From Haliclona indistincta (Eukaryota; Porifera; Demospongiae; Haplosclerida; Chalinidae): DNA of 64,000 nucleotides. The notes beneath the pieces are model-generated. The model was not told the origin of the DNA and searched no databases. It was given only the letters and a program-made list of their open reading frames with translations. The stretch lies in NCBI GenBank assembly GCA_964017065.1, contig OZ024788.1, positions 454,938 through 518,937 on the forward strand, read 5' to 3'. Made by a program: the position numbers and the translations under genes. Within the stretch, counting starts at the first letter, position 1. Each line of letters starts with the position of its first letter. This document shows, piece by piece, positions 1 to 64,000 of the stretch.

Positions 1-2078
1 GAGGTGCTGTTCAAGTTGATGTCGTCTCAAACCCTCCACTGGGCAGTGCTGGTTGGGGCAGTCTATAGGAGACCGGGCGGGGCATATTGGGTAGTGCTTC
101 TCTGTGACGATAGTGAACGTGTTGTAGTAACCACAGTTCTCACATGAGATCATTCGCTTGTGGCAGTGATGACGTGTGTGCTCTCTCATTTCACTTCTAC
201 GAACGTATTTACCACAGCCAGAGGGACAAGCAATGCCACATCGTCCCTTAGCAGGATCAAGGTGATCGTGGAGGTCTCTCAGCTCACCGACCCACTCACA
301 CCCTTCCTCGTAATCTGAGCAGCGTATTTCAAGACTTCTGACTACTCGTTGAAGATATTTATCACATCGTGCATTGTTGAGCATTTCGGGTTCACGGCAC
401 GTGGGGCACTCTGTTTTACTGGAGTCAAGCAAACGATCACGACATTTCCGACAGCAAAGGTGTCCACAGTCAGTAATGAATGGCTCTGAGAGTGGTTCAG
501 TGAACAGCTCATAGCAAATCGGACATTGGTAGTCAAGATCTGTTTTATGAAGTAAGTGAACAGTGACTGGCTTGTGAGAAAGAGAATCTAAAATGAGAAA
601 GAGCGATTAGTGCGAACGTACGTGACAACAAATGAACAAATGTATGAAACTAATCACACCGGCCACACCCTACAGATCATGCTGTGTTTACCTGTGCTAG
701 CTGGTGTGGGAGGAGATGACATTATGAGCAGACTCTGGTCTAATACAGTACTGCTAGTCTGAGGTAAGTCACTTGGTCCCTCCAGTTGCTTGACTGCTGC
801 TGCTGCTGTAGAACAGATGAACCACATTATAACAGCTGTATCATGGTCACACAAACACACTGCCTATCATGATGGCACACACTACCTGTGACAGAGCATT
901 CCAACACAAGCTCCTCCTCTCCAATGAATACCTGCAGCACTCCCATGGTCTGGAGTGAACCAGTGGCTTCTAATATGGTCATCTTCAGCTGCTTGACTTC
1001 ACTAGTAGAGCACAGCCAGGTGACTGCGATACAACCATCTTCAACTTTAGAGAGATGAAGATGGCTACCAGAAACACCTAACAAAGCAACGAGCTTGGTC
1101 AGATCGTCAAGAGTATCTTTATCCCAGTAGTTTTTGAGCTTTAGTTTTACAGAGACTTTCCCTGACAACAGTTTAGAGGATGTGGCAGTTGCTGGAAATA
1201 GTTGTTTGAACTGGCTCACAGTAGCACTGGCCATAAAGTGCTGGCGCTGTTGTTCATACTCGTCTACAAGCTGTCTAGTGGTGGCACTGCATGAGAGAGA
1301 ACAAGCAAGTGAATGTGACCTACAGCACAGAATCCTTACCGGACATCTTCAGGAAATATGGAGCAGATTCGCTTCAAATAAAATATGTTGAAGAGTGATA
1401 CTTCCTCCTCTACGAGAGTGTTGAAGTGTGACTGGAAGCTGTGATCATCAACTGCTCTGTGAAACAGTCGTGGAAGGAACTTGACAAACTCCTCTTGTGC
1501 CTCAGGACTGCTATGAAGCTGCTTTTCGTAATTGTACAGTAGTTTAGCATAACCAATACGCAGGTCACCCAGTTCCTCTAGTAGCTCATCAGGTACAAAT
1601 ACCTCCTCTCCTGAGAAGCAAACATGAACAGGCCCTCTAGTTATAATGAATGCTACATACCTTCATCAGTGCTGCTTGAGGCTGATGGCTGCTGCATAGA
1701 CCTGATCGAGTGTGTCAGTTCATCTAAACAGAGAGAAACAGCAACGATCAACATTCTCCAGCTAGCGCCGGATCCTTACTGCTAACCACGAAGACGAGAC
1801 GCGATCTGTGCTTGGTTGGTTTCTTTCAGGATCGAAACAAAAAGGTGGTAACTATCGTAGTCTGCGTTCACAGCTCGCTGAAGGTAGCTGAGGAACTTCT
1901 CTGCTCTCTGGTATACCGAGTCAGTCTCGTTAGAGCATTCCGTTCTCTGACGATCCGTTATGAGATCTCTGCTCAGAGCGACCGGGAGGAGAGCAGCAGT
2001 GTCAATGCTGTTCACTAAATAACTGAACAAGTGTTTCAGAGCTTCTGGCTCAGCGGCAGGACAACAGCTACCAGCCAT
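1..2078 (-). CDS. CARD-RING-TRAF gene, unit 1 (3' end beyond window)
   Basis: Exons read from the sequence: 2078-1787, 1723-1661, 1610-1340, 1286-886, 805-692 and 587 to beyond base 1. All junctions are GT-AG and all phases agree. Exon 1 encodes a CARD-like helical domain of about 90 residues. Exon 3 encodes a helical segment ending near FPEDVR. Exon 4 encodes an unnamed domain with the core CIAVTWLC, and exon 5 a short Ser/Pro-rich linker. Exon 6 starts a RING finger (CPICYELF, then CGHLCC) and TRAF-type zinc fingers; the MATH part lies outside the window. The start is the ATG at 2078, the first Met in frame before the CARD. By family, RING-TRAF proteins are E3 ligase adaptors in innate-immune and death signalling, and CARDs recruit caspases or other CARD proteins. 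The fusion and its cytosolic signalling role are inferred. No stop was seen in the visible coding part. Confidence 0.8.
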
Positions 2079-2143
2079 TTGCAAAAACAGAAGGGCGTGG
2101 CTCACAACATTATTCATGAGACTACATGTACAATAATTATACA

Positions 2144-3662
2144 TCATAATAAGCTATTAGTATTGTCAGCAAATGGGTTGTCTCCTAGAGCTGGTTGCCT
2201 AGGGAACGTCTGTTGGCTGGTGGGTACAGCAATCATTGACGACTGGGTTGGTTGAAGGACACTAGTAGAGTAAGGGGCGGGGCTAGACACACCCACTGGG
2301 TTCAGTATAGATGAGGACCAGCCCATTCCAGTACTAACTGATGATGCAGCTAATAATGAACCTCCTGGTCCTACTGGTGTCAGTAGAGGAGGTGGCTGGA
2401 GTGATGGAGCTGATGATGGTCCTGGTGCACCTGATGATGAGTGTAGGTTCATTCCACCTCCTCCTCTGACTGATGGTGCAGCTGCTGGTGATGGTTGGAG
2501 TGGAACCAGACTAGGTGATGATGACCAGCTAGCCCCTCCCCCTGCTCCTCCCATTGCTGGAGATAGTGTTGGCTGAAGAGAAACCGAGCTCATTCCTTCT
2601 CCTCTTACAGCAGGTGACCAACTTGTCCCTCCTCCTGCTGGAGTCATAACAGTTTGTTGAAGAGGTGCTGTAGATGATGACCACACTCCACTCGATGCTG
2701 CTGTTGGTTGTAGAGATGGTATTGAGTTCATTCCACCTCTCACTGCAGCTGGTGACCAGTTAGTCCCTACTGATGGAGCTGGTGTCAGTATACTAGCTGC
2801 TGCTGGTGGTGTGGGCTGGAGAGATACTGAGCTCATTCCTCCTCCCACTAGAGGTGTTGGTTGGAGAGGTAGTGATGGTGCTTGGTAGTTCACTTGTGAT
2901 GTTGGAGGGCGTGTCATGGGCGGGGTCTGATAATTCGTGGTCTGGCGAGTGGTAGCTAATGATGAGATATCTAGTCCAGATGATGTGCTGTTAGTGGTGG
3001 GCGTGGTCAGTCTATTAGTGGGCGGGGTCAATGATGAGCTTTAGGTAAGACCTGCGAAAAAATCATCCGATACAGCTGCCTGTATGTAGAGGTGTGTCGA
3101 CCAATCAGATGCAAGCAGTCACGTGACTTACCGTACTATAGTTGGTAGCCTGGTAGCTGTGCTACCACGAGAGGGCAGGACTGCTTCTTGTGCTGGGACA
3201 CCACTAGACATGGAGTCTATCCTGGACAAGGAGTCCTCCATTGACTTGTTATCCATCACCTCACGAGCATACTCTACTGATGACCTGAGGGAAGGAGAGA
3301 GAGGGAGGGAGGGTGGGTGGGAGGGAGATAGGGAGGGAGAGACGAAGGGAGTGAGATGAATACGTCAGTGAGTGAGTGAGTGTCATACTTGGTTTGTTCC
3401 TCGATCTTCGAGAGCTGTGTGAGGTGAGCCTGTTGTTCTGTCTCCATCTGTTTCAGCATCTCTCTGATCACTGCCATGTACTGTGTGAACTGCACCAGCA
3501 GCACTGTTAGCTTTCTCTGTCGTATGTTAAATTATCTACTAACCTGTGACAGGTTGAGTGAGGACTCCAGTGAGAGAGGAATGAGGTAGGGCAGGACCCT
3601 CTCCCCGAGATAATGCTTGTCCAGTCTTAGCTTCTTATTAGTTGCTGTGGTATGGAAGATCC
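2144..3662 (-). pseudogene. SCYL2-like: SCYL2-like 3' fragment, unit 1
   Basis: Exons at about 3662-3544 (GIFHTTATNKK to LNLSQ), 3489-3389 (FTQYMAVIREMLKQMETEQ), 3284-3132 (EYAREVMDNKSMEDS) and 3079-2144 (Ser/Pro/Gln-rich tail ending NPFADNTNSLL). The first two match the HEAT-like region of SCYL2, a pseudokinase of clathrin-coated vesicles. The NPF tripeptide in the tail would suit EH-domain binding. Everything 5' of the GIFHTT exon is missing, and the DRAM-like gene lies directly upstream instead. The exon ending near 3132 is 7 nt shorter than its unit 3 counterpart, which shifts the frame. The last exon also reads TAA near 3034 where units 2 and 3 read TCA. I call it a truncated, broken copy. 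The last-exon open frame itself is long and clean. Confidence 0.8.
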
Positions 3663-3944
3663 CTGCACGAGAGGAGGATGGTATCACAGAATGGAGCATG
3701 GTTACAGTAAGCAGTGTATAGATGCCCCACACTGATGGTCACTGGTAGAGCCAAGACACTTACTCTGCCATGAAAAATCGCATTTTTGTTGGTTGGTTTG
3801 TTGGATGTCAAAATTTTGTGGGTAAAATTTGTTGCTCCAGTATAAAATGAGATTATGGTGCACTCTAAGACCACCCACGACAAACAGAAAATTTCCTCAA
3901 AACACTTGTTTGTTTAGCGTGTGTGTATGTGTGAGTGAGTATAC

Positions 3945-5590
<1,646 letters not shown>

Positions 5591-6084
5591 GGCTGCTCTG
5601 CAATGCTCATGAATCAGTCCAGATTAATTACGGGGCAGCAGTTGCTATGACTACGATCATCAGTAAACAAAAGAAGGTGTGGTCTCCCTCAGGCACTTGC
5701 GCTTGCCCTCCAGGCCTCAGGTGCTGCTCTGCTGTCGTCGATAGAGAATGACTACCAGCGAGTATGACCTACTGCTGCCCGTGGAGTCACCACGTGAGTC
5801 AGCCCCGCCATTATCGTTGTGCTAGGCGTCTCGCTGTTCTCCAGATCCAGGGAAACGTGTTGCTTTCGGCAGCAACGTAGAGCGGCTGATGTTCCCGCTG
5901 CACAGCGCTCCGACCCGCCACGGGATAGAGCAGGGACTGAGAGGAGAGGCACACAGAGGACCAGGCTGCTATGAGAAAGATGTGGTGAGCAAAATGCAGT
6001 GCAAACTGTATTCATCATTGCTGAGCTTCTTTCACTTTATCTGCACCTCTGCTCAAACTGAAGTTTCTCTCTCATTGTTTTCAG
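5591..6084. promoter_or_regulatory. Divergent promoter region, DRAM-like / ciliary gene
   Basis: The DRAM-like ATG (5590, minus) and the ciliary-gene ATG (6085, plus) point away from each other. The same arrangement recurs at 62131-62593. The stretch is conserved between units and holds a probable 5' leader with a donor near 5980 (GTGAGC) and an acceptor TTTTCAG just before 6085. No core promoter motif is identified. Confidence 0.45.
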
Positions 6085-6938
6085 ATGATGCTGTTTCTGC
6101 AACCAATGGATCGGCGTCCTCGCTCTAGCAATGGATGGTATTTCGGAGCCACATCAGGACCACGCCTCCATCGTGAGAGAGATGTGAGTGCCTGCTGGCT
6201 CAGTAGCTAGAGTCACTAGTCATGATAATGGTGTCTGATCCTGCAGGATAAGCTGCCGGGACCGGCTGACTACTTTAGTCAGGAGGAGAATGTGACCACC
6301 AGTGATGATAAGAGACCAGCTAGTCTAGAGAGGTTTGGAGCAAAGTGTCCTCGCTTCTCAAAACACCAATATCACACACCTAATCCAGGGTATGTCATGT
6401 GACTGTTACATATGTCATGTGACTATCATGTGATTCAGGCCGGGGTCCTATAGTCATGATGTACCTACTAACAAACATGTGAGATATTGTGAGTCATTTG
6501 GTGGAGCAAGAACACTGAAGAATGAAGTAACAGTGAAGTGTACTAAAGGCATCGCTGAGAAGGTATGTACGAGGCTACTAGTAGTCCACTAGTCTACTAG
6601 TCACTGTACTATTGGTTATATAGTGTAGTAAATGTGGTTGTAACCAAGTTGGTGACTACTATCAGAGAAGAGCTAGTCAGGACTATACTGTGTGTCCAAC
6701 ATGTATGGCAGCCATTAGATCAACCCAGCAGCACTATAGTAGCATAGACTCATTCTACATGGTAAGGGACTGCTCATCCATTCATCATCATGAGTATCCT
6801 GGAGCTGATCCTAAACTACTGGTAAGAGATGACATAGCTACTGATAGCATCATGTGGTGTCTCTCACTATAGATCAAGACAGAGTCAGATCAACGCAAGC
6901 TGAGACTAAAAGAGGCATATCTGAGATTATACTACTAA
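6085..6938 (+). CDS. PG-rich (SHIPPO-type) ciliary protein, unit 1
   Basis: Exons: 6085-6183, 6247-6389, 6439-6562, 6624 to about 6760, about 6793-6820 and 6873-6938 (TAA). The coding path is phased through exon 4. The protein is about 185 residues. It carries PGPADYF, PGPGSYSHD and YPGADPK, resembling the Pro-Gly-Pro repeats of sperm-tail/microtubule inner proteins (STPG/ODF3 type). These are followed by a CSKCGC to CPTCM zinc-binding-like pair and a basic C-terminal helix ending KEAYLRLYY. By family it would bind axonemal microtubules; which ortholog it is remains unknown. The ATG at 6085 directly follows an acceptor, so a non-coding first exon lies upstream. The mini-intron near 6761-6792 can also be read through in frame in this copy but not in unit 3, so splicing is the better model. 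Confidence 0.65.
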
Positions 6939-7506
6939 CCAGCCTCACAGTGTATAGCACTGACTTGATGAGATTGCAGCTTGACTTGTATAAGATACTT
7001 AACTTTATTGGTGTGGGGACGCTTATGGTGGATTTGTCTGAAATTAGAAAGAATGTCTAACTTCTGCATGGTCTGTTCAAACTACAAAAGGCTGAAAATA
7101 ATGTGTGGGCAAGTTCATACAAACTAACTCTAGTAAACCCTGCTATCCTCTTGCACTGCAAAGAGGCAATTCAATGCTATGTCTGAGTTTGAACAATAAT
7201 ATAATGCATGAGTATAGTGATGCAAGTCCACTTTGACTGATTTGAGCCTCTCTTTTATTATGGTCCTATTCCCCGAACATTAAAGGAGTCATACCATGCA
7301 GCACCTTTCACTAGTAGCTAGCTAGCACTGACAAGACTGGTATAGAGATACTTTAAAATACCGTTAGTTGACTGATGTGGATATTAATTTTTATAATAGG
7401 TGCATAAACTTTAAAAGCATTAAAAAGTCAAGATTTAATCAAGGCAAGTTAGAGCACATGAAAAAGGCTTAAATTAAACTGTAGATATAGAGTGAACCGT
7501 GTAAGA
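6939..7506. other. Intergenic, no gene seen
   Basis: The 3' flank of the ciliary gene. It is nearly identical to 63439-63640 up to about 7140, then diverges into AT-rich sequence. No coding, RNA or repeat feature was recognised in the rest. Confidence 0.6.
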
Positions 7507-10500
7507 TTATTTTAGAGGAATGCGAGGAGGAAATGGAGGATTGCGAGGAGGAGGTAAAGTAGGATTGCGAGGAGGTAATAATGGACGTGGGCAGTCGACT
7601 TGTACTCTCACATGAATACAGTCCCGGTAAAGATATTGTGTGTTAGTAGTGGAAGAGATGAGAGAGGAATGAGAGATGAACTGTTGATAACCGATACCAT
7701 TTCCATACTCTCCTTCAGTGACTCTAACAAAGTCATTGTTCGTAACAATTGTGAGTGTCTTCTTGTAGTGTTCCTTGTCCTCCAGCCAGTTGAGGAGCTC
7801 AATGATGATGGTACCAGTGAAAGGCCACTGGAGGCGGTCATCGTGATGACCTTTCATGATGTAAGCAAAGATCGACAAGTGGCTGCCCTTACCACTACCA
7901 ACACCATTAGCATACACAACGAGGCATAATGTATAACCCTGTGGGCCGGTGGTGAATGGTGGACAGTAAAATTGGTTGTTGAATTGCTTGCATTTGGAAT
8001 ACTCTGATATGGTGAACTGAGCCCCAGACTGGGTGCTGATGAGGGGGTCCTGCCATGCTTGGGTCAGGTGGAGGAGAGGTGTGGAGTAGACTATAGCACT
8101 AACTCTTAGTTTGAGGTAGTCGTCACGCAAGTATTCTGTGTTAGTGGTAGACGCCAGGTCAGTGTGAGATATGAATTGAAGTTTGCCAAAACCAGGTCCA
8201 ATCTCTTGATCAGTGAGCCGTGAAGAGTATTTGCCATCAGGATCGCTATATCTGTTAAAGGAAATTGTCATTGAGTGGTGATTCTTGTCTTCTCTCCAGT
8301 TCAGTAGCTCTACTCTGATGTTTCTTTCAAATGGCCATTCTAACTCATTATCATATTCTCCTCTCATTAGTTGAGCACCTGCTGTAAGGTGAGAACCACT
8401 GCCTCTACCATTACCATTGGGTAACAAATGAAGACGGAACTTGTAGCCTCTGTCGTGGGTATAAAATGGTGAACTGTACCACACTTCATTAGCTTCTTTC
8501 TTCTCATGGTAATCACTGATGATGAACTCCATTGGTGCTTGGTTGTACAGGTATTGTGGTGATACAGGAGTGATGGCTACTGCTTGGTTGGTCTCCTCCA
8601 GAACCAGGTTGTGCTGCTCTGGTGTGTGTAGCTTCATCTCTCCTCGAGGTAGCCGGACAGAGCAGCCAGTGTTGGGGCAATCCACTAGTTGGTGGCTACA
8701 CTCATTGAGGTGCTGTTCAAGTTGATGTCGTCTCAAACCCTTCACTGGGCAGTGCTGGTTGGGGCAGTCTATAGGAGAACGGGGGCATATTGGGTAGTGC
8801 TTCTCTGTGACGATAGTGAACGTGTTGTAGTAACCACAGTTCTCACATGAGATCATTCGCTTGTGGCAGTGATGACGTGTGTGCTCTCTCATTTCACTTC
8901 TACGTTCGTATTTACCACAGCCAAAGGGACAAGCAATGCCACATCGTCCCTTAGCAGGATCAAGGTGATCGTGGAGGTCTCTCAGCTCACCGACCCACTC
9001 ACACCCTTCCTCGTAAACTGAGCAGCGTACTTTGAGACTTCTGACTTTTCGTTGAAGATATTTATCGCATCGGGCACTACTGAGCATTTCGGGTTCACGG
9101 CACGTGGGGCACTCTGTTTTACTGGAGTCAAGCAAACGATCAAGACATTTTCGACAGCAAAGGTGTCCACAGTCAGTAATGAATGGCTCTGAGAGTGGCT
9201 CAGTGAACAGCTCATAGCAAATCAGACATTGGTAGTCAATATCTGTTTTATGAACTAAGTGAACAGCGACTGGCTTGTGAGTTATAGACACTAGTGAGAG
9301 AGAGGGGGAGGGGGAGGGAGGGAGAGAGGGAGGGGGGAGAGAGAGGGAGAGAGGGAGGGAGGGAGAGAGGGAGGGGGTGAGAAGAGATTGAATTAATAAA
9401 GTATAGAGATAGTCAATATCTCAATATAGAGACTATTCTTATTATCATTGCCGATAGGCAATGATATGTAGGGATGACCTCGAATTAAGATGGCAGCTAC
9501 TCATGTGTGAAAATGAGTTTTCGCACATATTTCTACTATAATACATCTATACTGCATTTTAACTATCTCTAAGTGACTCTGAAGTGTAAACGCTTGTATA
9601 GGACGTCTATGAAAGTCGTCGGGACTGCTTGTTTGACGACTAAAATCAAGACAGAGAGCATTTGCAGATATTCGCTGTTATAGCGTTTCTCAAGATTCTA
9701 GACATCTAGGATTGATCAGGCGATTGTTCTGAGCATGGAAATACCTTTGGCGAAGTTGACAGACGTTTCTAAAGTGGTAAACTGAAATCGCCGCCCACGC
9801 AAATTGTTCGTCTTCTTCTTTGACAAGCATAGCGCTGTCCTGAGTGAACGAATCACTACCAAACCTGCACCATCGCATGTGTATATATCTGGGTTAGTGC
9901 ACTTACTCCTTAGATAGGCATCAACACTACCAGAAGCGAGTAATCCTTGAAAAACATGGTTTTTGGACTGTTTTGGACTAGCGACTTCATTAATTAACCC
10001 TCTTGTCACTTCTTATCGTTAACTCCGCCCGCATCAGTTTTGCACCTATCTCGCTACCGCGTTTTGTCTCGGCTCTGGACGCTTCAGCGCGCAAGCCAGA
10101 GTTATGAAAATGTGTCTAGACCAGTACTATACCCTAAATAAAAAGACTTCACAAAACCCTCGGCGTGTTGCACATTGTAGAGTTAGCTCCTTAGTTATGG
10201 TTTGCAGAAGGAGCTTTGCAGCTAAAGCCAACCTGCTTGCTATTGAAACTACACTGCTAACCAGAAGACAGCAAAGTGCTGACCACAAGCACGAGGTGTG
10301 TCAAGTGGGCGTGACCGTAAACACTGAGTACAGTAGGCAGCCATTGCTCTTGGCTTTTTCTTGAGATGTCTACGCACCCCTAGAACTGTCCTGCAGTTTA
10401 GATGGAATCTACAAGTACCTAGGTAGTCAACTATGGGCGCTTTTGTTGTCAGAGAGGTCAAAGACGGCCGTCAAGGTGAGCCAGCCATACTGAACTCGAG

Positions 10501-13500
10501 AACGAAAGCATTTTAGCAAAATCCACGAGTCAAATCGCAAGCCCTTGCGGTGTTTATCATGTCATAACTTTACCAGCGCGTAAAAGTGATCGCTGATCTC
10601 TGCAGCTCGATGGACAGCGAATTGCAAACCAAGAGCAGGGGGTGCCAGTGGCGGAAATCTTCGACCCCAGGCCGGTTTTTTACATAGCCCCATTACCCAC
10701 CCACTACGTCATAATGTGTCATATAATGATATTCACAATGCAAGCTAATTAATATTCATAAACAGCTGACGATCGCGTGCGCGTAGCTCGTCGTCGATAG
10801 CGCGAGTGTAGTATCGATCGTGATCATACAAAACATTGCTGCAGCAAGCAGAGATCAGAAAGCGACTGCGCTACCGCTGTGAATGTGGCCAAGATTACTA
10901 ATAGCGACTACCACGTGAGAGAGTGCTCAGTCGTCGCGAAAACGCACCCGATGCTGCTAAAACTCCACGATTAGATAGCTTCTTTCGACGGAAAAACAAC
11001 ACACAAGAGCTGAGTGCAGCTGAATCTACTGCAGAAGCTGGTGAGTAGAATAACTGCCTGGCTCAGAAGCAGCTGCTTTGCATGCATTATGCTAGCCACG
11101 CCTCCAGTCCACACCCTTCACAGCATAATGCATGATGCTTTCACCTGCATTTTACAGTGTATGTATATACACACTGTCAATAATGAACAGATTTCACGAA
11201 ACCCTCGGCGTGTTGCACATTGTAGAGTTAGCACCTTAGTTATGGTTTGCAGAAGGAGCTTTGCAGCTGAAGCCAACCTGCTTGCTATTGAAACTGCACT
11301 GCTACATGTAACCAGAAGACAGCAAAGTGCTGACCACAATTCAATCGAGACAAGGTGTGTCAAGTGGGCGTGACCGTGAACACTGAGTAGGTAGCCATTG
11401 CTCTTGGCTTTGATAGGCTTTTTCTTGAGATGTCTACGCACCCCCAGAGCTGTCCTGCTGTTTAGATGGAATCTACAAGTACCTAGGTAGTCAACTATGG
11501 GCGCCTTTGTTGTCAGAGAAGTCTAAGATGGCCGTCATGCAAGGTGAGCCAGCCATAACTCAAGAACGAAAGCACTTTAGCAAAATCCACGAGTCACATT
11601 GCAAGCCATGGTCGTGCTTAGCCTGTTCATACCTTAGTTGACGCGTAGAAGCGATCGCTGATCTCTGTAGCAGAAGAGACAGACAGACAGACAGACCGAC
11701 CGAACGACAAAGCAAGTACCGTAACCCTCGCGCATGCGCCGAGGGTTAATAACAAAAGCATGTTATATCTGCATGATATAGACCTCTTCTGATGTCAAGA
11801 ACCTGTAAAACAACTCTACAGAGCACCAGAAATCTAGTGGCTAAAATTTACGCAAAATGACTTTTTGTGTAAAAACCCTCTCAACCCACCCACCCACTTT
11901 TTGGCCTGGGGTCGGTAATTTTTCTTTCTGGTACCCCCTGACCAAGAGTATATAATCTTACCAAGAGTATCGAACGCCAATTGCCCCTGTAGAAACACTC
12001 TCGGGAAAGTAACGTGACAGGCACGTGCGATTCATTAAGGTTCAAAGGTTTTATTGCAGGACCCAGAGGGTATAAGCATAGTACAGAATAATTTTATTAT
12101 AAAACAGAGTTATGGAAATTTAATCTTAAATAAGTCATTGCTCTCACTAACGAGTAGTCCGAGTATATCCTCGACACCCAGGTTTATGGAGTTAGAATCA
12201 ACGGTGACTGCATGTTCTGAGCAAAGATGAGACAACCACGACGAGTCTACCGGATGGCCGCATAGATTGCAGCAGAAGTTGGCATATGTGGGCCGAGCTA
12301 AGTGATATATAATTCTTTGTAGCTGTTCTGTGCCTCTAGGGCCACGATCGAGCGCTGTATCCCAGAGTTTACGCCAGGAGACAGAGTCAGCAATACGAGC
12401 AACCAGGTTTGCTGGGTGATTAACTGCATGTCCATTCAACATCAGGTTACATTCATCTTGACGAAGAATGTCAGCCTTACTTGTGGATATTAGAGCAAGA
12501 GCGTCATCAGGTGAGTGTAGACATTGATTTACAAGTGAAACCCCGATGATAGATTCTAGCATCTTGCACTGCTGTATTAAAGAAACATCGACAGGGTCGG
12601 CAATGGTGGCAGAAACAAACACTCTTGAGCTGATTGATTTGCTGTCACCAACCAATAATTTGGATAGGTATTTGATCTTGCGCAAAAAAATACGATACAC
12701 GATTGAGGGCAGGGAGAGGCATATCCTGATCACTGTGCCAGAAAACCATTTAGGCAGTTTTAAAATTCTCCTCCCAATTTCCAGTTGAAAACGCTCTAGT
12801 AGCTGAATGGTGGAAGAGTCCAGTAACCATGTTTCGCATCCATAAAGAAGGATGGGGAGCACACAGGATTCAAAGACACTGATGGCAGACAGCGGATTGA
12901 GATTCCCCTGGAAAGCTTGGATACTCCCGAAGGCAAAAAATGCCTTCCGTGCTTTGATGATATTCTCCTGAACTGATCTAAGTGCTGATAGGTTGTGCGA
13001 CCACCAAACACCCAAGCATTTGGCTGCTGGTAAGGTGGTTATGGTATTCAGATGGTTGATAGCAACCTCCTCAAATTGATTGGGTTGTAAGGTGATTTTA
13101 ACAATTTCAGTCTTAGCTTGATTCAATCTGAGACTGTGCTTTGATGTAAAATTATCAATGATGTTGACTTGGGTGGCAATGGTATTCTTGGTAGTGGCAA
13201 TGGTTCTAAGATCGTCAGCATGAGCCGCTCCACCGACAAATGTACCAAGCACTGATAGTCCAGCATTTTGTGATCTGAGTCCTTTCAGAAGTGTGTCAAC
13301 TGTGATAAGAAACAGAAGAGGAGACAATACAGATCCTTGTTTAACACCTCTAGAGATGGGAACAATATCAGAGAACACAGAACCGACACGAACGACACTG
13401 GTTGCAGAGACATAACAGTTACGAATAACACTCCATGTCTTGCCACCAATGCCCATCTGCAGCAGCTTTTCAAGAAGGACGCAATGTTCTATCGAGTCAA

Positions 13501-16500
13501 AGGCTTTTTCTAGGTCAAAAAGACAGAGATATGGATGACCACCTTCACGCAGGTAAGTTAGAAGAGCCTCTTGTGTGGTAAACACAGCATCCGAACAGGA
13601 CAAACCTTTTCTGTAAGCAGTTTGAAGGCAATCAGGCATATTTAAGCCTTCTAACAGGGGCTCTATTCTTTCAGGATTATGATTTCTAGTAACTTGGAAA
13701 TAATAGGAGAGATGGTAATGCCCCTGTAGCTTGATGCCAAAGATGGATCTTTTCCTTTTCTTTTGTAAACTGGTACAATTAGGCCTTTCTTCAAACAGAG
13801 TGGAATCTCTTCAGTGACAAAAATTCTGTTTAAAATTTTTGTCAGCCATGGTATAAGAGTAGGACCACCGTGCTTGAGGTGTTCAGATAGTAAACCATCA
13901 AGGCCAGATGCTTTCCCTGACTTTAATGCTTTGATAGCAGAGAGAACCTCAAGAGGACCGACAGGTTCGCTCAACACATCATGTGTGATCCCCATCGTGT
14001 ACGATCGAGTTGTGCAGAGCGTGTAGTACCAATTGGCAGTGACGTATATAACGAAGAGCAGGCGGGCCTACGCATGCAGCGCGAGCTATAGCGGCTGCGA
14101 CTTGGTGAAACCATGGCGAAAAGAAGAGCTGCTCAAGACGATCTATTGTCGGCGAAACGAATGCCACCTCAGTCATCGAGCGCAGACGCTAGTCGTATTT
14201 CGGTCAGTAGTCTAGCAGTTGCAGGGCAGGCTAAGTACGATTCCAAGCTGCAGTTTGATGTCGGTCGTACAGTTACAAAGGGTGCTCACGTAATTGTTGG
14301 CTGCAAGGTTTGTCACTGGCATCCTCCAGCAGGCTCCATCTCACGCACGAGAGTAGTAGTCCATGAAGACAGAAGTTTTTTCTTTCAAATACTACTAAGG
14401 ACCAAAACAAGTGGAAAACTGCAGTCAGTTGATGAATTTCTTGGTCTGTGTGAAATGATGGCAAATTCAAAAGGTGAATTCAAGTTCTGTCCAGGAATAG
14501 ATCCTACTGTATATCAGTCGACGTATTTTTCAAAGATTCGATATGATCTCAAACAAGTTCGTCGTATGGAGCATCCCTTTGAAAGAATCGATTCTAGTGG
14601 TTGCCTGCTTTATCACACGCTGCCCAAGAATTCAAGTATCGTGGAAAGAGAGTTAGATTGTGTGCAGTGTAGTTCTTGCAAGCGTCTAGTCAGTGACCTA
14701 AATCAGCGACTGAAGTCTGCAGTCTCTTCCTCGGATAAAGTCAAGCGCCAACAACCATCATCACACTGTCCATTGAAGTACATGTCTCCCACTAGTCAAC
14801 AGAAGAGAAAGGAGAACACTCAGCGTGAACGTGCCAAAGATCGCACTCAACTGCAAAAGTACTCACATACTGAGTTGACGCTGGATGATGAGCAGCACAA
14901 TGAGCTTATAAAGCTGATGGAGGCCATTGACCAAAATGGAGATGATGAGGTTGAAAGTATTTTGAAGGAGGCTGATAGGTGTGTCATTGATCACAACAAT
15001 CTATACTTATGATTACATTGATATATAATTATTATAGTAGTGGAGCAGGTGCTGTTCGTGAGATTTGGGAGATGGACAAGATGAAGATGAGAGATGATTT
15101 TGTTCAAGATCAACAGGATAATTGTAAATTTCCCTGTGGCATGCAGTGCATGTATTATACTGACATGTGATTTGTTATAATTATTTACAGGTGTGGGCAA
15201 ACGGACAAATAGATGGAGTGCAGTAACCATTAGACTAGCTCTTGCTGTCTATTGCCGTAGTCCATCAGCTTATGGTGCCCTCAAGAACTTTGGCATACTC
15301 CAGTTGCCATCACGTTCTACTTTACAGGCGTACACAGGTGCCTTTCTTGAAGATTGCGGTAAACTATAATTCTATTATTTTGATAGCATGTATTATACGT
15401 GCATTCTATTGTATGCAGGAAGTAGTCATGAACGCATGGCAAAAGAAGCAGAGAGGTTTGAATCATTCAAGCAAAAGTGTGCGGTGGATAACAAGATGGA
15501 ACCAAAAGGATGTGGCGCACTGATATTTGACGAGGTGAAAGTGATATCAAGGCTGATGTGGAATTCGAGGAGTCAAAGAGTAATCGGTTTGGCCATGAGC
15601 CCTGAAGAGATGTCATCACTGCATGATGCTTACAAGCTAGTAGATGAAAAAACTGCTAGTGAACAGACAAGCTACATTCTTCAATTTCTATGGAGGGATC
15701 TCACTAGCTCATTTGATGTTGTGGGTCCATATTTTACCAGCAGTGGCACACTGGAGTCCAAGTTCATTCTAGCTTGTGTGTTTCAGACTCTGAGACTCTT
15801 CTATCTCTACTCATTTCATACCTCTGCGTTAGTCTGTGATGGGGCAAGTGCTAACATTTCTGCACTCAAGTCCACATGTGAAACATCTGGAGCATATGGT
15901 ATCGACTGTGTGGAATTAAGGATCTGCTGACCGTCACAGAGTGGAACCCTATTTTCCCAACCCATTTGAACCCGGCAAGAAGATTTTCTGGGTAATATGC
16001 CCTAGCCATCAAGTGAGCTAGATTACGATTATTATTAATGTACATGCAATGCCATGCGTGATTATTATACTTCCAGCTGAAAAACATGATCAATGCCCTA
16101 CATTCTTCCCGTGATAACGGAACCAAATTATTCCAGCGACATGGCATTGTCTTTGGATGGAAGGACATCTACAAGATGTGGATAAGAGAGTGTGATAAAA
16201 AGAAAACTGGACATGCCAGGATGGTGCCGAAGCTTAGAGAAAGCCACATAGTTCGAGATTCATGGACAAAATTGAATGTGGCACCTGCAAAGATCATGCA
16301 GGTATATATATGCATGCGTATATCTGTACAATTTTATTATTGTATTCATTTATTAACAGCAAGAGGAGGTATTGTCTGAGTTATATATGTACTGCAATCA
16401 AACTCCTCCACCTGCAGATAGTGCCAGTGCTAAACTGACATTAAAATTTCTTGAGGCATGCAACAAAATATTTGAGCGAGGGCTTTTAAGTCACGATAAG

Positions 16501-19500
16501 GTGACATCTCCTGACAGTCGTGTTGTTACAAACATTACAGAGGGGTTCAAGTTTTTCTCTACATGGTTGGATGGAATCTATGCTGAAGGTTTGATGTTGA
16601 ACAATTGTAATGCTACAATGGTGATTGTCTGCACACAGATTCTTCATTTTGTGCAACTGAAAACTGCCAAAAGAAATTTCTTTCATGGCAAAGTAAGAAA
16701 TGTATTAGGAGCATCTGTAATTAACTTTTCATTAATTTCAGCATGGGACAATCTGAGAATTGATGTGTACGGGTTCACTGAGTTAACAAAATACTTCCTG
16801 GAGTGCTACCCGGGATATTTTTTGTCACCTTTGCGAGTATCAGGAAGTGCAGTGGAGTCGTTGTTCGGGTAATACAAGCACATGTCGGGCAGCAAGCTTG
16901 ATGCTGCTAACTATGCTACATGCAGATCTAAGTATCTAGCTAAACAGGCAGTGCACCACAGTGGCCTATTCTACAGAGATCAAGAGTTGTCTATTCCCAT
17001 AGCACCATTAGAAAAAAAGAAGTACAACAGAAGCAAGACAAGTAATCATGACCAAGTATTATCTGAATAGAGTTCACTGTGATTTTGAGCTTGTATGGTA
17101 TGTTAACAATTTGTCTCTCAGATTCTGTCCTGACAAAGTATGTTTTCCATCTTCTTTTTTAGCAGCTAGCTGGCGATAGACATCAAGGAACTCTTGTATC
17201 CTGGTGTTGCATAGTTTACGAGTAAATTCTAAATAGATTCTCTGTACTACTTCTTTGTTTTGTGAATATAATTCTGTAAGTAAAGTGATAAATTCCTTCT
17301 CAAGATTCTTATTTTGGCGTAGATGTGCAGTCACTACTCCCACAAGTGATGAACCGTGTTCCCGTAGCGACTTCTCATTTGTATGTTCAAGGACACATTG
17401 ATCTACGTGCATAATAAATGGAATATATCGAACAGCCGGAAAGTACATGTAGCCCATGTCTCTGTACTGCAGATATTCGGGTACATGATCTTTATCTGTG
17501 CAGTTAATGGTCTTCAAAATAGAGATCTCCTTTTTTAACATCTCCCTGTCTGATTCAGGCATATCAGGCTTAAGTTTATTATATCTTTGATGCAACATTG
17601 ATGACAATGCTGCACCACCAAACCTGTAGTAAACTCCTTTTTCCTGTTCTGGCAGCAAAAGAGAATCAGATGTTTTGGCTTTTTCCTTCTGGTGTTGGTT
17701 GATTTTATACATTAGGTAGTCGAACACTGCTGAGCACACAGCTACCATTACTGGATTCGAGACAGCTCTATCGGCTTCACATTTTGCACAATAACTGAGC
17801 CATTGCTGCATGGTGAATCTCTAGCAGCTCTTTTTGAAGGCACTGGTCTTGTAACAGTGAACTGCATTGTTTGTGCCACTCCACCTGAAATCTACTGTAC
17901 TTGTCCCTCCCTGTCTGGCACAACTGATATATTCTGACGAACAAGAGAACGAGTTGTTTCACTAAACCGACAAACATTTTATCACTTTTCAACAACTCCC
18001 AAAAGTTTCCTCTGTCCTTAAAAATGCGCATATGATGTTCACTAGAGACAGTGCTTACTACGGCTTGTGCAACACCAGGCCAGTCCTGTAGCCCCGACAA
18101 CATCTTCAATATTTCTTCTCTCTCGCCTTTTTTCAATAGCATACTTTTCCTCTTCTTCTTTTTGATCTCTACATTAGCCACTTCGTCAGGATTTACATCC
18201 ACTTCCGCTCCTACGTCTTCTAAAAAGATATCTTCCGATGCATCCATGATATCGTCGCCCACAGCTGCCGCGAGTGCATGCATGAGCCTGCGCGTGTGAC
18301 GTGGACTATCAGGCTACGCCTACATAACTGCGTCACTGGATGTTACTTTCCCGAGAGTGTTTCTACAGGGGCAATTGGCGTTCGATACTCTTGGTAAGAT
18401 TATATACTCTTGTTGCAAACCAAGTACCGTAACCCTCGCGCATGCGCCGAGGGTTAATAACACTGATCTGTTCGTTAAGGGTGCAGACCCTAACAACCAT
18501 TATCTTATTCAGGAATGTACAAGTTGGACATTGTTACACACCACAAATGATATTCACTGTTTGTACAAGCATATTAACAATACTAATAAGTGACAGTAGC
18601 CAGGCAAGATCACGAACAATACATTCCTCAATAAAACTCTGTCTGTGGCCTTCAGAATAGACCCAAACTTGGATATATGACTATTAGCGACCAGATAAAG
18701 ACCTTAACGTAGAGTTTTTCTTAATAAACACCCTCTGAGTAGGAAAACCACGAGGTAAGCAGCTCATAATCGCACTTTCAAGCACAATACACGAAAAAGC
18801 TCTATGTTACTGCCTTCGCCTTGTTGAAGTACGTATATATCCCAAATCTGAAGTTCTACTGCCTGAGTGAACGAAAGTTTTATTAGCCTAAGCGTTTCAT
18901 CTAGCCGCGCCCGTCACGTTTCCGTCTGGCACTTTCAGCGCTCATAATTTGCAAGGTGTATAGCCTACACCAGTCTTATAACATAGGTCTTTGGTTTCTT
19001 GGAATATCAGCAGTAGTTTCTGAGATACAGTCCCCTAGCAACCAGCCAAAAATACATGCGTGGGCGTGACACTGCACCCTTAAAGCTTCAGATGGTGGGT
19101 TAAAGCTGACTTACACAGACGTGAACAACTTGAGTATTCCTTGTAGCCTGCCTGCTTACCGGCGGCAAGATTCTACGCACAGTAAGGTTCATACACCACG
19201 CAGCGTAAGTTGTAAAGGACTAGAAGCCTCTGTGAGTGTGATATTGACATCAACAAGATTCTACTAGGCGTGCTCCTACTATTTAGGCTCGCAGCATCAT
19301 GACTTGTCAGTACTAGTGCTAGTCTCTTCTTCATCCATTACAATACTAACAAGTATCATGTTGTCAAATCATACCTGGACTTGACATTATGCTGTCTGCG
19401 TCCCCAACCTCTTTAACTATTTTAAACCTTTCATTGAATGACTCTTATTCTTGTGATTGGTAATATTAAACATTCACTGAAACCGCACTCCTTACTCTCA

Positions 19501-21964
19501 AGAGGCTGTGCACGTTCACATCTCTGCTAGACTAGTATCTATATACTGCTCACAGAGTTGTAAAAATGAAATAACATCTAACATAGAATACAACTAATAA
19601 GTTCAAACCGATAGTGATCAAAAAAGTAACAGGAACAAGTAAAGTAAAAAATCTTTAATAAAAAAACTGAAAAGTGTAGGGATGACTCTTGAAAAAGGAA
19701 AGGAACAAGATGGGATGATGCTTGCAAAAGTAAAGGAACAAGATGGAATAATGCTTGCAAATGTAAAAGTCCCAAGTATCCCTACATCAGCGGCTTGAAG
19801 GAGGACGCAGTCCGATGGAGTAATTGACGGTTGTAAATAACTAGAGGTATCTGTGTTTGGAGGACGCAGTCCGATGAAGTAATTGACGGTTGTGAATAAC
19901 TAGAGGTATCTGTGTTTTAGGAGGACGCAGTCCGAAGAAGTAGTTGACAGTTCGTTCTAAATAAGCTGCAGGTAGCTGTGTTTGGAGGATGCAGTCCGAT
20001 GAAGTAGTTGACAGTTGTGAATAAGCTCCAGGTATAGCTGTGTTTAAAGGACGCAGTGTGATGAAGTAATTGACGGTTGTAAAAGGTATAGGAAGAGGAT
20101 TCCGCATTTGTCAGTAGCACGTCGTCGCAGCAAGCCGCTGATGTAGGGATACTTGGGACTTTTACATTTGCAAGCATTATTCCATCTTGTTCCTTTACTT
20201 TTGCAAGCATCATCCCATCTTGTTCCTTTCCTTTTACAAGAGTCATCCCTACACTTCAGTTTTTTTATTAAAGATTTTTTACTTTACTTGTTGAGTTAAC
20301 TATATAGTCCCGGCAGCATAACTAATCGTATGATCGCATACCGGGCAATTCTCGTGGGCTAAATGTTTGTGAATCGAGTGCTTTAGCTTAATTTTAGGTG
20401 AACTTAAACAAGCCCTGGCCGGCATACAGATCAACGCCATACATTTCATCAAATTTTTTGTTATTTTTACAAATTTAACCCTGCAAAAATTACCCGTTAT
20501 ACAGTGTATATGTAAGAAGGTGACTGTGTGTCTAGCCACACCCCATGGCATGCTACAGATTATGTGTTTACCTGTGCTAGCTGGTGTGGGAGGAGATGAC
20601 ATTATGAGCGGACTCTGCTCTAATACAGTACTGCTAGTCTGAGGTAAGTCACTTGGTCCCTCCAGTTGCTTGACTGCTGCTGCTGCTGTAGAACAGATGA
20701 ACCACATTATAACAGCTGTATCATGGTCACACAAACACACTGCCTATCATGATGGCACACACTACCTGTGACAGAGCATTCCAACACAAGCTCCTCCTCT
20801 CCAATGAATACCTGTAGCACTCCCATGGTCTGGAGTGAACCAGTGGCTTCTAATATGGCCATCTTCAGCTGCTTGACTTCACTAGTAGAACACAGCCAGG
20901 TGACTGCGATGCAACCATCTTCAACTTTAGAGAGATGGAGATGGCTACCAGAAACACCAAACTTATTGACCAGCTTGGTCAGATCTTGAAGAGTGTCACT
21001 ACCCCAGTCATTCTCTAGCTTTAGTGTGAAAGTGACTTTCCCTGACGACAGTTTAGAGGATGTGGCAGTTGCTGGAAATAGTTGTTTGAACTGGCTCACA
21101 GTAGCACTGGCCATAAAATGCTGGCGCTGCTGTTCATACTCGTCTACAAGCTGTCTAGTGGTGGCACTGCATGAGAGAGAACAAGCAAGTGAATGTGACC
21201 CACAGCACAGAATCCTTACCGGACATCTTCAGGAAATATGGAGCAGATTCCTTTCAAATAAAATATGTTAAAGAGCGATACTTCCTCCTCTACGAGAGTG
21301 TTGAAGTGTGACTGGAAGCTGTGATCACCAACTGCTCTGTGAAACAGTCGTGGCAGGAACTTGACAAACTCCTCTTGTGCCTCAGGACTGCTATGAAGCT
21401 GCTTTTCGTAATTGTACAGTAGTTTAGCATAACCAATACGCAGGTCACCCAGTTCCTCTAGTAGCTGATCAGGTACAAATACCTCCTCTCCTGAGTAGCA
21501 AACATGAACAGGCCCTCTGGTTATAATGAATGTTACATACCTTCATCAGTGCTGCTTGAGGCTGATGGCTGCTGCATAGACTTGATCGAGTGTGTCAGTT
21601 CATCTAAACAGAGAGAAACAGCAACGATCAACACTCTCCAGCTAGCGCAGGATAGTTACTGCTAACCACGAAGACGAGACGCGATCTGTGCTTGGTTGGT
21701 TTCTTTCAGGATCGAAACAAAAAGGTGGTAATTATAGTAGTCTCTGTTCACAGCTCGCTGGAGGTAGCTGAGGAACTTCTCTGCCCTCTGGTATACCGAG
21801 TCAGTCTCGTTGGAGCATTCCGCTCTCTGTCGATCTGTTATGAGATCTCTGCTCAGAGCGGCCGGGAGGAGAGCAGCAGTGTCAATGCTGTTCACTAAGT
21901 AACTGAACAAGTGTTTTAAAGCCTCTGGTTCAGCAGCGGGACCACCAGCCACGTCCACCGCCAT
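7507..21964 (-). CDS. CARD-RING-TRAF-MATH-MATH gene, unit 2
   Basis: Exons: 21964-21667, 21603-21541, 21490-21220, 21166-20766, 20685-20572 and 9290-7507. They sum to 2,931 nt (977 codons with stop), and all phases agree. Order: CARD-like domain, helical segment, domain with CIAVTWLC, Ser/Pro linker, RING (CLICYELF; one CPIC site reads CPTC), TRAF zinc fingers, then two MATH domains. MATH 1 begins near MEFIISDYHEKKE, MATH 2 near AQFTISEYSKCKQ. The tail is Pro-rich (RNPTLPPPRNPPFPP), unlike unit 3. The last intron is 11.3 kb because it has absorbed a P-like element, a LINE fragment, MITEs and a fold-back element. MATH domains bind receptor tails; RING-TRAF modules oligomerise and ubiquitinate. 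Whether this long intron is still spliced is unknown, and the TRAF exon could be expressed alone. Confidence 0.75.
9296..9378. repeat. GA/GGGA microsatellite
   Basis: A short purine tract directly 5' (coding sense) of the TRAF exon acceptor, at the same place as the 54319-54533 tract in unit 3. Unit 1 lacks it. Confidence 0.9.
9380..10154. other. Intron filler, unassigned
   Basis: Begins where unit 2 departs from unit 3 inside the last CARD-TRAF intron. There is no convincing coding frame. Near 10060-10090 it shares a cttcagcgcgcaag stretch with 58930-58950, so part is an interspersed repeat. Confidence 0.4.
10155..10612. mobile_element. MITE-like repeat, copy 1
   Basis: About 455 bp, highly similar to 11201-11670. 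Both start with accctcggcgtgttgcac and carry the same internal text (for example cctaggtagtcaactatggg). The right terminal part is missing here. It is non-coding. Confidence 0.65.
11201..11750. mobile_element. MITE-like repeat, copy 2, with terminal inverted repeats
   Basis: About 550 bp. It begins aaccctcggcg and ends cgccgagggtt, which are mutual inverse complements, so this copy looks complete. The right end (about 42 bp up to ataaca) recurs at 18421-18462 just outside the P-like element. No coding capacity. Confidence 0.65.
11943..12013. repeat. P-like element, left terminal inverted repeat
   Basis: 71 bp, a perfect inverse complement of 18342-18412. It holds an internal direct repeat of caagagtat 20 bp apart, a possible transposase-binding iteration. 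Confidence 0.9.
12110..13995 (-). pseudogene. Non-LTR retrotransposon reverse transcriptase remnant
   Basis: Two frames on the minus strand. 13995-13663 has KSGKASGLDG and LIVPVYKRKGKD. 13639-12110 (about 509 codons) has AYRKGLSCSDAV, LFDLEKAFDSIEH and RGVKQGSVLSP. The catalytic box reads HADD where YADD is usual. A frame break between them near 13650 and the absent endonuclease and ORF1 show a 5'-truncated dead copy. The T-rich plus-strand sequence below 12110 would be its 3' end. It sits inside the left half of the P-like element, so it inserted later. Clade not determined. Confidence 0.8.
14113..17070 (+). pseudogene. P-element-like transposase
   Basis: Multi-exon. The first exon starts at the ATG at 14113 (accATGG context) and runs to about 14979. 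Later coding blocks lie at about 15039-15114, 15191-15358, 15419-15900, 15930-16010, 16078-16300, 16360-16693 and 16746-17070. Motifs in P-type order: GALKNFGILQLPSRSTLQAY, then LIFDEVKV (first Asp), ALVCDGASAN (second Asp) and SGSAVESLFG (Glu region), followed by KLDAANYATCRSK. This is the RNase H-fold layout of P transposases. No THAP zinc finger is seen; the N-terminus instead has Cys pairs (GCKVCHWH, CVQCSSCK). A TAA at 16870-16872, where Gln would be expected, breaks the reading frame near the end. Exon ends other than the first start are approximate. Confidence 0.7.
17074..18283 (-). pseudogene. Second gene of the P-like element, unknown function
   Basis: Two overlapping frames: 18283-17777 (168 codons, start at 18283) and 17811-17074 (245 codons), out of frame by one step near 17800. 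The first part is acidic, with a basic KKKKRKS patch. The second is largely helical, with YLQYRDMGYMYFP and FTRKLCNTRIQEFLDVYRQ. It runs towards the transposase gene, tail to tail. I recognise no named domain. Its position between the inverted repeats argues that it belongs to the element. Confidence 0.55.
18342..18412. repeat. P-like element, right terminal inverted repeat
   Basis: Perfect inverse complement of 11943-12013. The second gene of the element starts only about 60 bp inside this end. Confidence 0.9.
18413..19634. other. Intron filler, no gene seen
   Basis: Non-coding on both strands as far as can be judged. It opens with the 42-bp MITE end repeat (18421-18462). Confidence 0.5.
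19635..20292. mobile_element. Fold-back element with internal tandem repeats
   Basis: Arms 19635-19797 and 20131-20292 are near-perfect inverse complements of about 160 bp. The left arm lacks about nothing but a few bases relative to the right. Between them lie about five tandem copies of a 60-bp unit (gaggacgcagtccgatgaag). This is a fold-back or MITE architecture with no coding capacity. Its right end abuts sequence homologous to the unit 3 intron, so it marks the edge of the 11-kb insertion region. Confidence 0.7.
19797..20105. repeat. ~60-bp tandem repeat, five copies
   Basis: Centre of the fold-back element. Units share cgcagtccgatgaagtaatt and end in ctgtgttt, with small length differences. 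Confidence 0.8.
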
Positions 21965-22599
21965 ATCCTTTTTATTCACATCACGTGAGCACCGTGTGTC
22001 GTGTATATAATGGTCTAGCGGTCAGTCTGCAGGAACCAGTTCACTACTGGACCAGGTCAGATGTTAGTCAGGCCTGACTAGTCAGATGTATCGTTTCTAC
22101 TATCCAGGAAATTATTAGACACTTTTTCAACTGACAGGCGTCGATTTTCAAAAACCACCGCGGCGGCAAAAGCAACGCACTTTTTGAAAAATTGACATTT
22201 AACAGTTTCCTGGATTGTAGAAACGATGATATGCTTGATAGCAGCAGTCAGATTGTTGATACAGCATTGTTTGCCGTAGTAGTTAAGTTATTGCAGCTTG
22301 AAACTATCACAATGTTATCATTTTTGATGTTGCCTGGCTATTGTATAAAAAGAACATTGTGATAATCCATCATCAAAAGCTCTATTGTAATAAGCTGTTA
22401 GTATTGTCAGCAAATGGGTCGTCTCCTAGAGCTGGTTGCCTAGGGAACGTCTGCTGGCTAGTGGGTACAGCACTTGAGCTAATCATTGATGACTTGGTTG
22501 GTTGAAGGACGTAGGACACTAGTAGAATAAGGGGCGGGGCTAGACACACCCACTGGGTTCAGTATAGATGAGGACCAGCCCATTCCAGTACCAACTGAT

Positions 22600-22794
22600 T
22601 GTGGTGTTATGTTACATTAATAAGTGCTAACTAATGCATTATAGTCCCACTATTACTAACTCAATGAGTGAATGTAAAAGGACTCGTGTCTTACTCATTT
22701 GTATTATTCGATTATTCGATTTTACTCTATTCTATTCTTCTATTGCTGCCTTTCTAATAAAGACTTTCTAACTATCGAACCCCCGAACGCTACA
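22600..22794. repeat. 5' LTR (195 bp)
   Basis: Starts TGTGGTGTTATG and ends CGCTACA. It contains an AATAAA near 22756 as the likely polyadenylation signal. Directly after it, tggtggcagcggtgctc is the candidate primer-binding site. Confidence 0.9.
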
Positions 22795-23059
22795 TGGTGG
22801 CAGCGGTGCTCTCGGCTCACCCGGAGCAAATCTATTCCACGGCAGCGAAGTTCTCCTAGTGCTCTCGGCTCACCCGGAGCAATTCTTCTGACGGCGAAGC
22901 TCTATCTCTCTACTGCAAGACGCCGAAGTTCTACCCCTCTACTGCGGGACGGCGAAGCTCTCTCTCTCCACTGCGAAAAGCCGAAGTTCTACTCCTCCAC
23001 TGCGGGACGGCGAAGCCCTACCTCTCTACTCTAAGACAGTTACTCTACTACACTGAACG

Positions 23060-24370
23060 ATGGCAGCAAAAGTAGGAGTTACTCCACCGGAACCATTTCC
23101 ATTTAGTAAACCAGAAGAGTGGTCAAGATGGATAAGACGGTTCGAGAGGTTTCGGATCGCTTCCAAACTGAACGAGGAAGAAGACAACGCGCAACTAAAC
23201 ATGCTCTTGTACTGTATGGGCGACAGAGCTGATGACATCCTCCAGTCATTCAAGTATGCTGAGGGAGAAAGAGAAGACTACGCCACTGTCAAGAAGAAGC
23301 TAGACGACTATTTCATTCCTCGAAGAAACGTCATCTACGAACGTGCTCTCTTCAATTCAAGAAAGCAGGAACCAGGAGAACCAGTGGAAGAATTCATAAC
23401 AGCGTTACACACACTCGTCGAGTATTGCGACTATGGAGATCTCCGTGATCAGATGGTACGTGACAGAATCGTCGTGGGTCTCGCCAATGCCAAGTTATCA
23501 GAGAAACTTCAACTGGACCGGAAACTCACACTGGACTCAGCAGTCACACAAGCCAGACAAGATGAAACTGTTAGAAAGCAGCAAGCTACTTTAAGAGGTG
23601 CAACAAAAGACAGCAGCGTCTCAGCAGTACACAAAGGAAAACACCTACCCAGAGGAAAGAAGATCACTACGGGCAAGTCACAGCAAGACTCCAAGGGACC
23701 TCGTCAACCTACACAGTGTCCATGGTGTGGCAAATCACCTAAACATGATCGACAGCACTGTCCAGCAAGAGAAGCTAACTGCAGAAAGTGTAAGAAGAAA
23801 GGACACTACCAAACTGTATGCCGTTCTACTGCACAAGTTGCTACTGTCGAAGAAAAAGAGCCTAAAGAAGATGGTTTTCTAGGAGCCCTGACAGACACCA
23901 GTAGAGATCGATGGAACGTGACACTACAACTCAACGATCACCCTGTTCTATTCTGCATCGACACCGGAGCTGATGTCACTGCAATTCCTGAACGAGTCTG
24001 GAAAGACATTGGCAAGCCACGATTACTTCCCTCCAACCGAAACCTGAAGTGCCCAGACACACACTCACTCTCAGTCAAAGGAATGTTGAAGGCGAAGCTG
24101 GAGAGCCAAACTCAACAAGCACAAGAAAGCGTGTACGTGGTGAGAGGCTTGACCAAATCACTCTTGGGTCGACCAGCCATAGAGCAGCTAAACCTTGTTT
24201 CTCGTGTTGCCGCCGTCAGTGAGCTACCCACTCTAGAGCCAACCACTGAGTTCCCGAAGCTGTTCACAGGACTAGGGAAGCTGGAAGGAGAGTACACTAT
24301 TCAGCTGGATCCTGGAGCCAAACCATTTGCCTTGTCAACTCCGAGACGTGTTGCAGTACCACTCATGTGA
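23060..24370 (+). pseudogene. Gypsy Gag and protease region
   Basis: Open for 436 codons from the ATG at 23060. It has a Gag-like helical region (FERFRIASKLNEEEDNAQ), two zinc knuckle-type motifs (CPWCGKSPKHDRQHC and CRKCKKKGHYQTVC) and an aspartic protease active site (CIDTGADVTAIP). The frame ends in TGA at 24368 where the polymerase part should continue, so the polyprotein is interrupted. Confidence 0.88.
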
Positions 24371-25805
24371 GCAGTCAAGCAAGAGCTGGAACGAATGGAG
24401 ACTCTAGGAGTGATCTCGAAAATCCAAGAACCAACTGACTGGTGTTCTGGAATGGTGGTAGTCCCAAAATCTGATGGCAAAGTACGAATCTGTGTAGACC
24501 TAACCAGACTCAACCAAAGTGTACGTCGTGAAAGACATCCCTTGCCAGCAGTGGACCAAGTACTTGCACAACTCGCTGGAGCTACTGTCCTGAGCAAACT
24601 AGATGCCAACTCTGGATTCTGGCAGATCCCTCTCTCACCTGACTCAGCCAAGCTGACGACATTCATCACTCCCTTTGGTCGATATTGTTTCAACCGCCTA
24701 CCCTTCGGAATCTCTTCCGCTCCTGAACATTTTCAAAGAAGAATGTCTGAAATTCTAACAGGCTTACCAGGAGTAGTGTGTATGATGGACGATGTGCTAG
24801 TACATGGATCTACACGAGAAGAACATGATGCTCGCCTACGAGATGTGCTCAACCGTCTTCAAACAGCAGGAATGACCCTGAATGAAAAGAAATGCCAGTT
24901 CGCCAAGACATCACTAACATTCTTAGGCCATGTGGTAGGAAGATCAGGAATCAGCCCAGACCCGGAGAAAGTCAAAGCAATCACCGAGTTCCCTCAACCG
25001 ACAAACACTGGAGATGTCAGGAGATACCTAGGAATGGTAAACCATCTCGCTAAGTTTGTTCCGAATCTTGCAGAGACTACTCAACCGTTAAGAGAGCTAC
25101 TTGTGAAGAACAGACTGTGGACGTGGACTGAGAACCAGCAGACTGCCTTCGACAAAACAAAACAGCTACTCACTCTCAGCCCGGTACTCACTCTCTTTGA
25201 CCCTAACCTCGAGACTGCGGTCTCAGCTGAGCAGATGCATCCTCTTTTGGTCTCGGTGCTGTCCTGAAACAAAAGAATTCAGATGGAGAGTACAAACCAG
25301 TGGCGTACATCTCCAGATCACTGACCCCAACAGAGCAGAGATACGCGCAAATTGAGAAAGAAGCGTTGGCCTTCACCTGGGCATGCGAACGTCTCTCTGA
25401 CTACTTGATCGGACTACCATTTCACATTTGGACCGATCACAAACCTCTTGTACCACTGTTCAGTACCAAGGAGCTGGAACAGATCCCTATTCGAGTACAG
25501 CGTTATCGTCTTCGAATGATGCGCTTCTCATTCACTATTGCTCACAGGCCAGGAAAGGAACTGATCATAGCTGATGCACTCTCCCGATCTCCATCCCAGG
25601 ATTCTACAGATCCAGATAGCGATCTCCTACATCAAGAAGCAGATGCCTTCGTTCAAATGGTAATGCAGAGCCTGCCAGCCACAGAGAACAGGATCAAGCA
25701 GATCAGAGATTGCCAACAACAAGATGAGACATGCAAGTTAGTCACCAGCTATTGCCTCTCTTCGGCATGGCCCGACAAGAAGTCAGCACCAGGTTCAGTG
25801 AAGCC
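24371..25805 (+). pseudogene. Gypsy reverse transcriptase and RNase H region
   Basis: Reverse transcriptase motifs: VRICVDLTRLNQ, KLDANSGFWQIPL, FGRYCFNRLPFGISSAPE and the catalytic MMDDVLVHG. A frameshift lies near 25235-25250. RNase H continues with YAQIEKEALAFTWACER and FHIWTDHKPL. A TAA at about 25807 stops the frame again before the integrase. Confidence 0.88.
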
Positions 25806-26990
25806 ATAAATACCCCTTGCAGAAGAGTTCTCAGTTGAAGATGGACTGTTGATGAGAGGGTGTCGTATCGTTATTCCCCAGTCTCTACAACAAGAAATAT
25901 TGACCAAGATTCACATGGCACACCAAGGAATCACCAAATGCCGCGACAGGGCTAGACAGTCAGTATGGTGGCCAGGTCTGTCGACTCAACTAGAGGAACT
26001 TGTCAAGAACTGTGAGATCTGTTGCAAAGAGCAGCACCAGAGAGCTGAATCACTCATACCATCTGAGCTACCGGAACTACCGTGGCAGAAAGTTGGTACC
26101 GATCTCTTTGAATGGAAGAACAACAACTACCTACTCATTGTGGACTACTATTCTCGATTTATTGAAGTCGTCAAGCTAAACAGAACAACTGCAACTGAAG
26201 TCATCAATAGGACGAAAACAATCTTCGCAAGACACGGCATGCATCCCTGAAGTTGTTTTCTCTGACAACGGACCTCAATACTCAGCTGAAGAATACGAGA
26301 AGTTCTCCCAGGACTACCAATTCGAGCACAAGACCAGCAGTCCTTACTATCCTCAAGCAAACGGAGAAGCAGAGAGAGCCGTACGTACAGTCAAGGAATT
26401 GCTAGTGAAGAACCAAGATCCCCATCTTGCACTGCTGAACTACCACTCAACCCCAATCCAAGGAGGAAGATATAGCCCCTCAGAACTACTCATGAGCCGG
26501 ACATTGAGGACAACTATCCCTACTACAAGAACACAAAGACTTCCCCGAGTGCCAGACCAAGAAGAAGTCCGAACCAGAGACCAGAAGATGAAGCAAAGAC
26601 AGAAGAAGAACTTTGACAGTCATCATGGAGCCAGAACTCTACCAGTCTTGAAATCAGGAGACAGAGTATGGATCCCAACAAGGTAGAAGGAAGGAACCAT
26701 TCAATCAGGAGTAGCACCAAGATCACTAGTCGTTACAACTGAAGATGGATCAGAACTTAGAAGGAACAGGAAGGATATCATCAAACTTCCACAAACCAGA
26801 GTTGAAGGACAGGAAACTCAGATTGAAGAACAAGAAACTCAGACTGAAGAACAGGATACTCAGACTGAAAGAGAACAGGACAAATCACCAATCTCTAATC
26901 CGCAAACACCTCCACAACCTCGTCGGAGTAACCGCATCCCTGCCCCTAGACAGCACTTCGCTCCTCTCATCGGACAATGACTTTTAGATA
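25806..26990 (+). pseudogene. Gypsy integrase region
   Basis: Zinc-binding HHCC part (HMAHQGITKCRDRARQSVWW, then CEICCK), the catalytic core beginning VGTDLFEW, SDNGPQY and the Glu-containing YYPQANGEAERAVR. A frameshift near 26240 and a TAG near 26685 break it. Confidence 0.85.
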
Positions 26991-27133
26991 GGGAGATGTG
27001 GTGTTATGTTACATTAATAAGTGCTAACTAATGCATTATAGTCCCACTATTACTACAGCCTTTTTCAGGTCGCTTGTCGCGCACTATGAGTTACAATGTG
27101 TAATAATCACGTGAGTCAACGTGACGCCCATGC

Positions 27134-28114
27134 ATGTGCACGCCATGCCAACGCCCTCAAACGTCTATACACTACGCCACGTGGGCCATGGAACAGAGCT
27201 CAACTAGTACGCCTGCTGAAGGCAGTATGGCAACGCCACTGTTCAGTACATCCTGTCGTGTTTTCTATTCCGCTAGAAAGTCTGACATGAAAATTTTCGT
27301 GCTAAGAAGTATTTCGCGTCTTGATCTTTCATCTATTGACCGGCTAAGAAACAAGATAGTGAATCAGCTTGGCCCCGGAATTGTTCCTGCAGATCAGCCG
27401 TTCGATGTAGGATATATGAGAGGGACTACCAAAGTTTGTATCCATTCAGATGAAGATCTTGTTGAAGTGTGGCGTAACATCGAGAAAGGGTCTTGTGAGT
27501 TGTGGTGTGACGGCGCTGTCAAGGCTACACGCGCCAATAAGCGATCCATGCCTTTACCTTCAGCTTTACGGTGTTCATCTGACTCTGACGATGATAGTTA
27601 TGCCGCTGAACGAAAGAAAAAGAAGAAAAAGAAAGGAACAAGCGCTCTAAAAGAAAAGAACGCCAGGATTGAAACACACATTGAAGAGTTAAAAAAGAAG
27701 CATCAGGACAAGTTTACAAGTATTCAGTATCGTCTTTGGGCGGAAATGCTCGATGTTGGAACACACAAGTCCTTCGATGATGCTCCTTGTGCACCTATGT
27801 TTACACGAGTGAAGCAAGGGAAGCCAGCACAATCTCCACTCACAGAAGCGTTCACAGAAATGGCATCATCAATAGCATCAGTATTTTCTAAACAGAACAC
27901 TTCCCCCAATCCTACTACACCTACAAAAACAACATCATCTATGCCATCGTCATCACCTTACAAAGTAGCAGAATTGAGGAGTAAATACATACAGCAGCTG
28001 AGAGAACTACATTCACTTTTGGAAGCAGGAGCACTAACTGATAGTGAATATGTCGAGGAGAAAGAATTGATTCTTCAGCAGCTGAAAGTGTCAAAGAATC
28101 AATTCAATAGCTAA
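27134..28114 (+). CDS. Accessory protein of the Tc1-type element
   Basis: Open for 326 codons. Likely starts are the ATG at 27188 or 27287 rather than the first codon. The N-terminal part (MKIFVLRSISRLDL to ELWCDG) looks like a PB1/ubiquitin-like fold, with SDEDLVEVWRNI in the position of an acidic patch. Next comes a very basic run (RKKKKKKKGT), a coiled region and a Ser/Thr-rich linker (TPTKTTSSMPSSSPY). It ends in an amphipathic helix typical of oligomerisation. An AATAAA lies about 45 bp after the stop. Most Tc1/mariner elements have only a transposase, so a second gene is unusual. Role unknown; a DNA-binding or assembly partner of the transposase is a guess. Confidence 0.7.
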   Translation: MCTPCQRPQTSIHYATWAMEQSSTSTPAEGSMATPLFSTSCRVFYSARKSDMKIFVLRSISRLDLSSIDRLRNKIVNQLGPGIVPADQPFDVGYMRGTTKVCIHSDEDLVEVWRNIEKGSCELWCDGAVKATRANKRSMPLPSALRCSSDSDDDSYAAERKKKKKKKGTSALKEKNARIETHIEELKKKHQDKFTSIQYRLWAEMLDVGTHKSFDDAPCAPMFTRVKQGKPAQSPLTEAFTEMASSIASVFSKQNTSPNPTTPTKTTSSMPSSSPYKVAELRSKYIQQLRELHSLLEAGALTDSEYVEEKELILQQLKVSKNQFNS

Positions 28115-28204
28115 GTAGTGCTTGATCTATTGTACTCTGTCACTGCATTAATTGTTGACAATAAACATTCATGCTATGATGATTAAGCACACAAAAATTA
28201 ATAA

Positions 28205-29182
28205 TCAATTAATGTATCCTGAATCCCTTATGTACGATAGACAATTTTCCTGGCTAACTAGACTAAATGCTGTCGCTAGTAAGACACGAGGGTTCTGTGA
28301 ACTCTGAAATATGATGTCATTTGACTTAATCCAATGCTTCACTTCTGAAAAAACCTCTTCAACTGGATTCAGGTCAGGACTGTATGTTGGTAAGAATTTA
28401 ACTATTGCACCAATTGCTTCTATAGTAGAAATGACTTCATCAACATGATGGATTGACGCGTTATCCATGATGACAACTGATTTTGGATTTATACCATTAA
28501 AAGGCATCAGCGTGGGCAGCAAGCTACGCCGGACATACTCTACAAAGCTCTCTCCATCAACATTTCCCTCCGTTATGTAGACATCTTCTAACCCAGTAAC
28601 TGACATTGAAGCTATGCAAGTATAGCGTTTACCCCACGACTTAAAGGTATAGTCTCGTGGAGTCATGCCTCGGAGAGCATACCCATACTCTCTAACTGCA
28701 TTCCGTTTGTCAGACCCTGTTTCATCCAACCATACCAACATTGCTGGATCATATGCAGAAATTTCAGCCATGAATTCTACTCTAGCTTCGTCACTCCTCT
28801 GCATAGGTAGATGTTTTATCTTCTTATGAGTAAATCCTAGCCTTAGTAGCGTCCGCCATATTGTAGCAGTGCCTGCTTCAACCCGATTAGTCGCCGCCAA
28901 TGCATGCTGGAGTTCATTGAGGTACACTCCTGGCTTATCCAGTATCAGCTGCACAAGAACTGCTTCATCAAGTTCATCCAGCAACCGGTTAGGACCGTCC
29001 TTTTTGACAAAACGAGACACATTCCCCGTTTGCTCAAATCTTTCTATGTATCGCTGCACAGTCCGTTCGCTTACTAGGAAGGTCGTGGCGATGTCTGCTA
29101 CTGCCATACCATGAACTTTCTTCATCCACACAATCCGCCACCGTAGATCGTCAGAATATCCCTCCGTGTGTACAAACGACAT
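28205..29182 (-). CDS. Tc1/mariner (IS630)-type transposase
   Basis: 325 codons, intact. N-terminal helix-turn-helix regions (WRIVWMKKVHGMAVADIATT; VSERTVQRYIERFEQTG) bind the inverted repeats. The catalytic triad is seen in MLVWLDETGSDKR, VVIMDNASIHH and YSPDLNPVEEVFSEVKHW, with DD34E spacing if the first Glu is used. By family it cuts and pastes the element into TA. The gene ends close to the accessory gene, tail to tail. The intact frame and perfect inverted repeats suggest recent activity. Confidence 0.92.
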   Translation of the reverse strand: MSFVHTEGYSDDLRWRIVWMKKVHGMAVADIATTFLVSERTVQRYIERFEQTGNVSRFVKKDGPNRLLDELDEAVLVQLILDKPGVYLNELQHALAATNRVEAGTATIWRTLLRLGFTHKKIKHLPMQRSDEARVEFMAEISAYDPAMLVWLDETGSDKRNAVREYGYALRGMTPRDYTFKSWGKRYTCIASMSVTGLEDVYITEGNVDGESFVEYVRRSLLPTLMPFNGINPKSVVIMDNASIHHVDEVISTIEAIGAIVKFLPTYSPDLNPVEEVFSEVKHWIKSNDIIFQSSQNPRVLLATAFSLVSQENCLSYIRDSGYIN

Positions 29183-30470
29183 TTTGATGATAGCTGGATT
29201 GATAGCCCCTCCCAGTCACGTCATGCGCTGGTCACGTGAAATTATTATCAATTCGTACTCGCAACGCGACAAGCGACCTGAAAAAGGCTGTAACTCAATG
29301 AGTGAATGTAAAAGGAATCGTGTCTTACTCATTTGTATTATTCGATTATTCGATTTTACTCTATTCTATTCTTCTATTGCTGCCTTTCTAATAAAGACTT
29401 TCTAACTATCGAACCCCCAAACGCTACACTGATGATGCAGCTAATAATGAACCTCCTGGTCCTACTGATGTCAGTAGAGGAGGCTGGAGTGATGGAGCTG
29501 ATGATGGTCCTGCTGCACCTGATGATGAGTGTAGGTTCATTCCTCCTCCTCCGACTGATGGTGCAGCTGCTGGTGATGGTTGGAGTGGAACCAGACTAGG
29601 TGATGATGACCAGCTAGCCCCTCCTCCTGCTCCTCCCATTGCTGGGGCTAGTGTCGGCTGAAGAGAGACCGAGCTCATTCCTTCTCCTCTTACAGCAGGT
29701 GACCAACTTGTCCCTCCTCCTGCTGCTGGTGTTGGAGTCATCATAGTTTGTTGAAGAGGTGCTGTAGATGATGACCACACTCCACTCGATGCTGCTGTTG
29801 GTTGTAGAGATGGTACTGAGTTCATTCCACCTCTCACTACAGCTGGTGACCAGCTAGTCCCTCCTCCTGCTGCTGGTGTTGGAGTCATCATAGTTTGTTG
29901 AAGAGGTGCTGTAGATGATGACCACACTCCACTCGATGATGCTGTTGGTTGTAGAGATGGTGCTGAGTTCATTCCACCTCTCACTACAGCTGGTGACCAG
30001 CTAGTCCCTCCTCCTGCTGCTGGTGTTGGAGTCATCATAGTTTGTTGAAGAGGTGCTGTAGATGATGACCACACTCCACTCGATGCTGCTGTTGGTTGTA
30101 GAGATGGTGCTGAGTTCATTCCCCCTCTCATTGCAGATGGTGACCAGCTTGTCCGTACTGCTACTGCTGGTGTCAGTATACTAGCTGCTGCTGCTGCTGC
30201 TGGTGTGGGCTGGAGAGATACTGAGCTCATTCCTCCTCCTCCTCCTACTAGAGGTGTTGGTTGGAGAGGTAGTGATGGTGCTTGGTAGTTCGCTTGAGGG
30301 CATGTCATGGGCGGGGTCTGATAACTCGTGGTCTGGCGAGTGGTAGCTAATGATGAGATATCTAGTCCAGATGATGTGCTGGTTGTGGTGGGCGTGGTCA
30401 GTCTGTTAGTGGGCGGAGTCAACGATGAGCTTGAGGTAAGACCAGCGAAAAAATCATCTGATACAGCTGC

Positions 30471-30523
30471 GGGTTATGAACCATATAAGCTGTCACCAAA
30501 TAGCTAATTAAAAGTGTGGGTGT
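30471..30523. repeat. Left terminal inverted repeat (53 bp)
   Basis: Begins gggttatgaaccatataagc and is a perfect inverse complement of 48944-48996. Confidence 0.95.
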
Positions 30524-30537
30524 AATTTGCATGCTAC

Positions 30538-32700
30538 TACTGTTCCTCTGGTTCCCACAGTTCCACTGGTTTCCACAGTTCCACTCGTTCCCACCGAGTT
30601 TCTCTGGTTCCCACAGTTCCACTGGTTTCCACAGTTCCACTCGTTCCCACAGTGCCTCTGGTTCTCACAGTTCCACGGTTCCCACAGTTCCTCTGGTTCC
30701 CACAGTTCCTCTGGTTCCCACAGTTCCTATGGTTCCCACAGTTCCTCTGGTTCCCTCAGTTCCTCTGGTTCCCACAGTTCCTCTGGTTCCCACAGTTCCT
30801 CTGGTTCCCTCAGTTCCTCTGGTTCCCACAGTTCCACAAGTTCCCACAGTTCCTCAGTTTCTCTGGTTCCCACAGTTCCACTGGTTCCCACAGTTCCTCT
30901 GGTTCCCACAGTTCCTCTGGTTCCCACAGTTCCACTGGTTCCCACAGTTCCACTGGTTCCCACAGTTCCTCTGGTTCCCACAGTTCCACTGGTTCCCACA
31001 GTTCCACTGGTTCCCACAGTTCCTCTGGTTCCCACAGTTCCACTGGTTCCCACAGTTCCTCTGGTTCCCACAGTTCCTCTGGTTCCCACAGTTCCTCAGT
31101 TCCTCTGGTTCCCACAGTTCCACTGGTTCCCACAGTTCCACTGGTTCCCACAGTTCCTCTGGTTCCCACAGTTCCTCTAGTTCACACAGTTCCTCTGGTT
31201 TCTACAGTTCCTCTGGTTTCCACAGTTCCTCAGTTCCACTAGTTCCCACAGTTCCTCTGGTTTCTACAGTTCCTCAGTTTCTCTGGTTCCCACAGTTCCT
31301 CAGTTTCTCTGGTTCCCACAGTTCCACTAGTTCCCACAGTTCCTCTGGTTCCCACAGTTCCTCAGTTTCGCTGGTTCCCACAGTTCTATAGTTCCCACAC
31401 TAGGCAGTTCCTCTGGTTCCCACAGTTCCTCTGGTTTCCACATTTCCTCTGGTTCCCACAGTTTCTCTGGTTCCCTCAGTTTCCCTGATTCCCACAGTTC
31501 CTCTGGTTCCCACAGTTCCTCAGTTTCTCTGGTTCCCACTGTTCCACTAGTTCCCACAGTTCCTCTGGTTCCCACAGTTCCTCTGGTTCCCACAGTTCCT
31601 CTGGTTCCCACAGTTCCTCAGTTTCTCTGGTTCCCACAGTTCCTCAGTTTCTCTGGTTCCCACTGTTCCACTAGTTCCCACAGTTCCTCTGGTTCCCACA
31701 GTTCCTCTGGTTCCCACAGTTCCTCAGTTTCTCTGGTTCCCACAGTTCCAAAGTTTCTCTGGTTCCCTCAGTTTCTCTGGTTCCCACTGTTCCACTAGTT
31801 CCCACAGTTCCTCTGGTTCCCACAGTTCCTCTGGTTCCCACTTTCTCTGGTTCCCACAGTTCCTCAGTTTCTCTGGTTCCCACAGTTCCAAAGTTTCTCT
31901 GGTTCCCACATGCAGTTCCTCAGTTTCTCTGGTTCCCACAGTTCCACTAGTTCCCTCAGTTCCTCTGGTTCCCACTGTTCCTCAGTTTCTCTGGTTCCCA
32001 CAGTTCTATAGTTCCCACATGCAGTTCCTCTGGTTCCCACAGTTCCTCTGGTTCCCTCAGTTTCCCTGGTTCCCACAGTTCCTCAGTTTCTCTGGTTCCC
32101 ACAGTTCCTCTGGTTCCCTCAGTTTCTCTGGTTTCTACAGTTCCTCATAGTTTCTCTGGTTCCCACAGTTCCTAAGTTTCTCTGGTTCCCACAGTTCTAT
32201 AGTTCCCACAGTTCCTCTGGTTCCCACAGTTCCTCTGGCTCCCACAGTTCCTCAGTTTCTCTGGTTCCCACAGTTCCACTAGTTCCCACAATTCCTCTGG
32301 TTCCCACAGTTCCTCAGTTTCTCTGGTTCCCACAGTTCCATAGTTCCCACAGTTCCTCTGGTTCCCACAGTTTCTCTGGTTCCCACAGTTCCTCAGTTTC
32401 TCTGGTTCCCACAGTTCCTCTGGTTTCCACAGTTCCACTGGTTCCCATGCACAGTTCTATATATAGTTCCCACAGTTCCACTGGTTCCCACAGTTCCTCT
32501 GGTTCCCACAGTTCCTCAGTTCCTCTGGTTCCCACAGTTCCACTAGTTCCCATGCACAGTTCCTCTGGTTTCCACAGTTCCTCATGATTCCACAGTTCCT
32601 CTGGTTCCCACAGTTTCTCTGGTTCCCACAGTTCCACTGGTTCCCACTGTTCCACTAGTTCCCACAGTTTCTCTGGTTCCCACAGTTACGGTGCATACAG
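30538..32700. repeat. Left 18-bp tandem array
   Basis: About 120 units of gttcccacagttcctctg with variants: cctctg/ccactg, and deletions giving cctcagtttctctg. The inner end is the more degenerate and contains small insertions such as atgcacagttctatatat. Open frames in several phases reflect the lack of stop triplets in the unit. Confidence 0.95.
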
Positions 32701-33355
32701 TTTCTCTGGTGCATAACCTCGGCTTAGTATTATGCAGGGCGGCCTGGTGTAGCTATTGATTGTTGCAGGTATAAACCATGATGAGTTTGCAGTGCAAGGA
32801 ACTAATGTACTGATCTTTTGTTGCATGCATGCATGCCAGGCAGTGACAAGTCCTGACACTGCCACTGCAAGTCCTTAGATTTTTTCTTCTCGCAAGTACA
32901 TGTATACATGTATTGCCATAGTATTATCTATGATGTAGTGATCACCACCATACACATGGCATTGATCTCACACATGAATGTATTTCAATGAACTTGCATG
33001 TATCACATTTTGTTATGATTTATACTTTGGCCATACTGTGTGCATTATATACCTACTGCACACTGCATATATGGCTTAGATTCTCTTCTCGCAAGACTAC
33101 ATTGTGTAAGTATGGCCAAGATCATGCACAGAGTATTGATCTCACACATGCATTGAACGTCTGCATGGGAATGGCAGGCTATAATTATAATTTTTTTCCA
33201 TGTTTTGACTGCAACAAACCCACTGTCTATATGCCTGCTGATTGTGATATGCAGTGTATAGCTCATGCAGTCACGGTATACTTGCATAACACAAAAAAAT
33301 TGTCATTGAATGTGATGATTGATTTCAGATCTAGTCTGTCAGGTAAGCAAATACA
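32701..33355. other. Element core, left non-coding part
   Basis: AT-rich with tgcatgcatg runs. No coding sequence recognised. Confidence 0.5.
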
Positions 33356-36300
33356 TTAATTTTGTAAAGGATTTTCAGAATTGAGACCCTTGCTCCATCC
33401 GGGCAGCTTTGTATTACGCCTGGTGGACCTCATTGAGAGAGAAGCTACAGCTTTACGCTTGCGAGATCTTGCTCTGGCTTCGGCTTCTTTCTCTTTAACT
33501 TTGTCTGATTCTGTCTCTTTCTCTATCTTTCTCCCTACAACTTCATCTGGTCCTCCATCTTTCTCTCTCTCTGTTACCTGTGTGGAAGTATGAGAGTCTC
33601 CTGCTTCATCCATGTATTCTTCTTGTGAGCCTACATTTTACCAAAAATACATGTGTGCTATAGTATGTATAATTATACCAATTATGTCCTCAATACAGGT
33701 GTCTCTTGCCATTAGGGGTTCTTCCTGTGGACCTACATTTACAAAAAAATACATGTGTACTATAGTATGTATAATTATACCAATTATGTCCTCAATACAT
33801 GTGTCTCTTGCCATTAGGGGTTCTTCCTGTGAACCTACATTTAAAAAAAATGCATGTGTACTATAGTAATAGTGTATGTATACCAATTATGTCCTCACTA
33901 CATGTGTCTATAGTCTCGCCATCCTCTATGTGTTCTTCCTGATGTGAGTCTGCATTTTACAAAACAATACATGTGTACTATAATAGTATATGCACACAAT
34001 CATGTCCTCACTGGGTGTGTCTCCTGTTTCAACATCCTCTTCCTGATGTGAGTCTGCATTTTACAAGCAAACACATGCATGCATTGTGTACTATATTTAT
34101 GCATGCAAGTTAAGTCTTCACTATTGTGTGTCTATATAATTGTACTGCCTCGTAATGCACAGTGACATAATTATTCTGAACCATTATACTCTATAACATA
34201 CCTCTACTGCAATCTGTAACCACGTTATGATCTGGATCAGTGACTATATGTAAACATGAGTATTGTGTAAAAGAATGTTGTTCAAATAGGCCACCAATTT
34301 TGCTAAAATGCTAGATGAAATAATGCTACTATGTAAATACATTATACCTTTCTTGAGTTGAGCCTGCAAGTCAGGCGGAAGGCAGCTCAGTTTTATAACA
34401 CAACACTTCCTCTTATATGATGTCTTCAATGCTCCTCGTGAAATGGTAGTGGTGGAAGCACCACGGACAAGGAAGTCACGTGCCACATTTTTATATATGC
34501 CAGAATCAGTGGCCACAACACATTCCTTTACTTCGGTACATGTATGGCTTAGAAAAGATGCCACATCTTCTAACACAACTGCTAGTACATCATTGTTAGT
34601 CCGCATGTACTGAAGGACCTATATACACCACACATTGTTATAGTCTGGTAATGAAATCAAGGACGTAAAGATGGCATATGGCCAACAAAGTACAAACAAG
34701 GTACACGTCAAAACATCCATTGCCTCAGTTCTATTCAAATATGAAGTATAATACTAAGTATAATACTAACCTCAGTTCTATTCTGTTTCATTGCCACGGT
34801 TATCAACTCTGAAATGGTAGTATTTATTATTTCTCTGTTGTCTGAAGGAGATTTGCATATCTCTGCAACAGCTGGTGACTTAGAATCCTTAAGTTGCTCA
34901 ATTATATCCTCTATCATCAAGTCTGACTCTCCCACTACTAATAGCTATGGTAGTAACAGACCATAATAACATCACAAACAAGTGATACAAGTCAAGACAT
35001 GACACCTTACCCTCTTCAGAAAGAACATAAGTAGTGCCCAATTTTGCAGAGATCGGCCGTGATAGATTCCACGCAATTTCTCCTTTATTTCCAGTACTTC
35101 ATCCCTTCCTTGTTGTGATAAAAGTGCTTTACCCTGAGCAATGGCCCAACCAATAGAAGAAGAGAGTGTACCGCTTGAAATAAGCTGCTCAAGCTCAATG
35201 AATACTTCTTCTTCTTCACAAGTGACTGGGGCAACAGGTGGCAGTTTAAAATTTATCACAGTTGCACGAGATGCAACCCTGATGAAAAGCAGATAAAGAT
35301 AATAATCAACATACATTCCTGCACATAATTTATATGCATGCGATTAGTACCATTAGACATGCACATTTGAAGCAGTCCCAGGTAGAATTCAGACCAAAGT
35401 GCACTACCAGTGATAAAGCGTTATACAGAACAAACTGAATTGACAGGTATAGCAACAGAATAGTATTAAACAGCATTTTGAAAGTTATTTAACTCTAAAA
35501 GCACAGTACTGTTTTAGCCACAACATGTACTTTTGCTATTATATTTTAATCTACGATTGCCATCTACGATTACGATGATTGTCCTCATGTCTCATTCTAC
35601 AACAAAAAGTAAAAATGTCACAATACCAGCCTATAGTCTTGTCGCCCACGCTTATTATACTAAGAAATAGCAAATTTGCATGCATGTGGATTTCCTTACA
35701 CAGGTAAACGTGTCGGTGACATGCGTGCTATATAGTAAATCTTATAGTGTCATAATTAGCTCAAGTTTTAAGACACTTTGAACTACTAACTAATTAGTGC
35801 AGATATATACCTGTTGTCACTGCTAATGTTGAAGTTACTGGCAATAAGAGGAGTAGATAACGGCTCCAAAGATCCCTTCCTGAGATTAGCTGTTTTGAAT
35901 CCGTTGTACAGGTCAATGATAAGGTCATTGATATCCAATGTGCCACTTTTAGACCGTGGTGGATCATCAATACTATACGGTAATGTGCATATGGCAGCTC
36001 GCTCTAAGAAGAACGAGTTGGTTCCTTTTACGTATACTCCCACACCTTGTGATCCTGTACATGCCAACTTGGTACATAGAATGTTCACTATATAATCTTT
36101 TCACTTACCAAAAAGAGAAAGAGCAGCCTTTATTGAGGTTGATTTTCCTGTCTCGGAAGGACCCACACAGACTACTGTGGGACACCCAGCAAATGCCTCA
36201 GTTACATCTTTGTAGTGTAGAGCTAGTAGGCCACCAGCGATGACTAAGAGTGCATTGATGTAGTTGTGTTTTAATGCACAGCTACAAAGAAATATTAATT

Positions 36301-39300
36301 TCTTCACAGGTGATGGTGTTAGAGGGAGGTGGACCATGGGAAGAAGATCATGTGATGGCACATTCTCTGTTAAAACGGGGGTGTTGTGGTGACACTCCAT
36401 GTTGTGTAGGTACTCGTTTAAAATTGAGAATCAACGATTTTAAACGAGTACCTACACAACATGGAGTGTCACCACAACACCCCCGTTTTAACAGTGTTGC
36501 TGATCTCTCCCAGCAGCATTCTGTCCAACCAGATGAACTTGGACGTTGTGTCATCTATGGTGTCACCATTTCTATCAATCTTTAGTGAAAATAATACATA
36601 TAGTTACAACGCTGCAAGCTTGTGTATATAGTCAATGGGGAGTGCTCAACATGACCTAATATATAGTTATAGACAGAACATCTAAGGACCTATAATTTTT
36701 TATGCTATTTTTAAAACCGAGCGCCATTTATATAGAGTACGAGGATAGCAAAGACTCTATGGGAATGGCGTGAAGGTTTCTAAATCGTGTAGATCCGATT
36801 TTATGTGGTGTCCAACTTATATAGACAACAGTGGCGGAATTCCACTACGGGTGGTAAAATTATAAATAGTGTCGCGGGATAATATATACTAGGAGATTTA
36901 GAGCCATGTAACTAGCCAATTTGATTGGCCAGTGTCATTGAGCTGTATATATAGTCTAAGTCAAATTGATCCTACTGCTATAACCATTTAAACCGACTTA
37001 ATAATAGGTATGTGGACTTCCTACTTGTCAGGGAATCCGAGTAAAATATTTGCTTTAATTAAAGGAGATAGGAGGGAGGGCCACTCCTTGTAACAATCTC
37101 CTCAAGGGGTCAGGAACCCTCCTTTTGTTTTAATTGGAATGATGAGAATGTGAAAGGGAGGGTAGTTGTGATTACGCTAGTAGTGATGCAGCTGTCAAGT
37201 GAGTCGACTATGCATGCTTGCTGCGGCATGCATAGGCATTTTATAGCATTGCAGCTGCTTCTGGCAGCCTGCACCAATGCTGTTTTGCTTAATAAGAGGG
37301 ATGTTATCATTAGTATAGGCATAGATAATACAGTGTACTGTATTATCTAGATAATACAGTACACTGTATTATGCCATAGACTGTATTATATAGTATCTAT
37401 GGTATAATACAGTACACTGTATTATACCATAGATAATACAGTGTACTGTATTATCTATGGTATAGGTTTCTAGCCTGCTACCTTAAGGTGGCGGTATACC
37501 ACTAGTGCCACTAGTTGTGCACACTGTGGCGGTATACCACTAGTACCTTATTAAGGTGACGGTGTACCACTAGTGCGCACAAGTTATGCACACTGTGAAT
37601 ATCGTTAGTCGGCAACCACATCTGTGCAGTGGGGGCGTGGACTTCCTCGTTATAATGTATTCACTGATAATTCTAGTCTGCTTAGCTTCTAGCCAAGAAT
37701 CTGCACCTGTATAATTAATTTTAGTTCAAGATGGGCTAACCTACTCAAAGCTAAGTACATTTTGCAGGTGCGGACGAAGCATTTTGTTGACCCACGCTGA
37801 ACATAGCTGTTTTATGCACAAACAAGCATGGGTGTCACTGCAAAATCAGCCATGATTTTGGATGTGTAAGTGTTTTTCTTAAAATCAGAAAACGTAAATG
37901 CAAAAACCTCTTCGTCAGCACCTAGAAATGGTTTATAAGACTCGAATTTCAACTATTAACCTTTGCTACACGGCTAGCCAGGAGATATTTTTGGCTAGAA
38001 AAATGCATATCCGTACAATGTCGATTATTCTATGGTGTAGAATATTGTGCAACATTTCAAGCTGCTTTATACATTGACACACTCGATGATGGGAGTTTGA
38101 CGTTGCTAGCGTTGCTCTGTCATGAGCAACAGAAACTGTACAAACATGCCAAACAATACATATTACTTTTCGTGTTGAATGCTGAAAATATTTTGATGCT
38201 GAAAATTGTTTGTAAATAGATGCTTTTTTCGTTTTGTACTGTACATACCTGCAGATTCTTTCCGAGCACCCAAACAGTTCCGCATGGCTGTCTTCCAATA
38301 ATTGTAGCAGCCTTCTTTATTGGCAGGTCCTTTTGTACTCTTTTGAGGTGCATAATCATCCCTGCAAATTGAAGATCATTCAATGCCAGTGACATCCCCC
38401 CACTGCCGAACGAGCTATTGATTTGAGCCATGAAGCGTGCTTTGTTACTGGTGCTCTCCATTGAGAAAAAGCACTGGCTGCAAGTAATAATTAATAATAG
38501 TAAATTATAGTTTTTGTAACAACTTTACTTGATTTTGCCATCAACAGCTCTTTTCACTTTTGCAAGAAACCCTGTATTAGGTCCAGCCTCTACCAAGCCC
38601 TCCAACTCAATGGCAAAATCTCCCTTAGCATCAGATTTTGTTCCAGATTTAGATAATGTGCCCACTGCTGGAGGGTCCCAGTCTATGTAGTATGAAGTCT
38701 ACCAAAAGATAATTTTGTACAGTAAATATTGTGTTTGCATTGGCTCCAACTAGTATTGGCAGTGCGCTTGGACTCAAGGTGTGACCTACTTAGTGGTTCA
38801 AAGTGAGCACCTACACAAAAGCTACAGGGTGTAGCAGACAGGGTCTGGCTTGTGGTTTGATACAGTTTATACACAATGCTTTGCTTAATCTTAGCAAAGC
38901 AACAGTTTTTTTTCTAAACTCACAAAAGTGTGCATGCTATACACTACAAGATCAAAACTGAATTGTTGACCAGGTTAGTATGATTTACAAGTCAGTTTAA
39001 GGTCATGTTCAAAACTACTTACAGTGGAGACAGATGAACTATTAAGTGAAAAAATTTTCAAGGCGTTTGTGTCTTAATGTTTAACACAGTTACATGCTAT
39101 TGCTGCAAATGATCTATAGGCTCACATCTGCAGGCACATCAAGGAATACAAAAATCTTCACAAGGTTTCAGCCGGCTGTAAGATTTATTTAGATTTTGTA
39201 CTATAAAACACTGCCTGCTTGTGGTGCATTGTGTAAACTGTATCAAACCACAAGCATGACTCTGTCTGCTTGCTTCTGACAACAGCGCTGAACCACAATG

Positions 39301-39796
39301 TGCTGATGCATGCAGCGGCAGTATACAATAAGCGTAAGCTCCACCTCGGACTAAATAAACAAACCGACCAGCCAGCATCCAGCATTCTTATGACCCTCAT
39401 GACATTGTTGCGTGAATAGAACGCCGTTCCAGGCAACACTGTTGCGTGCAACATTGTTGCAGCCAACAAAGTTGTGTAGTGTATCATCGTCTTAATGTAA
39501 ACTGTTGCAGACCTTCGTCTTGTGATAATTATCATACCGACTGATAGGACTGCGGCATATATACGGCAGTACGAGTATGTATAGGACGTGCTGCATGCAA
39601 ATGAATGTGAAAATGTACACTCATGATCAATATTGTTTAACATCTATCATCTATGTTATGAAACATTAACGCTTACGGTTGGACGGATTGCCGGCTGAGA
39701 GTCATCTGTTTCAACCGAATTTTCTCGCTGCGGTGTTGAATATATTGAGGAGCCGCGGTCTGCTACACCAACGTCTAAGTCGCTGAATTCGGCCAT
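33356..39796 (-). CDS. P-loop ATPase gene of the 18.5-kb element
   Basis: Exons with agreeing phases: 39796-39677 (start ATG, MAEFSDLDVG), 38698-38529, 38477-38249, 36579-36109, 36054-35811, 35278-35011, 34944-34771, 34618-34348, 34243-34202, several mini-exons in 34110-33680, and 33630-33356 (TAA). About 730 residues. The fourth exon has a Walker A motif, GPSETGKST, near 36138-36164. The next has LPYSIDDPPRSKSGTLDIND and NLRKGS, plausibly the rest of the nucleotide site. The C-terminus is acidic then strongly basic (RARSRKRKAV). I cannot name the family. A transposition ATPase or helicase-like partner of the transposase is an inference from position. The 128-bp palindrome in the fourth exon brings a stop; without it the frame closes exactly. 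Confidence 0.7.
33630..34110. repeat. ~115-bp tandem repeat carrying mini-exons
   Basis: About five units in the 3' part of the ATPase gene. Each has an acceptor (TGTAG or TGCAG), a short acidic coding stretch of the type SQEEPLMARDTC or SHQEEHIEDGE, and a donor position. In two units the donor reads GTGAGG; in two others it reads TTGAGG, so those would be skipped or read through. Confidence 0.75.
36367..36494. repeat. 128-bp perfect palindrome inside an ATPase exon
   Basis: Arms of about 58 nt (ctgttaaaacgggggtgttg) around a 12-nt loop (tgagaatcaacg). It interrupts the exon 36579-36109 and adds an in-frame stop. The flanking frames differ by 2 nt, and 128 leaves remainder 2 on division by 3, so removal restores the frame. 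No target duplication is obvious. Confidence 0.88.
37318..37465. repeat. Nested palindromes of ataatacagt units
   Basis: Alternating agataatacagt and actgtattatct motifs forming several overlapping hairpins in the third intron of the ATPase gene. Just after, at 37475-37600, a ggcggtataccactagt motif occurs three times. Confidence 0.8.
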
Positions 39797-40296
39797 GATG
39801 ATCAGCCTGGATTTCTGACTCAGTCACTGGCAATACCACGTGCAATAACACTGAGCTGCTATAATTAATTATTATACTAATAAGCGTCGCGCTCCAGGCT
39901 GCAGCAGTGCCGACCAGGCGTTATCTATATCTCTGACTGCTTGATCGTTCCCCTTGTTGTCATGCGGCTGTCAACTGTATCAACTTCTTGCCTGCATGCT
40001 TATCCTGTCGATCCAATGTTTATGTGCATGTGCTATTCAGATTCCACCGCATATTTGCAACACGTTGTTGTCAAACACGAAGAGATGTCAACTCAAAGAC
40101 ATACATCTTGGGTTATTGCACCCGGTTCTCTTGGTGTTCCATTTCAAGTGCAAGAGGTGACTGACTATGCATTCACCCAACTTAATTATAGATTGGGATA
40201 GCATTTGCACTGAGATCATATTAATTTATTATTATTATTATTAATTTTTTCTTTATCATATAATGATAGGTTTTAAACAATAATTATCTTCTCTCA
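39797..40296. promoter_or_regulatory. Divergent gap between ATPase and transposase genes
   Basis: 500 bp between the two start codons, the likely shared control region of the element. A frame at about 39941-40155 (STQRHTSWVIAPGSLG) ending in a possible donor could be an upstream exon of the transposase gene. No core motif is named. Confidence 0.4.
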
Positions 40297-42204
40297 ATGG
40301 CAAAAATTCATTTTCTACCCTGGGTTTTACTTTGGGACCCATCCACTCAAACACCTTTTGTTAAAGTAGGTCTGGAATGTCCAGTTTGTCATTGCAAAGT
40401 TATTAAAAAGACATGGAGGACAGGATATACACAGGGAAAAGATCCACGTATTCTTTATTCCTTTGATAAGGCAATTCTGCTACTTGGGGCAACATATTTG
40501 TGCCAAAACAAGCATGAGACAATATCATATGATCCACGCATCAGTGCATACTACAAATCAAAATCCTCTCTACCTTTTATTCTTGGACACCGATGCGGGT
40601 TTACAAGAGAATTTTTTAACAATCTTGTTAGTCATTTGTCTCAAGGTATTTCATTTCAAGGACTTGAACAATTAATTCGTAACAGCCACAAAACATTCTT
40701 TGTTAACTATGAAATGAGGTTCTGGGCAACACTACAGACAACGTATGCCATTAATGCAAAAGACAATGTTGCTGCAAGAGCTGCTGCTGGCAAATGCATA
40801 GCGACTGTTGAGAATTTAATTAATGAAGCATACAATATAATCGCTTTAAGGAATCCTGGACGGCATGTTCTTCACGATGGATTTCTGCAATGGTTCTTTG
40901 AAAATGAAGAGTACTATGTACAACAAATAGCAGACACAACAGTCGATGAGTGCATTTCCTTTGATCACACCTTTAAGTTAGCCTCCAATATAGGTTACTG
41001 GAGGCCAGATGGTAAATGGGTGCCACAGTATGACTCCGTTTGTTTTGTAATGAATGAGAATGGACAGGTCATTACCTGGAGGTTTACGAGGCAAACTTCA
41101 TTTGAGCAGATTAGCCCAAACCTATCTCAGCTTAAAGAACGACTTAAACAACAAGGAAAGGAAATTAAAATAGTAGCTATAGATAATTGTTGCCAACTTA
41201 GGCAGAAAATACAGCAAGTATTTGGGCCACAAGTGAGAGTGACTCTGGATCTGTTCCATGCTACAGCTAGAATAATTCGCACACTTCGGAAAGGACACAC
41301 TCACTGTCACCATTGTTTAGCTGACTTGCGCAATGTGTTTAGAGCTGACGATGACTTGAACAAGCAGAGAATGAAGGCAACCCCTACCAGTACTGAAATT
41401 ATTAAAAAGCTGGAAAGTTTTAGTTGCAAGTGGGAAGGCGTTGAAGGATTATTTACTGAAAAGACATCTGTGGAACTGAACTCTTTGTCCAATCATATTC
41501 GCAAAGGGTGCCTGTCAGGAATACAGCCACATCATGGTACAAATCAAAATGAAGCTTTACATCGTTACTTAAATCCACACTTCTCTTTACCAAAGATGGG
41601 AGTAGATGTTGCTTATGCTCTTTTAATGATTTTGTTAGTTTCCTACAATTGTCGACATCAAAAGACTACTAAAGAAGCACAACTACCATCAGCAACAGCA
41701 AAGGCAAACTTTGTTTCTTCATTGCAGCCTGCTCTAGCTGATCATGACACCCTACAGCCCAAATGTGATGAAGTATTTGGGATGCCAAGGGACACCATTC
41801 AACAGAGTACTTGGATCATGCAGAAACTATCCACATACGAGGAAGCTCTGGATTGTTTCAGCAAAACTGCAGCTGATGCCGAATATGACTTTGAAGATGA
41901 CTTTGAAGATGATGACCCTCTTACACTCCCTTGCATTATGCAAATTCTTTCAAAGGCTATGTACCTTGAGAAACTGACAACTGAAATGAAGCAAAAGTTT
42001 ACCTCCTCCTCTTTATTCGACTATGAACATGTACCTTTCATGAGCAGTGTTCTTTCTCTCTTTCATCGGAAACAGTACAGTCCACTTAGACAAAGCTGTG
42101 AGGAGCACTTAAGAAGATTGACCAGCAGGCTAACTAGTTTTGGCTATGAAAGAGTTTCTATACCAGGTGATGGAAATTGTTTTTTCAGAGCTTATGCTGT
42201 GCAG

Positions 42205-42788
42205 TTAAGGCTGGAAATCCCAAACATCAGGATTACGAATATTTTGGTTTCTACTGTTAGTTGAAGGCTTGGTCAGTCACACTGATCACCCAAGAAAGTC
42301 GCCATTCGTCTTGTGGGCGTAGCAAGCCCCACCCAATGACGAAAAGTTGCGTTTCTTTCCTGAGCATGCCACACCCACACAAAATGTCAGACATAAACTT
42401 TGGTAGACAAGGAAGAAACGTATGTATCGGATTTTGCAAAAAGGTCTCTGTCTGTAAGTTACAGAGGGGCGAATATTTAATGAGAACACACGATTTCGGC
42501 AAAAATCCCCTACCAGCAAGAGCGATGGAAGAAGATACATCTCCTTTTGCCAGAGCGCCAAAAAAATGCCACCTGACGCCCTCCCGCCCTCCCCACGACC
42601 CACCCACCCCTATGTGGGTCTCTCCTGATTGCCGAGTACGAAATAATTTTGTTCCAAATACGGCAAGTGCTACTGGAGTGTGGGTACACCCATTTTCTTT
42701 GTAAAACGGGCAAGTAATAGCCAGGACACTGTAGATTATATTGTGCAAAGGGCAGCAAGAAAGAATAGTTCGGGTTTTCCTGGCTTAA
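42205..42788. mobile_element. TTAA-flanked MITE, copy A (576 bp)
   Basis: Body 42209-42784 between TTAA tetramers. Ends ggctggaaatccc and ttttcctggc form imperfect inverted repeats. TTAA duplication is the piggyBac hallmark. Differs from copy B at about two positions. Confidence 0.88.
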
Positions 42789-42855
42789 AGCACTAACTCA
42801 GGTTATAAATAGCACAGTAGACAATGAATACCATTATAGTAACTCAACTTTAGCT

Positions 42856-43439
42856 TTAAGGCTGGAAATCCCAAACATCAGGATTACGAATATTTTGGTT
42901 TCTACTGTTAGTTGAAGGCTTGGTCAGTCACACTGATCACCCAAGAAAGTCGCCATTCGTCTTGTGGGCGTAGCAAGCCCCACCCAATGACGAAAAGTTG
43001 CGTTTCTTTCCTGAGCATGCCACACCCACACAAAATGTCAGACATAAACTTTGGTAGACAAGGAAGAAACATATGTATCGGATTTTGCAAAAAGGTCTCT
43101 GTCTGTAAGTTACAGAGGGGCGAATATTTAATGAGAACACACGATTTCGGCAAAAATCCCCTACCAGCAAGAGCGATGGAAGAAGATACATCTCCTTTTG
43201 CCAGAGCGCCAAAAAAATGCCACCTGACGCCCTCACGCCCTCCCCACGACCCACCCACCCCTATGTGGGTCTCTCCTGATTGCCGAGTACGAAATAATTT
43301 TGTTCCAAATACGGCAAGTGCTACTGGAGTGTGGGTACACCCATTTTCTTTGTAAAACGGGCAAGTAATAGCCAGGACACTGTAGATTATATTGTGCAAA
43401 GGGCAGCAAGAAAGAATAGTTCGGGTTTTCCTGGCTTAA
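42856..43439. mobile_element. TTAA-flanked MITE, copy B (576 bp)
   Basis: Body 42860-43435, same orientation and length as copy A. It is separated from it by 71 bp of unique coding sequence, so two insertion events are more likely than one duplication. Confidence 0.88.
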
Positions 43440-44404
43440 TTGGTGTCGCCAAACTATCAGTAGAACTGGCTAACTGCATATCACAAGCGGGTATTGATCT
43501 TAATGACGTAGAAGAAGGAATAGTTCAGAAACTTCGCCAGTTGATTGTTTCAGAGTGGTTAAGCAACCCTGAGCGTTATCAGCCATTTTTAGTGGATTCT
43601 ACAGTTTTTGACGAAGCCCCAGCTTTCCTTCAGTCTGGTCAATTTAACTTAGAACTTGGCAACACTATGCCACTGGCAATGACCCATGTCTTGGGTATAC
43701 CTATCATAATTATCTCTTCTCTGGAGAATCATGGCATTATTAGAGTGGACCCAGAAACACCAATCACATCTCTACCATTGGTTCTTGCATTTAACCAGTA
43801 TGGAGCAGGACACTACGATGGAGTTAAAGATATCTCCAGGGAAGATGCAGTGAAACCAGTGAAATGTCGTTGCGGTATTAACAAGAAGTCTAAAAGCCCA
43901 GTCTCGTGTGTCTCAGTAGTAGGACAGTACTCTTCCAGGTGCAAGTGTTTCAACTCACGTAAACAATGTTCATCTGCATGTGGGTGTGTCAATTGTGATA
44001 ATCCACATGGTAAGAAACCGCAACCAGCCACCATTGCAATTGGCAAGAAGCGAGTGCGACAGCACCATGAGCTGACTCAACCTCAGCAAGTAAAGAAATT
44101 TCTTGAAGGGAGAGGAGAGGAAGTAACGATGGGATCTTGGACAATGCTTGAGTACATGATTTTCGCATTGGTAATTCAGTTCTATTTTGATGAAGATTTA
44201 CAAGTATGTACACAGAATATACATCTCTCCTTTAATCGAGTCATTGACACAGCCAATTCCTGTCAGGATTTACAATTACCTGTTGGTCACAAAACAGTTA
44301 GGCAGATAGCAGCAAGATACAGTAGGTATCGTGATGTTCTGTCTGTCTTTCGCACATTGTTTTGTCAACAGGTTTCTCTGAATGTAACAACACTTGATGA
44401 TTAA

Positions 44405-46086
44405 TTGTATTTTGTGAGACATTACTGACTGTTTAATCCAATCTTTGCATGCATGTACCAACTTAATGTTAATCATGCAAAAATTATCAGAAAATACTGG
44501 CATAATAATTTGCATGCATCATGCGGCACGGCACGAAAATACTCCTATTTTATTTCTAAGCTGGACAAGTACATACAAATGCATGCACTAATAATTGCAA
44601 AACACGAAATGATTACTAAAACACTGAATTCTCCAAAATAGAGAGGTAAAAATGTTCAAGTATCGCCATCCATGCTTGTTTGCATGTGTGGCTTGCCAGC
44701 CATATGCATGAAGTAGCCGTATATACAGTGAGGAATCTGTATATGCACCTGGTTGTATACAATTTTGGTATCCATACTGCAAGTCAGTGTCACCTGCAAA
44801 ACAACATTACAAACACAATGCAGAGCTAAGAGCAAAGTATACTTTTAGTAAGAGATTAGGGATAGTAATGGAATGACTCCGATTTTTAAACTATTCATTT
44901 AGCAAGTATAAATGTACTTGCATACACCACTCATGCATGTTATACTTAGTACATTATCATGCGCTTACTATTAGTGCATGTCATGCATGCATGATTCTTA
45001 TAAACTTCAATACCTGCAGACTATTTACACGGTTCTTGACAGATGTGGCATCATGCATGCTCATCATGCATGCAGTGTAGCCCAGACTCATGCATGTGTT
45101 TCTCCCTATAATTTTTCAGTATGCATAATTTATACATGCAGTCTTTCTCTTATGATATGGGTTTGTTTTCGGCTCCTGCATATGCATCATGCTGTTAATT
45201 GGGTAATACAGATCTACATCAATTATTGTACAGCACTCATGAGTGGCATATCCATGGCATGTGTAAACCACTGATTTTTTTTTCAGAAAAGATCTAGGCT
45301 ATGGTTTTCTTAGCACACACGTCACAATGCTCATGCAGTGGTAACGTTTACTTTGCAAACCAATACATTTAGCCAGAACTCACATGAACACCAAAATATA
45401 CCCTTTAGCAATTGCACTGCAGCTATGATTATATAATGATTCACTCTATCTTCATGCACAGCAATAACTATAATGCTATTTCACCACTTAGTCCTATTGT
45501 TGAAGCTAAACATGCAAACACAGATTAATAATTTTAATTATTACATGTCACTGCAGCATGCATGCAGTTATGCTATCTGCACATTATGACCATCTATATT
45601 TTCAGTATAATAATACTGCTGCAATAAACAATGCATGCACTCGCGCAAACACTGTTTCAAGTTTTATTCTACATTGACCTACATTGTATCACCTATTGTA
45701 CACACTTGCCCTAGTCTTATTATCACTCTTTCTGTACCCCTACAATTTTTGTCAGCTTTTGAAATTTTATTCTATATTGTCACTAATCCAGTACGATTCA
45801 TTAGTATCATTTTGCAATTGAACATATAAACACATAGACACCTTGTACTCCAACAAACACACTGATAGTATAATTTTATCTATGCATGCGACATATAGCT
45901 GGCTATTATTATTATGATCTTTCAGAGTTTTAATCTAAAATTTGTAACACTTGCATGCATTATTAACTAGTGTCCAATACAGTGAGCTGCATTGTTAGAG
46001 GAACTGTCAGTAAGGAACTGCAGTATATAACAAAGAAACAAGTCAATGAATCGTGCATGCATGCAAAAATGAGGAACGTTGTGATA
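44405..46086. other. Element core, right non-coding part
   Basis: AT-rich with many atgcatgc motifs. No coding or RNA feature recognised on either strand. Confidence 0.5.
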
Positions 46087-48940
46087 TATTATAGTGAAGG
46101 GAAACCAGAGGAACTGGGGGGAACCAGAGTAACTGGGGAACCAGTGGGAACTAGTGGAACTGTGGGAACTAGTGGAACTGTGGGAACCATTGGAACTGGG
46201 GGGAACCAGAGTAACTGGGGAACCAGTGGGAACTAGTGGAACTGTGGGAACTAGTGGAACTGTGGGAACCATTGGAACTGGGGGGAACTTAACCAGAGTA
46301 ACTGGGGAACCAGTGGGAACTAGTGGAACTGTGGGAACTAGTGGAACTGTGGGAACCATTGGAACTGTGGGAACTAGTGGAACTGTGGGAACCAGGGGAA
46401 CTGTGGGAACCAGAGGAACTATGGAAACCAGTTGAACTGTGGAAACTGTGGGAACTAATGGAACTGTGGGAACCATCGGAACTGTGGGAACCAGAGTAAC
46501 TGGGGAACCAGTGGGAACTAGTGGAACTGTGGGAACTAGTGGAACTGTGGGAACCATTGGAACTGTGGGAACTAGTGGAACTGTGGGAACCAGGGGAACT
46601 GTGGGAACCAGAGGAACTATGGAAACCAGTGGAACTGTGGAAACCAGCGGAACTGTGGGAACTAGTGGAACTGTGGGAACCAGTGGAACTGTGAAAACCA
46701 GCGGAACTGTGGGAACCAGAGGAACTGTGGGAACCAGTGGAACTGTGGGAACCAGTGGAACTGTGGGAACCAGAGGAACTGTGGGAACCAGAGGAACTGT
46801 TAGAACCAGAGGAACTGTGGGAACCAGAGGAACTGTGCAGGGGAACCAGAGGAACTGTGGGAACCAGTGGAACTGTGGGAACCAGTGGAACTGTGGGAAC
46901 CAGTGGAACTGTGGGAACTGTGGAAACCAGAGGAACTGTGGGAACCAGTGGAACTGTTGGAACTGTGTGAACTAGTGGAACTGTGGGAACCAGTTGAACT
47001 GTGGGAACCAGTGGAACTGTGGGAACCAGTGGAACTGTGGGAACCAGTGGAACTGTGGGAACCAGTGGAACTGTGGGAACCAGTGGAACTGTGGGAACCA
47101 GTGGAACTGTGGGAACCAGTGGAACTGTGGGAACTAGTGGAACTGTGGGAACCAGTGGAACTGTGAAAACCAGCAGAGCTGTGGGAACCAGAGGAACTGT
47201 GAGAACCAGAGGAACTGTGGGAACCAGAGGAACTGTGCATGGGAACCAGAGGAACTGTGGGAACCAGAGGAACTATGGAAACCAGAGGAACTGTGGAAAC
47301 CAGTGGAACTGTGGAAACCAGTGGAACTGTGGAAACCAGTGGAACTGTGGAAACCAGTGGAACTGTGGAAACCAGCGGAACTGTGGGAACTAGTGGAACT
47401 GTGGGAACCAGTGGAACTGTGAAAACCAGCGGAACTGTGGAAACCAGAGGAACTGTGAGAACCAGAGGAACTGTGGGAACCAGAGGAACTGTGGGAACCA
47501 TTGGAACTGTTGGAACTGTGGGAACTAGTGGAACTGTGGAAACTAGTGGAACTGTGGGAACCAGAGAAACTGAGGAACTGTGGAAACCAGTGGAACTGTG
47601 GAAACTAGTGGAACTGTGGAAACCAGTGGAACTGTGGAAACCAGTGGAACTGTGAAAACCAGCGGAACTGTGGGAACCAGTGGAACTGTGGGAACCAGTG
47701 GAACTGTGAAAACCAGCGGAACTGTGGGAACCAGTGGAACTGTGGGAACCAGAGGAACTGTGAGAACCAGAGGAACTGTGGGAACAAGTGGAACTGTGGG
47801 AACCAGTGGAACTGTGGGAACCAGAGGAACTGTGGGAACTGTGGAAACCAGAGAAACTGTGGGAACCAGTGGAACTGTGGGAACCAGTGGAACTGTGGGA
47901 ACAAGAGGAACTGTGGGAACCAGTGGAACTGTGGGAACCAGTGGAACTGTGGGAACCAGTGGAACTGTGGGAACCAGTGGAACTGTGGGAACCAGTGGAA
48001 CTGTGGGAACCAGTGGAACTGTGGGAACCAGTGGAACTGTGGGAACCAGAGGAACTATGGAAACCAGAGGAACTGTGGAAACCAGTGGAACTGTGGAAAC
48101 CAGCGGAACTGTGGGAACTAGTGGAACTGTGGGAACCAGTGGAACTGTGAAAACCAGCGGAACTGTGGGAACCAGTGGAACTGTGGGAACCAGTGGAACT
48201 GTGAAAACCAGCGGAACTGTGGGAACCAGTGGAACTGTGGGAACCAGTGGAACTGTGGGAACAAGTGGAACTGTGGGAACCAGAGGAACTGTGGGAACCA
48301 GAGGAACTGTGGGAACTGTGGAAACCAGAGAAACTGTGGGAACCAGTGGAACTGTGGGAACCAGTGGAACTGTGGGAACCAGAGGAACTGTGGGAACCAG
48401 TGGAACTGTGGGAACCAGTGGAACTGTGGGAACCAGTGGAACTGTGGGAACCAGTGGAACTGTGGGAACCAGTGGAACTGTGGGAACCAGAGGAACTATG
48501 GGAACCAGAGGAACTGTGGGAACTGTGGAAACCAGAGAAACTGTGGGAACCAGAGGAACTGTGGGAACCAGAGGAACTGTGGCAACCATTGGAACTGTGG
48601 GAACCAGTGGAACTGTGGGAACCAGTGGAACTGTGGGAACCAGAGGAACTGTGGGAACCAGAGGAACTGTGGGAACCAGTGGAACTGTGGGAACCAGTGG
48701 AACTGTGGGAACCAGTGGAACTGTGGGAACCAGTGGAACTGTGGGAACCAGTGGAACTGTGGGAACCAGAGGAACTACGGGAACCAGAGGAACGGTGGGA
48801 ACTGTGGAAACCAGAGAAACTGTGGGAACCAGAGGAACTGTAGGAACCAGAGGAACTGTGGGAACCAGTGGAACTGTGGGAACCAGTTGAACTGTGAAAA
48901 CCAGCGGAACTGTGGAAACCAGTTGAACTGAGGGAGCTAG
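46087..48940. repeat. Right 18-bp tandem array (inverse of the left)
   Basis: About 155 units of ccagtggaactgtgggaa and close variants. It is the inverse complement of the left-end unit, so the arrays extend the terminal inverted repeats inwards. Blocks of several units repeat as higher-order groups, for example those containing gtgaaaaccagcgg. Confidence 0.95.
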
Positions 48941-48943
48941 TGG

Positions 48944-48996
48944 ACACCCACACTTTTAATTAGCTATTTGGTGACAGCTTATATGGTTCATAACCC
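48944..48996. repeat. Right terminal inverted repeat (53 bp)
   Basis: Ends cttatatggttcataaccc, the inverse complement of 30471-30523. Confidence 0.95.
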
Positions 48997-49204
48997 ACAG
49001 CTGCCTGTATGTAGAGGTGTATCGACCAATCAGATGCAAGTAGTCATGTGACTTACCGTACTAGTTGGTAGCAGTTGGTAGCCTGGTAGCTGTGCTACCA
49101 CGAGAGGGCACGACTGCTTCATGTGCTGGGACACCACTAGCCATGGAGTCTATCCTGGACATGGTGTCCTCCATCACCTCACGAGCATACTCTACTGATG
49201 ACCT

Positions 49205-49433
<229 letters not shown>

Positions 49434-49606
49434 AAAAGTTTAATATACTGCTGCATAAAAAGTATAGCATGAGTATAACTGGAGTGAAAAGCACAATCTA
49501 CTAGCAGATTATACAGTCAATACTCCTGGGAGCAGCTAGCCTGGACTTCCAGGAATGGTTCCGTACAAGTTTACACTATTTTCCCTGTTTTATTTGCCTT
49601 CATAGA

Positions 49607-49806
49607 TGGGGTGAAAAGAGTGTGCGGGGGGGGGGGGTACACTGTTGTTCTCCTTCTTGTTACTACGGAAGAAAAGAGTGTGGGGTACACTGTTTTTCTC
49701 CATCTTAATGAAGGAAGAAAAGAGTGTGGGTATACTGTTTTTCTCCATCTTAACGAAGGAAGAAAAGAGTGTGGGGGTACACTGTTTTTCTCCATCTTAA
49801 CAAAGG
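49607..49806. repeat. ~57-bp tandem repeat, four copies
   Basis: Units contain gaagaaaagagtgtgggg, then tacactgtttttctccatct. Non-coding. Confidence 0.85.
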
Positions 49807-50341
49807 TATTATCATTATATATCATTATGCCTGATGCGCCTGTCCTAGCAAGATCGCTGCCAGTCAGTCACTGCTCATTCTACTTCCTACGATTCCTCCT
49901 TTTTTCCATCTTCCATTGCCATGTGGAACAATCTTCCTGTGGACATTCGGGAGAGTTGTACTGTTTTTTCCTTCAAAAAATTTGTGGCTCTAATATCTAA
50001 CTTATAGGGTACTATTTAAGATTAGCAGTTTTGCTATTTTTGGTATCCTTGCTACACAAAATTATTACTGGGCGCTGTTAGGCAAATACTGGGCACCTTT
50101 AGGTGAAGGTTTTAGGGTCTGTGTGTGTGTGTGTAAAACAGGTACCTGGTCTTGTACTGGTGAGCGCAGGCACACTGGCTGTGTCTCATCATCCACTAAG
50201 GGTAGTTGCCAGGTCCCCACACCAGCAGTGGGAGGCATGCACAGTTAGTAGCTCCTGTGAGCTCCTTGCCCGGGCTCAATGAGTTGTATAGCACCAGTAC
50301 ATTATACCTGCTTAGTGCACAGGTGCCCTGGTCTGTCCAGG

Positions 50342-50612
50342 ATCACATGACAGTGAGAGGCTTAGCATGTGTGTGGTCACATGACAGTGAGAGGCCTAGC
50401 ATGTGTGTGGTCACATGACAGTGAGAGGCTTAGCATGTGTGTGGTCACATGACAGTGAGAGGCTTAGCATGTGTGTGGTCACATGACAGTGAGAGGCTTA
50501 GCATGTGTGTGGTCACATGACAGTTAGCATGTGTGTGGTCACATGACAGTGAGAGGCTTAGCATGTGTGTGGTCACATGACAGTGAGAGGCTTAGCATGT
50601 GTGTGGTCACAT
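50342..50612. repeat. 34-bp tandem repeat, about eight copies
   Basis: Unit begins gtcacatgacagtgagaggc. One unit is shortened. Head-to-tail without spacers, hence a minisatellite. Confidence 0.9.
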
Positions 50613-50650
50613 GATAATATTATTATCTCTCTCATCATAGCATGTAATAG

Positions 50651-50814
50651 TTAACGTATGGTTCCGAGTGCATTATCGGATTTATCCGCACGAGCTTCCG
50701 GTCGAGTAGGTAAAAATAGCGCACGAGGGCGGAGCCCAAGTGCACTATTTTTAGCTACGAGACCGGAAGCGAGTGCGGATAAATCCGATAATGCACGAAG
50801 GAACCATACGTTAA
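50651..50814. mobile_element. Fold-back MITE with TTAA ends
   Basis: 164 bp. It starts ttaacgtatggttcc and ends ggaaccatacgttaa. The arms (about 55 nt) pair almost fully around a GC-rich centre. Confidence 0.75.
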
Positions 50815-50829
50815 TTGTTTTATTGTGCC

Positions 50830-51486
50830 TTTCTGTTTAATGTTCAATGTTCAATGTTTAATAAGGCAGAGACCCAAAGGGTATGGCCACATACAGTATA
50901 ATACAACACATTAACATACAAAAGTGGACAGTCAACAGTTCGAGCCACCAACAGAGTCAATACTAGTATGAGGAAAGAGGGAATGAGCTGAGCCATGAAC
51001 TTTATGTGTAGAAAGAACATTGTGGTCGCCATAAATTCCTCCACCACTTACTACGCTTCAGTGAGTCCACACACACACAAGGACGACGACGAACACAATG
51101 GACTTCATGAGTAGAGAAATACAGCGCACAGGACGAACACCAGCAGATGACTGTCGGCAACACGCCCCAGGGAGGCTACCCATCCCACCATGAGTGTGAG
51201 AAAACCAAAGCATGGTATTTTCCCACCACCCACGTGGACGCGTCTAGCGGTCACCCCTGATGCCTCAGCCCTGCACGTGTAGGTGTCCACTCAGAGGCCA
51301 AAGGTCAGTCAGAGTCGAACAAAACGGGCAAAGGAACCTTTGTTGAAGACTCTTAACCATGTAACGCGGTATCACGCTCAGCTGTCTAGGTAGAAAAGTA
51401 GACAAAGGCGTCGTTGTCAGAGTAGGAGAAAAGCAGCAAACGAATAAGTTGTTGTCACAATTTTTTTTTTTTTTTTTTTTTTTTTA
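50830..51486. other. Probable 3' end of a retroelement with poly-T
   Basis: Near 50865 the text gcagagacccaaagggtat resembles gcaggacccagagggtat at 12056, the 3' flank of the LINE remnant. A run of about 26 T lies at 51461-51486. A dead retroelement tail is likely; the assignment is weak. Confidence 0.35.
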
Positions 51487-51669
51487 CCAAAAGTTCAAAG
51501 TTTATTACTGTTGCCCTCTACTGGATAATAATGACAAAAACAAGAACTAAGTAGATGAAATAAAAATATATAGAGTCAGTCTGTGAACTTTAGACAGTAC
51601 AAACGCACTGTGCGCATGCGCACTGTTTAGATCAATGCGCATGCGCGAATCCCATGTGTTCGTTTCAAG

Positions 51670-52138
51670 ATGGCTGAAGGTAGCCCTGATGCTAAAAGCT
51701 CCGTCTATCTCTATCATTACGACGAAAGAAGACGGAATTGGCTCCCAGTTCTCGATTTGTAGTCGCTTCTGATGCAGATGTGATAAAGGCTGCCGAGGGA
51801 GTTGATCCAGAGAACACGTCTAGAGTGAACGCGTGGGGCTTGAGAAAATTTTGATAAATGGATTATGGAAACCGGTAAGGCAACTTCTTCTGAACGGTGC
51901 CAGGAGACTTACTTCACTATAATGATCCTGTGATAGTTAGTAAATGGTTGTGCAAGTTTATTTTGGAAACTAGGCAAGAGAGCGGGAAGCCCTATCCTCC
52001 GAAATCTTTCTGTATGGTCTGTATCGTATGTCAAGTCCTACTTTTACTTCCAAGCGTTCCTGTTAGTCTGTCAAACTTGTTCTCTGGACAACTGCAGAAT
52101 TGTGTTGGATTTTTAAGTCAAGCTGTTTGTTTATTATG
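51670..52138 (+). pseudogene. Remnant of a Crypton/DUF3504-like element
   Basis: An ATG at about 51670 opens MAEGSPDAKSSVYLYHYDER and stops after 31 codons. Other frames continue with SRFVVASDADVIKAAEG and, near 51910-52005, WLCKFILETRQESGKPYPPK. The last resembles the core-binding region of KIAA1958/Crypton-type tyrosine recombinases. The frame changes several times, so it is dead. Family assignment is tentative. Confidence 0.4.
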
Positions 52139-52607
52139 AATTTGATTAATTTGTACCCACTAGTATTGGGAGCATGTGATGGCGCTGACAGGAAGTGTGG
52201 TCTGATCAAACAAACCACCGACAGTGCATTATTTCTGATATCGCACTGGACACTCTCTTCCCATTGCTTTTCAATGGAAAACTGCAGTGCATTATTTTTG
52301 ATAATGCACTGTGGTTTTGCGCTAGCAGATTTATCGCACGGGCGGTGTCTTTGATCTAAACAGGAAGTATACAATAAGATCAGTTATCATCATCTAATGT
52401 GGATCATCATGATCAGTCATCATGTCACTCCAGTAGTGTATCGTGTGAGAATAGTGAAGTATCATATGTCACATGATCACAACATATGTCACATGATCAC
52501 AACTCATTATAATTTGGTTTGTTGTAGTAAAATTTTGAAAAGAAGTTGAAGGAGAACAAAGGGTTAAGTTATACATTAGCAGAGTGTGTGTGTGGAGGAA
52601 CAATGGT

Positions 52608-56391
<3,784 letters not shown>

Positions 56392-57939
56392 ATATATCCT
56401 TCGTGTGGGGAGATCGAGATTGTATTCATATTCACAGTCACGTATTATCTATGGTCACGTGAGCACCGTGTGTCGTGTATATAATGGTCTAGCGGTCAGT
56501 CTGCAGGAACCAGTTCACTACTTGAGCAGGATCGTTTCTACTACATGTATCTAGGAAATTATTAGACACCTTTTCAACTGACAGCTGTTTCCCGGATTGT
56601 AAAAACTATGAAAGCAGCAGTCAGATTCCTCGTTTATAGTAAATATTATCCTAACACATCGTTTTGTAAAATCGACGTTTAACAGTTTCCTGGATTGTAG
56701 AAACGGTGATTATCTATTATCACAATGTTATCATGTTGCCTGGCTATTGTATAAAAAGAGCAGAGAGCATTGTGATAAAAAGCTCTATTACAATAAGCTG
56801 TTAGTATTGTCAGCAAATGGGTTGTCTCCTAAAGCTGGTTGCCTAGGGAACGTCTGCTGGCTAGTGGGTACAGCACTTGATCCAATCATTGACGACTGGG
56901 TTGGTTGAAGGACACTAGTAGAGTAAGGGGCGGGGCTAGACACACCCACTGGGTTCAGTATAGATGAGGACCAGCCCATTCCAACTGATGACACAGCTAA
57001 TAATGGACCTCCTTGTCCTACTGGTGTCAGTAGAGGTGGTTGGAGTGATGGAGCTGATGATGGTTCTGGTGCTGCACCTGATGATGAGTGTAGGTTCATT
57101 CCTTCTCCGACTGATGGTGCAGCTGCTGGTGTTGGTTGGAGTGGAACCAGACTAGGTGATGATGACCAGCTAGCCCCTCCTCCTGCTCCTCCCATTGCTG
57201 GGGCTAGCGTCGGCTGAAGAGAAACCGACCTGATTCCTTCTCCTCTTACAGCAGGTGACCAACTTGTCCCTCCTCCTGCTGCTGCTGGAGTCATCATAGT
57301 TTGTTGAAGAGGTGCTGTAGATGATGACCACACTCCACTTGATGCTGCTGTTGGTTGTAGAGATGGTGCTGAGTTCATTCCACCTCTCACTACAGCTGGT
57401 GACCAGCTAGTCCCTACTGCTGGAGCTGGTGTCAGTATACTAGCTGCTGGTGGTGTGGGCTGGAGAGATACTGAGCTCATTCCTCCTCCTCCAACTAGAG
57501 GTGTTGGTTGGAGAGGTAGTGATGGTGATTGGTAGTTCACTTGTGATGTTGAAGGGCGTGTCATGGGCGGGGTCTGATAACTCGTGGTCTGGCGAGTGGT
57601 AGCTAATGATGAGATATCTAGTCCAGATGATGTGCTGTTAGTGGTGGGTGTGGTCAGTCTGTTAGTGGGCGGGGTCAATGATGAGCTTGAGGTAAGACCA
57701 GCGAAAAAATCATCCGATACAGCTGCCTGTATGTAGAGGTGTATCGACCAATCAGATGCAAGCAGTCATGTGACTTACCGTACTAGCGGCAGCAGTTGGT
57801 AGCCTGGTAGCTGTGCTACCACGAGAGGGCAGGACAGCTTCTTGTGCTGGGACACCACTAGCCATGGAGTCTATCCTGGACAAGGAGTCCTCCATTGACT
57901 TGTTATCCATCACCTCACGAGCATACTCTAGTGATGACC

Positions 57940-57943
<4 letters not shown>

Positions 57944-57992
<49 letters not shown>

Positions 57993-58220
57993 AGGGAGAG
58001 AGAGAGGGGGAGAGGGGGAGGGAGGGAGGGAGAGAGGGAGAGAGAGGGAGGGAGAGAGAGAGGGGGAGGGAGAGAGGGAGAGAGGGAGAGAGAGAGAGAG
58101 AGAGGGGGAGGGGGAGGGAGAGAGGGAGAGAGGGAGGGAGAGGAAGGGAATTAAGGAGGGAGGGAAGGAGAGAGAGACAGAGAGAGAGACAGATGGAGGG
58201 AGAGAGGAGAGAGAGAGGTG
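57944..58220. repeat. GA/GGGA microsatellite, SCYL2 intron
   Basis: Directly before the acceptor of the EYAREVMDNK exon. The unit 1 counterpart is only about 60 bp. Confidence 0.9.
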
Positions 58221-59059
58221 AATGCGTCAGTAAGTGAGTGAATGAGTGAGTGAGTGTCATACTTGGTCTGTTCCTCCATCTTAGAGAGCTGTGTGAGGTG
58301 AGCTTGTTGTTCTGTCTCCATCTGTTTCAGCATCTCTCTGATCACAGCCATGTACTGTGTGAACTGCACCAGCAACACTGTTAGCTTGCTCTGTCGTTTG
58401 TTATCTACTAACCTGTGATAGGTTGAGTGAGGACTCCAGCGAGAGAGGAATAAGGTAGGGTAGGACCCTCTCCCCGAGATAATGCTTGTCCAGTCTTAGC
58501 TTCTTATTAGTAGCTGTGGTGTGGAATATCCCTACATGAGAGGAGGATGGTATCATAGAATGGATGGCTACAGTAAGCAGTGTATAGTTGCCCCACACTG
58601 ATGGTCACTGGTAGAGCCTACTCTAGCAGAAACATTCATGAAAAAAATTCCACATGAATTCCGCAAATTACAGACTATTATTAACATAAAAGTAGAAAAT
58701 TTGCCAGTAAAAATTCACATTTTTGTCAAGATTGATATAAGAAAATTTTGGGCGCTCTACAAACACTAATTTATTTATGCGTAAAATTCGGCACCTGTGA
58801 AATTAATCTGCAAATGTCTGCAGTGCACAAGAATAAAATAATTCGCAAAAATTTATTATTCGCAAATTTCTCTATCTCGTGAAACTGAGCTCGGTTCTCG
58901 AACAGCTTCGCTTTGTCTCTGCTCTCAGTCTGGGCGCTTCAGCGCGCAAGCTACAGGTATGAACCTTCTCATCTTAGTTTCCCATGCACTATTATGATAT
59001 GCACTGATGTCTTACAAGCTGTGTCATGCTACTCTTAGAGAGAGCAGTACCTCTCTCCC

Positions 59060-59288
59060 TCTCTTCACTAACCTAATATCCCCATGAGTACTCCTGGCTC
59101 TCTCTCTCTCTCTTCACTAACCTAATATCCCCATGAGTACTCCTGGCTCTCTCTCTCTTCACTAACCTAATATCCCCATGAGTACTCCTGGCTCTCTCTC
59201 TCTCTTCACTAACCTAATATCCCCATGAGTACTCCTGGCTCTCTCTCTCTTCACTAACCTAATATCCCCATGAGTACTCCTGGCTCTC
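59060..59288. repeat. Tandem repeat that multiplies a splice donor
   Basis: Five units of 42-51 bp, each holding cactaacctaatatccccat. On the minus strand this is the end of the SCYL2 exon (GVLMGILG) plus its GTTAGT donor. The unit therefore spans the exon-intron border. Confidence 0.85.
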
Positions 59289-59397
59289 TGGACTTGATCT
59301 GTACTATATTAGGTAGAACCTGCTCCAGTAGAATATGCTTATCCAACACAGCTACCATCTGACCTATAGCTAGAAGACACTTGACACATAACTAGAG

Positions 59398-59715
<318 letters not shown>

Positions 59716-59885
59716 AAGGATATGCTACTTGAAGATATAAAAAAAGATTTATCAGCCATACCTGTACTTGACTGCTGTTGGATTCTAGTGAGCGAAGTAT
59801 CATTGGTAGAATATATCGCTTCATCTCATCCACTGAGGTCTTCTTGAGGAGTAGATCCATCTTCTGAAAAATATCAGCGGCACCT

Positions 59886-59925
<40 letters not shown>

Positions 59926-60540
59926 AGGGAAGGAGGGAGAAGGAGAGATAGAGTAAGTAAATGAACAGTGCTTGTGGTGTACCTGAATGGGATCCTGTAT
60001 CTTCAGTGCAGGAATCAGGATGGGTAGTATGTGTGTGGAGTATTCCTGCAGTGAGCAGTCCTCAGCTATCACTAGTACGATCGGTAACACAAAGGGAATC
60101 ATTCGATGATTACGAAACTCTCCTCTTAGAGTCGGCAATACACATTGATACACAACACGCTGTGGATGGAGTAAAAAAGAGGGCGGGTCAGTGGGAGTGG
60201 TCATCACGTGACAGTACCTTGGGGTATGTGCCGACAATGCGTGAGAGTGTCTTCTTGAAGAACTGGCTCTTCTCCATGTCACTCTTCTGGAACAGCTGAT
60301 CAAGGTATCGTAGAGTGTTGACTTGTACCTCATCAAAGAAAGGGCACTACGAGAGGGTTATCATGTGTGGTGGGTGTGGTTTGTTACCTTGGTAACCTGT
60401 AGAGCATCAGGTCGTACTGATGGTTCGATCACTAACAGACTCTTAACAAGAGGCTTTAGCTGAGGAGGGACCCCACGGTCCCCACCGAGACCAGGCTCTG
60501 TGATACGACTAATCAGAAGAGAGAGAGAAGAGGAGCTGGG

Positions 60541-60703
60541 TCACAGAGGGTCACTGGTAGAGCCAGGACACCTGTGCACTAAGCAGTGTCTAGCTGTCTC
60601 ACAGAGGGTCACTGGTAGAGCCAGGACACCTGTGCACTAAGCAGTGTCTAGCTGCCTCACAGAGGGTCACTGGTAGAGCCAGGACACCTGTGCACTAAGC
60701 GAT
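60541..60703. repeat. 58-bp tandem repeat, three copies
   Basis: Units begin tcacagagggtcactggtag. The intron sequence also resembles the tcactggtagagcca text near 3735 and 58605. Confidence 0.85.
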
Positions 60704-61283
60704 GCATATTCTAGAGCCTGTGCTAGCAGCTGCTCACCTGTTCTATGTTGTGTTTATAAGTCAGTACATTATTCCTGCTCTCCATGAGAGGGACTCCTCC
60801 ATTATACACAGCATAGGTCAGCATACCATATGAGTAGAGGTCACTCTGTGTACTACACATCTCCTTCATGATGTACTCTGGAGCTAGATAATCCAGTGAT
60901 GTGTTAGTGAGCAAGTCTTTCTCACTCACACACATTGGTTAGTACACAGCTCACGAGGTCTGTCCGACTCCTTGAAATAACACAGTCAGTATAGAAACAA
61001 TTCTTTCGTGGCTGTACTGCTTCAGCGATCCAGTAGTAGGTTACTAGCAAACTCCTTGTGTCTTCAATCAAATGAGGTCTAGAGGAGAGAGAAAAGGAGG
61101 GAGTGAGAGAGAGAGGGAGGGAGTGAGGAAGGGAGAGAGAAAGGGATTTAGGGAGGGAGTGAGGGAAGGAGGGATAGGAACACACACAAGCTATAGAGTG
61201 ACTGAATAACAGTTTAATGCTTACACACACACACACACACACACACACTCGCTCACTCACTCCCCTCTCTCCTTCTCACTCAC

Positions 61284-62130
61284 ATGTAATGAAGAACACG
61301 CTAGCTGCCACACATAGTAACAGTCCAATCACTAGAGTACATCGCCATAAGAAGGGGTAGTGACCCCTTCAACAATGTCCATACAGCACACCAAACCCAA
61401 ACACTAGGAAAGCACCAACATAGTGTACTGTAGGGACTGCTGTATCTTGCAGAGAGAGAGGGGGGAGGGAGAGAGAGAGGGAGGGAGGGAGGGAGGGAGG
61501 GAGGGAGAGAAGGGGAGGGAGGGAGGGAGGAAGGGAGAGGGAGAAAGGAGAGAGAGAGGGAGAAAGGAGGGAGGGAGGGAAAAAGAGAGAGAGAGATGGA
61601 GGGAGGGAGAGATAGGGGGAAGGAGAGAGAGAAAGGGGTTAACCTGGAAGCAGCCGACTATCAATAGTCCTAATGCTGCCAGTAGTCCAAACACGTACAA
61701 TACACCGTTCAAATAATTATGTGTATATAGAACTGAAACCATAACAATACTGTTGATGGAAGAGAAGGAACTTGAGAGTAGCTATACACGCCACTAGAGA
61801 GAGAGATGATAGGAGAGGCATAATGATCAAGGGCTCTGCTAGTCACCATCTCACCCAGGATAGCAGCTATGCTCAGCAGTAGTGAGAAGATGCAGCTCTC
61901 AGGTGCCTTGCCGCCCGTATCACTGATGTAGGGTAGAGCTGGTACCACGTGATCATCGTTCACAGCAATGATGTACCTGTAAAACAGCATCAGCTACACA
62001 TTGCGTAGCTTGTAGGGACATCCACTCACGTGATCATGAACCCCACGGCTAGAGTGACGCACAGAGCTATCACTAGGAGCTCTAGACCAAAGTTCCTCCA
62101 CGTCAGAGGACAGAATGGTCTCGGCCTCAT
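61284..62130 (-). pseudogene. DRAM-like: DRAM-like gene, unit 3 (frameshifted)
   Basis: Exons 62130-62030, 61976-61644 and about 61442-61284, homologous to unit 1. PALPYISDTGGKAPESCIF is kept. At about 61836 five bases (ccggg) present in unit 1 are missing, which shifts the frame. A further length difference lies near 61715. The fourth exon of unit 1 is absent; SCYL2 sequence begins instead. I regard it as broken. Confidence 0.8.
61450..61635. repeat. GA/GGGA microsatellite, DRAM intron
   Basis: Shorter counterpart of 4558-5045. A (CA)n run is at 61222-61248. Confidence 0.9.
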
Positions 62131-62593
62131 GGCTGCTCTGCACTGCTCATGAATCAGTCCAGATTAATTACGGGGCGGCAGTTGCTATGACTACGATCAT
62201 CAGTAAACAAAAGAAGGTGTGGTCTCCCTCAGGCACTTGCCCTCAGGTGCTGCTCTGCTGTCGATAGAGAATGAGTATGACCTACTGCTGCCCGTGGAGT
62301 CCCCACGTGAGTCAGCCCGCCATTATCGTTGTGCTAGGCGTCTCGCTGTTCTGCAGATCCAGGGAAACGTGTTGCTTTCGGCAGCAACGTAGAGCGGCTA
62401 ATGTTCCCGCTGCACAGCGCCCCGACCCGCCTCGGGATAGAGCAGGGGTTGAGAGGAGAGGCACACAGAGGACTGGGCTGCTATGAGAAAGATGTGGTGA
62501 GCAAAATGCAGTGCAAACTGAATTCATCATTGAGCTTCTTTCACTTCATCTGCACCTCTGCTCAAACTGAAGTTTCTCTCTCTTTGTTTTCAG

Positions 62594-63438
62594 ATGATGC
62601 TGTTTCTGCAACCAATGGATCGGCGTCCTCACTCTAGCAATGGATGGTATTTTGGAGCCACATCAGGACCACGCCTCCATCGTGAGAGAGATGTGAGTGC
62701 CTGCTAGCTAGCTAGAGTCACTGGTCATGATAATGGTGTCTGGTCCTGCAGGATAAGCTGCCGGGACCAGCTGACTACTTTAGTCAGGAGGAGGATATGA
62801 CCACCAGTGATGACAAGAGACCAGCTAGTCTAGAGAGGTTTGGAGCAAAGTGTCCTCGCTTCTCAAAACACCAATATCACACACCTAATCCAGGGTATGT
62901 CATGTGACTGTTACATGTCATGTGACTATCATGTGATTCAGGCCGGGTTCCTATAGTCATGATGTACCTACTAACAGACATGTGAGATATTGTGAGTCAT
63001 TTGGTGGAGCAAGAACACTGAAGAATGAAGTAACGGTGAAGTGTACTAAAGGCATCGCTGAGAAGGTATGTACGAGGCTACTAGTAGTCCAATAGTGTAC
63101 TAGTTACTGCACTATTGGTTATAGTGCAGTAAATGTGGTTGTAACCAAGTTGGTGACTACTATCAGAGAAGAGCTAGCCAGGACTATACTACTGTGTGTC
63201 CAACATGTATGGCAGCCATTAGATCAACACAGCACTATAGTAACATAGACTCATTCTACAAGTTAAGGGACTGCTCATCCCTCATCATCATGAGTATCCT
63301 GGAGCTGATCCTAAACTACTGGTAAGAGATGACATAGCTACTGACAGCATCATGTGGTGTCTCTCACTATAGATCAAGACAGAGACAGATCAACGCAAGC
63401 TGAGACTAAAGGAGGCATATCTGAGATTATACTACTAA
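62594..63438 (+). CDS. PG-rich (SHIPPO-type) ciliary protein, unit 3
   Basis: Exons 62594-62692, 62752-62894, 62942-63065, 63125 to about 63262, a short exon near 63290-63320 and 63373-63438. The first three have the same lengths as in unit 1. Differences in the fourth exon are in-frame triplets (one gained, one lost), a sign of coding constraint. Motifs PGPADYF, PGSYSHD and CSKCGC are kept. The donor after the fourth exon differs from unit 1 (AAGTTAAG against ATGGTAAG), so splicing there is uncertain. Confidence 0.65.
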
Positions 63439-63647
63439 CCAGCCTCACAGTGTATAGCACTGACTTGATGAGACTGCAGCTTGACTTGTATAAGATACTT
63501 TATTGGTGTGGGCATTGCTTATGATGTCAAGATTTGACTGAAATTAGAAAGAATGTCTAACTTCTGCATGGACTGTTCAAACTACAAAAGGCTGAAAATA
63601 ATGTATGGACAAGTTCATACAGAAAACACTAGTAAACTGCTGCTATT

Positions 63648-64000
63648 AGTGCTATCAGTACTATCAGTGCTATCAGTGCTACCAGTACTATCAGTACTAT
63701 CAGTGCTATCAGTGCTACCAGTGCTATACCAGTGCTATCAGTGCTATCAGTGCTATCAGTGCTATCAGTGCTATCAGTGCTACCAGTGCTATACCAGTGC
63801 TATCAGTGCTATCAGTGCTATCAGTGCTATCAGTGCTATCAGTGCTATCAGTACTATCAGTGCTATCAGTGCTACCAGTGCTATACCAGTGCTATCAGTG
63901 CTATCAGTGCTATCAGTACTATCAGTGCTATCAGTGCTATCAGTGCTATCAGTGCTATCAGTGCCAGTGCTATCAGTGCTACCAGTGCTATTAGTGCTAT
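63648..64000. repeat. 9-bp satellite, runs off the window
   Basis: (agtgctatc)n with variants agtactatc, agtgctacc and agtgctatacc. It starts where unit 1 has unique sequence (about 7145), at the 3' flank of the ciliary gene. Confidence 0.95.

Follow-up and report, generated by a model that had tools for sequence, protein, structure and literature searches.

A two-gene DNA transposon with repeat-array ends and a predicted replication-type helicase in the sponge Haliclona indistincta

What kind of mobile element carries a transposase, a divergent ATPase gene and more than a hundred short repeat units at each end, and what could the ATPase do there? The question is raised by an 18.5-kb DNA transposon, with ends fixed to the base, at positions 30471-48996 of a 64,000-nucleotide stretch of the Haliclona indistincta genome (the window). 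Its boundaries, including the terminal inverted repeats (TIRs), are the following.

3072..3079, no strand: empty target site in a sister unit (gapless junction alignment)
30463..30470, no strand: target site duplication ACAGCTGC, 8 bp, left copy (flank comparison)
30471..30523, plus strand: left TIR, 53 bp, perfect (end-versus-end match)
30542..32687, plus strand: left array, 18-bp unit GTTCCTCTGGTTCCCACA made of two 9-bp halves, about 117 units
46144..48944, minus strand: right array, about 159 units of the 18-bp repeat, in inverted orientation to the left array
48944..48996, minus strand: right TIR, 53 bp, perfect (end-versus-end match)
48997..49004, no strand: target site duplication ACAGCTGC, 8 bp, right copy (flank comparison)
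57719..57726, no strand: empty target site in a second sister unit (gapless junction alignment)

The element in the window and its two genes

An earlier note on this DNA had described the 8-bp duplication, the perfect 53-bp inverted repeats, the inverted repeat-array ends and the two undisturbed target sites, and each was recovered at the positions listed. The 52-bp core of the TIR (at most three mismatches) occurs twice in the window versus 0 times in 100 shuffles. At a shift of 18 the self-identity of the two arrays is 0.74 and 0.86, against means of 0.29 and 0.28 for shifts of 3-59, and the 18-bp unit consists of two related 9-bp halves. When the flanks of the element were joined at a single ACAGCTGC, they aligned without a gap at the junction to the sister units around 3072-3079 (87% over 701 columns) and 57719-57726 (88% over 835 columns). 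Therefore, the insertion is genuine and has two natural empty-site controls. The sister units are repeated at window positions 29691-30173, 2675-3355 and 57322-58142, and include the region hit by the insertion.

The interior holds a transposase gene on the plus strand and a P-loop ATPase gene, predicted below to encode a helicase, on the minus strand.

33356..33637, minus strand: open frame encoding a basic stretch that resembles a nuclear signal, probably the 3' end of the helicase gene (position and tail likeness to families 2 and 3, by eye)
34202..36579, minus strand: conserved part of the helicase (P-loop ATPase) gene (ORFs, comparison with family 2)
34348-34618, minus strand: C-terminal exon of the helicase gene
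ORF 34975-35343, minus strand: SR motif of the helicase
ORF 35789-36100, minus strand: Walker B SIDDPP and sensor-like IASNF of the helicase
ORF 36104-36430, minus strand: Walker A GPSETGKST of the helicase
36367..36494, minus strand: near-perfect hairpin, about 128 bp, in the P-loop exon of the helicase gene, z -21
38249..39796, minus strand: 5' exons of the helicase gene (hand model)
40297..42264, plus strand: N-terminal part of the transposase, DDE core (DHTF, DNCC, DLFH = D(2)H, NEALH) and start of the OTU domain (GDGNC)
42205..43506, no strand: insertion splitting the OTU domain, two 651-bp units
43493..44404, plus strand: remainder of the OTU domain (GHYD) and CXC domain of the transposase

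The DDE/OTU/CXC transposase-like gene proposed in the earlier note has weak Pfam matches of its own (CXC at 1.4e-5, just under the cut-off), and it aligns with the transposase of a second family (family 2), whose OTU domain exceeds the Pfam cut-off. The proposed divergent, multi-exon P-loop ATPase gene was likewise found, by comparison with family 2 and an exon model; in its 5' region, ORF 38123-38524 matches family 2 at 36% (E 1.5e-7). Both genes are interrupted in the window copy. The transposase frame is broken within the OTU domain by an insertion of about 1.3 kb, which consists of two 651-bp units that agree, without gaps, at 605 of 651 positions, and the hairpin at 36367-36494 disrupts the helicase frame unless it is spliced out. 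Judged from its sequence, a copy with the OTU domain split and a hairpin in the helicase is probably not autonomous and would need help from another copy, unless splicing removes both interruptions. A 102-bp repeat at window 33617-33909 is placed similarly to the mini-exon run of family 2 described below.

Related elements in the same genome

In the 144-Mb genome, the 52-bp end core (at most three mismatches) was found at seven places, and the reversed control at none. Two of the seven are the ends of the window element, two form a pair at C6:314567-322523, and the other three are solitary ends. The C6 pair encloses a second copy of the window family (family 1), of 7957 bp and with its own 8-bp duplication, CTCCATCC. 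The search for other copies flanked by 8-bp duplications, proposed in the earlier note, thus had a positive outcome, although the C6 copy is rearranged, with an inverted transposase piece of 95% identity, and helicase DNA is absent from it.

Family 2 was found with the window transposase as query, through a 35%-identical unbroken frame on C1 and C2. Its long copies measure 19.6 kb (C1:795337-814908) and 20.8 kb (C2:8031541-8052360) and contain both divergent genes, at 32-36% amino-acid identity to those of the window, the P-loop gene lying on the strand opposite the transposase. The TIRs are 88 bp long and perfect, preceded by a shared GG[C/T], and the arrays are again of 18-bp units, with a sequence that differs from that of the window arrays. 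As the same gene pair recurs between such ends, the array-ended two-gene transposon described earlier is no single-copy accident, and the co-occurrence of the two genes was upheld. If GG is taken as the end of the element, the duplication CATTATTA flanks the C2 copy, and the C1 copy has none (CTAATCTC versus GACGGCGT). The transposase frames of the two copies are identical over 993 codons and their interiors are 99.4% identical over 15.2 kb, from which we infer recent movement of the family. Two short derivatives were also detected, one with the perfect duplication ACTCCTCC and a partly masked interior, the other of about 0.55 kb with a duplication matching at 6 of 8 positions (GTATGCAC, GTATGCTT).

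The helicase gene of family 2 was modeled by hand as 10 exons separated by nine introns (eight GT-AG, one GC-AG), giving 609 amino acids in phase; the comparison with family 2 and the exon modeling were run on an element one base short at each end. Downstream of the model, a 27-bp mini-exon is repeated 26 times, and then comes the basic tail IKKRKKRRADCLQDGLSSLYQPSNTKRKRK. Since a 27-bp mini-exon preserves the frame, the length of the helicase tail could vary freely. The mini-exons are flanked by GT and AG at a spacing of mostly 72 or 80 bp, and the run occupies positions 7127-5111 of the transposase-forward element C1:795337-814908, on the opposite strand.

A third family was reached through a distant helicase match. 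Its two copies, C7:12054585-12068692 and C2:17096340-17110372, are about 14 kb each, with TIRs of about 100 bp and 17-bp arrays (arrays read fully in the C7 copy only). Here the shared GA[A/G] was taken as the end; the duplication GTTATATC then flanks the C2 copy, and the C7 copy has none (TTGTCAAG versus TCAATTAA). The helicase matches that of family 2 at 30% (E 7e-17). The transposase is of a different, MULE type: its exon matched FAR1 (0.005), the ZSWIM1-3 RNaseH-like domain (1.4e-5) and MULE (0.0022), all below the curated cut-offs, and it lies downstream of the helicase on the same strand, not divergently.

Clean 8-bp duplications are thus present in each of the three families, and common to all three are inverted ends built of 17-18-bp units from 8-9-bp half units. 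In families 2 and 3, one of the two long copies has a clean duplication and the other lacks it; exchange between elements may lie behind the missing duplications at C1:795337-814908 and C7:12054585-12068692.

Arrays can arise by slippage and without any function. Such ends could be passive expansions in the manner of Foldback/Galileo, produced by slippage or unequal exchange, with a transposase that recognizes only the terminal 50-100 bp and a helicase captured early as cargo. Array length indeed varies among copies within one family, the short derivatives of family 2 have kept their TIRs with about 20 array units or fewer, and the inverted ends of Galileo are long and internally repetitive (PMC3573991, accessible part). 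Against this, three families with different array sequences all have inverted 17-18-bp units, and the helicase has been retained, with its Walker residues conserved, across 32-36% amino-acid identity, as mere cargo need not be. We consider a purely passive origin rather improbable.

To see how regularly the two genes go together, helicase matches were merged within 20 kb into 25 places, and at eight of these a transposase match occurs no more than 15 kb away. In three of the pairings the transposase is of the OTU-CXC type (the window element and both copies of family 2), in four of the MULE type (both family-3 copies, C3:14335243 and, at a distance of 14.7 kb, C4:5141871, which may be due to chance) and in one of the KDZ type (C4:13847052). 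The mean expected by chance was 0.5 (0.9 when the fragment-rich part of C4 was respected) and eight were reached in 0 of 5000 runs, with the lengths of C3, C8 and C9 guessed and rows beside already-listed ones omitted from the transposase lists. The test was not blind, because families 1-3 were the queries, and recent copies were counted twice; about five or six pairings are independent, among which those at C3 and with KDZ had been unknown before the test. No transposase match lies within 15 kb of the other 17 helicase places, which include several short fragments on C4. The family-3 transposase exon has 42 matches, and most of these lack a helicase match in their vicinity.

At C4:13847049-13853021 a KDZ core and a helicase-family core were read directly, 5.3 kb apart and divergent (cores only). 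At C3:14335243-14339636 a helicase remnant lies about 4 kb from a remnant of a MULE of the family-3 type. The helicase at C2:19061393 (83% to family 3) has no transposase match within 15 kb. A further helicase remnant (C6:11343166, in C6:11339331-11343669, locus L054) is separated by 3.5 kb from a short array whose 17-bp unit has another sequence, and neither a second array nor an intact element turned up in the 17 kb read there.

Resemblances of the two proteins

The transposase core is predicted to have an IS256/Mutator-like RNase H fold, accompanied by OTU and CXC domains. In the fold comparison ISCth4 was the best match, a P-element chain appearing at E 0.036 only. The catalytic pattern of IS256/Mutator is D, D, [C/D](2)H, E, and among 34 relatives of the transposase D281, D376 and H379 are present in all, D354 and E484 in 33 each. 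Pfam MULE matched none of the 34 at E 0.1 and Transposase_mut one (E 0.084). An OTU cysteine protease agrees with the predicted OTU fold, which contains Asp, Cys and His. From IS256/Mutator (MULE) elements such as ISCth4 the window element differs by the OTU and CXC domains, the long arrays and the second gene.

The earlier note had also tentatively placed the element near the KDZ/Zisupton group, that is Kyakuja, Dileera and Zisupton, which are TIR-bearing. The TIRs and the 8-bp duplication, the latter reported for Zisupton and Dileera (PMC12730594, accessible part), are present as expected for this group, but the profile of the KDZ transposase domain is missing. PF18758 gave 14 matches in the genome, which serve as a positive control, and neither the window element nor family 2 is among them; the family-2 transposase did not match even at E 1, and of 34 relatives none did at E 0.1. 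KDZ/Zisupton membership was thus rejected. A tie to the group persists through the KDZ match on C4 described above, with its member of this helicase family at a distance of 5.3 kb.

Ginger1 elements are DNA transposons known from animals whose transposase has a C-terminal OTU domain, with a Gypsy-integrase-type core, 4-bp CCGG-type duplications and a size of about 2.6-7 kb (PMC2836005, accessible part). The window element has instead 8-bp duplications free of a CCGG/CCGT-type sequence, an IS256-like predicted core and 18.5 kb, and Ginger1 was ruled out by duplication length and predicted core. The duplications of Foldback/Galileo elements are 7 bp long. Galileo shares the long, internally repetitive inverted ends, but its transposase is of the P-element type (PMC3573991, accessible part), and membership was rejected given the 8-bp duplication and ISCth4, rather than the P-element, as best fold. 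A viral origin was discarded as well: when the transposase alignment was run against viral contigs, 72 pattern stretches and no confirmed relative emerged. None of four proteins exceeded the NCBIfam cut-offs.

The P-loop ATPase is predicted to be a Cch/SaPI-Rep-like helicase of the replication-initiator type. The best matches of its fold model were the replication helicases Cch (SCCmec) and Rep (SaPIBov1), and the likeness extends to the stretch preceding the ATPase core; the model is that of the relative P0121, not of the broken window gene, and compares with Cch at 16% identity and an rmsd of 5.8. The DUF927 profile matched 30 of 58 helicase relatives at E 0.1 (best 4.8e-7); family 3 reached 15.3 bits against a cut-off of 22.6, and the family-2 hand model gave no match at E 1. 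Among the same 58, weak matches to phage DNA primase (10), clamp loader (7) and primase/helicase (2) families are taken as shared ATPase ancestry. Pfam revealed no primase or polymerase in six frames of the window element or, in families 2 and 3, in the two genes and a few other frames; five further frames of these families had no match at E 0.1. Cch and Rep belong to bacterial islands moved by other recombinases, whereas the window helicase gene is eukaryotic and spliced, and is accompanied by a DDE transposase gene and by more than 100 repeat units per end.

Transposase and AAA-type ATPase in one element are also the plan of Tn7 and Mu. The ATPase could accordingly be a partner for target choice or transposase control, like TnsC or MuB, and no helicase. 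However, the best matches of the model are replication helicases, also in the stretch ahead of the ATPase core, and this explanation appears very unlikely. TnsC-like proteins do not occur among the fold matches listed, an absence that carries little weight either way.

A possible role for the helicase at the array ends

Our preferred reading, given about even chances of being right, is a cut-and-paste transposon with a replication-initiator-type helicase that would load on the end arrays, unwind and perhaps copy the element. The IS256/Mutator-fold transposase would bind the TIRs, cut and join. The arrays would act as iterons, i.e., as binding sites of a self-loading initiator, and the helicase would load on them as Rep does on its iterons. 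The OTU domain may take ubiquitin off host or transposition proteins, and the CXC domain may serve in DNA binding. Long copies found by their ends are few, two each in families 2 and 3, so copy number provides no argument for strong amplification.

A bolder version is a class of own-initiator transposons, in which the self-loading helicase fires from iteron arrays at both ends, amplifies the element and, within a single genome, serves as a module shared by no fewer than three kinds of transposase (OTU-CXC, MULE and KDZ). This we hold to be possible but doubtful.

VANDAL elements are Mutator-like elements of Arabidopsis, and their anti-silencing protein VANC is not known to be an ATPase. The strongest rival explanation is that the arrays are landing sites for such an element-coded anti-silencing protein, bound by the ATPase or the CXC domain and without a role in replication, since VANC21 likewise uses a densely arrayed 9-base motif, in one orientation, on VANDAL21 (PMC5735166, accessible part). 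The 8-9-bp half units of all three families recall this motif, and the 26 repeated 27-bp mini-exons of the family-2 helicase recall the tandem peptide motifs of VANC genes. VANDALs also share with the present element a Mutator-type character, additional proteins and short motifs in dense arrays. In the accessible part of the same article, however, the motifs are internal, in introns and upstream of a gene, and inverted array ends are not described, whereas the arrays here are inverted and at both ends. Moreover, the conserved Walker motifs would be unneeded by a pure DNA-binding factor. We regard anti-silencing as an unlikely explanation of the arrays.

OTU domains in transposases (Ginger1, PMC2836005) and repetitive inverted ends (Galileo, PMC3573991) are already known from the accessible parts of these articles. 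In open-access text we found no published description of a Cch/Rep-like helicase in a eukaryotic TIR transposon, nor of a transposase combined with OTU and CXC domains. The open-access texts examined for DUF927 in eukaryotic transposons concern, in their accessible parts, bacterial elements, and such an element is not described in the accessible part of a review on giant transposons (PMC6431247).

If the preferred reading is true, several consequences follow. Cut-and-paste transposons are thought to depend on the host for copying, a rule that the combination of a DDE transposase, an initiator-type helicase and iteron-like end arrays would break. Eukaryotic transposons would be linked to bacterial genomic islands, and a possible purpose is suggested for the long repeat-array ends of large transposons. 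If the own-initiator version also held, a cut-and-paste lineage would have brought an SCCmec/SaPI-type replication system into eukaryotic chromosomes, for which we know of no earlier case. The idea is testable at once, because the two copies of family 2 have identical, unbroken transposase frames.

Finally, a composite repeat, in which a 33-bp array is followed by a 59-60-bp array and then by an inverted 33-bp array, occurs at window 19679-20249, at positions 2501-3003 of locus L029, at 2210-2956 of locus L030 and at C7:12069411-12070038. From its repeat structure it looks like another array-ended element.
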